Source: a virus. Taken from it: DNA of 46,910 nucleotides. The stretch is from positions 1 to 46,910 of IMG/VR virus record IMGVR_UViG_3300046517_001587; one strand, given 5' to 3'. The translations under genes and the position numbers were made by a program. Below the pieces are notes generated by a model, which was given only the letters and a program-made list of their open reading frames with translations, did no database searches and was not told the DNA's origin. This document shows, piece after piece, positions 1 through 46,910 of the stretch (positions are counted from its first letter, which is position 1; every line of letters begins with the position of its first letter).

Positions 1-90
1 CGGCGCGAACTGCTGCTCTGGTGGTGGTGGCGGGGGCGGTTCTTCTACCTGCGTCCCGTAGTCGCCTACCTCATCGAGTGGACTCGCCAT
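1..90 (-). CDS. Proline-rich protein, N-terminal fragment (runs off left edge)
   Basis: An ATG at 88-90 opens a frame that stays open to the window edge (30 codons). The product begins MASPLDEVGDYG and then has EE, seven prolines and EQQ. The start lies just after the stop of the preceding gene at 92-94, with an AGGGA sequence upstream as a possible ribosome binding site. The polyproline-EQQ segment resembles the C-terminus of that preceding gene, so the two may be related virion-associated proteins. The 3' part is outside the window and the function is unknown. Confidence 0.55.
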   Translation of the reverse strand, partial: MASPLDEVGDYGTQVEEPPPPPPPEQQFAP

Positions 91-91
91 G

Positions 92-1423
92 TCATCCCTG
101 TTGCTCTGGTGGCGGTGGTGGCGGCGTTGGTGGCGGCGGTGGGAGTGGGCGTCGAGCACCAGCAGTCGCTGGCGTAGCGCCACCTAAAAAGCCTGCACTG
201 GATATATCGGTCTTGTTAATGTCCAAAGCGGGCGAGGTTTCAGTTTCCGGTCGCGGATTGCCTTGAGTCGGAGTCCCGACGCGCGCAGCCTGAGCGTTAC
301 TAACCCCTGCCGCGGTCCTTGCACCAGCAGCCGCGTCCTGAGCTTGGTTCGAGGTTCCTCCACCAAAGGATACCGCAAGCGGAGCCGCTGGCGGCGTAGG
401 AACGCCAGTAGCAGGCATCCCGCCTCGTGGAAATGCAGCAGCCAGCCGGTCCACCGGACTCATTGCCGTTTCCGGTGTCATGGGAACCGGCTTCATGCCG
501 GTTAAATTCGAGGCTGACAGATCGATCCCTGAGGCTTGCGGCTCGGGTGTGCCGCCGAAATTAGCGATCGGTTTGCCACCAAAGGAGAGATCTATCCCGC
601 CAACCTTGCCAGGTGGCGCTACCGGAGCCAGCCTGTCGGGTACTTGCGGAGCGCCAGCAACATCGCCCACCATCGAAAACCCGCCAATGCCCGGTTTTAT
701 TGCGGGCGCAGCGGGTTTCCCAGCCGCAGCGTAATCAGGGTTTGGAAAAAAGTTTGGCCGACTGTGAGGACTTCCGGTATGACCTATCACCGAATCGACG
801 TTGTACACCGCACCCTTCTGCCCATACACCCCTTCCTCGTCACGCCAAGGAACGGTCATGTGCGTTTCGTACTTGTTGGGACCGGTAATCAACACCCGAT
901 GCGCTCCCGGTTTGTTCGGATCGCCAAGAGTTCCAGCTTCAAGCGGTTTGTAGCCTGTCCCTCCTTCAACCGACTGCATCCCCGCCTGAGGCGAACCCGC
1001 TGGAGCAACCGGTGTCGTAACTGCTGGCGCTGCCGCTGGTGTTCCCCATTCAGCCCTCGGCCTGTTCATCGCAGATGGCGGCGCCTCAGTACGAGGCGAA
1101 GTAATAACCGCGTTCGCTCTGGCGTCCTGACCAGGATCATACCCGCCGCGGTTAGGACCAGCGATCAACGTTTGTCCCTGCGGAGTGCCGGTCACCGCAT
1201 TAGGCGAAGGGCGCCCAGCAATCGCATCGCGTGAAAGCGGGACTCCGTGAAAACTCGTTACCGCCGTACGCCTACCGCCACCAGAAGCGCGCTGCGCTCT
1301 GTCGCTAGCTAGGCGCTGGCGTGCTTGTGGAGCAGGAGCAACGGCAGCACCAGCAGAGGAACTGGTGTTAGGCGCGTCAGAGTCCTGCGGGTTGAGAAGC
1401 GACCTGCGACGATCTGTAGCCAT
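92..1423 (-). CDS. Proline/alanine/glycine-rich disordered protein
   Basis: This 443-residue protein lies directly downstream of the large terminase gene. Nearly the whole length is low-complexity sequence rich in P, A, G, S and T. One more ordered-looking island lies near residues 170-230 (HRVLITGPNKYETHMTVPW and following). The C-terminus is a polyproline run ending in PEQQG. No enzymatic motif is visible. The position between TerL and the expected portal and capsid genes suggests a structural or accessory virion protein, but that is inference. A long ORF on the opposite strand is a shadow. Confidence 0.7.
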   Translation of the reverse strand: MATDRRRSLLNPQDSDAPNTSSSAGAAVAPAPQARQRLASDRAQRASGGGRRTAVTSFHGVPLSRDAIAGRPSPNAVTGTPQGQTLIAGPNRGGYDPGQDARANAVITSPRTEAPPSAMNRPRAEWGTPAAAPAVTTPVAPAGSPQAGMQSVEGGTGYKPLEAGTLGDPNKPGAHRVLITGPNKYETHMTVPWRDEEGVYGQKGAVYNVDSVIGHTGSPHSRPNFFPNPDYAAAGKPAAPAIKPGIGGFSMVGDVAGAPQVPDRLAPVAPPGKVGGIDLSFGGKPIANFGGTPEPQASGIDLSASNLTGMKPVPMTPETAMSPVDRLAAAFPRGGMPATGVPTPPAAPLAVSFGGGTSNQAQDAAAGARTAAGVSNAQAARVGTPTQGNPRPETETSPALDINKTDISSAGFLGGATPATAGARRPLPPPPPTPPPPPPEQQG

Positions 1424-1474
1424 GCCAGCGCCCTTTGCCGATAAGCCACCAGCTTTGGCAAGAAAAAAACTTTT

Positions 1475-3577
1475 CTAGCTCCACTGCGCTTTCGCCAGAT
1501 CGCGCTTAACCGGCGTAGCAAACAACCCTTCCTGCACCTTCATGTAGCGGGTGGCGCGGACAATCTCTTTCATACCCACGCCCACCGCTTCGGCGTCCCG
1601 TTTCTCCTTGGCGTTACTCGCCGTCACCTGAAACATCTGCATCACCGTTTCAATGTCCTGCACATCGAGCAGCTTCTTGCGCACGGCCTCGGCCAGCGCG
1701 CCTATCCAGATCGAACGGTTGTACTCGTTGCTCTCCCACCCGAACGTAACCAGCTCCGTGCGCCCGTGCCGAAATCGCTCGAGATCCTCGCGGCTGTAGA
1801 TCGAAATCCCCGCTGTCAGCAAGTTGTCGATAATGTCGCCCCGCTCATTGGCAATCGGGATTGTGAAACAATCGCCATACCAGCGCGTCAACGCCAACAC
1901 CGACTGCGCCAGCGGTCCCGCATCGAGCCGACACGGTTTACGCATCTTCGCTACCACGCGCGCGGGCGATACCGACTTGGTCTTTTCGTCAAGCGTTCCC
2001 GCCCGAATCACGATCACCGAGTGATGCCCGAACACATCGTCGTGCCACACCGGATCGACCACGCACAGGTAATGCCTGCCGATGATCGGGCGCTCCCACA
2101 CATCGAGCCACGAGTTCTGCGCCGCCAGTTCGTAGGTTACGTCTTTCCCAGCCAACGTCAGCGAACAGCGTTCCGGCGAGCTCGCGCGCGCAATCGATTC
2201 CAACCGGCGCAAACCCACTTCATCCAAGAGCGCAGCCGAAAGCGCCGTGTCGATCGCCATTGCGCCAGCCAAGGAATCAAACCTGTCAGGCGATTCAACC
2301 CCGCGCTTCGCCATATCCTTCTTGGCCTCGTTGCCCAAGAGGCCGTCGCTGGTGAATTTAATGCGCCTGGTCGTGGCCTGCCGGTACAGAATCGGATCGT
2401 TGGGAATAATCTCGCTCTGGTTCTGGATCTTCTTACTGGCCTCGTGCCAGTGTTCGGCGCCCAAGTTCTCGTAAATCGGGTTAACCGGTGGAGCATCGTT
2501 GTTGACCGCGATAATCGGCCAACCCATTTCGTGGAACCGGCTGATAATCGCTATCCCCATCCCCCCAGCGTCCCCGCGCGTTTCACTCGGGAGCAGCCCG
2601 CGCTTGGTAAACTCCATGATGCACCGCCCGATCGAGGACATGACGTTGGCGTCGCGCCAGATCACCTGCTCGTACTTGTTGCCTTCCTTGAACGTAATCA
2701 CGTTCTCGTTGCGGCCGGCCGCGAAATCCACAAATGCCGCTTTACCCCCGTGCACGTACTGCGGCTTGGCTTCCATCGCCAGTTTCATCGCCGCCTTGGG
2801 AACGATAAACATCGTGTCGGCGTCGGCGTCCATGAACTCCCCGAACAACGTGGATTGCGTGAAAGGATGATCGATCCCGTATTCAGCAATCGTCGTGTCG
2901 ATGCGCTCCTTCGAGATCCACGGGCAGTCTTTTAACCCGACTTTCATGCAGGAGAAACCTGTCGGATTCTTCTTCGAGCGTTTGAGGATCGTCTGAGAAT
3001 CGTAGAAGCGTCCTTCGTTGAGTCCCGGCGAACTCACGTAGCCCTGCGCGTTGTACGTGCACCGGTTCCCAGCGTCGAACACCCCGTTCTCGATTGACTT
3101 CGCCTCGTCAAACAACATGATGCACGGCCCATCTATATCGTCGATCTTATGCCAACCCTCCGCTCGACCTGGATCGTCTGTCGTGAACCCCACGATAAAC
3201 CCGCCCTCGGGCGTGTGTACCTCGCGTTCGATGAAGCGCCACCCTTTCTCGTTCTCGAACTTCGAGCGGTGCTGCGTTATGGCAGGCCAACACTGATGGT
3301 CGAGCTGCTTGGAATCGAAACTTACTATTACGAACTTGGGCCGCAGAAACATCGACAAACACCACAACCCCAGCCCCGCCACAATCACTGAGCTTTTCCC
3401 GCTCCCATTCGGTGTCGCCAGACTCGCGCGCACCACACGCCGCGGATCACGGAATTTGTTGAGAAAATCAGCCTGCCACCAGGCAAGCTGCTTACTGCCT
3501 TGCAAGAGGATCCGGTAAACGAATCCCGCCGGCGTCGTAATCAACCGACGCTCCTCCTCGTTTAACTCGGCAAACAC
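1475..3577 (-). CDS. Large terminase subunit (TerL), unusually long
   Basis: This is the motor ATPase and nuclease that packages DNA into procapsids. Walker A is PNGSGKSS (residues 56-63) and Walker B is CIMLFDEA (152-159). The nuclease part appears twice. The first candidate RNase H-like domain has D284 in VDFAAG, D337 in GDAGG and D434 in DRFDSLAGA. The second has D508 in VVDP, E578 in NERGD and D661 in DAEAVGVG. At 700 residues it is longer than the usual 450-600. The start is GTG at 3577; no other start lies between it and an in-frame stop 13 codons upstream. It overlaps the upstream gene by 16 bases. Confidence 0.93.
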   Translation of the reverse strand: MFAELNEEERRLITTPAGFVYRILLQGSKQLAWWQADFLNKFRDPRRVVRASLATPNGSGKSSVIVAGLGLWCLSMFLRPKFVIVSFDSKQLDHQCWPAITQHRSKFENEKGWRFIEREVHTPEGGFIVGFTTDDPGRAEGWHKIDDIDGPCIMLFDEAKSIENGVFDAGNRCTYNAQGYVSSPGLNEGRFYDSQTILKRSKKNPTGFSCMKVGLKDCPWISKERIDTTIAEYGIDHPFTQSTLFGEFMDADADTMFIVPKAAMKLAMEAKPQYVHGGKAAFVDFAAGRNENVITFKEGNKYEQVIWRDANVMSSIGRCIMEFTKRGLLPSETRGDAGGMGIAIISRFHEMGWPIIAVNNDAPPVNPIYENLGAEHWHEASKKIQNQSEIIPNDPILYRQATTRRIKFTSDGLLGNEAKKDMAKRGVESPDRFDSLAGAMAIDTALSAALLDEVGLRRLESIARASSPERCSLTLAGKDVTYELAAQNSWLDVWERPIIGRHYLCVVDPVWHDDVFGHHSVIVIRAGTLDEKTKSVSPARVVAKMRKPCRLDAGPLAQSVLALTRWYGDCFTIPIANERGDIIDNLLTAGISIYSREDLERFRHGRTELVTFGWESNEYNRSIWIGALAEAVRKKLLDVQDIETVMQMFQVTASNAKEKRDAEAVGVGMKEIVRATRYMKVQEGLFATPVKRDLAKAQWS

Positions 3578-3822
3578 AACATCTTCACGATCACTAACAC
3601 GAACTTCGTGTCCTTCTTATGCCGAGGCAGTTTCAGCGCGTGGACCATCCGATCGTCCTTCACCCGGCAAAGCGAAAACACGATGTGGCTCGTCGTCACC
3701 ACCGGCACCAGATATAAATCGCGCCGCTCGGCCTGCCCATTCTGGTTGCCCAGCATGAAACCCTCCTGCGCCAGCCATGCGCCCACAGGCTTCTTGTAGT
3801 AGCTCGGAAAATCTATGTTCAA
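3562..3822 (-). CDS. Hypothetical protein upstream of TerL
   Basis: The product is about 86 residues if translation starts at the TTG at 3820-3822, whose TTGA overlaps the stop of the small proline-rich frame upstream. It opens with NIDFPSYYKKPVGAW. A longer frame reaches 3960 with another TTG start, but that extension is S/T/A-rich and looks like a shadow of the proline-rich frame. The C-terminus overlaps the TerL start. I do not recognise the family. The start is uncertain. Confidence 0.6.
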   Translation of the reverse strand: MNIDFPSYYKKPVGAWLAQEGFMLGNQNGQAERRDLYLVPVVTTSHIVFSLCRVKDDRMVHALKLPRHKKDTKFVLVIVKMLCLPS

Positions 3823-3920
3823 TAGCGTGGCGCCCTCGGCACTCGAGGCTTCGGCACGCTCGGCGGTTTGGGCGGTTGCGGTGGTTTGGGAAGTCGCGGA
3901 CCTGGTGTCTTGATTGCCAT
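3819..3920 (-). CDS. Small K/P-rich basic peptide (candidate)
   Basis: An ATG-started frame of 33 residues begins MAIKTPGPRLPKPP and continues with a PPxPP/PKP pattern. It ends in a TGA that overlaps the likely TTG start of the next gene. A GAG lies about six bases before the ATG. It is highly basic and probably unstructured. It is a better-looking translation of this stretch than the alternative frame, but it is too short for confidence. Confidence 0.4.
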   Translation of the reverse strand: MAIKTPGPRLPKPPQPPKPPSVPKPRVPRAPRY

Positions 3921-3977
3921 AACGCTCAATGCTTTTGGCTCGACTAATCCACCCGCGCAAGTTATTTCACCCTGACC

Positions 3978-4187
3978 ATGCCGCAGTTCGGTTCATGGAA
4001 AGAGGAACAGGCTTACTATCTGGCAGAAGGATTCCAAATCGCTCAAGCCAATTGCCGCCAGTGCGGCCACAAACATACCGTCATCGTTTTTCCCAGTTCC
4101 CACAAAGGCGATTACGTCAACCTCGACTGCGACATCTGCACCGCAGCCCTACTCGAAATCGCCCAAATCCTCGTCCCCGCCCTCTAA
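3978..4187 (+). CDS. Small zinc-ribbon protein
   Basis: This 69-residue protein has two CxxC knuckles, CRQCGH near residue 25 and CDIC near residue 51, separated by about 25 residues as in a treble-clef or zinc-ribbon fold. It is the only likely plus-strand gene in the left block. Its TAA stop overlaps the TAG of the convergent membrane-protein gene (4184-4187). No strong Shine-Dalgarno is visible before the ATG. A nucleic-acid or protein-binding role is possible but not shown. Confidence 0.65.
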   Translation: MPQFGSWKEEQAYYLAEGFQIAQANCRQCGHKHTVIVFPSSHKGDYVNLDCDICTAALLEIAQILVPAL

Positions 4188-4330
4188 ATGTGATGCGTGA
4201 GTAAAAGGACCAGCACGATCACTATCAGGATCACAAACAGTCCGTGCGACCGGTAGCCATACCCATAACCGCCTGTCGGTATCCCCCCGCACAACAAGAG
4301 GATCAGCAGAATTATAAGGATCAACCCCAT
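4184..4330 (-). CDS. DUF3309-like two-helix membrane protein, 48 aa
   Basis: A hydrophobic N-terminal helix (MGLILIILLILLL) is followed by a Gly/Tyr-rich turn (GGYGYGYRSHG) and a second helix (LFVILIVIVLVLLL). This pattern is like the small DUF3309 family found in bacteria and phages. The ATG at 4328-4330 overlaps the stop of the upstream frame as TAATG. The stop overlaps that of the convergent zinc-ribbon gene. A role in the membrane is certain if it is expressed; a holin or accessory lysis role is only a guess. Confidence 0.65.
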   Translation of the reverse strand: MGLILIILLILLLCGGIPTGGYGYGYRSHGLFVILIVIVLVLLLTHHI

Positions 4331-4641
4331 TACAACATCACCAGTTGGGTTTGAGTATCTTGATCCCGATGATCACGAACAATATCAACGTCACGATCGC
4401 GTTCGCCCTCGGCGCCCATGTCATTTCCGGTGGCGCAAAGCATCCGATCGCTATCAACAACAGCAGGATCCAGTAGAATATCACTAGTAGGCTCATGCCC
4501 AGCCTCTTTACCAAACACCGGACATTCTGCCAAGAACCTTTCTCGCCCTTCGCCCAGCACGTACCCACACTCACACCGCCACCGCAAATCCTGCTTCACT
4601 GCCCACTTCTTAACCGGATCGATCACCAGCCGATGCGTCAT
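4330..4641 (-). CDS. Zinc-ribbon-like protein overlapping a membrane-protein frame
   Basis: This 103-residue frame begins MTHRLVIDPVKKW and has CECG near residue 24 and a further Cys in AECPVFG, suggesting a metal-binding N-terminal half. The second half is charged (D/R/E-rich) and lies over the hydrophobic frame at 4338-4496, so it may be a shadow that lacks a stop. The ATG is preceded by GGGAAAAG. It ends in TAATG with the DUF3309-like gene. The N-terminal half is probably real; how far the protein extends is uncertain. Confidence 0.5.
   Translation of the reverse strand: MTHRLVIDPVKKWAVKQDLRWRCECGYVLGEGRERFLAECPVFGKEAGHEPTSDILLDPAVVDSDRMLCATGNDMGAEGERDRDVDIVRDHRDQDTQTQLVML
4338..4496 (-). 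CDS. Two-TM small membrane protein nested in another frame
   Basis: A 52-residue frame starts at the ATG at 4494-4496. It has one hydrophobic helix (LLVIFYWILLLLIAIG), a short loop with two prolines, and a second helix (AIVTLILFVIIGI) ending KPNW. It lies wholly inside the 4330-4641 frame. Size and topology suit a small holin or similar membrane protein, but no family is recognised. An in-frame start further upstream at 4574 would add a less plausible N-terminus. Confidence 0.5.
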   Translation of the reverse strand: MSLLVIFYWILLLLIAIGCFAPPEMTWAPRANAIVTLILFVIIGIKILKPNW

Positions 4642-4694
4642 AATCAGGCTTTTCCCTACCGCTTTTTTCTTGCTAAAACGCGATTCTCTTTCAC

Positions 4695-4706
4695 GGTTAC
4701 GTTACC
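4695..4706. repeat. 12-bp repeat GGTTACGTTACC, copy 1
   Basis: The exact 12-mer, itself a GTTAC direct repeat, occurs in the gap upstream of the 4641 gene. It occurs again at 5855-5866 in the non-coding region below terS. Both copies lie in gaps between minus-strand genes. Confidence 0.4.
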
Positions 4707-4759
4707 ACCCGCTCCCGCTCCACAAGCGCACACCCTCGACGAGAGCATGATGCGCCTCT

Positions 4760-5023
4760 TTACGTGGAGCCGGGAGCACCCCCAGCCTCCCGCGCCGATG
4801 CGCGCCCCAATCGTTTCCCCAACACAGCCAAAAGCCGCGTCATCAATCCCTCCTGCTCCACTAACAACTCCTGATCCGTGACGTCCAATCCCTTGAACCC
4901 CTCTCCCTTCAAAAATTCACGCAGCTTCCCCAACCGCTCCTCCAACTGGTCCCCCTCAGCCCTCAGTCGCCCACGCCAACCAGCAGGCTTCTTATACGTG
5001 CTCCCATCAGTTACCTCGTTCAT
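4760..5023 (-). CDS. Small charged helical phage protein (crAss001_48-like)
   Basis: The 87-residue product begins MNEVTDGSTYKKP and continues as a charged helical domain (DQLEERLGKLREFL ... ELLVEQEGLMTRLLAVLGKRL). This pattern resembles a widespread small phage family that I recall as crAss001_48-related; the function is unknown. The ATG at 5021-5023 was chosen because a longer upstream extension would read through the tRNA. The first 25 bases nearly duplicate the start of the gene at 5330. The tRNA 3' end is only eight bases upstream. Confidence 0.75.
   Translation of the reverse strand: MNEVTDGSTYKKPAGWRGRLRAEGDQLEERLGKLREFLKGEGFKGLDVTDQELLVEQEGLMTRLLAVLGKRLGRASAREAGGAPGST
4999..5023 (-). 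repeat. 25-bp direct repeat at a gene start, copy 1
   Basis: This segment encodes MNEVTDGS and matches 5306-5330 at 22 of 25 positions, in the same orientation. The two copies bracket a 71-codon gene and the tRNA. Confidence 0.7.
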
Positions 5024-5031
5024 AACAATAA

Positions 5032-5103
5032 TTGCGGGAAAGGGACTCGAACCCTCGACCTTTCGGTTATGAGCCGAACGCGCTGCCTCTGCGCCACCCC
5101 GCG
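5032..5103 (-). tRNA. tRNA-Met (CAT), initiator-like
   Basis: The 72-nt cloverleaf, read on the minus strand, has acceptor CGCGGGG/TCCCGCA, D arm GCGC-AGAGGCA-GCGC, anticodon arm TTCGG-CTCATAA-CCGAA, variable loop AGGTC, T arm GAGGG-TTCGAGT-CCCTT and discriminator A. The anticodon CAT is at 5069-5071. CCA is not encoded. Position 1 is C opposite A72, the unpaired end typical of bacterial initiator tRNA. The anticodon loop and variable loop also match initiator tRNA as I know it from E. coli. The D-stem pair C11-G24 is elongator-like, so identity is not certain. Confidence 0.92.
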
Positions 5104-5114
5104 TCAATTTTCCC

Positions 5115-5330
5115 TTATACCCCGCGCTTCTCCCCGTGCGCCCCTCGCCCAGCACTCGTTATCGTCCCCGCTCCCAAGTGACTCCCCTTCTCCCGAGGAT
5201 CATTCGTCGTCCCTTCCTTCTGGTGCGTCACTATCTTCTCCCCACCACCCTTCGGCCCCGGCGCTTTCGATTGTAACCGCGGATTCTGACTCCCATGCCT
5301 GTGATTGCTTCCATCAGTGACTTCGTTCAT
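5115..5330 (-). CDS. Small hypothetical protein (MNEVTDGS start)
   Basis: The product is 71 residues, rich in G, K, H and P, with the N-terminus MNEVTDGSNHRHGSQNPR. It shares its first eight residues and 22 of its first 25 bases with the gene at 5023. The remainder is different and low in complexity. It ends 11 bases before the tRNA and follows the 5341-5526 gene after ten bases. The family is not recognised. It could also be a partial duplication rather than a functional gene. Confidence 0.5.
   Translation of the reverse strand: MNEVTDGSNHRHGSQNPRLQSKAPGPKGGGEKIVTHQKEGTTNDPREKGSHLGAGTITSAGRGAHGEKRGV
5306..5330 (-). repeat. 25-bp direct repeat at a gene start, copy 2
   Basis: Partner of 4999-5023 (22 of 25 identical). 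It overlaps the start codon of the 71-codon gene. Confidence 0.7.
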
Positions 5331-5340
5331 ACCGCCCATC

Positions 5341-5526
5341 CTACAACGCCTTCCCGCAGTGTGGACACTTTTTTCGACGCCGACGATACCCGCGCATATA
5401 CGCAGCACGATCCCGATGCTCCACCTTCACCCCTGATCCCACCGGTTCACCCGAAATCTTCGCCGCCCCCAAATTTCGCCCAGCCTCCCGCTCAAACTTC
5501 GCGCGGCTCTCAGGCGTTTCTATCAT
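5341..5526 (-). CDS. Small basic protein with C-terminal zinc knuckle
   Basis: The 61-residue product begins MIETPESRAKFEREAG. It has a basic tract RGYRRRRKK followed by CPHCGKAL at the C-terminus, so a single CxxC knuckle follows a positively charged helix. This suggests nucleic-acid binding, possibly with metal shared between subunits. The ATG overlaps the stop of a tiny upstream frame as ATGA. Confidence 0.6.
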   Translation of the reverse strand: MIETPESRAKFEREAGRNLGAAKISGEPVGSGVKVEHRDRAAYMRGYRRRRKKCPHCGKAL

Positions 5527-5594
5527 CCATCAATCTCTAACCCCACCCCTCCGTTCTCGCCAGAAAATTTGACCGCGCACTCGGCGCAAGGCAT
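5523..5594 (-). CDS. Tiny 23-aa frame with CxxC (doubtful)
   Basis: An ATG at 5592-5594 opens MPCAECAVKFSGENGG and ends in ATGA with the next gene. The CAEC motif and the translational coupling are the only support. The sequence before it is a run of nine G on this strand and a hairpin, not a clear ribosome binding site. Confidence 0.25.
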   Translation of the reverse strand: MPCAECAVKFSGENGGVGLEIDG

Positions 5595-5930
5595 TATATC
5601 TGACCCCCCCCCGCCTCGCGTCCAGGCGGGCATCGACGCTAATGGCTTAACCCAAGGCTCTCCTGCTCTGTGGGTGTGGCGCAGGCCAAGCAAGCGTAAA
5701 GCGAACAAAGCCAAGGGCCGCGCTGCGCGTGGAGCGCCAGCGAAGGGCTGCTCCCGCTCAAAGATCAAGGCCAAGGGTGGCGCGAGGCGATCCGCTCTTG
5801 ATGATGTGCGCTACACCATGCGATCCCCTAGCGTGGCGCTAGGTAGCGACTGATGGTTACGTTACCGAGGGTGATGATAGCCGAGGCCGCAAACAAACGC
5901 GTTTACGGGCATCCTCGCGCGTTTCCCTAG
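5595..5930. other. Structured non-coding region below terS
   Basis: No convincing gene lies in these 336 bases. There is a run of nine C (5604-5612), a perfect 7-bp hairpin CCCGCCT/AGGCGGG (5610-5630), a perfect 7-bp hairpin CCTAGCG/CGCTAGG with a 3-nt loop (5827-5843), recurring GCCAAG words, and the second copy of GGTTACGTTACC. Its place beside the small terminase gene makes it a candidate packaging (pac or cos) region or a small RNA locus; neither is shown. A plus-strand frame at 5569-5853 looks compositional rather than coding. Confidence 0.45.
5855..5866. repeat. 12-bp repeat GGTTACGTTACC, copy 2
   Basis: Exact match to 4695-4706, located in the non-coding stretch downstream of terS. 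Confidence 0.4.
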
Positions 5931-6740
5931 CTAAGTTTCGGGCAATTTCTCGAACTCGGCGTCGATCACCGGCGAATCCAGCAAGAATTGGCGATTGATC
6001 GAGCGCAGCTCGTGGCGCTGATCTTCGGTCAAGACGAACACATCACCGCGAGCGCCGACGTTCACGTTTACGCCAGCGGTCTTGAAGCGATCCGGCTTCC
6101 AAGCGCGGAGAAGCTCGATCTGGAGTTTGCTGTCAAACTTCCGAATGTAGGCCACCGGCACGCCCATATACCACACGGGTTCGATGTCGCCTTCCAAGGA
6201 TCGCTGCCAAACGCGGCTGTGGAGCAGCTCCAACGCATCCTCAATCGCGGCGTCCCATTGCTTTGCGAAGTCGGGATCGTCCTTGCGGTGCAGGTAAGCG
6301 CATCCACGCGATACCTTGGCGTGACGCGAGGAAAGAAGGACGGAGTTTGTCATGGCCAAGGCCGCAAGGAAGCGAGGTCGCCAGTGGAGCGCGTGGCGAG
6401 CGTACGCGCGTTGCTCAGTGTCCAAGTGATGCAAACGCGATTCGAGGAAGGGCGTAACGAGTTTCCATTTTTCGCTTGAGGCGACCATGAACCGCTTGGC
6501 ATGATTGATAGCGATACGTTGCGCGTTGCGAACACCGGAAGGGCCAGCGGCGATGGCGGCTTCGAGGGATTGAGTATTGAAACCGATTTCAGGTGGTGGC
6601 GCGGGTTCGATGGAATCGCGGAAATCTGCTTTGGCGGCTGGGGAGCGTTTCGCTGGGTTTTTGAAGTTATCGAGCGTTGATTTGCCCTCGTGAACTTCGG
6701 TTGAATCCGCCTGGTTTTTCGCGTTCGACTTGTTAGGCAT
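5931..6740 (-). CDS. Small terminase subunit (TerS)
   Basis: This is the DNA-recognition partner of TerL. About 80 disordered N-terminal residues are followed by a domain with the pattern FLAALAMTNSVLLSSRHAKV (helix-turn-helix), a CAYLHRKDDPDFAKQWDAAI helix, and EPVWYMGVPVAYIRKFDSKL leading to RAWKPDRFK. This is the usual terminase small-subunit layout (allergic-to-gap HTH, then EPVFYKG-like strand, then R-rich tail). I use the ATG at 6738-6740; an ATG at 6776 and a GTG at 6854 are in frame, and none has a good ribosome binding site. TerL is 2.3 kb further downstream. Confidence 0.85.
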   Translation of the reverse strand: MPNKSNAKNQADSTEVHEGKSTLDNFKNPAKRSPAAKADFRDSIEPAPPPEIGFNTQSLEAAIAAGPSGVRNAQRIAINHAKRFMVASSEKWKLVTPFLESRLHHLDTEQRAYARHALHWRPRFLAALAMTNSVLLSSRHAKVSRGCAYLHRKDDPDFAKQWDAAIEDALELLHSRVWQRSLEGDIEPVWYMGVPVAYIRKFDSKLQIELLRAWKPDRFKTAGVNVNVGARGDVFVLTEDQRHELRSINRQFLLDSPVIDAEFEKLPET

Positions 6741-6815
6741 CGCTGGCGTATTCGTTTGTGACCAATGACGCTTCATACCAAGAAATTGGTTAGGGGGGAA
6801 GCATAAAATTTGGTG

Positions 6816-6844
6816 TTGACTGTCGGGATAAGTAATGGCATAAG
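6816..6844 (+). promoter_or_regulatory. Promoter of the plus-strand operon (TTGACT-N17-CATAAG)
   Basis: The -35 is TTGACT at 6816-6821 and the -10 is CATAAG at 6839-6844, with a 17-base spacer. The predicted start is near 6851, just before a leader hairpin and the first plus-strand gene. Its layout matches the promoter at 10377. Confidence 0.6.
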
Positions 6845-6853
6845 GGGAATACA

Positions 6854-6869
6854 CGAGGCGTCCACCTCG
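6854..6869 (+). promoter_or_regulatory. Leader hairpin 1
   Basis: CGAGGCGTCCACCTCG forms a 5-bp stem with an inner G-C pair and sits about three bases after the predicted transcription start. It shares GGYGTCCACC with the hairpin at 10416 and, like it, is followed by an A-rich AGAAAGG ribosome binding site. It could be an mRNA-stabilising 5' hairpin or a protein-binding palindrome. Confidence 0.5.
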
Positions 6870-6886
6870 AAAAAAGAAAGGTTCGA

Positions 6887-7222
6887 TTGAGAGTCCAAGT
6901 ATATTTCAATTTGCACAAGAAAGTGTGGAGTGTGCGTCACAAGGGGAAGGTGATAGCGCACGGTGAAAGGCTGGCGTTACGCGATTGTGTTTGCAAGGTG
7001 AATGAGAAGGCGCGGCTGCGGGTAATCGAACTAAAGCGGCGTGAAGTTCATGCGTGGATAGAGGGGGAATTGTGCGAAATGCCGGTGACTCGTGAGGGGT
7101 TCGAGGCGTTCAGTTACAATCCATACAAGGCTGCGGGATTCGTTGCAGCGGAAGGAATTTTCTGGACGGCGGAAGCCGTCCTATTCGAGGGCAGGTTGGC
7201 GTTAAAGAAAGGAAAAGTATGA
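6887..7222 (+). CDS. Hypothetical phage protein, TTG start
   Basis: This is the first gene of the plus operon, 111 residues. TTG at 6887 is used as start because AGAAAGG lies at 6875-6881 and no ATG fits. The product begins RVQVYFNLHKKVWSVRHKGK and contains a NPYK motif near residue 85. I recall similar 'VQVYFNLHKKxxSVR' proteins in other phages, without known function. It looks like a compact basic alpha/beta protein. It ends in ATGA with the next gene. Confidence 0.8.
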   Translation: MRVQVYFNLHKKVWSVRHKGKVIAHGERLALRDCVCKVNEKARLRVIELKRREVHAWIEGELCEMPVTREGFEAFSYNPYKAAGFVAAEGIFWTAEAVLFEGRLALKKGKV

Positions 7223-7461
7223 CAAAAGCAATGGCGGCGATGGTCACTAAATACCATGCGATAAGCGATGCGCGTGGGGAGTGGCAGGCGGCGTGGGTAA
7301 GGGCTTGCGCGGCTGATGGGATACCGGCGAACGAGGGGTCAAAGTTCGTTGTGTTCAGTGAAGGCAATCCGCACAAGGCGGAATTGGACTTGGCGGGGGC
7401 GAAATACTTGGCGGCGATTCACGCGATGAAGCCGCAGAACAGCGAGGGGGTGTGCGCGTGA
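7219..7461 (+). CDS. Hypothetical protein, 80 aa
   Basis: The start ATG overlaps the previous stop (ATGA) and is preceded by AAGAAAGGAAA. The product begins MTKAMAAMVTKYHAISDAR, is mostly helical by composition and has no recognisable motif. Its stop overlaps the GTG start of the next gene. Confidence 0.7.
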   Translation: MTKAMAAMVTKYHAISDARGEWQAAWVRACAADGIPANEGSKFVVFSEGNPHKAELDLAGAKYLAAIHAMKPQNSEGVCA

Positions 7462-8111
7462 AACACACTCGTTATTTTGTGATGCCGACCACTGGCGACG
7501 GCTTGCACACGCAGCCCTACCCAGTGGCGCTGGCCGAGGTTGGCGAGCATATCAAAAACTGGTTGGGCCGTTTCGAGCATCAAGGGTATTACAGCGGGAT
7601 TGGATGCCGGATCGCGTTGAATGAAATCGGTTTCAAGTTGGAGCCGGTGGAGTGCGGGGAAGATGGGGAGCCGTGGGATTGGACGCATTGCGCGGTATGC
7701 GACAAGGCGTTGGATAGTCACGGCGATTGCAGCGATGCCGAGTGCAAGACGCACAAGGAAGAATACACGGGGGAGCCGCAAGGCTCCTCCGTTGCTGGGG
7801 TGCGAGTTGTGGGGCCGGAAGAATTGGTAGCGATCCTGCGAAGGGATGAGAAGGCCAACCGCGAGCATCTGGAGCGCGAGGAATTGCGCGACGAATTGGA
7901 AGCGGCGACCGGCCAAGCGTACAGCGACGAGGCGCTACAAGCGCACATCGACGCGGCGAGCGGTGGATACAAAGACAAGCTAACAGAAGAAGAAAAAGCC
8001 TTTATCGCGGAGCGCGAGAGCGACAACGCGAAGATTGAAGCGGCGAGAGAGTACAGCGCCGAGGACATAGAGGAATGGCAGCGCCGGAGTGAAGAACAAG
8101 GAACTGAATAA
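7458..8111 (+). CDS. Hypothetical protein with Cys cluster and acidic helical tail, GTG start
   Basis: GTG at 7458 was chosen over GTG at 7452 because GAGGGGG sits seven bases upstream and the start overlaps the previous stop (GTGA). The 217-residue product has an N-terminal domain (KHTRYFVMPTTGDG; WLGRFEHQGYYSG), a Cys cluster (CAVCDKALDSHGDCSDAEC near 85-105) that may bind zinc, and a long charged helical C-terminal half. The function is unknown. Confidence 0.8.
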   Translation: MKHTRYFVMPTTGDGLHTQPYPVALAEVGEHIKNWLGRFEHQGYYSGIGCRIALNEIGFKLEPVECGEDGEPWDWTHCAVCDKALDSHGDCSDAECKTHKEEYTGEPQGSSVAGVRVVGPEELVAILRRDEKANREHLEREELRDELEAATGQAYSDEALQAHIDAASGGYKDKLTEEEKAFIAERESDNAKIEAAREYSAEDIEEWQRRSEEQGTE

Positions 8112-8135
8112 CAAACAAGAAAGGAAAAAGCAGAA

Positions 8136-9182
8136 ATGATAAACGACGGAACATACAACATAGCAGGGCAGATAATCGAGGCGGCGAACGCGATCAGCGA
8201 CAAGTTCGCGGGGATGGCAACAGGCGGCGGGTGCGACTACATCGTGCGCTTCATCAATCCAGACAAAGACATGGCCGAGCGGAAGGTTCAATTCCTTCCC
8301 TCGCCTGTGCTGGTGATGGGATCGGCGATTGACGCGGGAACGCCGGACGATCTAACCGAGGCGTCGAGGGTGACGCTGTATCTGGATCAGGACGATTGGA
8401 GCGGGTGTCAGTCGATCACGTTCGAGTTTAAGAACGCGATTGAGGCGTTGCGCTGGATGGGCAGTTACGACACCAGCCACTACGAGCCGAACGGTCAGAC
8501 GGCGCTAGAAATGGCGCTGGCGTTGGGCTTCGATTCGGTGGAGCGGATGCACGAACATCAAACATGGTTGGAAGAACACGGCAGCAAGGAGTTTCAATCG
8601 TGGCTGGCGACGATCCGGCAACACTCGCAGGAAGCTAAACGCGGCTTCAAGGTTGGCGATCTGGTGCGCTTTGTGCGGCAGGTTGACCGATTCCCGCATT
8701 TCAGTGTGCCAGTGGGCGCAACCGGCGTACTGGTGGAATACACGAGGGGAAGCCTGATCGGTGAGGCCGAACACAAGGTTGGCGGGTGCGCTCATGTGCG
8801 CGTTCACGCTACGCTTTCGGGCGGGGAAGAATGGGACAACTGCGTGGAGTGGATCGACGATCTGGAAACCTTCGAGGATTTCCACAAAGATGTGGAATTG
8901 TGGAAGCACGAACCGTCGCGGATTTGTGGTTGCCCGCGCTGCGCGTACGCTCAACGCGAGGTAGATACGCATACGGTGTTCGCATGGGTGCGCTGCATTG
9001 GTGACGGCAGTTATCTGTATCACTTCAAGGACAACGGCGTGGCGGTGTTCACCAAGAACAAGAGCGAGGCGCAACGCTGGCGCACGAATAACAAGGCGCT
9101 AAAAAACCTGATCGGCTTCGGGCATGGCGTCTATCAATTCGAGGACGACGAGGGCAAGAAGATCGAGCCGAAATTCAACTAA
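8136..9182 (+). CDS. Hypothetical protein, 348 aa, CxC/CxxC near C-terminus
   Basis: The ATG follows AAGAAAGGAAAAAGCAGAA. The product is soluble and mixed alpha/beta. A central stretch (GFKVGDLVRFVRQVDRF ... PVGATGVLVEYT) looks like a small beta-barrel (SH3- or KOW-like) module. A CGCPRC cluster lies near residue 275 and aromatic-rich strands follow. I do not recognise the whole protein. It is the longest gene of the plus operon, followed by an 85-base gap that holds a GGTGG-AAGAA-CCACC hairpin (9234-9248) before the next ribosome binding site. Confidence 0.8.
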   Translation: MINDGTYNIAGQIIEAANAISDKFAGMATGGGCDYIVRFINPDKDMAERKVQFLPSPVLVMGSAIDAGTPDDLTEASRVTLYLDQDDWSGCQSITFEFKNAIEALRWMGSYDTSHYEPNGQTALEMALALGFDSVERMHEHQTWLEEHGSKEFQSWLATIRQHSQEAKRGFKVGDLVRFVRQVDRFPHFSVPVGATGVLVEYTRGSLIGEAEHKVGGCAHVRVHATLSGGEEWDNCVEWIDDLETFEDFHKDVELWKHEPSRICGCPRCAYAQREVDTHTVFAWVRCIGDGSYLYHFKDNGVAVFTKNKSEAQRWRTNNKALKNLIGFGHGVYQFEDDEGKKIEPKFN

Positions 9183-9267
9183 CGCCAACAAGCGCGGCGT
9201 CGGGCTTTGTCATACCGGCGCTGCGCGATTGGCGGTGGAAGAACCACCAGCAGAAAGAAAGGAAAAA

Positions 9268-9645
9268 ATGAAAGCACCAGTTAGAAAAATAGACGCTGGC
9301 TTTCAAGCCTACCATTGGCTTGATAACGGCGAGGAAGTGACCGGCACGGGCCGCGACAAGGCGACGGCGAGAAAGAATCTCAGCCGCGAATTGCAGCGGC
9401 GTAATCACCTGCCACCAGCGGCAGCAATCAAAACGATATGGGACGCTGACGCTGAAACCAGCACAGAGGCGCTCCTGATCTGCGCTCCAACTCACGCGGA
9501 TATTCAGCGTATGGCTGGATTCCCCGTTGACGACGAGGATCGAGCGATTGCCGAGGAAGATGAAGCCGTGAGGCACGGCGCGGAAACCGAGCCTTACACA
9601 CACGCCGAGGCGATGGCGCGTTGGGAAGCATGGGGTGGCGAATAA
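9268..9645 (+). CDS. Hypothetical protein, 125 aa
   Basis: The ATG at 9268 is preceded by AAGAAAGGAAAAA; a longer upstream reading has no such signal. The product begins MKAPVRKIDAGFQAYHWLDN and its acidic second half ends AMARWEAWGGE. No motif is recognised. The stop overlaps the next start as TAATG. Confidence 0.75.
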   Translation: MKAPVRKIDAGFQAYHWLDNGEEVTGTGRDKATARKNLSRELQRRNHLPPAAAIKTIWDADAETSTEALLICAPTHADIQRMAGFPVDDEDRAIAEEDEAVRHGAETEPYTHAEAMARWEAWGGE

Positions 9646-10172
9646 TGCGCGATCCGATTCTATCAAGCGATCCAAACGCGGTGGCACAGTTAAGCGAGAA
9701 ACTCGCGGAGCTGGAAACGCGGCGCGACAAGATGAAAGCAGTAAACGCCGCGTGGCGCTCATTCGTAAAAACCGGGAATCCCGACAAGCTGCGCGCTTTC
9801 GGGATCGACGAGGCCGTGATGAAGGAAAAAATCGACGCGGCGCACTCGTGGGAGAAACAACCGTATGTCGGCTGGCAAATCACCAATCTCGGCGCACAAA
9901 TCCGCACGGTGAAAGAGCGGATCAACACTGTGTCGCGTGTTCAGGCGCAGCCGGAGCAGAAGATCGAAGGCGACATGGGAATCCGATACGAGGATTCACC
10001 GGCAGACAATCGGGTGCGGCTGTTCTTCCCTGACATACCGGCGCGGGAGATCCGCGAGAAACTCAAAAGCAACGGGTTTCGCTGGACTCCGACTCTCGGA
10101 TGCTGGCAAGCCTACCGCAACTGGCGAGCCGAAACGCTGGCGCGAACGATGATCGGGCAGGTGGTCGCGTGA
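9645..10172 (+). CDS. Helical plus 'NGFRWxP' domain protein
   Basis: Start by TAATG coupling, 175 residues. The N-terminal half is a coiled helical region (QLSEKLAELETRRDKMKAVN) followed by GWQITNLGAQIRTVKERI. The C-terminal half carries RLFFPDIPAREIREKL and NGFRWTPTLGCWQAYRN. I recall this two-part pattern (Kxxxxx-AxxRxIKxRI, then NGFRWSPxxxAWQR) in many phage and plasmid proteins of unknown role, sometimes fused to DUF3560-type proteins. Its distribution suggests a host-interaction or anti-restriction context, which is inference. Confidence 0.75.
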   Translation: MRDPILSSDPNAVAQLSEKLAELETRRDKMKAVNAAWRSFVKTGNPDKLRAFGIDEAVMKEKIDAAHSWEKQPYVGWQITNLGAQIRTVKERINTVSRVQAQPEQKIEGDMGIRYEDSPADNRVRLFFPDIPAREIREKLKSNGFRWTPTLGCWQAYRNWRAETLARTMIGQVVA

Positions 10173-10273
10173 ACAAAAACGAATATCGAGTGAAACACGA
10201 CAAACGAGTGGCCTTCTGGCTGGCGCTAGGATTGCTTCTGGCTTGCGTTCTCGGGCTTTGGCTGTGGCTGTGA
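10169..10273 (+). CDS. Single-pass small membrane protein, 34 aa, GTG start
   Basis: GTG overlaps the previous stop as GTGA. A basic N-terminus (MNKNEYRVKHDKR) is followed by one hydrophobic helix (VAFWLALGLLLACVLGLWLW) that ends the protein, so it is probably inserted with the N-terminus in the cytoplasm. It is the last gene before the second promoter. The function is unknown. Confidence 0.6.
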   Translation: MNKNEYRVKHDKRVAFWLALGLLLACVLGLWLWL

Positions 10274-10376
10274 GTTCGTGACAATCCGCGCATCATGGCG
10301 AGGCTGTGGTGCGCGGGATGATGCGAATTGAACGGCTTTCGAGGGGACAGGGTACAGAATCAGGCGAAAAAAAGGC

Positions 10377-10405
10377 TTGCCTTGTCCGATACTTAGCGCG
10401 ATAAG
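10377..10405 (+). promoter_or_regulatory. Second promoter of plus operon (TTGCCT-N17-GATAAG)
   Basis: The -35 is TTGCCT at 10377-10382 and the -10 is GATAAG at 10400-10405, with a 17-base spacer, in a 183-base gap. The predicted start is near 10412. The ATAAG -10 and the following hairpin repeat the design of the promoter at 6816. Confidence 0.6.
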
Positions 10406-10415
10406 GATGCAAATA

Positions 10416-10431
10416 GCCGGTGTCCACCGGC
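10416..10431 (+). promoter_or_regulatory. Leader hairpin 2
   Basis: GCCGGTGTCCACCGGC is a perfect 7-bp inverted repeat with a 2-nt centre. It is the same length as leader hairpin 1 and shares its core GGYGTCCACC. It begins about four bases after the predicted start and is followed by AAAAGAAAGG and the next ATG. Confidence 0.55.
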
Positions 10432-10456
10432 AACCAACAACCAAAAGAAAGGTAAA

Positions 10457-11056
10457 ATGAAGAAGCTAAACATGGGCGGCGCAACAACCGCCAGCAGCAA
10501 AACCAAGAGCAATCATCCCACCGTCGAAGCTGGGGATCGACTGTCGGCCTTGCTCTCGCAGTTCATCGTAGTGAATCCCCAATACAAAGCGTTCAAGGCA
10601 CAGCACGAAACCTTGAGCCGCGACATTGGCGCGGAAACCCGCCCAATGTATTTCGATCACTTCGCCGGACTCGTTCCAGAGTCCAGCACGATGCTGACCG
10701 AAGTCGATCACCGAGGCGTCAAGCTGATCGTCAAAGACGCTTACAGCAAAAACGTAGTCAACGACGAGGCGCTTCGACGCGCCATTGGCGACGATCTGGT
10801 AGAAAAGTATTTCGAGTGGCGCACGGAATACAAGGTGGACTATTCCAAGATTCCCGAAGCCAAACAGGAACCCTTCGCCAACGGCGTTGAGGAACTGAGG
10901 GCGCGGCTGGGAGTGCCAGCCGAGGCCGTGACCGCCAAGCAATACCTCGCGCCTAGAGCGGGATTCCACCAGAGCCGCACGGTCTTGTTGACCGCCGAGC
11001 AGAACAAGGCGCTGGACAACGAAATGCCGGTAACGGCGTATCCGATGCTGGCCTAG
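10457..11056 (+). CDS. Conserved-looking hypothetical protein, 199 aa
   Basis: This is the first gene after the second promoter, with AAGAAAGGTAAA before the ATG. A variable N-terminus is followed by a compact domain (YFDHFAGLVPESSTMLTEVD, VKLIVKDAYSKNVVNDEALR, VEKYFEWRTEYKVD) and a C-terminal AKQYLAPRAGFHQSRTVLLT with a conserved-looking LTAEQNKALD. Being the first gene and lying directly before the ligase gene, it may act with it in DNA handling; this is inference. Confidence 0.75.
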   Translation: MKKLNMGGATTASSKTKSNHPTVEAGDRLSALLSQFIVVNPQYKAFKAQHETLSRDIGAETRPMYFDHFAGLVPESSTMLTEVDHRGVKLIVKDAYSKNVVNDEALRRAIGDDLVEKYFEWRTEYKVDYSKIPEAKQEPFANGVEELRARLGVPAEAVTAKQYLAPRAGFHQSRTVLLTAEQNKALDNEMPVTAYPMLA

Positions 11057-11057
11057 C

Positions 11058-11723
11058 ATGGAAGCAACACTGAATAACGCGCTGGTGTCCTATCCACCAG
11101 CGCCACAAAACGGGGGTGCGCTCGATCTAGCGCCAGACAAGATAGGCGATTGGGCGTGGCAACCGAAGATCGACGATTGGCGCGGCGTTGTGAACGTCGA
11201 AACCGATCAGGTCTGGAACCAATACGGCGAATTGTCCACCGTCGCAGCGCAAGGCAAGATTGCCGTCGCGCTGGCGAAGTTTAAGACGTTAGTGGCGTTC
11301 ATGCCTCTATCTGCTGGATCGCCAAAACTGTGGGACGTTGGAATCATGGAAAACCGGCACGATCTGATGCGCGGTTGCCTCGTGATTTTCGACTTCATGG
11401 ATTCACCGATTACGCACGGCGTTCGACGCGCTCTGATGGAACAGGTGTTCCCGATCCTGCCAATCGCTTCGCGGCTGCTGGCAGATGGGCAGGTGCGTGA
11501 CCGCGTTTACCTAATCAACGAGTGGCGCAACGAAACGCATCCAGAAATGCTCAAGGGCAAAGTCGTAATGACGCTGCAACTGCTCCTGCAACGCGAGAAC
11601 GAGATTGTCGGTCACAAGTTCTACGAAGGGCTGGTCGCCAAGAGGCGCGACGTTACCTATCCGGCGAAGTCAGCGCCGAAGCAGAAAACCAACTGGTGGA
11701 TCAAACATCGTTTCGACCAATGA
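11058..11723 (+). CDS. Minimal ATP-dependent DNA ligase / adenylyltransferase domain
   Basis: Nucleotidyltransferase motifs are in order: motif I KIDDWRG (Lys37 would carry AMP), motif III-like VIFDFMD near residue 110, motif IV EGLVAKR (190-196) and motif V NWWIKHRF (212-219). The protein stops two residues after motif V, so there is no room for the usual OB-fold domain with motif VI. It should seal nicks in DNA, or perhaps RNA, if active. It is one base from the upstream gene and its stop overlaps the next start (ATGA). Confidence 0.8.
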   Translation: MEATLNNALVSYPPAPQNGGALDLAPDKIGDWAWQPKIDDWRGVVNVETDQVWNQYGELSTVAAQGKIAVALAKFKTLVAFMPLSAGSPKLWDVGIMENRHDLMRGCLVIFDFMDSPITHGVRRALMEQVFPILPIASRLLADGQVRDRVYLINEWRNETHPEMLKGKVVMTLQLLLQRENEIVGHKFYEGLVAKRRDVTYPAKSAPKQKTNWWIKHRFDQ

Positions 11724-11920
11724 ACGTCCACGAAGCACTAGCGGCGGTCGCACACGCTGACGAAACGATCAGCGGTTGCGAGGGCATCGAAGAACTGGAC
11801 GAAGCCAGCGACTACCAGACGGCGCTTGGAAATTGTCCGAGCGACTTCACACAAGAACAGATGGAATTAGCACAAAACCTCATCCTGCGAGCGTTCGAGC
11901 GTTCGATAGGGCGAGCATAG
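11720..11920 (+). CDS. Hypothetical protein, 66 aa
   Basis: The ATG overlaps the ligase stop (ATGA). It is a small acidic, probably helical protein (HEALAAVAHADETISG, EQMELAQNLILRAFERSIGR). No motif is recognised. Coupling to the ligase suggests co-expression. It is followed by a 69-base gap with two hairpins. Confidence 0.65.
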   Translation: MNVHEALAAVAHADETISGCEGIEELDEASDYQTALGNCPSDFTQEQMELAQNLILRAFERSIGRA

Positions 11921-11927
11921 TTCCCGT

Positions 11928-11971
11928 CTGGCGATTTCGGGGGAGTCGCCAGCGGGGAGCAATGACGCTCC
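11928..11971 (+). promoter_or_regulatory. Two intercistronic hairpins
   Basis: CTGGCGA/TCGCCAG (11928-11952, loop 11 nt) and GGAGC/GCTCC (11956-11971, loop AATGAC) stand between genes and are followed by AAAAACGAAAGG. There is no T-run, so they are not classic terminators. They may shield or process the mRNA before a strong ribosome binding site. Confidence 0.4.
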
Positions 11972-11989
11972 AAAAACGAAAGGAAAAAG

Positions 11990-12307
11990 ATGGATTCAAG
12001 AGCAGCAAAAGGAATCGCGGCCAACATCACGGTCATTGCCCAATGCACCGCGAGGATCGCCGTGATCGACGGCTCCGAAAATAGCGTTCGCTATTCGGAT
12101 GCGTCGATGGAAACGCGCAGCAACGACTGCGAGCGGATCGACAAGGCGCAATCGAGTATTGCCCAGTGGCTACAGCAACCGATGGCTCGCGGCAATGGGA
12201 TGATTGAGGCGCTGGCGAAAGCGCATCGCGCCTTGGACGGTGACTCTAACGACGACGAACACGACGCCCTGGTGCAGCTCGTGGAAGCCGTGGAGCAAGG
12301 CCAGTGA
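11990..12307 (+). CDS. Hypothetical protein, 105 aa
   Basis: The ATG follows CGAAAGGAAAAAG. A helical protein beginning MDSRAAKGIAANITVIAQCT, with an acidic C-terminus (DGDSNDDEHDALVQLVEAVE). No motif is recognised. It ends in GTGA with the next gene. Confidence 0.7.
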   Translation: MDSRAAKGIAANITVIAQCTARIAVIDGSENSVRYSDASMETRSNDCERIDKAQSSIAQWLQQPMARGNGMIEALAKAHRALDGDSNDDEHDALVQLVEAVEQGQ

Positions 12308-12627
12308 AATACGAAATCGACACAGTCGAATCGAATTGCACCGGCTACCTGATTGCGGTGGACAAGTCAGGAAGGCATCACCGGCTATTGGGTCTGGCGA
12401 TCTGCCAGAGCGTATGCGTGACAATCGAAAGCCGGTTCCACTACTTCAAAACCAAAGGCGACGATTGCATCGTGCGCTTCGACATTCCGCGCAAAGCCAA
12501 AGAGGGCGAACCGACGCTCGAAACGCGGCTGGAATTGTCCCAAGCGTGGCTATCGGCTGAAATGAGTCGCCTCGGAGCGTTGCAAGACGATCTGGACACC
12601 TTGGCGAAAGCGAGGGCCAACCAATGA
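12304..12627 (+). CDS. Hypothetical protein, 107 aa, GTG start
   Basis: GTG overlaps the previous stop. A beta-rich N-terminal part (KYEIDTVESNCTGYLIAVD) is followed by a C-terminal helix (WLSAEMSRLGALQDDLDTLA). No known motif. The stop overlaps the next ATG. Confidence 0.7.
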   Translation: MKYEIDTVESNCTGYLIAVDKSGRHHRLLGLAICQSVCVTIESRFHYFKTKGDDCIVRFDIPRKAKEGEPTLETRLELSQAWLSAEMSRLGALQDDLDTLAKARANQ

Positions 12628-13016
12628 GCCGCAAAAAATCATGCGCTGGCGTATATGTGGAAGATCACTATCCGGTTGGCGCTTTCGACACATCGAAGGC
12701 GAAAACGGTGAAGCCGCTAAAACACAAGGATCTCCTGCTGGCCGAAGTGGAGAAGTTTGTCAGGAAGGGTAAAACCGCGCAGAAGGCCGTCGAGAAGATC
12801 ACAAAGCATTTCGGCGGCCCAACCACCAGCATCAGGCTAACAGCGCCGGAACGGGACACGATCCTCGCGGCGCTGCGCCACTGGCAAAACCGAACCTGCT
12901 CGTTGAAGCAGCGCACACAAATGCGCGACATCGAGCTAATCTCAACCAACGGCGGCGAGCATCCGGCGCTCACCAGCCCGCAAATCAACGCGCTTTGCGC
13001 GGATCTCAACCGATGA
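12624..13016 (+). CDS. Hypothetical protein, 130 aa
   Basis: ATGA-coupled to the previous gene. A basic N-terminal half (HKDLLLAEVEKFVRKGKTAQ) is followed by a segment (ERDTILAALRHWQNRTC) typical of small phage proteins with an 'ILAALRxWQ' helix, then a polar C-terminus. The function is unknown. Confidence 0.7.
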   Translation: MSRKKSCAGVYVEDHYPVGAFDTSKAKTVKPLKHKDLLLAEVEKFVRKGKTAQKAVEKITKHFGGPTTSIRLTAPERDTILAALRHWQNRTCSLKQRTQMRDIELISTNGGEHPALTSPQINALCADLNR

Positions 13017-13171
13017 AAACCTACCAGATCGCGGAGTGCTGCCTGTATGAGGTCGATGCGAACGACGCCGAGGAAGCGGAGTTCATTTTCCTCAACGCCG
13101 ACAAAATCAATGAGTTCTTCGTGGCGGTCGAAGATCGGGACATTACGGAGAAAAAAGATGAAAACCTATAG
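13013..13171 (+). CDS. Small acidic protein, 52 aa
   Basis: ATGA-coupled to the previous gene. The product begins MKTYQIAECCLYEVDAND and is strongly acidic with a DADKxxE-like tail. It overlaps the next gene, which also begins MKTY, by 14 bases; both may be small paralogues. The function is unknown. Confidence 0.55.
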   Translation: MKTYQIAECCLYEVDANDAEEAEFIFLNADKINEFFVAVEDRDITEKKDENL

Positions 13172-13391
13172 GGTCTGGATCGAAGTCGAGGAATACGACG
13201 ACGAGAAAGACGAGTACCGAAACTGTGACGGCCTCGGCGGTGCTGAGGTCGTCACGCTACCAACCGAACAAGAGGCGATTGGCTTTGCCGAGCGCCTTCA
13301 ACAAATGGGCGAGATTCTCGCCTCACTGGACAGAACAAGAAAGGAAACCAATGCAATTAAACGACAAGATCGCGCTGAAAAAACTGCGTGA
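13158..13391 (+). CDS. Small acidic protein, 77 aa
   Basis: The product begins MKTYRVWIEVEEYDDEKDEY, a beta-strand followed by an acidic loop, then a helix (EQEAIGFAERLQQMGEIL). This is a common small phage protein shape that I cannot name. The ATG at 13158 is in a different frame from the preceding gene. Its last 41 bases overlap the next gene, whose ribosome binding site lies inside it. Confidence 0.6.
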   Translation: MKTYRVWIEVEEYDDEKDEYRNCDGLGGAEVVTLPTEQEAIGFAERLQQMGEILASLDRTRKETNAIKRQDRAEKTA

Positions 13392-13806
13392 AGTAATTGA
13401 GGCGCAACTGAGCGCCGTAGTGGAAACTCTCGGGCTGGAGTCGCTCAAAACGGGCAACATCAGCTACGACGCGAGCGGAACCGAAGCGAAGATCCAAGTG
13501 ATCGCCAAAGCGAAACGCGAGGACGGCAGGATCAAGGAAGAAATCGACTACGAGAAGTACGCCGAAATGTTCGGGCTCAAACTCGATTGGCTGCACATGT
13601 CCTACCGTCGCCAGAACGGCGAAACGGTGGAGATCCTCGGGCTTTGCCCGAACAGGAGCAAGTTCCCGGTTTTGGTCGTGAACACCAAGACCAACAAGCG
13701 ATTCCTGCTCACGATCGAGGAAGTGCAGAAAAAACTCGGTGGCGTGAAGGTCGTGCCAATGGAATCCACGCTTGAGCTGGTCCCGCCACCACCGAGGACA
13801 AGCTGA
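13351..13806 (+). CDS. Hypothetical protein, 151 aa
   Basis: The ATG is preceded by AAGAAAGGAAACC. An N-terminal helix (KKLREVIEAQLSAVVETLGL) is followed by a beta-rich domain (NISYDASGTEAKIQVIAKAK; FPVLVVNTKTNKRFLLTIEE) and a short proline tail. The helix-then-strand pattern with KLDWLHMSYR recurs in phage proteins of unknown role. It ends in TGATG with the next gene. Confidence 0.75.
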   Translation: MQLNDKIALKKLREVIEAQLSAVVETLGLESLKTGNISYDASGTEAKIQVIAKAKREDGRIKEEIDYEKYAEMFGLKLDWLHMSYRRQNGETVEILGLCPNRSKFPVLVVNTKTNKRFLLTIEEVQKKLGGVKVVPMESTLELVPPPPRTS

Positions 13807-14033
13807 TGTGGATCGCAATCAACCATTCCATCGAGGACGCAATCAGCTCCAACATGGATACCATCTTCGCGGTCAAGATCGCGTACGAAAACGCCAGCGA
13901 GCCGATAGCGAATCTGGCCGAAATCTCGCTACGCGGGACGCTCGTTCGAGCCAACTCGCTGGACACCGAGCTGCGCGCTTTCGCGCTGGCGATCGCACCG
14001 ATGGTCAAACTAGAAAGGGAGAACCAAGAATGA
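13806..14033 (+). CDS. Hypothetical protein, 75 aa
   Basis: TGATG-coupled start. A small, mostly helical protein (MWIAINHSIEDAISSNMDTI; ELRAFALAIAPMVKLERENQ). No motif is recognised. It ends in ATGA with the last gene of the operon. Confidence 0.65.
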   Translation: MWIAINHSIEDAISSNMDTIFAVKIAYENASEPIANLAEISLRGTLVRANSLDTELRAFALAIAPMVKLERENQE

Positions 14034-14218
14034 CTAGCCAAGAACTGATCGACAAATACGTGGATAAAAAAGCGATGTGGCTGGCCGTCGAAATTTGGGT
14101 GCCGGTCAACACGCTGGATGTTCGACAAGCCTTCGGGCGGATCGACGTAAGAATCACGCCAATCGGCGGGAAAGGCGAAATGTGGGTTGCCTCAGACGCG
14201 CTCAAATATACGGTCTGA
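14030..14218 (+). CDS. Hypothetical protein, 62 aa, last gene of plus operon
   Basis: ATGA-coupled. The product begins MTSQELIDKYVDKKAMWLAV and has a beta-rich C-terminal half (RIDVRITPIGGKGEMWV). No family is recognised. A Rho-independent terminator follows 22 bases after its stop. Confidence 0.65.
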   Translation: MTSQELIDKYVDKKAMWLAVEIWVPVNTLDVRQAFGRIDVRITPIGGKGEMWVASDALKYTV

Positions 14219-14240
14219 GCTAGGCATAAAGTGGAAATTG

Positions 14241-14269
14241 GGCGTCTGGCGCGAGTCAGACGCCTTTTT
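14241..14269 (+). terminator. Rho-independent terminator of the plus operon
   Basis: GGCGTCTG (14241-14248) and CAGACGCC (14257-14264) form a perfect 8-bp stem with an 8-nt loop, followed by TTTTT. It ends the plus operon. In the opposite direction the stem is not followed by a clear T-run, so it would be weak for the converging minus-strand genes. Confidence 0.9.
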
Positions 14270-14311
14270 CGCGTAATTGGGCTTTCGAGGATGCCCGTAG
14301 AATCGTCGCAA

Positions 14312-14623
14312 TTACTTTTCCGCTGTCTCGTCACCGGTCGCATCAGGGAAAAACGTCCGGCGCACGTGTGCAGCCACGGCGTCGTCGATATGAGTACACC
14401 ATTGACGCACCGAGAAGCCTTTACACGGACAGGTCGGGGATCGCTGCGGCGTTTCGATCAGTGGCCGAATATCGACGTCGTAATGCTCGCCTGGTGCGGA
14501 AGCCGATTCTACCCGGTAGAAGCCGTTGCCGAGGTACTCGACTTCGTGTCGGAGCTTGGGGAATTTGCGCTGAATGGCGACGGTAGGCATCGCAGTTTTG
14601 TGTTTGCCACGTTGAAGCGCCAT
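14312..14623 (-). CDS. SWIM-type zinc-finger protein
   Basis: The 103-residue product carries C65-x-C67 ... C76-x-H78, the CxCx(n)CxH signature of SWIM zinc fingers, after a short beta-rich stretch (GFYRVESASAPGEHYDVDI). SWIM fingers bind DNA or proteins; the phage role is unknown. It is the last gene of the minus-strand fibre block. The start is ATG at 14623 with GAG upstream; ATG at 14590 is an alternative. Its first 115 bases overlap the upstream gene in another frame. Confidence 0.7.
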   Translation of the reverse strand: MALQRGKHKTAMPTVAIQRKFPKLRHEVEYLGNGFYRVESASAPGEHYDVDIRPLIETPQRSPTCPCKGFSVRQWCTHIDDAVAAHVRRTFFPDATGDETAEK

Positions 14624-15039
14624 CGCAACTCATGTTTATCAGCCCAGCTCCAATATCGCCAGAGCAAACCGGAGATCCGCGGCGAGCAAACGAACAGAAG
14701 CCCGCTACGCATCGAGGCTTTCTTGGCGAAATCGATTCCACGGTTGCGTACGTGCACAACGAACTGCATCCGCACGATCCGGCGCATCCGCCATGCTCGA
14801 GTCCACCAGTGCGTTTTCTGCGCGCGCGTGAAGCGATAAACGTAATCCTGTAAGAGCTTCATGGCCTTGAGTTCCTCAATGAACGGCTCGTAACACTGTT
14901 TTCGGACCAGAAACCGCTTGGCAACGAAGGTCTGGCGCAGCGATTCGTCGATCGCGCCGGTTATCTCGATGGTTTGCAGGCGCGCGAAGTGGTCCTCAAC
15001 GCCGCAGCCGCAGTCGCAGAGCATCTTGCCGGCGCTCAT
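14509..15039 (-). CDS. Hypothetical basic protein
   Basis: The ATG is coupled to the previous stop (ATGA). The 176-residue product starts with a Cys cluster (MLCDCGCG), then basic helical sequence (ESLRQTFVAKRFLVRKQCYE; THWWTRAWRMRRIVRMQ). The last 38 residues overlap the SWIM gene and are S/T-rich, which looks like a shadow, so a frame disruption or an unusual overlap near 14620 is possible. The family is not recognised. Confidence 0.5.
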   Translation of the reverse strand: MSAGKMLCDCGCGVEDHFARLQTIEITGAIDESLRQTFVAKRFLVRKQCYEPFIEELKAMKLLQDYVYRFTRAQKTHWWTRAWRMRRIVRMQFVVHVRNRGIDFAKKASMRSGLLFVCSPRISGLLWRYWSWADKHELRWRFNVANTKLRCLPSPFSANSPSSDTKSSTSATASTG

Positions 15040-15383
15040 TGACCGAGGTCGCGCAGGATCTCGACCGTATTGAAATCGAAGTTGGGAACGGTCAGGATTT
15101 TCCCATCGGGGAACGTGACCTGCCATTCGTGGTCGTAGATCCCTTCCTGTTGCACATCGTCTGCGGTTGGCTGGTATTCGACGTTGCCAAGAGTGGGATC
15201 TCCTGCGATTGCACCGACGCGAATGAGAGTCAGGTCGCTACCCGGCGAACGGCCGCGACGGCGCATCAGGAACTTGATCGTCGAGCCGGTGAGATTCACA
15301 GGCACTCCGTCAAGCGTCAGGGTGTCGATGAATTTCCCCTTGGTATCGTTGCGTTTGATTTTGATGCTAGTCAACGTAGGCAA
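15036..15383 (-). CDS. BppU-N-like baseplate/fibre domain protein
   Basis: The 115-residue product follows the pattern of the N-terminal Ig-like domain of phage upper baseplate proteins: DTLTLDGVPVNLTGSTIKFL, then NVEYQPTADDVQQEGIYDHE and WQVTFPDGKILTVPN. It probably links fibres or forms part of the adsorption apparatus. The start is taken as TTG at 15383, overlapping the previous gene by 17 bases; a second TTG lies nine bases downstream. Confidence 0.65.
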   Translation of the reverse strand: MPTLTSIKIKRNDTKGKFIDTLTLDGVPVNLTGSTIKFLMRRRGRSPGSDLTLIRVGAIAGDPTLGNVEYQPTADDVQQEGIYDHEWQVTFPDGKILTVPNFDFNTVEILRDLGQ

Positions 15384-16794
15384 GGTTGCCGTCCGCGCGC
15401 TGCTTTATCAAGCTCGAAATGGCCTGTTGCGTTGCGAGCTGGCAGTCGGCTACCGGTATAACGAGCAGGGAATCGGCTATCGGGACCGCCAGAGCGCCGT
15501 CGGTAACGACGTTGCGGAAGGTGCCAGCCGCAATCGAGCCGTGCAAGTGGGACACGACCGGTAGATTTCCGGTAGGAAACGGTAGGAGATAAAGAAACGG
15601 ACCAGCCAGCCGCAATCCTACTGTCAACTCGCTGAGGTGCAGGAAGTCGACAGTAGACCGGAGCCGATCAGCGCCTTCACGTTCAAGGAAGTCCGTGACA
15701 ACGAGCAGTTCGGAGAGCGAACGGTGCAGGCCGAGTGTCCGCGACGCCGTACAGGTCACTGTGAGCGCGTCCTGAGCCGTTACAACGCGCGATTGGATTC
15801 GGGAAACGACTTCTGAGGTGTGCAGGCTTTCGGTGGCGAACCTTGAAAGCTGTACGGTGGAACTTGCGCTGGCGGTTTCGCTGATAACCAGAGCGTCAAC
15901 GGCAAAGCGCACAAGATGCGCGGGCGCGATGACTGACACGGACTCCGAAATATGCAGCATCTCGGAAGCGACCCGAGCGTTTCCAAAAACCGGACTGACC
16001 GATTGAGTGAACGTGAGCGCGTCAGAGGACGAGCGCAGGGCGCTCAGTAGTCTTGCGACACTCTGTACGATGAGGAGCGAATCAGTGGCCGAGCGCGCTG
16101 TGACCTTGGCTTTAGACGCAACTTCGGCAACCGACAGGGACTCGGCAGCGGTGCGATTAGTCGCAATGCCGCGCGTCAGGTTCTCGCTGACCGTGAGCGC
16201 GTCAGTGGCCAAAGCTGGCTTAGTCGATCGGGCGACTTCACTGATTGTGAGCGCATCGGTGGCAGAGCGGAAAACCGTCTTGGAAACCGAAACGACTTCG
16301 CTGATCGTGAGCGCGTCAGTGGCAACGCCGGAAATTCCCCAGGCGAACACCAGTTGCAGGGGATCGTAATACCCGAAGTTGGACGCTCCTTGGTTGTAGA
16401 GGATCGTGCCGGCGCTAGCGGGCAAAACCAAAGTCGGCGCAACGCCAAAAGCGTATTTGATCGGCTGGGATCCGCGCGCCTCGAATACGCCAAGCGGAGA
16501 AACGCCGACGCCGGGATTCAACTGCGTGTCGCCGCTCAGGGTTGTTTTGAAGATCGTCGAGGGACCGGCCACGCTGGCCGTTGTCGTGACGCTCAACGTT
16601 TCAGTGACCCTGAAAAACTTGGTGTTCCTGATCGACTCCGAGGTCGAGAGCGCGTCGAACGCTTTGGCTGCGAGTTTGGAAGCCGATGCCGAAAGAGAAG
16701 CTGTGAGCGATTCGGTCGCCTTGGCCGCGATCCCGAGCCTAGAAGAATCCGCGAAGCTCGGCGCGTCGGTGGTCGTTCTGATCACAGCAGCCAT
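15367..16794 (-). CDS. Repeat-built fibre-like protein (ATDALT-SE repeats)
   Basis: The 475-residue product has about 16 copies of a roughly 20-residue unit of the form R(S/T)ATDALTxSExVxR. A non-repeat insert near residues 85-155 (FKTTLSGDTQLNPGVGVS) resembles a small beta domain. The C-terminus carries LPFPTGNLPVVSHL, shared with the 1102-residue fibre protein at 18832. It is probably a fibre or whisker component that contacts the host. ATG at 16794 is preferred over GTG at 16824, giving a one-base gap to the gene upstream. Confidence 0.7.
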   Translation of the reverse strand: MAAVIRTTTDAPSFADSSRLGIAAKATESLTASLSASASKLAAKAFDALSTSESIRNTKFFRVTETLSVTTTASVAGPSTIFKTTLSGDTQLNPGVGVSPLGVFEARGSQPIKYAFGVAPTLVLPASAGTILYNQGASNFGYYDPLQLVFAWGISGVATDALTISEVVSVSKTVFRSATDALTISEVARSTKPALATDALTVSENLTRGIATNRTAAESLSVAEVASKAKVTARSATDSLLIVQSVARLLSALRSSSDALTFTQSVSPVFGNARVASEMLHISESVSVIAPAHLVRFAVDALVISETASASSTVQLSRFATESLHTSEVVSRIQSRVVTAQDALTVTCTASRTLGLHRSLSELLVVTDFLEREGADRLRSTVDFLHLSELTVGLRLAGPFLYLLPFPTGNLPVVSHLHGSIAAGTFRNVVTDGALAVPIADSLLVIPVADCQLATQQAISSLIKQRADGNLAYVD

Positions 16795-16795
16795 T

Positions 16796-17098
16796 TCAGG
16801 TGAACAGGATTGGAGCGCCGCCACTGGTCAGTGACACGCGGAGCTTGGTTGTGGTGAGGCCAACGGCCAAAACAAAGTATTGGCCGTTGAAGTCGAGCTG
16901 GGGCGGAAGCGCGCCGCCTTGAACGCTGAACCGGACGAGCTGATCGGCAACAAGGCCGTGAACAACTTTAACGGTTATGTCGCCGGTTCCGTCAGTCGCA
17001 AAAGAGCAGGAACCAATGAGGGCATTGAGAAGTCCCACCGCCGCATACCCAGCATTGGGCATCTGGTCGGCGCGAAGCTGGAATACGCGAAGCGCCAT
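16796..17098 (-). CDS. Small beta-rich structural-like protein, 100 aa
   Basis: The product begins MALRVFQLRADQMPNAGYAA and then reads as a single beta domain (CSFATDGTGDITVKVVHGLV; LDFNGQYFVLAVGLTTTKLR). It sits one base from each neighbour among fibre genes. Such small domains often occur as tail-tip or fibre accessory proteins. The family is not recognised. Confidence 0.65.
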   Translation of the reverse strand: MALRVFQLRADQMPNAGYAAVGLLNALIGSCSFATDGTGDITVKVVHGLVADQLVRFSVQGGALPPQLDFNGQYFVLAVGLTTTKLRVSLTSGGAPILFT

Positions 17099-17099
17099 G

Positions 17100-17981
17100 T
17101 CATGTGATTGCCAAGAACAAACATTGCGTGCCAGTAACTCCCCCTATCGGCCCGTGGGTAATCGTCATCCAGGTATGGCCGTCCAAGGACACGCTGGATT
17201 CTCCTGTCCAAAACCCGTTGATGATTACCGCGTCGTAGAGTTGGCCTTTGAGTTTCGCCTCCGCTGACACCGAAGTAGATCCCCACGAAAGAAAACACTC
17301 ATAGATAGGCAGATGACCGCTGACCCAGCGATAAGCGTTATCCGAACTTTGGTTACCTGATTGCTGAACAGCAGCCGAAAAATCGCCCGTGCCGGTAAAA
17401 CCTCCTGATTGGCCAAAAGAGTTCCCTTGATAAATTGCCCACCAAGGCGTCGTAAAAGTATTCTGCACCCGCAGAGTTAAGCGTCCCCAGCTTCGAGTGG
17501 TCGCGTCGGTGTCGCTACTGCCAGCGTGCGCCATCCAACCAACCGGATCGGTCGGCTGGATATTGAGAAAGGTCGGCGTCCAGAGTGTTCCGCCGTACAC
17601 ATAATGCCGCGCTCCTTGCGCGTTGGAGTTACCCGAAGCGAACGCGAAGAAGTGGAACTTGTTGGCGATAACACGCCACAACCCAACGCCAGCAGAAGGC
17701 AGGCAGTAGGCGATCTGCGAAGTCGCAGTTTCAGCCACGTTCTTCATCGTCACCTGGGCACAATTTCCGCTACCGGGATCCAAGAACCGAAACCGGATTT
17801 TACTGCCCGCGTTTTGGGCTGCGCTTTCCAGCTTTACGTCCGAGCCGGAGCCGGGAGTGCCGCTGATCGTGGTCCAACCGGCGTCCGAAAGTGCCTGCGT
17901 CACGGCATTGACCCAATCGGCCCGCGTAAGCGAAGTGAACTGCCGGTTGATAAGTGCGCCGCCTGAATACTGGATGCTCAT
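17100..17981 (-). CDS. Tail/fibre-associated protein, paralogue A
   Basis: The 293-residue product begins MSIQYSGGALINRQFT and shares with the next upstream gene the segment DAGWTTISGTPGSGSDVxLE, the phrase RVIANKFxF, and the C-terminal GQLYDAxxI and SLDGHTWxxxT. It is beta-rich and virion-like. It likely takes part in tail-tip or fibre structure. The start overlaps the stop of its paralogue as ATGA. Confidence 0.7.
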   Translation of the reverse strand: MSIQYSGGALINRQFTSLTRADWVNAVTQALSDAGWTTISGTPGSGSDVKLESAAQNAGSKIRFRFLDPGSGNCAQVTMKNVAETATSQIAYCLPSAGVGLWRVIANKFHFFAFASGNSNAQGARHYVYGGTLWTPTFLNIQPTDPVGWMAHAGSSDTDATTRSWGRLTLRVQNTFTTPWWAIYQGNSFGQSGGFTGTGDFSAAVQQSGNQSSDNAYRWVSGHLPIYECFLSWGSTSVSAEAKLKGQLYDAVIINGFWTGESSVSLDGHTWMTITHGPIGGVTGTQCLFLAIT

Positions 17982-18835
17982 GGGATTACCAATGCCAGTT
18001 GCGCGGTCGCGCTAGAGTTGATCTGCGGTGAATCGGTTACGACCAGCCAGGTGTGGCCGTCCAAAGAAAAAGTCGATTCGCTGACGAGTGTCGCGCCCAT
18101 GATGACAGCAGCATCGTAAAGCTGGCCGATAATCTTCTGTTCTCCATCAGTTGGGACAGAACCCGCAACCAGCGGCTCAATGACAGGCAACGAACCATCT
18201 TCCCAGCGCCACGCTTGATCATTCTGTTGATAGCCGCCCTGCCAAGTCGGTATAAACAGACCAGACGCCGCAGTCACCGTCCAAGTGTAATACGAGATTC
18301 CCAAAATAATGCTCGATTGCGGACCTTGACCGTACGGCCTACACGAACCGTGCCAACCCAGTCGACCCGAACCGTCGCCGTCAGAGCTTCCGCAAGCGGT
18401 ACAGAAACCAACAGCGTCCCCGCTGACGATCCCTGTGAACGCTGGCATATAAAGCGTGCCACAGTGAATCCAGCCTCGCGGCGTTGTCCGGTTAGCTCCT
18501 CCGGTCATAAAAGTGTGAAAAGCGAATTTGTTAGCAATGATTCGCCAAGTATTAAGCGGTTGGCAGTAGCCGAAAGTGCTGTCGGTTGTTCCTGTCAAAG
18601 CGCGCATCGCGAATGCCGCGCAAAAAGAAGCGCCTAGATTGCAATGCACCCTGATCTTGGCGCCCAAGTTTTGCGCTGCGCTTTCAAGAATAACGTCGCT
18701 CCCGCTCCCCGGCGTCCCGCTGATGGTCGTCCAGCCCGCGTCGGAAATCGCCTGCGTAACGTTGTCGAGCAGATTCTGCCGGCTGGACGGCGTGAACGTC
18801 CGGTGGATGATTGTGCCTCCTGAGTACTGGATCAT
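17978..18835 (-). CDS. Tail/fibre-associated protein, paralogue B
   Basis: The 285-residue product begins MIQYSGGTIIHRTFT. It is a tandem paralogue of the downstream gene with the same domain order, differing most in the middle, which is Gly/Cys-rich here (CTACGSSDGDGSGRLGWHGS). The start overlaps the stop of the long fibre gene as ATGA, so both follow it in one operon. It is probably part of the adsorption structure. Confidence 0.7.
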   Translation of the reverse strand: MIQYSGGTIIHRTFTPSSRQNLLDNVTQAISDAGWTTISGTPGSGSDVILESAAQNLGAKIRVHCNLGASFCAAFAMRALTGTTDSTFGYCQPLNTWRIIANKFAFHTFMTGGANRTTPRGWIHCGTLYMPAFTGIVSGDAVGFCTACGSSDGDGSGRLGWHGSCRPYGQGPQSSIILGISYYTWTVTAASGLFIPTWQGGYQQNDQAWRWEDGSLPVIEPLVAGSVPTDGEQKIIGQLYDAAVIMGATLVSESTFSLDGHTWLVVTDSPQINSSATAQLALVIP

Positions 18836-21800
18836 GGGTCAACGTATTGGAGATTGGAAATAAGAGGCGAGTTGCCGGTCGGAAAAGGAAGCACGTATTC
18901 CCACGGCCCACCGACCTGCACGATTGCCACGCAAGTTTCAAGCGTAGAAAGGTGGTCAATGGTCGTGCGCGCAAAGCTGCGGCCTATCGTGACCGCCTGA
19001 GTAATCGCCAGCGCGTCAGTGGTTCCTCGAGTTACCGCCAGCGTGCGGATCGCGGCCTCGGCAGTCCCGAGCGCGTCCAGAGCGATGCGGGTAAAAGTGC
19101 CGGTGCTTCGGACTGCGCTGACCGCTTGCGCGATTAAAAGCGCGTCGAACGAGCTGCGGAGAGCCGCCAGCGCACGCTGCGCGCTTTCACCCGTGGCGAG
19201 GGAATCGATCGCGCTGCGGGCGAGCGTCCCGAACCTGCTGGCAACCGCGAGCTCGGCGGTGGACAACGCATCGGTCGCGGATCGCGGATGCGTGGCGCTC
19301 TTGGTAATCGCCTCGGCGGTATGCGGCGCGTCGAGCGCCGTGCGCGCGGTGGTGACAGCTCGTGCCACCGATTCGGCCAGGAGCGGGTTGTCTGAGCAGG
19401 ATCGGAGCGCCGCCAGCACGCGCTTGGCGCTTTCACTGGTGGACAGATTCTCCGAAGCGGTGCGCTGAACAAAGGCGAACTTGGTCGCCACCACTGATTC
19501 CGAAGTGCTAAGAACGTCAGTCGCCGTGCGTAACAGGGTGACGAGCCGGATAACGCTTTCGGTGGTGGAAAGGTTATCGACCGCGGATCGACTAATTGAG
19601 GCGGTTGTGCGCGCGGCGGTGGCGCTCTCAAGGGTGTTACACGCATCAACGACGCTGCGGAACAGGGTTAGAAGCCGAGCTGCGGCGTCGGCGGTAAAGA
19701 TCGCCTCAGTGACGCTCCGGTTAGTCGCCCACGCTCGGGTGGCTGTGTCGGCGGTTGTGAGCGCGTCAGTAGCCGTGCGGATCTTCGGCGCTGCGCGAAC
19801 GGCGACGTCAGCGGTGGTCAACGCCTCGGCGGCCGCGCGAGGGTGCGTCGCGGTTTTACTGATCGCCTCCGAGGTCGAAAGCGATTCAGTGGCGGTGCGA
19901 CTGATCGAGGCGGTTCCGCGTACCGCACTCGCGCTTTCTGAGGTCGAGAGCGCGTCAGTGGCCGTGCGCGAATGGATCGATCCTTCGACGGCCAGCTCCG
20001 CTGTCGTAAGAGAATCAGGAACACTTCGGAGCAGGCTCCCGACCCAATCGGCGCTCTCGGCAGTTGCCAGCGCCTCAGTAGCGAGGCGCAACCGGCCCGA
20101 AAGGAAGCTGGCGACTTCGGCGGTCGTCAGCGCATCGGCGGCGGTACGAGGATGCGCGGCGGTCTTAGTTATCGCTTCAGCAGTCGTCGGCGCGTCGGTA
20201 GCGGTGCGCGGGTGCGTAGCAGTCTTGGTGATCGCTTCGGCGGTTGCGAGCGCGTCAGTGGCCGTGCGAGGATGCGCTGCGGAGTTAGCAATGGCTTCCG
20301 CGATTGAAAGCGCGTCGGTGGCGGTGCGGGTTTTAGGCGCGGCGCGAGTGGCCGATTCAGCGGTGGAGAGAGATTCGGTGGCGGTTCGGCTGATGGAAAC
20401 GCCAGCGGTGATGATGGAACGAGTCGCGGCCTCGGCTGAGGTCGGTGCGTCAGTGGCCGTGCGGACAACGTTTATTGCGCGGTTGGCCCCAGGATTAGTG
20501 CCAATTATCCCATCGGCTTTCCACCAACCGGCCAAGCCGGTCATCGCGCCTATGTCCACGACGCTGCCAACAGGAACCGAAATTCCGTACTTGGTACCTA
20601 GAGTCTGGCAAACGTTGTCGAAGGTGCCGCCGAACGACAGGCCGACCGAGAAATGCACCACTTCGGCTACGTCACCGGTGCCGAAAGCCATTCTATCGAA
20701 ATCCCCTGAGTTGGGTTGCGCCCCGGATGCAGTGACAGCGTTTACGCCATCAATGACCAGAAAATGCGTCGAACCATCATCGTAAGACGCTCCGCTGAAC
20801 ACATGGAATCCGGTTTGGAGTGTGCCGACGTTGTAGCCACCCCTGTTTATCAAGAGCGAATACGGTCCACCGCCAGCGTTAGCTAGAATCGGCCTGCCTG
20901 CGTCGTTGCCGCTCATTCCCTGAATGGTGTCCGCCGGAGCCGAACTCATTACAGCGAACGTGCACCACTGGGCAGCACCGCTGATCGGGGTGGTTAAAGA
21001 AAAAGATCCACCCACCAAACGCACTACCGGTTTGCCGTTGAGAATGCTCTCCTTGAATACCGCCGTGCCTGCCGTGAGTGTGCCGTTGTTCCCATTTGCG
21101 CTACTGTCAGGAAATGCCGGTACTGCGTCGCCGTCGCTTGGGGCTGCGCCCTTATCCGAGACTGCTTTAAGCGACTCGGTCGTGGTGCGAACAATGGGCG
21201 CGTGAACGACAACTGCGGTGGCTGACTCAGAAACCGAAGCCGAATCATTGGCGCTCCGTTTAAAATTAGCGATCCAATCAGCGGCCTCGGCAGTAGATGG
21301 CGAGTCGGTAACAGGCCGGACAAAAGCACCACTGCGAACAAGCGATTCAACCGGCTTGAGATTAGAAATCGGCCCTTCGATTGTCGTGCGGGACCAATCT
21401 ATTGTCCGAGTGAGAACTTCGGTGGGCTTGAGGTTGGACAGCGGCCCTTCCTGGGTGGTGCGGGTGAGAGACTGCGTGGCGAATTTGAACGACGCCCCTA
21501 CCACAGCCATTCCCGAGATACTCGTCGTGATGGAAGCAGTCATCACGGCGGTATCCGCGCCTGAGTTGGAGTTGGTGGCTAGGGCGTATCCAAACGAGTA
21601 GTGAGTGAGGCTGGAAACTCCGTTGTTATTTCCAGCCTGCGTGATCGTGGCGTGATTAGACGTTAAAGTATCGACCGTAGCTCTGGCCGTGCTGCGGGAA
21701 TCTACCGATGCTATGAGTAGTAATTCACCGGACGCCGCATCAGTCCCACCTGAGGTCGCAGTTACAGGCGACGAAGCAGCACCAGCGTTTCCACTTTGGT

Positions 21801-22140
21801 CTACAGGGCTAGATGCAGCGTTACCTGAAAACTCAGCTAACTGTGCAACAATCACCGCGCCCGTTATGGCGGCAAGGGTAGGGGCAGCGTCTGCTCCAGT
21901 GGCTATCTTGTAGAAAACCGCAGCCGAATTGAAGCTCGTGCCACCGGAAGCGACACCAGCGGTGGTCCAGCCACTCGGTGGAAAAGCACCAATTGTAGAT
22001 CCTGACCCCGTAGCCGAAGCGAAGCAGACCAACAGGTTGCCTGCTGTTCTACTTTCGCCTGTTCCCCACGCAGGGGTGACTGCTGATCCGGCTGTTCCTA
22101 CCGAAACTGCGCCGATTGTGCCGACAAGCGCGTAGGCCAC
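18832..22140 (-). CDS. Long repeat-built tail fibre protein with LamG-like domain
   Basis: The 1102-residue product has an N-terminal beta domain (1-220), a LamG/concanavalin-like domain (about 340-555: FPDSSANGNNGTL, HVFSGASYDDGSTHFLVIDG, LAGWWKADG), and about 28 repeats of 20-23 residues (RTATDALTTAEAITK type), three before and 25 after the LamG domain. The C-terminus has GPWEYVLPFPTGN, shared with the 15367 gene. It is probably the main receptor-binding fibre. The start is GTG at 22140 with AGGTAGG upstream. Confidence 0.75.
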   Translation of the reverse strand: MAYALVGTIGAVSVGTAGSAVTPAWGTGESRTAGNLLVCFASATGSGSTIGAFPPSGWTTAGVASGGTSFNSAAVFYKIATGADAAPTLAAITGAVIVAQLAEFSGNAASSPVDQSGNAGAASSPVTATSGGTDAASGELLLIASVDSRSTARATVDTLTSNHATITQAGNNNGVSSLTHYSFGYALATNSNSGADTAVMTASITTSISGMAVVGASFKFATQSLTRTTQEGPLSNLKPTEVLTRTIDWSRTTIEGPISNLKPVESLVRSGAFVRPVTDSPSTAEAADWIANFKRSANDSASVSESATAVVVHAPIVRTTTESLKAVSDKGAAPSDGDAVPAFPDSSANGNNGTLTAGTAVFKESILNGKPVVRLVGGSFSLTTPISGAAQWCTFAVMSSAPADTIQGMSGNDAGRPILANAGGGPYSLLINRGGYNVGTLQTGFHVFSGASYDDGSTHFLVIDGVNAVTASGAQPNSGDFDRMAFGTGDVAEVVHFSVGLSFGGTFDNVCQTLGTKYGISVPVGSVVDIGAMTGLAGWWKADGIIGTNPGANRAINVVRTATDAPTSAEAATRSIITAGVSISRTATESLSTAESATRAAPKTRTATDALSIAEAIANSAAHPRTATDALATAEAITKTATHPRTATDAPTTAEAITKTAAHPRTAADALTTAEVASFLSGRLRLATEALATAESADWVGSLLRSVPDSLTTAELAVEGSIHSRTATDALSTSESASAVRGTASISRTATESLSTSEAISKTATHPRAAAEALTTADVAVRAAPKIRTATDALTTADTATRAWATNRSVTEAIFTADAAARLLTLFRSVVDACNTLESATAARTTASISRSAVDNLSTTESVIRLVTLLRTATDVLSTSESVVATKFAFVQRTASENLSTSESAKRVLAALRSCSDNPLLAESVARAVTTARTALDAPHTAEAITKSATHPRSATDALSTAELAVASRFGTLARSAIDSLATGESAQRALAALRSSFDALLIAQAVSAVRSTGTFTRIALDALGTAEAAIRTLAVTRGTTDALAITQAVTIGRSFARTTIDHLSTLETCVAIVQVGGPWEYVLPFPTGNSPLISNLQYVDP

Positions 22141-22141
22141 A

Positions 22142-22351
22142 TCATCGCCTACCTATGTGTCTCAGAATTTCCTCGCCGTTCCCGTGAACCGGGACGATTC
22201 CCTCGGCTTTCGCTTTGGCGTGCAGCTCGTCGATCGCTTTCTCGGCCAGTTTGAGCATGGCGTAAGAGAGCATCCGGTTTTGGATCGGTCCCGACACCGC
22301 CACTTGGCCGGTCGAGGGATCGAAAACGATAGTAAGCGTGACCTTTTCCAT
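22142..22351 (-). CDS. Small hypothetical protein, 69 aa
   Basis: The product begins MEKVTLTIVFDPSTGQVAVS, then a helix (YAMLKLAEKAIDELHAKAKA). This strand-then-helix type is common in phages, function unknown. The ATG overlaps the upstream stop (TAATG). The next gene, the fibre, starts two bases after its stop. Confidence 0.7.
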   Translation of the reverse strand: MEKVTLTIVFDPSTGQVAVSGPIQNRMLSYAMLKLAEKAIDELHAKAKAEGIVPVHGNGEEILRHIGRR

Positions 22352-22461
22352 TACGGCTCCTGCGGCTGCGGCTGAGGTAATGGCAGCGGCGGCGGTTGCA
22401 CGACGAGGGTTTGCAAGAATTTCTCTTGCTCCTCGCTAAGCGGTAAAACTTCTGCGTTCAT
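22351..22461 (-). CDS. Tiny proline-rich protein, 36 aa
   Basis: An ATG at 22459-22461, one base after the upstream stop, opens MNAEVLPLSEEQEKFLQTLV and then a PPPLPLPQPQPQEP tail. It ends in TAATG with the next gene. Tight coupling on both sides supports it as a real gene. The proline tail resembles the hinges of other proteins in this genome. Confidence 0.5.
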   Translation of the reverse strand: MNAEVLPLSEEQEKFLQTLVVQPPPLPLPQPQPQEP

Positions 22462-22462
22462 T

Positions 22463-23254
22463 CTAGCCAGAGAGCGTGATCGTGTCTGTGACTGTGAGCG
22501 TGTCGCCGTTGCCAACCGTGGCGTCCAAGTTCAGGACAGTTTCAAAAACCATGATGCCGCCGCTCGTGCCGCCTGCTGGCAGCGCGTTGGTAAAGAGCCC
22601 CATCTTGTGTAGCGCGGTGATCGTGCCGGTGATCGAGTACACGACCTGCATCGTGTAGGTGGCCGTGGCTGCGGTGTGCGCGTAGGTGGACTTGGTGCGC
22701 GAGCAGCCGTTGGCGTTGTTCTCAGTCGCCAGAACGGTGTCAGCCGCGTTGGCTGCGGCCGAGTCGGTGGTAAGCGCCATGAAACGCGGAATACAGCAGG
22801 GGATAATTGAGTAACCGTTGGTGCTAGTCGGGGTCGTTGCGGCTGCGCCGTCGGCGGCGTTCCACCATTGGTCGACGGTGAGAACGGTGGTCGAGTTGGT
22901 GCCGATGTTGCCATAGGTGGGTTCAGTGGCGAGTGCGGTTTCAGAAGCATATACGCGCCAGCCTTTGTACTGGTCGGCAGTCATACCGCCGCCAGCCGGA
23001 GTAGCGCTGGTGGCCGTGGTCGCGGTGAGCGCGCCACCTTTCATCGGAGCGTGGCCAAAGGCTGCGGCCCACAAGTCGCGCCCAGCGTTAGTGAGCAGGT
23101 TAGTCGAAATGCCAAGGTCATCTATGTCGCCGTTTTTACGCCGGATATAGGCGTGAACGTGGTTAGGGCCGAGGCGCAGTTTCGTCACTGGTTTGCCGTT
23201 GCGCATCACAGTGAACATTGCGCCGTCTTTAAGGGGTTGGATTAGATGATTCAT
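22463..23254 (-). CDS. Virion-like structural protein, 263 aa
   Basis: The product begins MNHLIQPLKDGAMFTVMRNG. A basic N-terminal part (NHVHAYIRRKNGDIDDLGIS) is followed by T/A-rich beta sequence ending DATVGNGDTLTVTDTITLSG. The C-terminal GDTLTVT-TITL ending is typical of phage minor structural proteins. It is the first gene of the fibre block and follows the zinc-ribbon gene by five bases. Exact role unknown. Confidence 0.65.
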   Translation of the reverse strand: MNHLIQPLKDGAMFTVMRNGKPVTKLRLGPNHVHAYIRRKNGDIDDLGISTNLLTNAGRDLWAAAFGHAPMKGGALTATTATSATPAGGGMTADQYKGWRVYASETALATEPTYGNIGTNSTTVLTVDQWWNAADGAAATTPTSTNGYSIIPCCIPRFMALTTDSAAANAADTVLATENNANGCSRTKSTYAHTAATATYTMQVVYSITGTITALHKMGLFTNALPAGGTSGGIMVFETVLNLDATVGNGDTLTVTDTITLSG

Positions 23255-23259
23255 GGTGT

Positions 23260-23514
23260 TTAGCCTCTGTCTTTTGCGCCCATGCGCTCGGTAGCGGTGG
23301 CGGTTTTCTTTTTGCCCTTGGGTGGCCCCGACACTTTTGCTTTGTGCGTGGACTCAGCCAGGACGATCCAGTTCTCGGGGTCGCCGTCGCCATGCCCGCA
23401 AATGCGACAGGATCGAGGAACGGGATTTTCGCCGGCAGCTTCCGCGATTTCCTTGGTGCCGCAGTTAGCACACTGGAAAGCGAACTTAGGTTCGGCGGTT
23501 GCTGTTTCTGCCAT
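23260..23514 (-). CDS. Zinc-ribbon protein, 84 aa
   Basis: CANCG (near residue 15) and CRICG (near 36) form a two-knuckle zinc ribbon. A basic Lys-rich tail follows (GPPKGKKKTATATE). It may bind nucleic acid. It lies between the DUF1064-like nuclease gene and the fibre block. A TTGACT sequence in the gap at 23515-23558 has no matching -10. Confidence 0.65.
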   Translation of the reverse strand: MAETATAEPKFAFQCANCGTKEIAEAAGENPVPRSCRICGHGDGDPENWIVLAESTHKAKVSGPPKGKKKTATATERMGAKDRG

Positions 23515-23558
23515 TGGCGCGCGTTGTGCCGCACCGCTGCGATCAAGTCAACGTTTTT

Positions 23559-24032
23559 TTATTGGATCCTCGTCCAACGCCCATCCTTGTCGCGCTGGTG
23601 CATTTCAAAAAGGATTTGCGGCCACCACGCGCGACACCCTTTGAAGCGCACCATGTCGCGCTCGCTGATCCACGGCCCTTTCACTTCGATTACCTTGTTC
23701 TGCCAGTGTTCGGTGGTCGGCAGGATGACGTAGAAGTCCGGTTTGTAATACATCGCCAGACCTGTCTCGGGATCGATGCCCCATTTGAGCCGGATGCCCT
23801 CGAACTCATAGCGGACGATTTCGCCGTTCTGCTTCTGCGCTTGTAACAGCAGCGCGTATTCTTTTTCCGGCCTTGTCATTCGCCGCGGCCTCGCGCGTGT
23901 CAGGACTTGGGGTGGCAGGCACGAAGGCGGCACGCCCTTGGCTTCGTCGATCAGGAACTTCGGCAGCTTTATCTGGCCTTTGGCTGCGAGATTCCTCTGG
24001 TGTGCTTCGGCTTCCGCTCGTGTCTTGATCAT
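23559..24032 (-). CDS. DUF1064-like restriction-fold nuclease
   Basis: The 157-residue product carries MTRPEKEYALLL (E57), a strand with YYKPDFYVI (D99) and VIEVKG (E116, K118), the E-PDF-ExK spacing of the PD-(D/E)XK fold as in phage DUF1064 proteins. It may resolve branched DNA or nick DNA during replication; that is inference from the family. The ATG at 24032 gives an N-terminal extension that overlaps the upstream gene by 227 bases; a start at the ATG near 23879 would begin just at the nuclease domain. Confidence 0.7.
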   Translation of the reverse strand: MIKTRAEAEAHQRNLAAKGQIKLPKFLIDEAKGVPPSCLPPQVLTRARPRRMTRPEKEYALLLQAQKQNGEIVRYEFEGIRLKWGIDPETGLAMYYKPDFYVILPTTEHWQNKVIEVKGPWISERDMVRFKGCRAWWPQILFEMHQRDKDGRWTRIQ

Positions 24033-24288
24033 GTTGCTCCTTCTTAGAATCTGCCGGATGAGTGCAACTACTCTGACTCACTTGGGTCTTGGGTTTTTGC
24101 TCACCTGTGCCTCCGGCAGATTTCCGAAACTCCTTGGCATCAGGACAAGTAGCCCAGTGAGCTACGTGCCTGTCGCGACGAAAGTAGTAATCGCCTTCCT
24201 TCACGGTGTCGGCGTTGACCGGCATATTTGCGCCCTTAACGGTTTTGAGCCACACGATTTCGGCTCCGCAGCGTTTGCATTTGCTCAT
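23806..24288 (-). CDS. Zinc-finger protein overlapping the DUF1064 gene
   Basis: An ATG at 24286-24288 opens MSKCKRCGAEIVWLKTVKGA with NMPVNADTV and RHVAHWATCP: CxxC then HWATC, a frequent phage zinc-finger pattern. After about 60 residues the frame continues without a stop as charged low-complexity sequence for 100 residues, over the start of the nuclease gene. The N-terminal domain is convincing; the tail may be translated or may reflect lack of stops. ATG at 24312 is an alternative start. Confidence 0.55.
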   Translation of the reverse strand: MSKCKRCGAEIVWLKTVKGANMPVNADTVKEGDYYFRRDRHVAHWATCPDAKEFRKSAGGTGEQKPKTQVSQSSCTHPADSKKEQHDQDTSGSRSTPEESRSQRPDKAAEVPDRRSQGRAAFVPATPSPDTREAAANDKAGKRIRAAVTSAEAERRNRPL

Positions 24289-24295
24289 GTCGAGT

Positions 24296-24904
24296 TCACC
24301 ATTCTGCGTCATCGGGATCGTTCGGGTTACACCCTGGTATCGGCAGCGCCGCCGCCTGACCGTAGGGATCAGGATGATGAGGAAGTTTTTCAGCCGGCGA
24401 GCGCGATTTCTCCCGCGACTCCTTTTTTGGTTTATGGGCAGGCATGGACGCCTTTTTGATCGCCTTTTTGATACCGGCTGAAATTCGGCCTTCGCGCGCG
24501 TCGGCGGCTTTGATCCCGAGAGCGGTCGCCAGCGTGAGGCGGTTGGGCCACTCGCGTTCTTTGAGGATCTGTTCGCGCGCGGCCTCGCATATTTGGGAGA
24601 AGGCTTCGCGTCCGCCATAGCCTTCAATTTCCTCTGGCCGCGCAGCGAGCAACTTGTCCGCGTGGACTTTATAACTTTCGTAAACTGGATCTGTCATGTT
24701 CCTTTCTCGCCAGATCCTCATGGCTTCAAGCGGGACCATCCCGCAGCGCATGTAGATCGTGACTGTTCTCTTTTTGTCTTTCTCGTCGATTGGAAATTCG
24801 AGGGCAATGTAGGGCTCGCCTTTTAACTCGATGTAAACGCCCGCTTTCCCGCTCCAGAGCGTCAGCTTATCCCCATCAGACAAACCGCCGATTACGTCAC
24901 GCAT
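24296..24904 (-). CDS. Hypothetical protein, 202 aa
   Basis: The product begins MRDVIGGLSDGDKLTLWSGK, with an N-terminal beta-rich domain (VYIELKGEPYIALEF; RTVTIYMRCGM), a helical middle (YESYKVHADKLLAARPEEIE) and a basic disordered C-terminus. The start overlaps the end of the methyltransferase gene by 13 bases. No family recognised; association with DNA modification is possible from position only. Confidence 0.65.
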   Translation of the reverse strand: MRDVIGGLSDGDKLTLWSGKAGVYIELKGEPYIALEFPIDEKDKKRTVTIYMRCGMVPLEAMRIWRERNMTDPVYESYKVHADKLLAARPEEIEGYGGREAFSQICEAAREQILKEREWPNRLTLATALGIKAADAREGRISAGIKKAIKKASMPAHKPKKESREKSRSPAEKLPHHPDPYGQAAALPIPGCNPNDPDDAEW

Positions 24905-25767
24905 AGAAACGGCTTCATGTTGAGGATGATTTGGTAGGCGACTTGCGGGACGATCGAGTTTCCCAATGCCGCAAGTATTGAGCGGTGTAGCCCATTAACC
25001 ACATCGAGAGATTCGTCAGGCGCTCGACGAACGTATCCATCTTCGCAAGGCACCCATACGCAGGGTTGCCAGCCGACTTGAGCGCATGAGGCAACTGGTC
25101 GGTCCTGCTCTTGCCGTCCAGACGATTCATCGCCCAGACTCCATCGCTCGTGTCCTTGATGTCCCTCGACCTCGGCGTCGGCCAGCCCGCGATCGCGTCG
25201 ACCAGGGTCGTGCCCGTTTTGGCTCCTCGAGCAATTCGCGCCTCGTTCGACTCCGGTCCGTGGCGGCTCACTACCGGCGTCGGCCACGTTGCGAAATCCA
25301 ACCACCCAGTACCGCTGCCGGATCTGAGGGGAGTCCACGGCACAAGCCGGAATATCGAATGTCCGAACCTCGTACCCGATCCGCTCCAGCGTAAAAAGGA
25401 TTCCGTCGAAGTCCAAGTCGATGATTCCAAGAGGCGTTTCGAGAACAAATCCATCCGGCTCGACTTCCGCAAGCACTCGCAAAGTTTCCTGCCAGAGCCA
25501 GCGGTCATCATCCTCGCCTCGTTGCTGCCCGGCTCGACTGCTTGGCTGACATGGCGGTCCTCCGGTAAGAAGGGTAGCGCCGCGGTACCGTCGTCCGTCG
25601 AAGGAACGTATATCGGGATGGGGTTGGAGTCCGTGGGATCGTGTAAGGAAAGCCCGACACCGCTCGTCACGCTCACACATGGCAACAGTTCGGAATCCGG
25701 CCCACCCAGCGGCAACTGCGAATCCTCCGAGTCCGGTGAAAAGATCAACGTGAGTTGGCTCATTCAT
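24892..25767 (-). CDS. C5-cytosine DNA methyltransferase
   Basis: This enzyme transfers a methyl group from SAM to cytosine C5 in DNA. Motif I DLFTGLGGF (8-16), motif IV GGPPCQP with catalytic C73, motif VI as LETP with E110 in place of the usual ENV, motif VIII QIRQR (148-152) and motif X ALGNSIVPQVA near the C-terminus are all present. The target-recognition region is short (about 160-255). Likely use is protection of phage DNA from host restriction. The ATG at 25767 overlaps the stop of the small upstream gene. A second long frame runs through the same DNA. Confidence 0.92.
   Translation of the reverse strand: MNEPTHVDLFTGLGGFAVAAGWAGFRTVAMCERDERCRAFLTRSHGLQPHPDIRSFDGRRYRGATLLTGGPPCQPSSRAGQQRGEDDDRWLWQETLRVLAEVEPDGFVLETPLGIIDLDFDGILFTLERIGYEVRTFDIPACAVDSPQIRQRYWVVGFRNVADAGSEPPRTGVERGANCSRSQNGHDPGRRDRGLADAEVEGHQGHERWSLGDESSGRQEQDRPVASCAQVGWQPCVWVPCEDGYVRRAPDESLDVVNGLHRSILAALGNSIVPQVAYQIILNMKPFLCVT
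24915..25763 (-). CDS. Overlapping 282-codon frame inside the methyltransferase gene
   Basis: On the same strand, shifted by one frame, an ATG four bases after the methyltransferase ATG opens 282 codons without a stop. The product reads MSQLTLIFSPDSEDSQ and contains SGRKLCECL, two WPTP motifs (ATWPTPVV, GWPTPRSRD) and SMWLMGY before a SSRKSP tail. I recall similar 'PTP ... WLMG' hypothetical proteins at phage methyltransferase loci. It may be a true dual-coding partner or a conserved shadow caused by the methyltransferase motifs. Confidence 0.3.
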   Translation of the reverse strand: MSQLTLIFSPDSEDSQLPLGGPDSELLPCVSVTSGVGLSLHDPTDSNPIPIYVPSTDDGTAALPFLPEDRHVSQAVEPGSNEARMMTAGSGRKLCECLRKSSRMDLFSKRLLESSTWTSTESFLRWSGSGTRFGHSIFRLVPWTPLRSGSGTGWLDFATWPTPVVSRHGPESNEARIARGAKTGTTLVDAIAGWPTPRSRDIKDTSDGVWAMNRLDGKSRTDQLPHALKSAGNPAYGCLAKMDTFVERLTNLSMWLMGYTAQYLRHWETRSSRKSPTKSSST

Positions 25768-25927
25768 CACCTTTCACCGCATCGAGGATTCGTTCGAGGT
25801 ACGCCCGATCAGCCACCGGACCAATCGCCCAATCCTTGAAGCCTTGAGTTTTCGCCCATAACGCCACCTTCTCAGCGGCCAGCATGACGTCAGGTGGAAC
25901 GTCGAGGTTAAGAATCAGCTTTCTCAT
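25760..25927 (-). CDS. Small protein, 55 aa
   Basis: An ATG at 25925-25927 opens MRKLILNLDVPPDVMLAAEK and ends DRAYLERILDAVKGDE. The strand-then-helix start (KLILNLDVP) is typical of small phage proteins of unknown role. Its start touches the stop of the HTH gene and its end overlaps the methyltransferase start, so it is part of the same operon. Confidence 0.6.
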   Translation of the reverse strand: MRKLILNLDVPPDVMLAAEKVALWAKTQGFKDWAIGPVADRAYLERILDAVKGDE

Positions 25928-26100
25928 GGGGTTCTCTCAATCGCTTTGATAGCGCGATAAATATGCCGGACCTTGTTGTAACTTACGCCAAGCAGGTAAG
26001 CGGCGCGCTCGGCGCGCAGGCCACAATGAAACGCCAAGCTAACTGCGCGCAGCCTGAGCATATCATCAGCCACTGTTTGCCTGAGTTCTTCCTTACTCAT
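25924..26100 (-). CDS. Small helix-turn-helix protein, 58 aa
   Basis: The start is ATG at 26100, overlapping the nuclease stop (ATGA). Near residues 27-55 there is CGLRAERAAYLLGVSYNKVR, a helix-turn-helix resembling sigma region 4 or a resolvase HTH, followed by HIYRAIKAIE. It may be a DNA-binding regulator or a terminase/transposase-like HTH accessory. It is too short for more. Confidence 0.6.
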   Translation of the reverse strand: MSKEELRQTVADDMLRLRAVSLAFHCGLRAERAAYLLGVSYNKVRHIYRAIKAIERTP

Positions 26101-26639
26101 GGCCGTGGGAGAACTTCGTCGTGAGCAAACCGGAGCGTTGCGCCGATGCTCACCCAATCTGAGAACTTGTACGCGTTCGCTGCCCGAGCTGCGTAAGTAA
26201 TCGCGCTTCGGTGAAGGGATAATTCGTGCATCCGCTGCGGATCGCGCGCGCTGGCTATTTCCTTGTCCATGACGATAGGTGGCACAGCGAAAATCTTGTC
26301 GCCCTGATACATCGCAACCGCAGAATGACCGCCGACTCCGGTGAACCCGACCTTTCCCGAACAAAAGGCGTACAACTTTTCATCAGGATGACTCCGACAA
26401 AACGCTATCATCTTAGCCTCTGATTCCTGCGCCAGAAGCTCGATTGTCGGCTTGATTTCGATCAGTCCCAATCCGGTCACGCGGAAATCCGGCAAGTAAC
26501 CACTGACGCGCTCCGGTTCGTACTTCCATTTAAGACCGAGAGTGTCGAAGAAGATCGCCCAACGACCTTCGAGGGTGCTTCGGACTGCGAGAGGACCGTT
26601 AGACAACTGGACTTCCCTGATTCGACGTTGTGTTCTCAT
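26097..26639 (-). CDS. PD-(D/E)XK-like nuclease
   Basis: The 180-residue product has LEGRWAIFFDTLG (E24), KYEPERVSGYLPDF (D51) and LIEIKPT (E61-x-K63), the active-site spacing of restriction-endonuclease-fold proteins such as VRR/TnsA-like nucleases. A second half (AMYQGDKIFAVPP and helices) is family-specific. It lies directly after the replication initiator (ATGA overlap), so a role in replication or recombination intermediates is likely. Start is ATG at 26639. Confidence 0.75.
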   Translation of the reverse strand: MRTQRRIREVQLSNGPLAVRSTLEGRWAIFFDTLGLKWKYEPERVSGYLPDFRVTGLGLIEIKPTIELLAQESEAKMIAFCRSHPDEKLYAFCSGKVGFTGVGGHSAVAMYQGDKIFAVPPIVMDKEIASARDPQRMHELSLHRSAITYAARAANAYKFSDWVSIGATLRFAHDEVLPRP

Positions 26640-27442
26640 ATTTCCACCGGCAATCTGGATTTTTCGTGACGCCACCATTCTTCGCGTAGCCCGTTGCTGG
26701 GAACATCAGCCCATGTGTGCCACGCCATTATTTTCTCGCGCTTATCGGGGTAGCGTTCAACCGCCCATGACTTGAACCGATCCGGCAAATCGATCTTGCT
26801 TTTGTCGAGCGGAGCAACGCCAGCGAAACCTCGTTTGGAAGGATCAGGGCGCGGCTCGACAAGTCCAGTGTAGCCCTGCTCAAGGGAATGATTGATCGCC
26901 CTGATAGCCCGTGCTTCGCCCATTGCTTTGAGTCTGGAGAACTGCCGCTTGATCGCTTCGGGGGTTAAAGTTTGGCGTTTGTGCTTCCGGTGGTTTTCCC
27001 ATTCCGTCCATGCCTCCTGAAATTTTTGCGAAGCGTATGGGGGTTCCTGATGGTTATTGAGGGTTCTCTTGGCACCAGCGCCCCCATTACACGCACCAGC
27101 GCCCCCATTAGGCGCACCAGCGACACCATTACTAAATGGTATCGTTTTGGTCACTGTTTCACTCTGTCCCGCTTCGTTCGCCCACGTTAAGCGCCAAACT
27201 TTGATCTTCTTAGTTGCCCCCACGCGCTGGCCAGTGTCCACGATAAATCCCGCCGCTTCGAGGCGAGCTAGCGCCCTCATTACCGTCCTGCGGTCATACT
27301 CGGTCTTGCGACAAAGAAGCGTCAACGATGGGAAGGTTTTTCCGGCCTCGCTAGTGTGATCCGCCAGAGCGATAAGCACGGATTTGTCGCAAGGCGAACC
27401 AATGGTGTTGTCGAACACCCAAGTTATCGCTCTCAGGCTCAT
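26636..27442 (-). CDS. Replication initiator-like protein (lambda-O type layout)
   Basis: The 268-residue product begins MSLRAITWVFDNTIGSPCDK and continues as a winged helix (VLIALADHTSEAGKTFPSLT, CRKTEYDRRTVMRALARLEA), the HTH_36-type domain of phage replication proteins such as lambda O. A Gly/Ala-rich linker encoded by three 21-bp repeats follows (residues about 104-124). The C-terminal part (EAWTEWENHRKHKRQTLTPE ... W-rich end) may bind a helicase loader. It starts at ATG 27442; an upstream in-frame reading is less likely. Confidence 0.75.
   Translation of the reverse strand: MSLRAITWVFDNTIGSPCDKSVLIALADHTSEAGKTFPSLTLLCRKTEYDRRTVMRALARLEAAGFIVDTGQRVGATKKIKVWRLTWANEAGQSETVTKTIPFSNGVAGAPNGGAGACNGGAGAKRTLNNHQEPPYASQKFQEAWTEWENHRKHKRQTLTPEAIKRQFSRLKAMGEARAIRAINHSLEQGYTGLVEPRPDPSKRGFAGVAPLDKSKIDLPDRFKSWAVERYPDKREKIMAWHTWADVPSNGLREEWWRHEKSRLPVEI
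27072..27131 (-). repeat. Three 21-bp iteron-like repeats inside the initiator gene
   Basis: On the plus strand the core GCACCAGCGCCCCCATTA occurs at 27072-27089 and 27093-27110, and with two changes at 27114-27131, with a period of 21. It is directly followed by a perfect hairpin ACCATT-ACTA-AATGGT (27125-27140). Iterons in the middle of an initiator gene are the lambda-O origin arrangement. Confidence 0.65.
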
Positions 27443-27507
27443 CGGCTCAAGTGACGCGCTCCCGCGCTCCCGCTGTCCACAACCTTCGGCACATGAGGAA
27501 GAAAAGA

Positions 27508-27521
27508 GGAGCTTGCGCTCC
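27508..27521 (-). promoter_or_regulatory. Hairpin in the leader of the initiator gene
   Basis: On the minus strand GGAGC-GCAA-GCTCC is followed by TCTTTTCTTCC. It lies in a 169-base gap upstream of the initiator ATG. It could be a weak terminator or attenuator separating helicase genes from the initiator. The gap also holds two inverted TGTCCACA words (27474 and 27598 regions), partial matches to DnaA boxes. Confidence 0.35.
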
Positions 27522-27611
27522 AAGAAAGGACTCCCCCGTGAATAGCCGCGTTTGAACGGGCCGCTTTTAGCGCGTCATTTGAACCGATCACCATAGGCTG
27601 TGGACATTTGA

Positions 27612-28541
27612 TCACTTTTTATCAGAAGCCGAATAATCCGCAAGAGCATTTAGGTTGAGAATCGCGTTTCTCCGCGTAGCCACAGCTTTGTGCGCTGCGC
27701 GTGAGCGCCGCAAAAACATCAGTCGTTCCGCCGGGCAATCGTAGATTAGACAAGGATCGCCGTTCTCGAACTCGAGTACCACATTGGCAAAATCTTCCGG
27801 TCCCAGCTTAATAAATGAAATCGGTGAGCTGTCTGTCCGCGCGCTCGCCAGCAACAAAGCGCACATCGGCATCCGTTCACCTTGGTAAAGAATGACTGAC
27901 CGCAGCCGTTTAAGTAAACTATTGCCAAGCAGGAAAATGATCCGGCCTTGAACGTAATCGGGAATCGCGCTACCGAGAAACCAATGTTCCTCCTCGTTTT
28001 CGTAATCGTAATCGTTCATTTGTTTAGACCAGTACTTTTTTCGAGCCTCAATCGAGAGCGGTAGAACGTCGCGACCATAAGAGAAGGTCAACATCATGAC
28101 GCCTCGCGCTTGTACCAACGTGGAATTGACTCGAATTAGCTGTGGAAGCGAAAGCGACGGATTAGCGCACAAATCGAGATCGATCAGATCGAAAGGCCCT
28201 TTCTCTTTGAGCTGTGGATTCACGAAAACTTTCGTTTGGTTGTAGCCGTTCCCGAAACCTTCGTGGTGCACAATTTCAGTCACTGGCGATATGTCGCATT
28301 GCATGATTGCGTCCGCCGAACAGGCAGCTCGCGCCGCGTACTCCCACTGTTTGTCCACGCAGAGGATATGACAACGCGGCATAAGTTCCCGAACCGCTTT
28401 ACACTCCCCCGTCGGCTCGGGACCAGCCAATAGCAACACACGCCAAGCGCCATTATGAACGCCGTCGCGAGCTTGCAGGTAGTATTTCGCTAACTTTAAG
28501 TGTTCCCCTCTGGCTACCCGTTTTTGGTCGGTCGTGATCAC
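27612..28541 (-). CDS. Rossmann-fold (methyltransferase-like) protein, GTG start
   Basis: The 309-residue product has a beta-alpha-beta start (WRVLLLAGPEPTGECKAVRE), an acidic strand end (CHILCVDKQ), then AIMQCDIS and PFDLIDLDLCANPSLS, a layout like class I SAM-dependent methyltransferases; no clear catalytic motif is seen. The C-terminal part is helical and basic (RLMFLRRSRAAHKAVATRRN). GTG at 28541 overlaps the helicase stop as GTGA. Substrate unknown; nucleic acid is plausible given the neighbours. Confidence 0.65.
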   Translation of the reverse strand: MITTDQKRVARGEHLKLAKYYLQARDGVHNGAWRVLLLAGPEPTGECKAVRELMPRCHILCVDKQWEYAARAACSADAIMQCDISPVTEIVHHEGFGNGYNQTKVFVNPQLKEKGPFDLIDLDLCANPSLSLPQLIRVNSTLVQARGVMMLTFSYGRDVLPLSIEARKKYWSKQMNDYDYENEEEHWFLGSAIPDYVQGRIIFLLGNSLLKRLRSVILYQGERMPMCALLLASARTDSSPISFIKLGPEDFANVVLEFENGDPCLIYDCPAERLMFLRRSRAAHKAVATRRNAILNLNALADYSASDKK

Positions 28542-30325
28542 ACTATCGCGTCCTCCCTGACAACGCCGATCGCTTGCATATGTCGCCAGACCAACGGGTG
28601 ACCTTGTTGTTTTTCCGTCGGTTCCACCCAATCCTGTTCACTGAGCCAGCGCCAATACGAGGCTGGCACCTGATTAAGCGTCCAGCTCCGTTTGGCCGGC
28701 AGCCCGAATGGGAATGGGTAATCGTTCCCTAAAAATGTGTACGCCTGTTCCTCGCTGTAGCGCAGCGCGCCGACGACATTGCGCTTTTCCAGCGCCCGCA
28801 GGGTGCGAAACCCACAAAGACCGGCAGTTTTACGGGCGAAAATCGCGGTAGTCAGCGCCGAGGCGTGACCTTTGTCCTTCACCGTCGCGCAGTCGATCCC
28901 GTTGCGCTCAAGGAACTCCACCTGCTTATCGGTGGGCTTGCCGTGATGCCAGTGCATCGTCGGCTCGTAATCCTCCAACTCCTTGTCGTGCATCACCGCG
29001 GCGTACAGCTTGGCGTCGACCAGGCCGTGCATGGCGCGGCGTTTGGCCGCTCGGAGCAATTCTTCCTTGAGTTGCTGCTCGCGCTCGGCCTGCACATCAC
29101 TGGCGACTGATTGCAGGTCCAGCATTTCGCCCTGTTTGAGCTTCGCTCCGATAGCCGCCCTTTCGCCCACGTTGGCCGCTACGAGGTCGGCTGGACCTTG
29201 CAGGCCGAATCTCTCGGCATGGAACAAAAGGTCGAGGATTAGGGCGTCTGGCTTCGCGCTTGAGGCGATTGCGGCCCTTCTTTGATTGGCGTGAGGGATT
29301 CCATCGACCACACCGGGCAGTACCCGCCCGATCCGGCCTACCTTCTGGCGCCAGATGCCCGCGCTGCGCGTCGGCGTCAGGTTGAGCAGGCAATCGCACG
29401 GCGGGCAATCCCATCCGGTCGAGAGCAGGCTGGAACAGGAAATCAGCTCAAACTGGCGTTGCTCGAAGGCTTTTTCGATCTCGAATTTATCAGGACTCTT
29501 GCCGTCCACATGGCGAGCGTTGATGCCGAGCGCGCGGCAGATCCGCACAAACTCGATCGAGGACTTAATCAGCGGCAGAAAGGCGACGATCTGGCGACCG
29601 CTGGCGTGTTCCACGAGCATCTTGGCGATCCGCGTGTAATACGGCAGGATCTTCGAGTGCAGCCCTTCCTTGTCGTAGTCGGGCCCATCAAACCCCTGCT
29701 TCTGCTGGACGTCTGAAATGTCGATCTCCACCGGCAGGGTCAAGACCTTGATCGGCGTGATGTAGCCTTCGTCTATCAGGGAGAACAGGCCCAGCTCGAA
29801 CGCTACGGTCTGGTAGTAGGCCGAGAGATCCTTGAGTTTCGCTCGGAACGCCGTTGCAGTTTGTCCGCATACCTTTGCAGTTCGGAAATAATCGGTGATG
29901 ACCTTGGCCTGCTCGACCGATCGGTGAGCCTCATCGACAAAGATGTATTGGAAGTGGTCGCGGGGGTAGCGTTCGAGCCGGTGTTCGCGGGAAAGAGTCT
30001 GAATAGAACCGACAACGACCTGCGAGAGTCGGCTGGCCTTACTATCGGCTTTGTCCAGAGCGGCCGTAATGCCGATGAGCCGGTGAAACTTGTCGAGGGG
30101 CTGCTGGCATAACTCGTCACGATCCGCGAGATACAGAAACTTGCCGCGATGCGACACGGCCTCGCACACAAGACCCGCCACAATCGTTTTACCGGAGCTG
30201 GTAGGGATATTGAGGACACAGGAGCGGTAGGTTTCTCCCTCGCCCTTATACCACGGCTTTACTCCCCACGTTGTGAGGATCCGCTCGCGGGCCTCGGCCT
30301 GGTAATCTCGCGGCTGAACGTTCAT
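28538..30325 (-). CDS. SF2 (DEAH) DNA/RNA helicase
   Basis: The 595-residue product has PTSSGKT (41-47), DEAH (131-134), motif III GQTATAF, and a C-terminal RecA-like domain with STGWDCP and QKVGRIGR (motif VI). After the helicase core come PTDKQVEFLERNGI, a small motif I recall in phage helicases, and a DUF3820-like end (FPFGLPAKRSWTLNQVPASY, YWRWLSEQDW). It probably unwinds DNA in phage replication or repair. The ATG at 30325 is coupled to the upstream stop. Confidence 0.88.
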   Translation of the reverse strand: MNVQPRDYQAEARERILTTWGVKPWYKGEGETYRSCVLNIPTSSGKTIVAGLVCEAVSHRGKFLYLADRDELCQQPLDKFHRLIGITAALDKADSKASRLSQVVVGSIQTLSREHRLERYPRDHFQYIFVDEAHRSVEQAKVITDYFRTAKVCGQTATAFRAKLKDLSAYYQTVAFELGLFSLIDEGYITPIKVLTLPVEIDISDVQQKQGFDGPDYDKEGLHSKILPYYTRIAKMLVEHASGRQIVAFLPLIKSSIEFVRICRALGINARHVDGKSPDKFEIEKAFEQRQFELISCSSLLSTGWDCPPCDCLLNLTPTRSAGIWRQKVGRIGRVLPGVVDGIPHANQRRAAIASSAKPDALILDLLFHAERFGLQGPADLVAANVGERAAIGAKLKQGEMLDLQSVASDVQAEREQQLKEELLRAAKRRAMHGLVDAKLYAAVMHDKELEDYEPTMHWHHGKPTDKQVEFLERNGIDCATVKDKGHASALTTAIFARKTAGLCGFRTLRALEKRNVVGALRYSEEQAYTFLGNDYPFPFGLPAKRSWTLNQVPASYWRWLSEQDWVEPTEKQQGHPLVWRHMQAIGVVREDAIV

Positions 30326-30525
30326 CGCCCGACGAACCGTGAACACTCACACAACCAGAAAACGCCTTCGTGCTTACAATGGCCGCGCCCGTTGAAATGC
30401 TTGTCGCGCGGATGCCCGCACCGGACGCATTGCGATAAAACCTCATCCAGTGACCGCTCCGGTGGCTGTAGCGCCGGACAATAGATCGGGTCACGCTTCC
30501 CTGTGTAAGCTGTGTGGGTGTTCAT
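30322..30525 (-). CDS. Small zinc-binding protein, 67 aa
   Basis: CVRCGHPRDKHFNGRGHCKHE followed by FWLCEC gives several Cys and His that suit one or two zinc sites (CxxCGHxxxxH ... CxH ... CxC). The N-terminus is polar. ATGA-coupled to both neighbours in the helicase operon, so it is likely a nucleic-acid-binding accessory protein. Confidence 0.7.
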   Translation of the reverse strand: MNTHTAYTGKRDPIYCPALQPPERSLDEVLSQCVRCGHPRDKHFNGRGHCKHEGVFWLCECSRFVGR

Positions 30526-31349
30526 CCGGTAATCTTGTGCGAGAGCGCCTTGCAAGCCTTGACTGAAATGTCGAATCCCTCGACCGAACAGGTGTAATAG
30601 AGGCCCGCGGTGCCAAGGCAATGATTTTGGAGCTCGTGCACGGTTGTGTCGGCGCTGGGAGTAGAATTAACAAACTTCATGGCGCGCGCTACGTCCCAAT
30701 GGTTCGCCATAATCAGGTAGTGGACCTGCTTCATCTTGGACGGATGAAAGGCCGAGAGCGCGATAACGTCTTTACGCGAAAGTCCGATCGTTCCGTCCTG
30801 TATGGCTTTACGGTCAGCCCGCCCATAAACCCGCTCGATTACGTCGAAAGCCTCGGCAACCTCGGGATCAGCTTCCAGATCCGCGCGTGTCCAGCCATCG
30901 CTATCATCCTTGTCGGTGCGCTTACTCTTTCGGACCGCTTTCTCGTTGTCACGGTACCACCGGTCAACGTAGGTGATGTAATTACGCTCGACCGGATTAT
31001 CGAACTCGTCCTGCACCTGCCCGAACACCATCTGGATCGCTTCGTTCGAGGGCAACCGGGCGAGCGCCCATGCGTGACGCGCCGGTAACTCGGCACCGGT
31101 GATCGCCTCGACCTCAGCTCGCTGGACCACTCGCTTAACCGAGTCAGCGGTCCCTAACCGGTCGTCGATGTGAGCGCAGTATTCTTGGAAGGTTTTGAAT
31201 CCGAGCGCAACGTAGCCTTGGCGCTCCCGCATTTCCATGACCAGAGGGGCTACGTTCCGATACCAGTTGTCGGTGGCGCCCAAGATGCGCTCATCCAACG
31301 CCTCGGCTTCGGCTTTGGTCATCTTCCTTTCGGTTGATAGTGTGTTCAT
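30522..31349 (-). CDS. Hypothetical helical protein, 275 aa
   Basis: The product begins MNTLSTERKMTKAEAEALDE and contains ALGFKTFQEYCAHIDDRLGT, a motif found in phage and plasmid DNA-binding proteins of the ParB/DUF3102 kind, then LPARHAWALARLPSNEAIQM. Mostly helical throughout. The start is ATGA-coupled to the UvrD-like gene. A DNA-binding role is plausible but not shown. Confidence 0.65.
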   Translation of the reverse strand: MNTLSTERKMTKAEAEALDERILGATDNWYRNVAPLVMEMRERQGYVALGFKTFQEYCAHIDDRLGTADSVKRVVQRAEVEAITGAELPARHAWALARLPSNEAIQMVFGQVQDEFDNPVERNYITYVDRWYRDNEKAVRKSKRTDKDDSDGWTRADLEADPEVAEAFDVIERVYGRADRKAIQDGTIGLSRKDVIALSAFHPSKMKQVHYLIMANHWDVARAMKFVNSTPSADTTVHELQNHCLGTAGLYYTCSVEGFDISVKACKALSHKITG

Positions 31350-32995
31350 AAATTCATTTCGGCTATGAAGCGGCTCGGCTCGGGATAGATTGCCGCGCCC
31401 CACTTGGGCTTGCGCTGCTTCGACCAACTGATGTGAACCGCTTGGCGCGCGCGCGTCAACGCTACAAAGGCGAGGCGCCGTTCTTCCTCAAGAAAAGTTC
31501 CCAATCGCACCGCGCTCCAAGCGTGTTCCTCGAACGCCGGTAAACACACCACATCGAACTCCCTGCCCTTGGCTGAATGAATGGTCCCGACATAGACCGA
31601 GCCTTCTGGTGTCGATTTGTCGGTGCGCTGGTTAGCGTTCAGATCTTGGAGCAGATCGGCCAGTGAGGAATCCTCGGCCATGAGCGCCATGCGCGCCTTG
31701 ATCGCGTAAATCGTTTCCTGCCCGACGCCGTGTAGAGCCAGATACTCAAGCAGTTCCTGCATATTGCCCGTAGGTGGAGCGCCTTTGATCCGGTCAGTCA
31801 GGTATTCCCCTCTGGCTTGTCCTTCGATTTTCCACCGGTCCACCTGTGCGCTATCGTGATCCAGCCGCAGGAACCGCTCCGCTAGAATCTCGTTGTAGGG
31901 CGCCAGTTCGAGTCCGATCAAAAGGAGCGCCCTGTGCCAATCCGGTGGCGTCCGTTGAAACTCGTAGCCCGCGTAAACGGGTATGGACGTATTGCCGCGC
32001 AGGTAATCAAAGACGCGCTGCACTTCGTGATTAGTGCGGCACAACACGGCTCTCGATCCTCCGAAACCCGCCAGAATGCGCGCCACCGAACTTAGTTCGC
32101 TCCACGTATCGTCGTGCGCAGTCACCGTCACTTCGCCCTCGTAACTGGTGACAGCGATCGTGTCCTTCTCGTACCGGCTCTCGTTGTGCTTGATAAGCGC
32201 GTTGGCCGCGCGGCAAATCGCGGCAGCGCAGCGGTAGTTTTCTTCCAGCTTAATGACTTTTGCGCCCTCACTGGTGTAAGCCATTTGCAGAAAGCCGCGC
32301 GGGTAAGCGCCGCGAAACTCGAAGATCGCCTGGTCAATGTCGCCAATGAAGAAACGTGACGCCGCAGGGATCGCCTTGTAGATCGCCCAATCAATATCGG
32401 CGCTGTCCTGCGCTTCATCCACGATCAGGTCGTCAACACGCAACTCGTGGCGCACTTCATCGCGCGCGAGCAATTGAGCGGCATCGAGCAGGATCCGGTC
32501 GTAATCCACGAGGTTGTTGCGTTTGAGCAGGAATCGATACTCATTCCAGATCTGTGCGGCCCGCGGCTCGTCGCGGTGCTGAGTGATAAAGTCCATGCTC
32601 AGAGTTTCAAACCCCAGCCGTTTGCGTACCTCGAGCAACAAATCCTTCTGATCGGCTTCGGGCAGGATGCCCACGTTGCCGTGCGCGTAACCGATCTTGT
32701 AACCGAACTGGCGCACCACCTTGAAACAGTAGGAATGGAGCGTCCCGACAAAATCAACGGTCAGGTTCTCGCACACCTTGTGAATACTGGTTTCGCCGCA
32801 GTCCAGAATCCGGTGGCGGTACTCGTTTGCGGCCGAGTTGGTGTAGGTCAGGACCACTACCTTACGCTTGTCCCGAGCGAGTCGGCGCCCCCTCAGAACG
32901 CCGACTCGCGTTTTTCCCGAACCCGGCCCTGATGGAACAACAATGAGCGGCGCGTCCAGTTCGACGGCCTTGCGTTGTGAAGCGTTGAGCGTCAT
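31346..32995 (-). CDS. UvrD/PcrA-like SF1 helicase
   Basis: The 549-residue product has SF1 motifs in order: Q motif LNASQRKAV (3-11), GPGSGKT (23-29), VVLTYTNSAANEY, VDEAQD (192-197), GDIDQAIFEFRGA, ENYR, GTIHSAKGREFDVV and VALTRARQAVHIS. It should unwind DNA 3' to 5' in replication, recombination or repair. It lacks the long C-terminal extension of host UvrD. It is coupled by ATGA overlaps on both sides. Confidence 0.92.
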   Translation of the reverse strand: MTLNASQRKAVELDAPLIVVPSGPGSGKTRVGVLRGRRLARDKRKVVVLTYTNSAANEYRHRILDCGETSIHKVCENLTVDFVGTLHSYCFKVVRQFGYKIGYAHGNVGILPEADQKDLLLEVRKRLGFETLSMDFITQHRDEPRAAQIWNEYRFLLKRNNLVDYDRILLDAAQLLARDEVRHELRVDDLIVDEAQDSADIDWAIYKAIPAASRFFIGDIDQAIFEFRGAYPRGFLQMAYTSEGAKVIKLEENYRCAAAICRAANALIKHNESRYEKDTIAVTSYEGEVTVTAHDDTWSELSSVARILAGFGGSRAVLCRTNHEVQRVFDYLRGNTSIPVYAGYEFQRTPPDWHRALLLIGLELAPYNEILAERFLRLDHDSAQVDRWKIEGQARGEYLTDRIKGAPPTGNMQELLEYLALHGVGQETIYAIKARMALMAEDSSLADLLQDLNANQRTDKSTPEGSVYVGTIHSAKGREFDVVCLPAFEEHAWSAVRLGTFLEEERRLAFVALTRARQAVHISWSKQRKPKWGAAIYPEPSRFIAEMNL

Positions 32996-33312
32996 GGGTA
33001 CTCGAGTAATTTGTCGATGCGCCCGTTAATTTCGCGCACCGCGTCCACATCCTGAATTTCCTTCGCGTGATAGAGCGCCTTGGCTTGCAACTCCTTGATC
33101 GGTCCCATCAGATCGTGGTAAGCGCTTGCCCACAGCACTTTTCTCACAGCGCGCCGCATCTGTTCCCGAAACATCGCAATGTCTTTCGTGTACAGTTGCT
33201 CAGATTTAGAGTAGCAGACCGAACCGACCAGCGGAAGCGTGCCGATGATGCGCGTTTCCTGACTCCCTTCCAAGTCTATCACGGTGTACTGCGTTTTGAG
33301 GAAATCGATCAT
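32992..33312 (-). CDS. Hypothetical protein, 106 aa
   Basis: The product begins MIDFLKTQYTVIDLEGSQET, with a short beta part and then a helical part (REQMRRAVRKVLWASAYHDL). No family is recognised. ATGA-coupled between the J-domain gene and the UvrD-like gene. Confidence 0.65.
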   Translation of the reverse strand: MIDFLKTQYTVIDLEGSQETRIIGTLPLVGSVCYSKSEQLYTKDIAMFREQMRRAVRKVLWASAYHDLMGPIKELQAKALYHAKEIQDVDAVREINGRIDKLLEYP

Positions 33313-33875
33313 TTCACCAGCTCCAATGCCATGTCGCGCGCCTCGGTGAGTTGCTGAAATTTCTCGGCGTTCCCACCCGTGTCAGGATGCGCCTCACGGA
33401 GCTTGCTTCGATAGGCGGATTGAACGGTATGCGCGGTATTCGAGTGCGGTTCCAGCCCGAGAACGTCCCAACAAGAGTCGGTTGTTTTCTCATTCAGCGC
33501 CGTGAACCCCGAGAACATCGCGCGGATCATGTGCTTGGCGCCCCAGCGCTCCATGCCGCGCATGGCCTCGATGGTCAGCGCGATCGCGCGCACGTTGGCT
33601 TCAATCCGGTTCCACCGGTCACACGGCATCGCCACCTGTTTCTCCTCGTAGTCGAAATAGGCGACAACGGCTGGGTCTTTCGGGTTGGTGTTGCCGAGCG
33701 TGTAATTACTCGACAACACCACGTTTTTCCCGCCCAGGCGGCGCACTTCCTCGTACAAACCCTTGAGCGCACCGGCGACCGTCACGTTCTTGAACCGGCT
33801 ACCGCTCTCACGCTTGTTCGCCTCGGTTTTCGGCCAACCCTTCGGCCATTGAAGCGGATAGGCGCGAACGCTCAT
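33309..33875 (-). CDS. Phage protein with C-terminal J domain (DnaJ-like)
   Basis: The C-terminus (about 133-188) reads SCWDVLGLEPHSNTAHT, then YRSKLREAHPDTGGNAEKFQ with the HPD motif at 163-165, the signature that stimulates Hsp70 ATPase. The N-terminal part (MSVRAYPLQWPKGWPKTEAN; SSNYTLGNTNPKDPAVVAYF) is a conserved phage domain that I recall fused to J domains in other phages. It may recruit host DnaK to replication complexes, by analogy to lambda; that is inference. Confidence 0.85.
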   Translation of the reverse strand: MSVRAYPLQWPKGWPKTEANKRESGSRFKNVTVAGALKGLYEEVRRLGGKNVVLSSNYTLGNTNPKDPAVVAYFDYEEKQVAMPCDRWNRIEANVRAIALTIEAMRGMERWGAKHMIRAMFSGFTALNEKTTDSCWDVLGLEPHSNTAHTVQSAYRSKLREAHPDTGGNAEKFQQLTEARDMALELVK

Positions 33876-34279
33876 TTCCCCTCCTTCACCTTTGCGAGCT
33901 TGAATGCTCTATCTCTTACACCTTTAGCCCATGCCGCCCCCAACTCATTGCAGATTTCATTCAGCGCTTCCACCAGCGGTTGCTGTAGTGCGTTGTGGGT
34001 GGCTACTAGTTCAGTGACATCCTTAAACTCAGGATCTATGTAAGCGATGCTGTGGGAGTGCTTGCCGTTCGGATGCACCGTCCACTCACCCTGCGCCTTG
34101 TCTGCCGCGCCTGTCGTGGGTTTGGGTTGGTTGGGCGACGGCCAATGCACCGGACAGGCGCAAGTAGCGTGACTGCAAGTGCAACTCTCGCCTGTCGTGG
34201 GTTTGGGTTGGTCGTGACCCAATGGCCAGATTCGCCCACTGAGTTGTTTTCCTATCGCGGGTTTGGGTTGGTCGCTCAC
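33872..34279 (-). CDS. Protein with QPKPTTG repeats, GTG start
   Basis: GTG at 34279 overlaps the stop of the Rad50-like gene. The 135-residue product contains three copies of (D/N)QPKPxxG near residues 3-80, with a Cys/His cluster (SCTCSHATCACPVH) between copies two and three, then a helical C-terminal domain (VTELVATHNALQQPLVEALN). The repeats correspond to near-identical 23-bp DNA repeats. The C-terminal half resembles small phage proteins that begin 'ELVxxxNAL'. Function unknown. Confidence 0.65.
   Translation of the reverse strand: MSDQPKPAIGKQLSGRIWPLGHDQPKPTTGESCTCSHATCACPVHWPSPNQPKPTTGAADKAQGEWTVHPNGKHSHSIAYIDPEFKDVTELVATHNALQQPLVEALNEICNELGAAWAKGVRDRAFKLAKVKEGK
34110..34132 (-). repeat. 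G-rich 23-bp direct repeat, copy 1 of 3
   Basis: On the plus strand CCTGTCGTGGGTTTGGGTTG and following; nearly identical copies are at 34191-34213 and 34251-34273. They encode the QPKPxxG units. The GGG/GGG/GG runs could favour strand slippage. Confidence 0.6.
34191..34213 (-). repeat. G-rich 23-bp direct repeat, copy 2 of 3
   Basis: Same sequence as copy 1 across its first 20 bases. Confidence 0.6.
34251..34273 (-). repeat. G-rich 23-bp direct repeat, copy 3 of 3
   Basis: Differs from copies 1 and 2 at two positions near its left end (CCTATCGCGGG). It lies just below the GTG start of the gene. Confidence 0.6.
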
Positions 34280-36198
34280 AGTTGAATCACCTGCATATCC
34301 GGTAGCCACACGTGATTGCCTTCGAGCGCACCGGCCACGATGAACTGGTCGATGTGACCAGCTTTCCGCGCGGTGCGAAGTAAGCGAATTAAGTCCAGCC
34401 TCCGGCAATCATCCAGCCGGCCAAGTTCGTCGAAGATCAGGACTTTAACCGGCGCGTTCTGAGAGAGAGCAGCCGCGATCGCTACGAACGTGAGTGCCTG
34501 TTCCGTGCCGCTAAAGGTCTTGTGACTGATCCACCGGTGACCGTCCCACCGGCCTACCTCACCCTCGTGGAACGCCAGCGGCGTAGCCATGATGGGCCCG
34601 ACGATTGCGTTGGCGACCTTAAGCAGATCCCCGAACACGGCATCGACCAGCGCCGCCTGTTTCTCCCGCAACGCCTTACCGATTGCCTTGATGACTTTGA
34701 CATGAGCGTCAGCGGTTTCATGCTCGAGCTGCGCCTGTGCCGCTCGCTTAATGTCCTGCTCCAACGCTTCGGCCTCTTTGAGCTTCTTCCGCGCCTCGCC
34801 ATAGGTGGCAAGCGCCTTCTCGTTCTCGGTTACAGCGGCATCGACCACTTCCTTCGCCACCGGCTCGACCTTCTCTTTGTCGAGCTGCGCCTTTTCCTTG
34901 GCGAGATTATCCAGCCAGTTCTCCCGCTCCTTCTGGCGCTTTTTAAGCTGCGCGTTCCAATCAAAGATTTTCCGGTTCCACTCGCGGTTAGCCAGTAGCA
35001 GATCCTGCGCTGCCTTCACTTCCTTCTCGGCATCGCCCAGCTCCTGCTTACCCGCAGCCAGCCCTTGGACCATCGTGTCCACTTCCTTTTTCAACGCCAG
35101 ATAGTCCGCGTCCAGCTTGGTGCGCAGATGATCTTTCCAGCCCTTGGACTTCGCTCCGCAATGCGGGCAAGCCGTCTGATCACCGAGTTCTTTGAGTTCC
35201 TCGGTCAGTTCGTCCAACCGCTGTGAGTTGATCCCGAACCGCTGCACCAGCCGCGCGTGGTCCAGCCGCATCTTGTCGAGTTGTTCCTCGCTGACCTTGG
35301 ACTTCACAACCGGCTTTAACTTGGCGGTCGCTTCCTCGATCAGTTTTTCGAGCTTCTTGATCTCCGTTTGGTCCTCAAGCGCCTTAGCTAACTCCTTGTG
35401 CCTCAACGTACGCGCTGCGTAGCTATTGTAATCCCGTTCCTGCACCCGCAGGTCCAGAAGCACCTTGTAAGCGTCCTGCGAAGCTGTGCGACACAATTCC
35501 TCGTTGTCGCGCAACTGGCGCACGTTACCCGCCTGGTTTTCCTGCCGGTTCTTCAACTCGGTCAGCAGCCGGATCGCGCCCTGCGTATCCTTCGCTCGCG
35601 CGTTGTGGATCTTGAAATGCTCGGCCATTTCGTTGATCGCCTCGGCCAGCATCACCTGCACAGTGGCCGAGTGGCGCCATTTATTCACCTGAGCAATCAT
35701 GGCGGCTTTGGCGTTCTGCACGGCCTCGGTGTGTTCTTCCTCGAAGGTGATGCGCTCCAAATCGGCAACAATTGCCGATTTGGAGAACGCTTCGGGCGTC
35801 TTGGCGATGTTGAACACGTACTCGTAACGCTCGCGCTCGCTCATCCCGAAGTAGGCCGCAGCGTTCAGAAGCGGCACGGTCTGGAATTGCTCATTGAATC
35901 CAAGCCGGTCGATTTTGACCGTGTTGCCCTCCATCTTGGCGAAAAAGGAAATCCCGTGAGATTCCTTCCCGTTCCCAAGCGTTAAGCCAACACCCAACTT
36001 TTCGCCAGATGACAATTGCCACGTGGCTTTCGGGAGCTTCCCCAGCTCCGGTAGGTACCCGATCAGGCACAGCCTGATTGCGTCGATGATCGACGTTTTG
36101 CCGGTGAAGTTTTCACCCACGATCGCCACTTCGGGTGACAGATCGTAGGCGAAACTCCGGCCCTTGAGGTTTTCGGCCTCAACGCGCGTAATTCTCAT
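34276..36198 (-). CDS. Rad50/SbcC-like ATPase (T4 gp46 type)
   Basis: The 640-residue product has an N-terminal ATPase half (RITRVEAENLKG; Walker A GENFTGKTS 28-36), two long coiled-coil segments, a central CPHC (344-347) like the zinc hook or a zinc-ribbon insert, an ABC-type signature FSGTEQAL (562-569) and Walker B LIFDELG (587-593). It should process DNA ends for recombination-dependent replication, normally with an Mre11/SbcD/gp47 nuclease, which is not found in the window. The start at ATG 36198 follows GAGG. Confidence 0.85.
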   Translation of the reverse strand: MRITRVEAENLKGRSFAYDLSPEVAIVGENFTGKTSIIDAIRLCLIGYLPELGKLPKATWQLSSGEKLGVGLTLGNGKESHGISFFAKMEGNTVKIDRLGFNEQFQTVPLLNAAAYFGMSERERYEYVFNIAKTPEAFSKSAIVADLERITFEEEHTEAVQNAKAAMIAQVNKWRHSATVQVMLAEAINEMAEHFKIHNARAKDTQGAIRLLTELKNRQENQAGNVRQLRDNEELCRTASQDAYKVLLDLRVQERDYNSYAARTLRHKELAKALEDQTEIKKLEKLIEEATAKLKPVVKSKVSEEQLDKMRLDHARLVQRFGINSQRLDELTEELKELGDQTACPHCGAKSKGWKDHLRTKLDADYLALKKEVDTMVQGLAAGKQELGDAEKEVKAAQDLLLANREWNRKIFDWNAQLKKRQKERENWLDNLAKEKAQLDKEKVEPVAKEVVDAAVTENEKALATYGEARKKLKEAEALEQDIKRAAQAQLEHETADAHVKVIKAIGKALREKQAALVDAVFGDLLKVANAIVGPIMATPLAFHEGEVGRWDGHRWISHKTFSGTEQALTFVAIAAALSQNAPVKVLIFDELGRLDDCRRLDLIRLLRTARKAGHIDQFIVAGALEGNHVWLPDMQVIQL

Positions 36199-36202
36199 GG
36201 CC

Positions 36203-36946
36203 TCAAAACGGAATGTCGTCCTCGTCCTCTGGCTCTGGTGGCGGTCCCTTGCGCACCGGCTTCTTCTTCGCTGGTGGTCGCGGTGGCTCCGGCTCGTCCG
36301 GTTCTTCCGCGTCGTCGGGATCAGGCGAACCGGTTGGCGGTTCGTCGTAATCTTCCTCATTGCTACCATCACCGTCAGGCTGCGCGTTCCATTCCTCGGA
36401 GTTCATAACCTTCTCTTGAATCCACTCCGGTAGCTTGGCGAAATCACCGCCTTCGCCGTCCGTAATCTCGTAGTTGATCCGATCAAGACTCGATTTCGGG
36501 CAACCCATCCCCTTCGGGAGCTTCACAACGCTGGTCACCTGCGCGTAAACCCTGCCCGGATTCTGCTTCGATTTGCGGTGTATCACAGCCACCATGCAGG
36601 CTTTTCCGATAAGCACCTTCATGTCGAAGCCCTTGAGCTGTGCCTCGGTGAAATCCTCACCGCGCCACGATTCGAGCACGTGCCGGAGATTCGCCCGCTC
36701 GTTGAGAGAGAGCGTGTATTCCGCTCCGACCATGAAACTTTCCTCGCCCTTGTCCTCGTCGAAGATCGCTTTCTCAAGGGGTAACTCCCAATTGATCCGC
36801 ACCTTTCGGATGAGCTTCTTCTTCTGCGTCGGACCATAGACATCTTTTTGGGTGCCGAGGTCGATTATGTGAATGCACCGCGCTGGGTGCGTGCCTACAG
36901 GCGGGAGCTGAAAACTACCGCCGCCTTTGTCGCTTGCTACTGGCAT
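36203..36946 (-). CDS. Single-stranded DNA-binding protein (phage type)
   Basis: The 247-residue product has a beta-rich core (PVGTHPARCIHIIDLG; KVRINWELPLEKAIF; RVYAQVTSVVKLPKG) and a Pro/Glu-rich tail that ends DEDDIPF, the acidic C-terminal hook of bacterial SSBs that binds replication partners. It should coat single-stranded DNA. The ATG is preceded by GAAAGAAAGGAAAC. It overlaps the upstream regulator gene by 32 bases. Confidence 0.8.
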   Translation of the reverse strand: MPVASDKGGGSFQLPPVGTHPARCIHIIDLGTQKDVYGPTQKKKLIRKVRINWELPLEKAIFDEDKGEESFMVGAEYTLSLNERANLRHVLESWRGEDFTEAQLKGFDMKVLIGKACMVAVIHRKSKQNPGRVYAQVTSVVKLPKGMGCPKSSLDRINYEITDGEGGDFAKLPEWIQEKVMNSEEWNAQPDGDGSNEEDYDEPPTGSPDPDDAEEPDEPEPPRPPAKKKPVRKGPPPEPEDEDDIPF

Positions 36947-37103
36947 TCTGTTTCCTTTCTTTCGTTACAGGCACGCGCATCGGGATCGGATGACGTCGCA
37001 CGTAATCATTGAACGCTTGCTGGCAAATCCAGTTCACGCTGCGCTCCTCCAACTCCGCGAGGTCTTTGATTACCTGCGGAATCTCGATGCTTTGACGCGC
37101 CAT
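36915..37103 (-). CDS. Small ribbon-helix-helix-like regulator
   Basis: The 62-residue product (ATG at 37103; GTG at 37121 is an alternative) reads ARQSIEIPQVIKDLAELEER then SVNWICQQAFNDYVRRH, a strand-helix-helix layout like Arc/CopG repressors, followed by a very basic tail. It is the first gene of the replication block. A perfect palindrome directly before the ATG suggests autoregulation. Confidence 0.6.
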   Translation of the reverse strand: MARQSIEIPQVIKDLAELEERSVNWICQQAFNDYVRRHPIPMRVPVTKERKQNASSKRQRRR

Positions 37104-37120
37104 TGGTTCAGAGTGAACCA
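37104..37120. promoter_or_regulatory. Palindromic operator before the RHH-like gene
   Basis: TGGTTCAGAGTGAACCA has 7-bp arms around GAG and abuts the ATG at 37101-37103. A further GGTTCA half-site lies at 37125-37130 and a GTTCA at 37141-37145. A TTGACG that could be a -35 lies upstream, though no good -10 is visible. Palindromes of this size are usual for ribbon-helix-helix repressors. Confidence 0.55.
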
Positions 37121-37142
37121 CTGCGGTTCAGGCGTCAAGCGT

Positions 37143-37799
37143 TCAAATCGTGATTGTTGCAGTTCCTTGGTGGAACAAGTCAGGAGAAGTGGGGAAATCG
37201 CATACTCCCTCTGCGGCAATGGGATTAGAGGTTCCACGTCCGAAAAATCCGTAAAAGAAATCTCCCTGCTGTTGAATGGCTACAGTCCACAATCCCGTAC
37301 TTGCGTTGCAGCTTGCGAACACCAGACAATTATTATCATGCACAAATTCGATTGTGCCTGAGCATCCAGAGGAAGGGGACCATTTCGTTACCCTCATTAT
37401 AGCGCCAGCCGAGAGCTGAAAGGACGTTGAAGATATGCGCGGCAACACGAAGGAAGCATTCATCCCAAGATTTGCTCCCAAAAAACTTTCAGTACCAGAC
37501 CCGAGGCAGCTACAGGCTACGATGCCGGAAAAGGCTACGCTTATCGAAGCAACTTCCGGCGGCGCACAAGTTAACTCAGGTGGCGGCGGCGGCGGACCTG
37601 GCTGCCCCTGCGCTGGTGGCGCTGCGCTCGTACTTTTCGGGTTCAGTTGCAACCCGAACTTTTCGACGTCCGTTTCGGTTTGAGTTACGACAATCTCGAC
37701 AGGCTTGGGGATACCGGTGGTGCCGCTATCCTGTCCGACAAGTTTAGCGAACGCGCGAGCTGCGTCGTCCGCTTCGGCGCGAATATCCTCGGGACTCAC
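37143..37799 (-). CDS. Virion-associated protein with polyproline hinge, paralogue 1
   Basis: GTG at 37799 overlaps the previous stop (GTGA). The N-terminal part MSPEDIRAEADDAARAFAKL and IPKPVEIVVTQTETDVEKFG matches the layout of the gene at 39052. Next comes a hinge (GQPGPPPPPPELTCAPPEVA) and a beta-rich, Cys-containing C-terminal domain that ends GTATITI. It is likely a structural decoration or tail protein. Last gene of the head block; the RHH-like regulator gene follows after 39 bases. Confidence 0.65.
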   Translation of the reverse strand: MSPEDIRAEADDAARAFAKLVGQDSGTTGIPKPVEIVVTQTETDVEKFGLQLNPKSTSAAPPAQGQPGPPPPPPELTCAPPEVASISVAFSGIVACSCLGSGTESFLGANLGMNASFVLPRISSTSFQLSAGAIMRVTKWSPSSGCSGTIEFVHDNNCLVFASCNASTGLWTVAIQQQGDFFYGFFGRGTSNPIAAEGVCDFPTSPDLFHQGTATITI

Positions 37800-38035
37800 G
37801 GTTTAGCATGAAGCGGCGCTCGCGATCTTTCCATTTTCTCCATTGCGCCGGTAGGACCAGCAGACGGCTGCGCTACAGGCGCGACAGTGGATGGTTGCAC
37901 ATTTATACTTAGCGAAGTGACGCCACTGGTTTTCACCGTGGTCATTTCGACCGCTTGCTCTGGCGTATCAGCTTCCACCCCCAGCATCCTTTGAACCACG
38001 AACTTCTGTTTAGGTTTTTCTTCTTTCGTTTTCAT
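37796..38035 (-). CDS. Small hypothetical protein, 79 aa
   Basis: The ATG follows AAGGAAG. Begins MKTKEEKPKQKFVVQRMLGV, with ADTPEQAVEMT helix and a polar P/S/T-rich C-terminus. It overlaps the upstream gene by 26 bases and the downstream one by GTGA. Function unknown. Confidence 0.65.
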   Translation of the reverse strand: MKTKEEKPKQKFVVQRMLGVEADTPEQAVEMTTVKTSGVTSLSINVQPSTVAPVAQPSAGPTGAMEKMERSRAPLHAKP

Positions 38036-38210
38036 GTTCTTCCTTCGGCCACCAGCGATACCGGATCGCCTCGGCCATTGACATACCGCTGTTCAGATTG
38101 AGTTGCATCCGGTTACACCCACCGCAGTTTTGTATGTTAGTTCCCGCTAGAAAGTCGATGGTTTTCGCAACCGGCTTCGCCACCTTGGCAATCGCGTCCC
38201 CTTTTTTCAT
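38010..38210 (-). CDS. Small CGGC-containing protein, 66 aa
   Basis: The product begins MKKGDAIAKVAKPVAKTIDF, then AGTNIQNCGGCNRMQLNLNS. A basic helix followed by CGGCNxRxxxLN is a recurrent small phage protein type of unknown role. ATGA-coupled to the upstream gene. Confidence 0.65.
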   Translation of the reverse strand: MKKGDAIAKVAKPVAKTIDFLAGTNIQNCGGCNRMQLNLNSGMSMAEAIRYRWWPKEEHENERRKT

Positions 38211-39052
38211 ACCGTGACAACGATTGAACCGCCCGACCCAAGGTGCGCCCAGTTATCCGTGCCGCTGCCGGTAGTACACTCTCCCCAGTAAAGGTCGTCG
38301 ATTACTCCGCTGTGCGTGTACTGGTTGCAGGAAGTGTCGAAACCCGAAATGTCGTTAAAAATCGTCGGCGTGGTCAGGCCTCCGTTCCCGTTGAAGATGA
38401 TGAACGGAACGTTGTTCGCTGCCGGTCCGTAATCTGTGTTGCGAATCGTGGCGTACCAGCGACCACCGAGCCGCACAATCGCCCCTTCGACCACAGAATC
38501 ATAAGGGGATGGGCTTCCGTTATCGCAATGGGAAGGAAGAACAATAGGCGGTGGCGGATCAGGGTTAGGCAGAGGGCCGTAATTGTAAACGCGGATAATG
38601 CCGGTGTTGAAAATCCAGATGCAATCGTCGTCGCCATAGCCGGGGCCACACCAATCGGTGAGCGAGTGCGACGAGGTTATGGTGGCAAACCCGTTAAGGG
38701 AAATATCCTGCCATTTGTTCGACCAGCTGTTATTGCAAGCGCCGTTGTCGCCAATGTAACAACCGGGGTTAATGGATATGCCCGAAATGAAAATCGAAGT
38801 GAGAGCGGGACACGAATCCGGTGGTGGCGGCGGTTCACTCGGCCCGCCTCCGTCACCGGAAGCGGGCGCTTGAGATTCGGTTTCCGGCGCCTCAAAGTTC
38901 AGATCAAAAGGCGATACGTCGGTTGAAGTTTCACTTACTTCGATCCTCGGACGACGAGGGACACCGCTGGTTTCCTGTCCCAGTTCGGCCATGCGCTCCG
39001 CGAAGTCCTGCGCCTCCTGCTCGGCCTCGGCGCGAATTTGCGCCCGTGTCAT
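38207..39052 (-). CDS. Virion-associated protein with polyproline hinge, paralogue 2
   Basis: Start is ATG 39052 (ATGA overlap). The 281-residue product has an N-terminal MTRAQIRAEAEQEAQDFAER and RRPRIEVSETSTDVSPFDLN, the same pattern as the gene at 37799, a hinge with EPPPPPDSC, and a Cys-rich beta domain (GCYIGDNGACNNSWSNKWQD; GGSIVVTV at the end). The C-terminal domains of the two paralogues differ, as in proteins with swappable binding domains. A virion role is inferred. Confidence 0.65.
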   Translation of the reverse strand: MTRAQIRAEAEQEAQDFAERMAELGQETSGVPRRPRIEVSETSTDVSPFDLNFEAPETESQAPASGDGGGPSEPPPPPDSCPALTSIFISGISINPGCYIGDNGACNNSWSNKWQDISLNGFATITSSHSLTDWCGPGYGDDDCIWIFNTGIIRVYNYGPLPNPDPPPPIVLPSHCDNGSPSPYDSVVEGAIVRLGGRWYATIRNTDYGPAANNVPFIIFNGNGGLTTPTIFNDISGFDTSCNQYTHSGVIDDLYWGECTTGSGTDNWAHLGSGGSIVVTV

Positions 39053-39624
39053 CCCCCTAAGTGCCAGCCGGGAAACTCCCACGGCCCGCCCCAAGGATGA
39101 TTGATGCCGGCGTCTTGAAGCGTTTGGTTGATGGTCGGGCCAGCCGGTGGCGAAGCTCCGTTCCCCGCAGCCCGCGACGCTGCGGTTACGTTTGCCACCC
39201 GTGGCAAAGCGCCGAGCTTGGCGTAAATGTCCCCTACAGCTTTGTTCGCATTGGGATCGCTAACTCCCGGCATCATGTGGCTTTCGCCCTTGTAATATTC
39301 TCCTTCGCGATGAGTAGCGGTAGCTGGGTAACGATCGTGGAGATAACCACCACCGGGAATCGAGTAATAATAATTGGACAGTCCTGATGCGATCCCCGCT
39401 GCGGCCTGCGGATCAGCGAAGCCGTAACCAAAGCCGCCCCCTGAGCTTGTCGAATTAGCGTTTACGCTCCCGCCACCAGGAAGATCGCTGCCGTGAAAGT
39501 TAGCCACGTCGGCAACTGGATTTTGAGCTATCGGCGCTGTTGGGGCTGAGGTTATCGGCGTTACCGGTGCCGCCTGTTGTTGCACCTGTTGCTGTCCTTG
39601 CTGCCTTTGTAAATATGAGGCCAT
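39049..39624 (-). CDS. Hypothetical Gln/Gly-rich protein, 191 aa
   Basis: Start after GGAGAAC. N-terminus is Q/A/P-rich (QRQQGQQQVQQQAAP), middle is Gly/Ser-rich (SGGGFGYGFADPQAAAGIAS), with a Tyr-rich patch (NYYYSIPGGGYLHDRY) and a Trp-rich C-terminus (HPWGGPWEFPGWHLGG). It has the composition of a disordered virion-associated linker. Function unknown. Confidence 0.6.
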   Translation of the reverse strand: MASYLQRQQGQQQVQQQAAPVTPITSAPTAPIAQNPVADVANFHGSDLPGGGSVNANSTSSGGGFGYGFADPQAAAGIASGLSNYYYSIPGGGYLHDRYPATATHREGEYYKGESHMMPGVSDPNANKAVGDIYAKLGALPRVANVTAASRAAGNGASPPAGPTINQTLQDAGINHPWGGPWEFPGWHLGG

Positions 39625-39635
39625 TTTGGGTTCTC

Positions 39636-42600
39636 CTACGTTGGGGTTGGGAAATTGCTCGCGTCAACGACAATCGCGTGAAAAAGGACGTAACCGTATT
39701 TGTAAGGTTGTCCGTCGAGCTTGTACAGGTGCATTCCACTACCGGGCCAAGTGGTTGCGCCGGGAGAAGGGTCAATCGAATAATTCCCAGGTGCTCCGTT
39801 GTAAATCTCAGCGGTCACATCGTCGGGTTCAACGTGATCTTCTCCTCCAACTGGGCCAAGTCCAGTAGCGTCGGCGTGAGCGTGAGCTGAAATGTGTTGA
39901 GAGCCGGTATGAGCACCACCGATTGTAATGTTGCTATGGATAGTCGGGCTTATTCGCACGGTTTTGAGGTTCAACGATTTTTCGTGGGAGAAACCCGTGC
40001 CACCCGCCGAGGTTGAGGTCGTGCTTGGACAGCTCGTGCCGCAAGTGCTTTGAGCTGCGCTCCCCTGACTGCTCGCGGTGGCTTGAACCGAACCCTTCAT
40101 CCCTTTGGCGGTTATCGTGACACTCTTGGGAGCAAATTTCGGCCAGTTAATGACAGGTGAACCAACTAACGTAGCGAGCTTGGCCGCAATCAGCGCAGGC
40201 CATGTCGAGAGATCGGTTGGTTGCGCGATATAAAACCCGTAGTGCATGGCGTCCAAATTGTTTCCCCAAAACTGCACGATATTGGGAGTTACATCGGGAA
40301 TCAGGCTGGCGCTGGATTGCGCCGAAGCCTTGAGCGCCATTGACACCGAGAAATTGGCGCTTGTCCCAACATCGAAAGCGCCGGTTTCCGAATTTGCCCC
40401 TTCCCCGAACGCCGTTTCAATAACGCCTGTGACGTCGAGCAGAATGTCGGGCATATCGATATTGACCTTCGAGGGATAGGACAACAGGTAAGCGTCCAGA
40501 ATGCTCGCGACCGTGCTTAGATCAACGAGGCGTTCCTCCTGTTTCCACCGGTCCTTGGGCTTAATGTCCAAGAACGGAACGCCGTGATGATCCGTGGCGT
40601 CACGAACCTGCGTCTGGTAGGGGATAATGGTGTTGAGCCGTTCGTCGTAATCCTGACCATACAACCCCGGCCAGTTTGGATCGACGCCCCTCTCCGTGGT
40701 GCGAACGTCGTAACCGTTCCCCAGGTCGATGACCTCGCTTTTGAGTATCATCAAACCGGTTTCGACAGCGAGAAAACCGTGATTGTGCAGCATGTGCGTA
40801 ATCGTCGTCAGATCGCCGCCGTTCTCGCTGGTGAATCCCTGATCAATCACCGTCACCGGCACACTGATCGTGCCGAGTTTCTTAATGGAAATTCGCTTTT
40901 TCCAGATCGCTATTCGCTTCTCGGTGCGTTCAAACTCACCCGGAAGCAGCGTCGGGTTAGTCGAAACGTCCGGTGGAATTTGTGACTCGATGATCGATTC
41001 AGTAAGCGGGATCGCTGCCCGCAACTTCTCGGGGATCAGGTTGAGGATCGACTTGGTGTAGCTGTCGTCAGGGAACACGAAAGGAACCGTGGACTCGGTT
41101 TTGAGCGACAGGTTATTGCCTAAGTTTTCGACTTCCGATTCAACCGTGAGCGGTGTCGGCGTGATCGATTGCAACCCCGTGGCGAGCGTGGCGATTACAT
41201 CGGCCACCTGCTGTTGCGCGGTCATCCGGTATCCAGGCAGCGACACCGGAAGCGACGTCACATCGCGGAAGGTGCTGGTTTCCTTCACCACAAAAGCGTT
41301 CACCTGATCGCTGGTGTAACTGAGCTCGCCAGTTATTAGAGCGCGATCATTGGCGCTCGTATCGGCCACTAGCAGCTCGTGGCGCTTAGTCGGCACTACG
41401 ACGCGGAACTTCTCAGGGATAATGTCAGGGATCGTTTTGCCGAAGCTCTCCTCGGGGAATAGCGTGTCCACGGCCTCAACGCTCCTGACCGAAGTGTTGT
41501 TCCCAAGGTTATCCACTGAAGCGTCGATGGTCAGCTCGTTCGGCGTGATGGTTTGCAGACCGAGCGCGATCCGGTTGGTCACCGTCGACACCTGTAATTT
41601 TCCGGTCAGTTTGTAGTCGATCAACTGCACCGGCAGAACCGTGACGTCGCGGTATTGCCGGGTGTTCTTGACCACAAAGACGTTCACCTGCTCGCTGGTG
41701 CGTTTGAGGTCGCCGTCCAGCATCACTGGTGGCCCTGCGGTTCCTACCGATACCGCCGAACTGGTCTGGATCGGCACGAGCGCCTTGAACTTGTGCGGGA
41801 TAACGTCGGTTATCTCTTTGTCGTAGGTTTCCTGCGTAAAGAGGAAGTCCACGAAGTCGTGTTCCTCAAGGGCCGCTCCGAAGCCAAGGTCCTGCCACGT
41901 AACGTCAAGGAGCGCCGTCGGTGGAGTCGGATCGTGCGAAGTGAGTTGAAGCGTTTTCTCGATGTGCTCGACCTGTTTATCCTTGGTCGTGCGACTGCCG
42001 GTAATCGTGATCGGCAAGACGCCAGCTCCGAAAATGTTTTGGGTGCCGGTTTTGAGCCGATGACGGTAAACATCAATTTGCTCATCGCTCTCCGAAGTGA
42101 CTCCCGGTGGTAGCGGCAGGGTGATCGGGCCAGCTACGCCAGCCTCGGTGAAGGTGTAGGACTGCTCGGGAATGAAGAAATCGAACTCGTGCGGTATCCC
42201 GAAGGGCCGATTGATTTCCCACCGCTGATTGGGAAACACATAAGGAACAACGCCGTAGGTGAGGAGCGATTTGCCGTCACCCAGCGCCTCTTGGCTCATC
42301 GTGGTCACCAAGGCCGAGAGCGCGGGCGGTGGATCCGTTTCGTTTACCAGCTTCTCGTGGATCAACTCGGTCTGCGCATCCTGTGTGCGCTTGTAGCTGA
42401 CCAGATCGTTGCCGGTCAAGAGTTGTTCCTCGATCGTCTGGAGCGTGGCGCCTTCGTACTGGCCGGTGTTCTGGCGCAGATCCACCATGACCTGATCCCC
42501 AGTTAGTCCGCTCGGGAACCGGTAATCGGCCGGCGCGGGGCCGGTAAGGACTGTGGTCTTTAACTGGCGCCGAAACTTTTGCGGGGTGAGCTGGGGGGAA

Positions 42601-42665
42601 CCTAAACTCTTGTGATAGGTTGCGTCCGAGCTGACTCTATCCCCGCGGCCTCGTTTAACGCCCAT
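39636..42665 (-). CDS. Large repeat-built structural protein, 1009 aa
   Basis: Residues 50-690 hold about five copies of a 120-140-residue unit: (V)NVFVVKxTxxxRDVTxLPV, a strand with VTxxxALGLQxITPxxL, LGNN, FPEESFxKTIPDIIPEKFR and a polar tail. The last part (about 700-1009) is Ser/Thr-rich with a Cys pair and HAHADA. It starts one base after the connector gene. Size and position suggest a tail-tube/spike or neck protein that replaces a tape measure; this is inference. Confidence 0.65.
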   Translation of the reverse strand: MGVKRGRGDRVSSDATYHKSLGSPQLTPQKFRRQLKTTVLTGPAPADYRFPSGLTGDQVMVDLRQNTGQYEGATLQTIEEQLLTGNDLVSYKRTQDAQTELIHEKLVNETDPPPALSALVTTMSQEALGDGKSLLTYGVVPYVFPNQRWEINRPFGIPHEFDFFIPEQSYTFTEAGVAGPITLPLPPGVTSESDEQIDVYRHRLKTGTQNIFGAGVLPITITGSRTTKDKQVEHIEKTLQLTSHDPTPPTALLDVTWQDLGFGAALEEHDFVDFLFTQETYDKEITDVIPHKFKALVPIQTSSAVSVGTAGPPVMLDGDLKRTSEQVNVFVVKNTRQYRDVTVLPVQLIDYKLTGKLQVSTVTNRIALGLQTITPNELTIDASVDNLGNNTSVRSVEAVDTLFPEESFGKTIPDIIPEKFRVVVPTKRHELLVADTSANDRALITGELSYTSDQVNAFVVKETSTFRDVTSLPVSLPGYRMTAQQQVADVIATLATGLQSITPTPLTVESEVENLGNNLSLKTESTVPFVFPDDSYTKSILNLIPEKLRAAIPLTESIIESQIPPDVSTNPTLLPGEFERTEKRIAIWKKRISIKKLGTISVPVTVIDQGFTSENGGDLTTITHMLHNHGFLAVETGLMILKSEVIDLGNGYDVRTTERGVDPNWPGLYGQDYDERLNTIIPYQTQVRDATDHHGVPFLDIKPKDRWKQEERLVDLSTVASILDAYLLSYPSKVNIDMPDILLDVTGVIETAFGEGANSETGAFDVGTSANFSVSMALKASAQSSASLIPDVTPNIVQFWGNNLDAMHYGFYIAQPTDLSTWPALIAAKLATLVGSPVINWPKFAPKSVTITAKGMKGSVQATASSQGSAAQSTCGTSCPSTTSTSAGGTGFSHEKSLNLKTVRISPTIHSNITIGGAHTGSQHISAHAHADATGLGPVGGEDHVEPDDVTAEIYNGAPGNYSIDPSPGATTWPGSGMHLYKLDGQPYKYGYVLFHAIVVDASNFPTPT

Positions 42666-42666
42666 G

Positions 42667-43668
42667 TCACAGGTATCTGGCGCGAGTGATGTTGAGTTGC
42701 GGCGTCAACGATGCGCCGTTGCGGAGCCGTTGCACGGCCTCGTCGTATTCGCTCTTGAGCGAGGCGCGGATCTCCCTGTTCTGGACGTTGGGATGCGCGG
42801 ACACATACTTCCAGCGGGCAAACGGGAGCAGGAAGGATTCGATCATGTCCGGTGGCAGGCACGGAATATCAATAGCCGGATCGTTGCCACCTTCCTCGTT
42901 CATCATGGTGCGATCGATCGGGACCGGCTTGCGATAAATGTCATAGTTCACGTTGCCTAGTTGCGTAGGCATGGGGTTGAGGCCCAAATACAGTGAGCCG
43001 CCACCCTTACGCGCGGTGTCCTGCATCTGCTCGACGCGATACTGCTGAGGGACGCCAGCGGTTTTCTCCCAAGTCGTGTACCACGGAAGGATATAGCACC
43101 AAGCGTTACGGGAGCCGCCAAGGACGCGCCAATACTGCGATCCCATGAACTCGCCTTTGGTCTGTGCGGGATGCAGCCTGGTGTTCGGCGCGAGCGTAAC
43201 CGGCTCAAGAACCGCCATGACGTCGGCATCCAGTAGCAGGGAATCCGAATACACCGTGCCGGTGTGCGCTCCGGTGGCTCCGGTGTACGCGCGCAGCAAG
43301 GTAAAAATCGTTTCACCCGGCACTTGGTTGTCGAACACGGCGTCCTTAATCCGGTTGAGGATCGCGTCACCGTCGATCCGCACTGAGCAGCCGCGCATCC
43401 ACGGCGCGAAATTGCCCAGCATCGTGGCGGTGTTCTGCCCTTGCGTCAGATTGAGCGTGATTGTAGTCGGAACATTGAGGAACGAACTGCGCGAGTCGTA
43501 TTTGAGCGACTCAGGGCCATCGAGGAAGATCAGTTCGAGCGATTGATTGACCGCGGCAACGCCCTTAACGACCTCGCCTTCGTCCTCGCCCTTGTCGGTC
43601 CCGCCCAGCTCGAACCCGTAAATGTTTGCGTAGGAAAGCAAATCCAGCACGACTTCTTGAACCGTCAT
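42667..43668 (-). CDS. Head-tail connector-like structural protein
   Basis: The 333-residue product begins MTVQEVVLDLLSYANIYGFE, with VNQSLELIFLDGPESLKYDS, as in phage adaptor (gp6-like) proteins that start with a helical layer of this type, then a beta-rich middle with TITLNLTQGQNTATM and a C-terminal helix ASLKSEYDEAVQRLRNG. Position between capsid and the large structural gene agrees with a neck role. Exact family not certain. Confidence 0.6.
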   Translation of the reverse strand: MTVQEVVLDLLSYANIYGFELGGTDKGEDEGEVVKGVAAVNQSLELIFLDGPESLKYDSRSSFLNVPTTITLNLTQGQNTATMLGNFAPWMRGCSVRIDGDAILNRIKDAVFDNQVPGETIFTLLRAYTGATGAHTGTVYSDSLLLDADVMAVLEPVTLAPNTRLHPAQTKGEFMGSQYWRVLGGSRNAWCYILPWYTTWEKTAGVPQQYRVEQMQDTARKGGGSLYLGLNPMPTQLGNVNYDIYRKPVPIDRTMMNEEGGNDPAIDIPCLPPDMIESFLLPFARWKYVSAHPNVQNREIRASLKSEYDEAVQRLRNGASLTPQLNITRARYL

Positions 43669-43701
43669 GCCGGAGCGCCTTGCCTAAAGCGCAGCGTTCT
43701 G

Positions 43702-44091
43702 TCAATCAGGAAAGCCGAGAGCTTCCTTGATTTGCTCCTCGGTCATGCCTTTTTTCCACACGCCAGCGGCCTTCGCCCGTTCCCTGAGCGACTTCTCTTT
43801 GCGAAGCGTATTGATCGCGACCAACTCGGGATCTCTAATTGGTTCTTCCGACTCCGGCGCGACCGCGGCCTGCACTTCGATAAACTCCGGAACCCACTGT
43901 TGCTGGTAATCGGGATTTCCGATCAGATCGAATTTGTCGCGGTCGTAATCCTCCAGCGACATTTCAAATACGAACCCGTTGAACTCCGGTCGCAGCGCCG
44001 ATTGACCGTAGTTTTTTGTGCTGATGCCGCACACAGGGAACCCCGTTTGTCCATGCGAAGCGGCACGATTGATTAACCTTACTCGATGCAT
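43702..44091 (-). CDS. Hypothetical structural protein, 129 aa
   Basis: ATG at 44091 follows CAGGGGCA; an upstream in-frame reading to 44148 crosses a hairpin and is less likely. The product begins MHRVRLINRAASHGQTGFPV, includes FEMSLEDYDRDKFDLIGNPD, and ends with a SAP/HeH-like helix-extended loop-helix (LRERAKAAGVWKKGMTEEQI, KEALG). Role in head completion or DNA contact is possible. Confidence 0.6.
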   Translation of the reverse strand: MHRVRLINRAASHGQTGFPVCGISTKNYGQSALRPEFNGFVFEMSLEDYDRDKFDLIGNPDYQQQWVPEFIEVQAAVAPESEEPIRDPELVAINTLRKEKSLRERAKAAGVWKKGMTEEQIKEALGFPD

Positions 44092-44108
44092 TGCCCCTGA
44101 TAACAGAA

Positions 44109-44137
44109 GGGCGGTCAGGTGTCGAGCCCGACCGCCC
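44109..44137 (-). terminator. Intercistronic hairpin, weak terminator
   Basis: GGGCGGTC/GACCGCCC form a perfect 8-bp stem with a 13-nt loop between two structural genes. On the minus strand it is followed by TTCTGTTATC, a poor T-run. It may reduce read-through and so lower expression of genes below the capsid gene. Confidence 0.5.
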
Positions 44138-44164
44138 CCTATGGTCATTTCTGTGCCTTAACCT

Positions 44165-44509
44165 CTACGTTCCGACATTCCTCGCCAACGGATTAATGTC
44201 AATCGGCTTGCGCCCTTCCCACGACATAAACCCGCCGACTGCGTACCAAATTTGACCTGTTTCGTCTTGGCAGAACTTGCGACTGGCCGCCTCAATCACG
44301 AACAAATCCCCCGATCGCCCGCTTTGGGCGAAAACCAGAACAGGATCGTTTTTCTTTTCCTGTCCCGGTGGTTCCGGTGGTTTGCCCTTCGCCTGATCAA
44401 AAGTCGCGCTCACTATTTCCCCGTAGACAAGAACTACGTGAACAGGAGCCTTATCGACAATGTTCAGGATCGGCTGCTCGTAATTGGGCGGTTGGAAGTC
44501 TTTGTTCAT
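44165..44509 (-). CDS. Capsid-associated protein, paralogue A
   Basis: The 114-residue product begins MNKDFQPPNYEQPILNIVDK and contains LVFAQSGRSGDLFVIEAASR, KFCQDETGQIWYA and KPIDINPLA. These match the C-terminal half of the upstream neighbour (LVFVQSGRSQEFLLPEPAKR ... GQIFYNSHG ... KPVDIVALG), so the two are paralogues. ATGA-coupled. Perhaps decoration or head-completion proteins of the capsid. Confidence 0.65.
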   Translation of the reverse strand: MNKDFQPPNYEQPILNIVDKAPVHVVLVYGEIVSATFDQAKGKPPEPPGQEKKNDPVLVFAQSGRSGDLFVIEAASRKFCQDETGQIWYAVGGFMSWEGRKPIDINPLARNVGT

Positions 44510-45042
44510 GTGCCAAGAGCGACAATGTCGACCGGCTTGAACTCGTCGTTACCCGCAACCCCGTGCGAGTTGTAGAAGATCTGCCCAGTCCTGTCCTGCA
44601 CGAACTTTCGTTTGGCAGGCTCAGGAAGCAGAAACTCCTGCGAGCGACCGCTCTGGACGAACACCAGATGGTCGTAATCCTTGCCGTCCTCCGGCATCGT
44701 CGGCACGTTACTGCCGTCGAACACTAGGATCGTGACCACGTTGGTCGGTGTCGTCTGGTCAATGACCGGCTTACTGCCGTCAATGACAGGATCCTCGAAG
44801 TCCTCCCACGCAGCCGCATTGATCTGCGCTTCGACTTCTTTGGCTCCTGCTTTGTTGCGCTCGTCCTCCGCGGCGTCGTCGGCCCCAGCGTCTTTCGACG
44901 CTTTCCCGCCCTTTAACGCCGCGATGATCTCCGCTTTGGTGGCGCTCGAAGGTACGTCGATGCCGCGTTCCTCCGCGAGATCCCGCAGCTCGGGAACTGT
45001 CATCGCGTTGTACTCGTCATCGGTCAGTTTTTTGTGATTCAT
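44506..45042 (-). CDS. Capsid-associated protein with SAP/HeH-like N-terminus, paralogue B
   Basis: The 178-residue product has an N-terminal NAMTVPELRDLAEERGIDV and ATKAEIIAALKG, a helix-extended loop-helix (SAP, Rho_N or HeH type) often found in phage head-associated proteins, an acidic linker and a C-terminal domain shared with the gene at 44509. A strong GGAAGGAG lies before the ATG. It is the first gene after the major capsid gene. Confidence 0.7.
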   Translation of the reverse strand: MNHKKLTDDEYNAMTVPELRDLAEERGIDVPSSATKAEIIAALKGGKASKDAGADDAAEDERNKAGAKEVEAQINAAAWEDFEDPVIDGSKPVIDQTTPTNVVTILVFDGSNVPTMPEDGKDYDHLVFVQSGRSQEFLLPEPAKRKFVQDRTGQIFYNSHGVAGNDEFKPVDIVALGT

Positions 45043-45072
45043 TTGAAATACTCCTTCCTGTGGTTGCTGCGT

Positions 45073-46707
45073 TTAGGTGACTGTCGGGAATCCGTCAGCC
45101 GGATAAGCGTGCTCGATCACGACGAAGTTGGGATATTTGCTATCCGCCCTCTGTGTCGCACAACTGCCGAACACGGTTTCCACACCGATACCGTGATCCA
45201 TGCCGTGGTTGCGGTGTTCCTCGGTGCGCGCGGCGCGAGCGTTGCGTCCCTTGAGTGAACCGTAACCGCAGATGCCAGCCATTTCGCCAAGACCGAGGGT
45301 GTAACAGAACGGAACTCCGAAGCTGTTGACCTCGATAACGAGCGAACCTACAGGGTGCGAATCGGTGAGATTCGCCAATAGCCACGGGGCTACGTTCCAA
45401 GTGATTCCAGAACCAGGGAAGGTCGTGACTGCGATACCAGCAGCAGCCGCGCGCAGCCTGCTCGCCATTGTGAGCTTGTTGCCGTTGTTCACCGTGTAGG
45501 TGTAGAGGCCGATCTTGCCGGCGTTAGCGCCGGTCAGATTGTAAATCGCCACGTAGCGCACGGTCGTTGTGTCGGCGGCAACCGTATTCCCATTGGTGTA
45601 CGTCCACGGGGCATTACTGAATGCCTCGAAGTAGTTGGGAGCAGGTACCAGCGCCGCGCCTGTCGCGTCACCACCACCGGTGATGTCGTAGGCGTTGTTG
45701 TCGGCAGGGATCGCCGCACCCAAGAAGGCGCGCGGTTGAATCACTGACCCGACTGGACCGTAGGCTTCGTGATCTCGGACGTACCAGCGGTAAATACCGT
45801 GGCCGTTCCAATCCACAAAATCCCCTCGGAAGATCGGGTTGCCTTTGCCGCGGTTCTCCGCGTACTGCAACGCCTGCAAGTAGGCCGATTCACTTCCAAG
45901 CGGAGCGAACGCAAACTGCGTCCCGAAGAACAGGAACTGCTCAACGAAACCGCCCGCGTCGTTCTTGATGGTCCCAACGGGTTTACCGCCGAGTCCGGAG
46001 AGAACCAGCCCGCTCTTGGTGATCGTGTTGGTGCTCATTACGTCAGCCGATTTGAGCAGGTCGCGCCCACCCTTGAAATTCGGGCGAACCATGTTGATGC
46101 CGCTAGTCTTGGCGGCTTGAATCAGCCCCATCATCAGATCCTCGGAGATTTTCCGGCCAAGTCGCGCGCGAAGCAGCTTGTTGGACAGGTTATCCCACTG
46201 GGAGCCGACTACGGTTTCCTCTTGGGCAACGTCAGTGATACCGATACCGAACCATTGGCGCCCGATCTTGCACGGGAAGCCGCCGATGCGGAGTTTTTCT
46301 TCGTTGCCGCTTCGGTCGCCTTCACCCTGCGCACCAGGCCCACCCAACGGAGCGACTGTCGGAATGTTGATGGTGTTGCCATCGACCTTCGATAGATCGT
46401 CGTATTGGATGAACGGTTTGCTCGAGCCGGGACCACCGATCATTTCGTCACTAAACACATTGGCTTGCTCGGCGCCCATAAGGATGCGTTTAACCCAAAG
46501 CTCCTCTGCGGCCTTGGGGTTCATCGCTACCTCGTTGGCGTACGTCAGGACGTTAATCTTGTTGTACGACACGCCGAGTTGCTGTGTCAGCAACGGGTTG
46601 ACCAGCCACACCGCGAAAAATGCTCCGATACTTTGGGTAGCGAGCAAGACCGTCAGCGCAGTGGTCAGGTGAAGCAAGGCAATGGCCTTGCGATATTGAA
46701 ACTTCAT
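45073..46707 (-). CDS. Major capsid protein (N4-gp56/DUF4043 type)
   Basis: Key segments match this capsid family: AAEELWVKRILMGAEQANVF, KVDGNTINIPTVAPLGGPG, QGEGDRSGNEEKL and KIGRQWFGIGITDVAQEE, then LSNKLLRARLGRKISEDLMM. It forms the icosahedral shell. ATG at 46707 has a strong AGGAGG (46714-46719), giving 544 residues with an N-terminal hydrophobic stretch (AIALLHLTTALTVLLATQSI and GAFFAVWLV). A second in-frame ATG at 46524 with GAGG before it would start exactly at the capsid domain (MNPKAAEELW). Confidence 0.85.
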   Translation of the reverse strand: MKFQYRKAIALLHLTTALTVLLATQSIGAFFAVWLVNPLLTQQLGVSYNKINVLTYANEVAMNPKAAEELWVKRILMGAEQANVFSDEMIGGPGSSKPFIQYDDLSKVDGNTINIPTVAPLGGPGAQGEGDRSGNEEKLRIGGFPCKIGRQWFGIGITDVAQEETVVGSQWDNLSNKLLRARLGRKISEDLMMGLIQAAKTSGINMVRPNFKGGRDLLKSADVMSTNTITKSGLVLSGLGGKPVGTIKNDAGGFVEQFLFFGTQFAFAPLGSESAYLQALQYAENRGKGNPIFRGDFVDWNGHGIYRWYVRDHEAYGPVGSVIQPRAFLGAAIPADNNAYDITGGGDATGAALVPAPNYFEAFSNAPWTYTNGNTVAADTTTVRYVAIYNLTGANAGKIGLYTYTVNNGNKLTMASRLRAAAAGIAVTTFPGSGITWNVAPWLLANLTDSHPVGSLVIEVNSFGVPFCYTLGLGEMAGICGYGSLKGRNARAARTEEHRNHGMDHGIGVETVFGSCATQRADSKYPNFVVIEHAYPADGFPTVT

Positions 46708-46764
46708 TACTTTCCTCCTAATTTTGGTGACGAGGAAAGAGCGTGTAGCGCAAGAGATACGGGG

Positions 46765-46910
46765 CTACCGAACAGCGGCAGCAATCCCCTCATTGGCCTT
46801 GGCTGCATTGTCCAAGTCCGCAAGAGTGGCTTTATCACTTCGCAGATATTCGACGCTCGTTTTGTCGTCTGTTGATTCTGCGGGTTTCCACGGCACGGCG
46901 GTTTTGGCAC
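46765..46910 (-). CDS. C-terminal fragment of the gene upstream of the capsid gene
   Basis: A frame open from the right edge ends at TAG (46765-46767) after 47 codons, with polar helical sequence (DDKTSVEYLRSDKATLADLD, NAAKANEGIAAAVR). It is favoured over the competing frame that reaches the capsid start. Position suggests a scaffold, protease or portal-associated protein; the 5' part is outside the window. Confidence 0.55.
   Translation of the reverse strand, partial: AKTAVPWKPAESTDDKTSVEYLRSDKATLADLDNAAKANEGIAAAVR

Follow-up and report, generated by a model that had tools for sequence, protein, structure and literature searches.

Large terminases (TerL) are described with one RNase H-fold domain in the accessible portions of PMC7824862 and PMC3985635, and the terminase families treated in the latter likewise have one RNase H-like domain. 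In T4 gp17, the catalytic triad of this domain consists of D401, E458, and D542 (accessible portion of PMC9958956), and these positions were checked in the present analysis. A C-terminal arm following the last nuclease helix has been implicated in TerL-portal assembly, and in T4 the residue S583 is described as proven (excerpt of PMC5727402). The HK97 nuclease domains have been fitted directly beneath the portal (excerpt of PMC10359639), and the portal-binding helix-loop-helix of T4 is associated with the hinge (PMC9958956, same portion). Packaging genes are mobile among phages even though a TerL has to match its portal. In the open-access literature, covered by titles and the beginnings of abstracts and with subscription papers mostly outside this scope, no report was found of a TerL with two nuclease domains or with a pseudo-nuclease domain.

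The window analyzed here is the whole 46,910-nucleotide stretch of a 46.9 kb IMG/VR virus record. Its TerL has two separate RNase H-type domains in tandem, as an earlier note on this DNA had proposed, in a 700-codon open frame that lies on the minus strand, the plus-strand translation having stops (Table 1). By its sequence relationships the protein is a chimera of two lineages. Residues 1-450 belong to lineage A (Akkermansia-phage-like), and residues ~451-700 comprise the hinge, nuclease domain, and tail of lineage B (T4-gp17-type). The second nuclease-like domain is called D2 below.

Table 1. Positions of the TerL gene, its parts, and neighboring genes in the window
Feature	Position	Strand	Remarks
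TerL gene, 700 aa, two RNase H-type domains in tandem	1475..3577	minus	GTG start; same architecture in L008-L012
ATPase domain, residues 1-270, lineage A	2768..3577	minus	Walker A G60 K61, Walker B D157 E158; segment blastp
Canonical TerL nuclease (nuclease 1), residues 271-450, lineage A	2228..2767	minus	Invariant triad, PDB TerL nuclease matches, segment blastp
Catalytic D284; D336; D434	2726-2728; 2570-2572; 2276-2278	minus	In nuclease 1
Junction, residues 451-484	2126..2227	minus	A similarity ends 432-463, B starts ~451-471
D2, residues 485-689, predicted lineage-B TerL nuclease fold, active site apparently lost	1511..2125	minus	AlphaFold2, VIA, Foldseek, blastp, motif loss
D2 motif positions D508; I575; K659-R660	2054-2056; 1853-1855; 1598-1603	minus	
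C-terminal tail, residues 690-700, ends Trp-Ser	1478..1510	minus	Proposed portal-docking arm
TerS, 307 aa	5931..6854	minus	phrog_4044, E 4.4e-22; placed in lineage A mainly via sibling
443-aa protein downstream of TerL	92..1423	minus	No family match; counterpart of sibling's 531-aa gene
Major capsid protein (Phage_capsid_3)	45073..46707	minus	87-89% to sibling genome G002

A lineage-A terminase and its junction

Comparison of the TerL protein with 50,697 phage records by tblastn matched 67 records. Among the 60 matches listed, 57 have their end between window residues 432 and 463, the remaining three end at residue 307, and none runs past 463. The best matches are Akkermansia phages at 32-34%, with the TerLs of Chantilly, DTMo-2021a, and Chambord aligning to window residues 20-440, 52-439, and 34-440, respectively, and having the ATPase and canonical nuclease in common with the window. 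Unlike the window TerL, those of Chantilly and Chambord (509 and 471 aa) are without a second nuclease domain. The related TerLs examined have open frames of only 459-525 aa, or 565 aa in Sinorhizobium phage phiM5, and residues ~451-700 are therefore extra.

Residues 1-450 form a complete TerL, composed of an ATPase and a canonical RNase H-type nuclease. The Walker A residues G60 and K61, the Walker B residue D157, and the glutamate E158 are invariant in 13 of 13 aligned TerLs, and so are the three catalytic acids D284, D336, and D434. The TerL profile matched 8dkr_B (E 8e-19, profile positions 241-434) and Sf6 gp2 4idh (E 1.4e-14) in the PDB, both of them solved TerL nucleases, and the Pfam Terminase_6C model had no match in the window at E 10. 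The earlier note had listed the first acidic set as D284/D337/D434, in which D284 and D434 are correct, residue 337 is an alanine, and the acid is D336. It had also taken a second acidic set, further along the protein, as the more canonical; the reverse was found, as the first set is the canonical triad by the 13-TerL alignment and the two PDB matches. By the same evidence residues 271-450 are a real nuclease, and the possibility that residues 260-450 are only a linker falls away. The part up to residue 450 is thus an active-looking TerL, predicted to package and to cut DNA. One tandem locus outside the 13-TerL alignment, L012, has a 9-nt in-frame deletion of D284-F-A, and its nuclease 1 thereby lacks the Asp of motif I. 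Across the stretches compared, L012 (L225 is the same contig) does not otherwise differ from L010, and the deletion is either a real variant or an assembly error.

Segment-wise blastp places the join between the lineages at about residues 440-471. Residues 1-270 match the A-type TerLs (7/7) at 47.8-131 bits and the nine B-type TerLs at no more than 20.4 bits, and residues 271-450 similarly give 37.7-114 bits with all seven A-type and at most 20.0 bits with the nine B-type proteins. For residues 451-700 the pattern is turned around, with nine of nine B-type TerLs at 38.9-78.6 bits and the A-type TerLs at 18.5 bits or less. The junction alone (441-492) had no significant match, and the G+C content is nearly unchanged across the join.

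The same architecture of 700-705 aa is present in five full-length IMG/VR loci (L008-L012) that belong to two species, 75% identical. L010, L011, and L012 are at 75% identity to the window TerL and all retain the extra part; L010 equals L011 over the whole gene, and the 75% relatives therefore count as one sibling species. The tandem architecture was found in only these two species, one of them the window's, and two scans of genome contigs found no relative. L027 was excluded from alignment owing to a frame break where its match begins. The ~694-aa frames from the motif scan (L145 and others) appear by eye to be upstream frame extensions and not second nucleases, and the 702-aa L228 resembles B-type TerLs, with no match to the A-type profile. 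Since the evidence comes from metagenome contigs only, an assembly or frame artefact joining two genes might be suspected. However, two species that are 75% identical share the join, on contigs with separate names, and a Shine-Dalgarno-like site was flagged for none of the in-frame starts near it, which makes this reading extremely unlikely. The lack of a flagged start also led to the rejection of a separate D2 product made by internal initiation.

Fold, active site, and constraint of the second domain

Single-sequence searches with D2 against phages, plasmids, Pfam, NCBIfam, and PDB gave no matches or chance-level matches only. In hhalign, D2 scored 36.3 (P 9.8e-5, with a probability of only 58%) against T4 and 80 T4-type TerL nucleases from IMG/VR; the reversed control gave 15.4, and the highest of 100 column shuffles gave 23.5. 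Against the T4-type set, nuclease 1 scored 17.2, below the maximum of its own 60 shuffles (21.0). The score of D2 with nuclease 1 was 15.8, a pair without shuffles of its own, to be read beside the shuffle maxima of the two T4-type comparisons. The DNA pattern of D2 motif I retrieved 77 stretches in viral contigs. Among 52 distinct fragments, L203 scored 72.8 bits with the D2 of L010 (34% over 158 aa) and 66.6 bits with that of the window, and L149, L171, L179, L183, and L200 scored 50-57 bits against D2. When the motif stretch was removed, L203 still scored 47.4 bits among 66 fragments, and the highest of 100 shuffles reached 30.8; the homology of D2 is therefore no artefact of the motif used for fetching. 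Of the named records, Caudoviricetes sp. MW202692 is nearest to L229, at 27%.

AlphaFold2 modeled residues 485-689 from 28 alignment rows with a pLDDT of 82 and a pTM of 0.83. The best PDB matches of the model are the RB49 and T4 gp17 nucleases (Foldseek E 3.5e-8), and VIA aligned it with the RB49 gp17 nuclease at Z 19.6 and 2.6 A over 166 residues, the first non-terminase row having Z 8.8. Among the 50 rows shown by Foldseek against BFVD, 29 are named, and 26 of those are terminases. The AlphaFold2 alignment includes T4-like rows, and the fold match is independent only in part. When a profile was built from D2 and five near relatives, free of T4-like rows, it found RB49 gp17 in the PDB at E 0.17 only, and a profile with those rows, which reached T4/RB49 gp17 at E 3.6e-41 to 2.7e-48, was discounted as circular. 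D2 is thus predicted to have the RNase H-type TerL nuclease fold of the T4/RB49 gp17 kind, and its sequence is homologous to the B-type/T4-gp17-type TerL lineage, weakly so in the PDB-only test. The earlier note had suggested a duplicated or fused nuclease and a structure prediction of the second domain. The prediction returned a TerL nuclease fold like that of RB49/T4 gp17, with the triad lost, and the domain is a fused second terminase-nuclease domain. An internal duplication of nuclease 1 was rejected, given the lower hhalign score of D2 with nuclease 1 than with the T4-type set and the low bit scores of residues 451-700 with the seven A-type TerLs. The best structural match of D2 in BFVD is A0A6J5P7V0, a 747-aa uncultured phage terminase of 26% identity, the length of which may leave room for a similar extra domain.

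Of 19 loci recovered by scanning with D2 and its close relatives, five are tandem and 14 single-nuclease, several of the 14 being near-identical. At motif II, Ile (I575) is found in 5/5 tandem loci versus Glu in 14/14 single-nuclease relatives. The Asp pair (DD) of motif III is absent from all five tandem loci and present in all 14 others. Motif I has Asp in 14/14 single-nuclease loci, and among the tandem loci Asp in two and Asn in three, namely L010, L011, and L012 at the position of D508. The motif alignment took in two tandem loci, the other tandem loci being the same contigs compared earlier.

On the view of the earlier note, both domains would be active nucleases and the motor would have two cutting sites per subunit, and the residues D508, E578, and D661 of its second set are indeed present in the window protein, E578 and D661 being conserved in the sibling as well. 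However, E578 lies three residues beyond the motif II position, and D661 aligns to a non-catalytic position. With the G-x-G helix behind motif III as anchor, K659-R660 take the place of the Asp pair and D661 stands one place further; in an alternative alignment there is a deletion at the Asp pair, and D661 can be aligned to the third, non-catalytic D of HHDDD. The catalytic motif III position is without Asp in either alignment, and the D-E-D triad of T4 was not found in D2. Moreover, the G20c TerL mutants D294N, D347N, and D429N, in which Asp metal ligands are replaced by Asn, show the lowest nuclease activity (accessible portion of PMC5389553), and from the order of the residues the first of these ligands would be motif I. 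Because the three catalytic positions are each lost or not conserved, D2 is most likely not a nuclease, and two active nucleases are very unlikely. Given the ambiguous alignment of motif III, a rearranged site using D508, E578, and D661 may exist in the window's species. The suggested effect on how packaging cuts are made finds no support in a domain with such catalytic positions, and a role of D2 in docking or DNA handling is likelier.

Between the two species, residues 491-680 and nuclease 1 both have a pN/pS of 0.31 (bootstrap 0.24-0.40 for residues 491-680), and the ATPase has one of 0.20, values that come from one species pair with synonymous sites near saturation. On these values, D2 is under purifying selection. 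A functionless recombination relic in the course of being lost would agree with the missing catalytic residues and with carriers found in two species only, but D2 has the same pN/pS as nuclease 1 and no stop in the five full-length loci, and this explanation is unlikely.

A dead nuclease might also be kept as a DNA grip or regulator, holding DNA in the motor channel, bending it there, or keeping nuclease 1 in check, with no portal-specific role. The predicted fold is retained while the catalytic acids are gone, and the change of the motif III DD to K659-R660 in the helix-anchored alignment points the same way. The C-domain of T4 has separate grooves for translocation and for the nuclease, and linear DNA is still packaged by gp17 mutants that are nuclease-dead (PMC9958956, accessible portion). 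On the other hand, the net charge of D2 is 0, equal to that of the window's nuclease 1 and only slightly higher than in B-type nucleases (-3 to -8), and a grip or regulator alone leaves the common lineage of D2 and the portal unexplained. This role is possible but doubtful.

Portal, small terminase, and gene neighborhood

On the sibling contig G002 (67.9 kb), TerL is followed by a 531-aa gene, a giant ORF, and a portal of 848 aa (phrog_1216, E 1.3e-5), with the capsid protein encoded further on. The sibling portal matches those of contigs with B-type TerLs: 27.6% over 695 aa in G005 (E 1e-68), 26.5% over 740 aa in G009 (E 1e-60), and 36% in G015, the contig of L228 (E 1e-87). It is 80% identical to the portal on G014, a contig of the window's own species. 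The G005 portal is also phrog_1216 (E 1.6e-15), and the G009 homologue is weakly named as phrog_332, connector. None of five lineage-A records matches the sibling portal, the Chantilly, DTMo-2021a, and Chambord records included, and the portal of the lineage-A contig G004 is of another family, phrog_113 (E 5e-54). By these matches, the portal of this phage belongs to lineage B.

The small terminase (TerS) groups with lineage A, mainly through the sibling TerS, to which that of the window is 59% identical. The sibling TerS matches the lineage-A TerS of G003/G004 at 30% (E 2e-11), and the window TerS matches the same at E 1e-4; at E 0.1, neither protein has a match in the Akkermansia loci or the B contigs. 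The capsid protein has no match in either lineage, and the one record of 15 that it matches is the sibling itself.

The window (1..46910) is apparently a partial genome that ends before the giant ORF and portal, and the ~22 kb separating the 531-aa gene from the capsid gene in the sibling, which hold the giant ORF and portal, are absent. The giant ORF of G002 (about 45841-61575) is covered by L213:9342-19901 (-) and L214:3-5576 (-), pieces that overlap in the same frame by coordinates and would make about 5,245 codons. The part scanned has a match to a DNA helicase family (phrog_62, E 2.7e-19) and a weak one to a queuine tRNA-ribosyltransferase family (phrog_887). The sibling giant ORF matches that of G009 at 29% over 682 aa and has no match with that of G005 at E 1e-5. 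Within the window, a tRNA-Met (CAT) lies between the TerS and TerL genes at 5032-5103 (-). An SMC/RecN-like ATPase just below the Pfam cut-off (34276-36372 (-)) is in the same stretch as a UvrD-like helicase (31346-32995) and a ResIII/DEAD helicase (28538-30346), both on the minus strand. Two proteins, of 1009 and 1102 aa (39636-42665; 18832-22140 (-)), matched no Pfam or PHROG family at the thresholds applied.

Proposed origin and comparison with known systems

The best explanation as a whole, on balance a probable one, is a chimeric TerL that arose by cassette replacement, with an apparently dead D2 kept most likely for portal docking. The chimera, the loss of catalytic positions, the purifying selection, and the portal lineage are read from sequence, and the fold of D2 is predicted. 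An A-type TerS-TerL cassette would have replaced the resident B-type one by recombination, this being the presumed direction of exchange. The recombination would have spared the C-terminal part of the resident TerL, fused in frame to the A-type TerL. Nuclease 1 would now make the packaging cuts, and D2 has lost its catalytic acids with its predicted fold kept. Most likely, the surface of D2 and the C-terminal tail would then join the imported motor to the B-type portal of the resident phage. That D2 is such a portal-specific docking adaptor, by which a motor from one lineage works with the other lineage's portal once the foreign cassette has displaced the resident genes, is put forward tentatively, at somewhat less than even chances.

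The tail ends in an aromatic residue and Ser in 5/5 tandem loci (two distinct tails) and in 9 of 11 near B-type loci, all 11 of which end in Ser. None of three more distant B/T4-like loci and none of 11 A-type loci has this ending, a short motif that was noticed after the fact. Aromatic-Ser also ends three TerLs of another class (seven of the 43 distinct tails in that list have it, four of them near B-type), and the docking-adaptor reading is therefore slightly less probable. An A motor with a dead B C-terminal domain, together with a B portal, hints at which part of TerL carries portal specificity. If the docking reading is true, the locus would be a natural example of a packaging-motor swap between capsid lineages.

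Among known systems, the predicted fold of D2 is shared with the nuclease domain of T4/RB49 gp17 (PDB 3cpe, 3c6h), and sequence similarity reaches its maximum, 78.6 bits, with the B-type TerLs (L203/L229, L228, and others). Unlike in gp17 and the B-type TerLs, D2 is not preceded by the ATPase of its own lineage, and the D-E-D triad is absent. In retroviruses, the connection domain is an inactive RNase H-like domain. Retroviral pol likewise has more than one RNase H-like domain per protein, but in different proteins and lineages (accessible portion of PMC3985635).

Follow-up and report, generated by a model that had tools for sequence, protein, structure and literature searches.

The phage genome studied here, a single 46.9-kb IMG/VR virus record analysed over its whole length of 46,910 bases (the window), carries only one tRNA gene detected by ARAGORN, a tRNA-Met(CAT) at positions 5032-5103 on the minus strand. 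This tRNA is probably a phage-encoded initiator of a virus-specific type, which joins the acceptor end of tRNA-fMet to a D-stem with the C11-G24 pair of elongators and to an anticodon stem that is relaxed. By its defining features (the pairs 11:24 and 29:41) it is not a canonical initiator, yet most likely it works like one. Explanations for the presence of tRNAs in phages mostly rest on elongation codons, and codon compensation cannot explain the case of a sole tRNA that is of the initiator type. With two bacterial hallmarks altered, this virus-only form is a natural means to test which initiator elements (11:24, 29:41) matter, and also whether tRNA-fMet is acted on by host defences. Annotation by the anticodon alone, as "tRNA-Met", conceals such phage initiator tRNAs.

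The identification of the gene is not in question. RF00005 (tRNA) is the sole Rfam match over threshold in the window, and its score of 61 bits (gathering score 29, E 7e-11) lies far above chance. The initial annotation of this DNA had proposed a search for the same tRNA in related phages, and an identical copy was indeed found in three further metagenome contigs (L079, L081 and L138), whose surrounding DNA is nearly identical; together with the Rfam and ARAGORN scores, these contigs rule out an assembly artefact or a chance match. In Sprinzl numbering the tRNA reads CGCGGGG TG GCGC AGAGGCA GCGC G TTCGG CTCATAA CCGAA AGGTC GAGGG TTCGAGT CCCTT TCCCGCA A, and its predicted fold is a cloverleaf with position 1 unpaired. 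On the minus strand, C1 lies at 5103, A72 at 5033 and A73 at 5032; the D-arm spans 5080-5094, with the GCGC of positions 10-13 at 5091-5094, that of positions 22-25 at 5080-5083 and the C11-G24 pair at 5093 and 5081; the anticodon arm TTCGG-CTCATAA-CCGAA occupies 5061-5077, with the CAT anticodon, called by ARAGORN and read from the sequence, at 5069-5071. TTA directly follows A73, so the gene does not encode CCA.

Compared with E. coli-type tRNA-fMet, the tRNA has in common the CAT anticodon in its CTCATAA loop, the acceptor end C1·A72, G2-C71, C3-G70, G4-C69 and A73, and the pairs G30-C40 and G31-C39. It differs by C11-G24 in place of A11-U24, by C29-G41 in place of G29-C41, by a short D-loop of 7 nt and by the missing CCA. 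The C1-A72 mismatch and the C11-G24 pair that the initial annotation had read from the letters are thus both there. It had also reported a lack of three consecutive G-C pairs, which was a misreading: at 29-31/39-41 (CGG/CCG) all three are present, the sole difference from the canonical GGG/CCC being the reversed orientation of the first. Nor is the combination of CTCATAA with AGGTC, taken at that time as a match to tRNA-fMet, diagnostic, since most of the fetched bacterial elongator-Met and Ile2 tRNAs carry CTCATAA, with AGGTC, TGGTC or GGGTC as variable loop.

A published census of bacterial CAT tRNAs gives a measure of how contradictory these features are (PMC5143459). C·A at 1:72 occurs in 3392 initiators and 3 elongators (3392/3395), and 99.5% of the elongators have a Watson-Crick or G·U pair there. 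At 11:24, 4430 of 4438 initiators have A:U and only 3 of 4438 have C:G, and CGG/CCG at 29-31/39-41 is found in 1843 elongators and in none of the 4438 initiators. Our tRNA therefore has the CAU anticodon, the unpaired 1-72 (usually C·A) and the formylation helper pairs G2-C71 and C3-G70 of an initiator, and lacks A11:U24 as well as GGG/CCC (or AGG/CCU) at 29-31/39-41; conversely, it has the pyrimidine 11-purine 24 pair of elongator tRNA-Met and tRNA-Ile2 and lacks their paired 1-72. With an initiator acceptor end and elongator states at C11-G24 and CGG/CCG, it is a hybrid.

A position-specific classifier was built from fetched bacterial tRNAs, the sets being small (36 fMet, 8 Met and 9 Ile2) and every member being placed correctly when left out. 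It assigned the tRNA to fMet (scores of 56 for this class, 18 for Ile2 and -12 for elongator Met), and not to the elongator Met or Ile2 class, an outcome which the initial annotation had named as one that would speak against its reading. The margin of 38 lies far under the 74-106 of ordinary initiators, and when the acceptor stem was left out the scores became 32 for fMet, 23 for Ile2 and -2 for Met, which is a small margin over Ile2. The initiator reading proposed from the letters thus stands on C1·A72, on the classifier and on the open 1-72 of the relatives described below, while C11:G24 and CGG/CCG weigh more heavily against it than had been thought. A further proposal, that the tRNA biases initiation toward GTG and TTG, is unsupported: the anticodon and its loop are the standard CAT and CTCATAA, and the start codons guessed by a crude script (19 ATG, 8 GTG and 5 TTG in the window) are too rough to inform on such a bias.

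The same form is found in many other viruses. An exact pattern (GCGGGG acceptor, CAT and a GCGC/GCGC D-stem) matched at least 115 viral contigs; in a set of about 85,000 species genomes of bacteria and archaea it matched 23 contigs. For 20 of these 23 genome contigs one long neighbouring ORF was checked: it had a phage-family match in 12 cases, with portal, head protease, major head, tape measure and phage primase genes among them, and no match in 8. Among the matches listed there were 97 distinct viral tRNAs of the form, of which 82% are mismatched at 1-72, 13% have A-U there, 3% G·U and 1% G-C, whereas of 364 further tRNAs encoded at these viral loci 3% have a mismatch and 70% G-C or C-G; because related tRNAs are not independent, these viral percentages are descriptive only. 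The opening is confined to the end of the stem, pairs 2-71 to 7-66 remaining paired in the listed tRNAs, and several kinds of mismatch produce it (C·A in 32, A·A in 14, A·C and U·U in 10 each and U·C in 6 of those listed). In the close group of our tRNA, which has the anticodon stem TTCGG/CCGAA, 1-72 switches among C·A, A·A and A·C: the tRNAs of contigs L146 (C·A) and L113 (A·A) differ solely at position 1, and those of L087 and L103 have A·C. Still among the matches listed, A73 is present in 83 of the 97 and G30-C40 in 95%, the classifier assigns 95 of the 97 to fMet, and CCA is encoded by 70 of them, unlike in the window, a point that counts against the initiator reading. No second tRNA was seen within the fetched stretch at 80 of the 97 listed loci, which argues against codon compensation. 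Our tRNA belongs with this class through its GCGC/GCGC D-stem, its CAT anticodon and a 1-72 that is not a strong pair, and the tRNAs closest to it come from viruses (54 of 60 aligned positions, against 50 of 60 for the closest bacterial one). CAT tRNAs of three viral contigs (L386, L396 and L402) present another initiator-like end: their acceptor GTCGGAG/CTCCGCA leaves two positions open, 1-72 as G·A and 2-71 as U·C.

As the acceptor stem was prescribed by that first pattern, we ran two more scans in which only the D-stem and the anticodon loop were prescribed. The 96 distinct CAT tRNAs listed with the GCGC D-stem had a 1-72 mismatch in 71 cases, A-U in 18, G-C in 5 and G·U in 2, and the 95 distinct ones listed with the elongator D-stem GCTC had G-C in 69, G·U in 9, A-U in 8 and a mismatch in 9; this difference (71/96 versus 9/95 mismatched) indicates that the GCGC D-stem marks initiator-type tRNAs in viruses. 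A viral sample blind to the D-stem contained, among the matches listed, 79 CAT tRNAs of the GCGGG type, 65 with A11-U24 and 8 with C11-G24, the A11 share being probably inflated as IMG/VR contigs carry host sequence at prophage edges. Judged by these counts, the C11-G24 form is a minority among the apparent viral initiators, yet it is far commoner there than in cells. The anticodon loop also varies: the U32/C38 loop TTCATAC occurs in many viral C11-G24 tRNAs (L046, L015, L001 and others) and never in the fetched bacterial A11-U24 initiators. A striking repetition was seen in a 735-kb uncultured phage (LR756501.1, L010), where positions 109-373 hold three CAT tRNAs with initiator-type starts in tandem within about 270 bases, two of them clearly U1·U72 and C1·A72, with A11-U24.

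In sampled bacteria, the acceptor-blind GCGC pattern was present in 1 of 200 Pseudomonadota genomes, which was the seed genome and had it within a tRNA cluster, and in none of 99 Bacteroidota genomes. With the acceptor pattern, matches were obtained in 80 of the 150 Pseudomonadota genomes sampled, 44 of the 51 from Actinomycetota and 19 of the 51 from Bacteroidota, and all these matches have A11-U24, save the seeds and three Bacteroidota genomes; the latter have an elongator-type GCTC tRNA, which in the one fetched has G1·U72. An Achromobacter anxifer contig (L334, G004:C5:20000-30000) holds about 18 tRNA-like genes packed closely together, with the look of a mobile tRNA array, where two of three CAT tRNAs have a GCGC-type 5' D-stem half and a 1-72 mismatch (G·A and C·A).

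These data bear on three other explanations. The tRNA could be an elongator (Met, or Ile2, which has lysidine at C34 made by TilS and is charged with Ile) whose 1-72 pair was opened by drift and which either elongates or does nothing. Both C11-G24, which it shares with elongator tRNA-Met and tRNA-Ile2, and CGG/CCG, which is common in them, are states usual for elongators; on these two features alone one would assign Met or Ile2, and Ile2 is the classifier's second-best class. We nevertheless regard drift as unlikely, given that C·A is found in only 3 of 5479 bacterial elongator CAT tRNAs (PMC5143459), that the viral relatives keep a mismatch while its type changes, which drift leaves unexplained, and that the body stems are intact, with the GCGGGG/TCCCGC acceptor and G26 being initiator-like. 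Alternatively, the phage could have picked up an ordinary host initiator of no special form, as typical bacterial tRNA-fMet has the same acceptor and the same loop and phages do carry plain A11-U24 copies. This is very improbable: the nearest tRNAs are viral, and C11-G24 initiators are native to no bacterial lineage sampled, the samples perhaps not including the phage's host.

The last explanation holds that the tRNA is a decoy or spare substrate, which draws or survives toxins of the VapC type directed at tRNA-fMet and does not add to normal initiation. VapC cleaves tRNA-fMet between A38 and C39 (PMC4105405), phage tRNAs can defeat tRNA-cutting defences (PMC11555353; PMC10264068), and among the matches listed 33 of 105 viral C11-G24 tRNAs depart from C/A at positions 32/38, against 8 of 101 A11-U24 ones, the two sets coming from slightly different sampling patterns. 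Our tRNA, however, retains A38, C39 and the unmodified CTCATAA loop, and according to one survey phages tend not to encode tRNA-fMet where VapC cuts (PMC10264068), so that a pure decoy appears very unlikely.

We therefore return to a virus-specific initiator. The 1-72 mismatch is the main determinant of formylation and blocks both use in the A site and peptidyl-tRNA hydrolase (PMC7949028; PMC11231383), and formylation is helped by 2:71, 3:70 and 11:24 (PMC7949028), of which our tRNA has the first two. Elongator tRNAs given the mismatch and the three G:C pairs can initiate (PMC7949028; PMC11231383). We infer from these elements that the tRNA would be charged, formylated and used for initiation along the following path. 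It would be co-transcribed with the terminase genes and excised by RNase P, and a host enzyme would add CCA; host MetRS would charge it with methionine through the CAU anticodon and A73; the host methionyl-tRNA formyltransferase would act on the open 1-72 end and G2-C71/C3-G70, perhaps more weakly for want of A11-U24; and IF2 would then place the formylated tRNA in the 30S P site. Its purpose is a matter of speculation: it could supply initiator late in infection, when the host pool may be short or hit by toxins directed at tRNA-fMet, and the altered D and anticodon stems would make it a poorer copy of the target of such host toxins. A role in restoring initiator supply, maybe against defences targeting tRNA-fMet, is plausible. 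It is possible, if rather doubtful, that phages have evolved a separate initiator class, often the sole tRNA seen, in which the open 1-72 was reinvented with many mismatches and the hallmarks at 11:24 and 29:41 were given up as the anticodon loop changed alongside, which would allow phage translation to start when defence toxins cut or modify the host tRNA-fMet.

Phage-encoded tRNA-fMet as such is already known, and the virus-specific C11-G24 form is, as far as we found, the new part. Initiator tRNA genes have been reported in T5 and cyanophages (PMC4810235) and in huge phages (PMC10747093), and phage database records annotated tRNA-fMet exist; the passages concerned name the tRNAs without variants at 11:24 or in the anticodon stem, and the tRNA of the window differs in being the sole one of its record. 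Our literature search, largely of openly available papers, found no description of a virus-specific C11-G24 initiator form. Two phages have comparable genes: trnM(CAT) of EBPR siphovirus 2 (JF412297) and a CAT tRNA left without annotation in Bordetella phage PHB04 (MF663786) combine C1·A72 with the GCGC/GCGC D-stem, as in the window. The first also shares the TTCGG/CCGAA anticodon stem but has a TTCATAC loop, and both encode CCA and have other tRNAs alongside, neither of which applies to the window.

The tRNA is located between the small and large terminase genes, in a genome made up largely of minus-strand phage genes. Upstream of it and in the same orientation lies the small subunit gene (5931-6854, minus strand; PHROG 4044, E 4e-22), and downstream the large subunit gene (1475-3577, minus strand), which by tblastn matches annotated Akkermansia phage TerL with 32-34% identity (E down to 5e-56). 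These best TerL matches are a weak hint of a Verrucomicrobiota host. A major head protein (45073-46707), helicases, a replication initiator and a methyltransferase are also encoded in the window. A fuller initiation package was considered and rejected, as neither a formyltransferase nor a peptide deformylase was detectable among the phage genes of the window, which means that the phage would rely on those of its host. A remnant of a prophage attachment site was rejected too, with no integrase among the subset of ORFs profiled and the tRNA being whole, with unusual stems of its own. As distant relatives of the phage, beyond near-identical contigs, we found only one with a related small terminase (L353, 31% identity), and its fetched stretch contains no tRNA.

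Immediately downstream of the tRNA is a small gene of the crAss001_48 family (4760-5023, minus strand; Pfam PF21825, E 3e-14), and immediately upstream a small ORF (5115-5330, minus strand) which repeats the start MNEVTDGS of that downstream gene. The pattern ATGAACGARGTNACTGATGG occurs only at 5311-5330 and 5004-5023 on the minus strand (0.01 expected by chance), and the shared start of the two flanking genes could stem from a duplication which either introduced the tRNA or lies around it. The large terminase subunit is 700 aa long and extends about 260 residues past the match to known TerL, which ends near residue 440. Finally, an initiator-type tRNA adjoins a terminase gene in four phage records, next to TerL in L003, L006 and L009 and between both subunits in the window.
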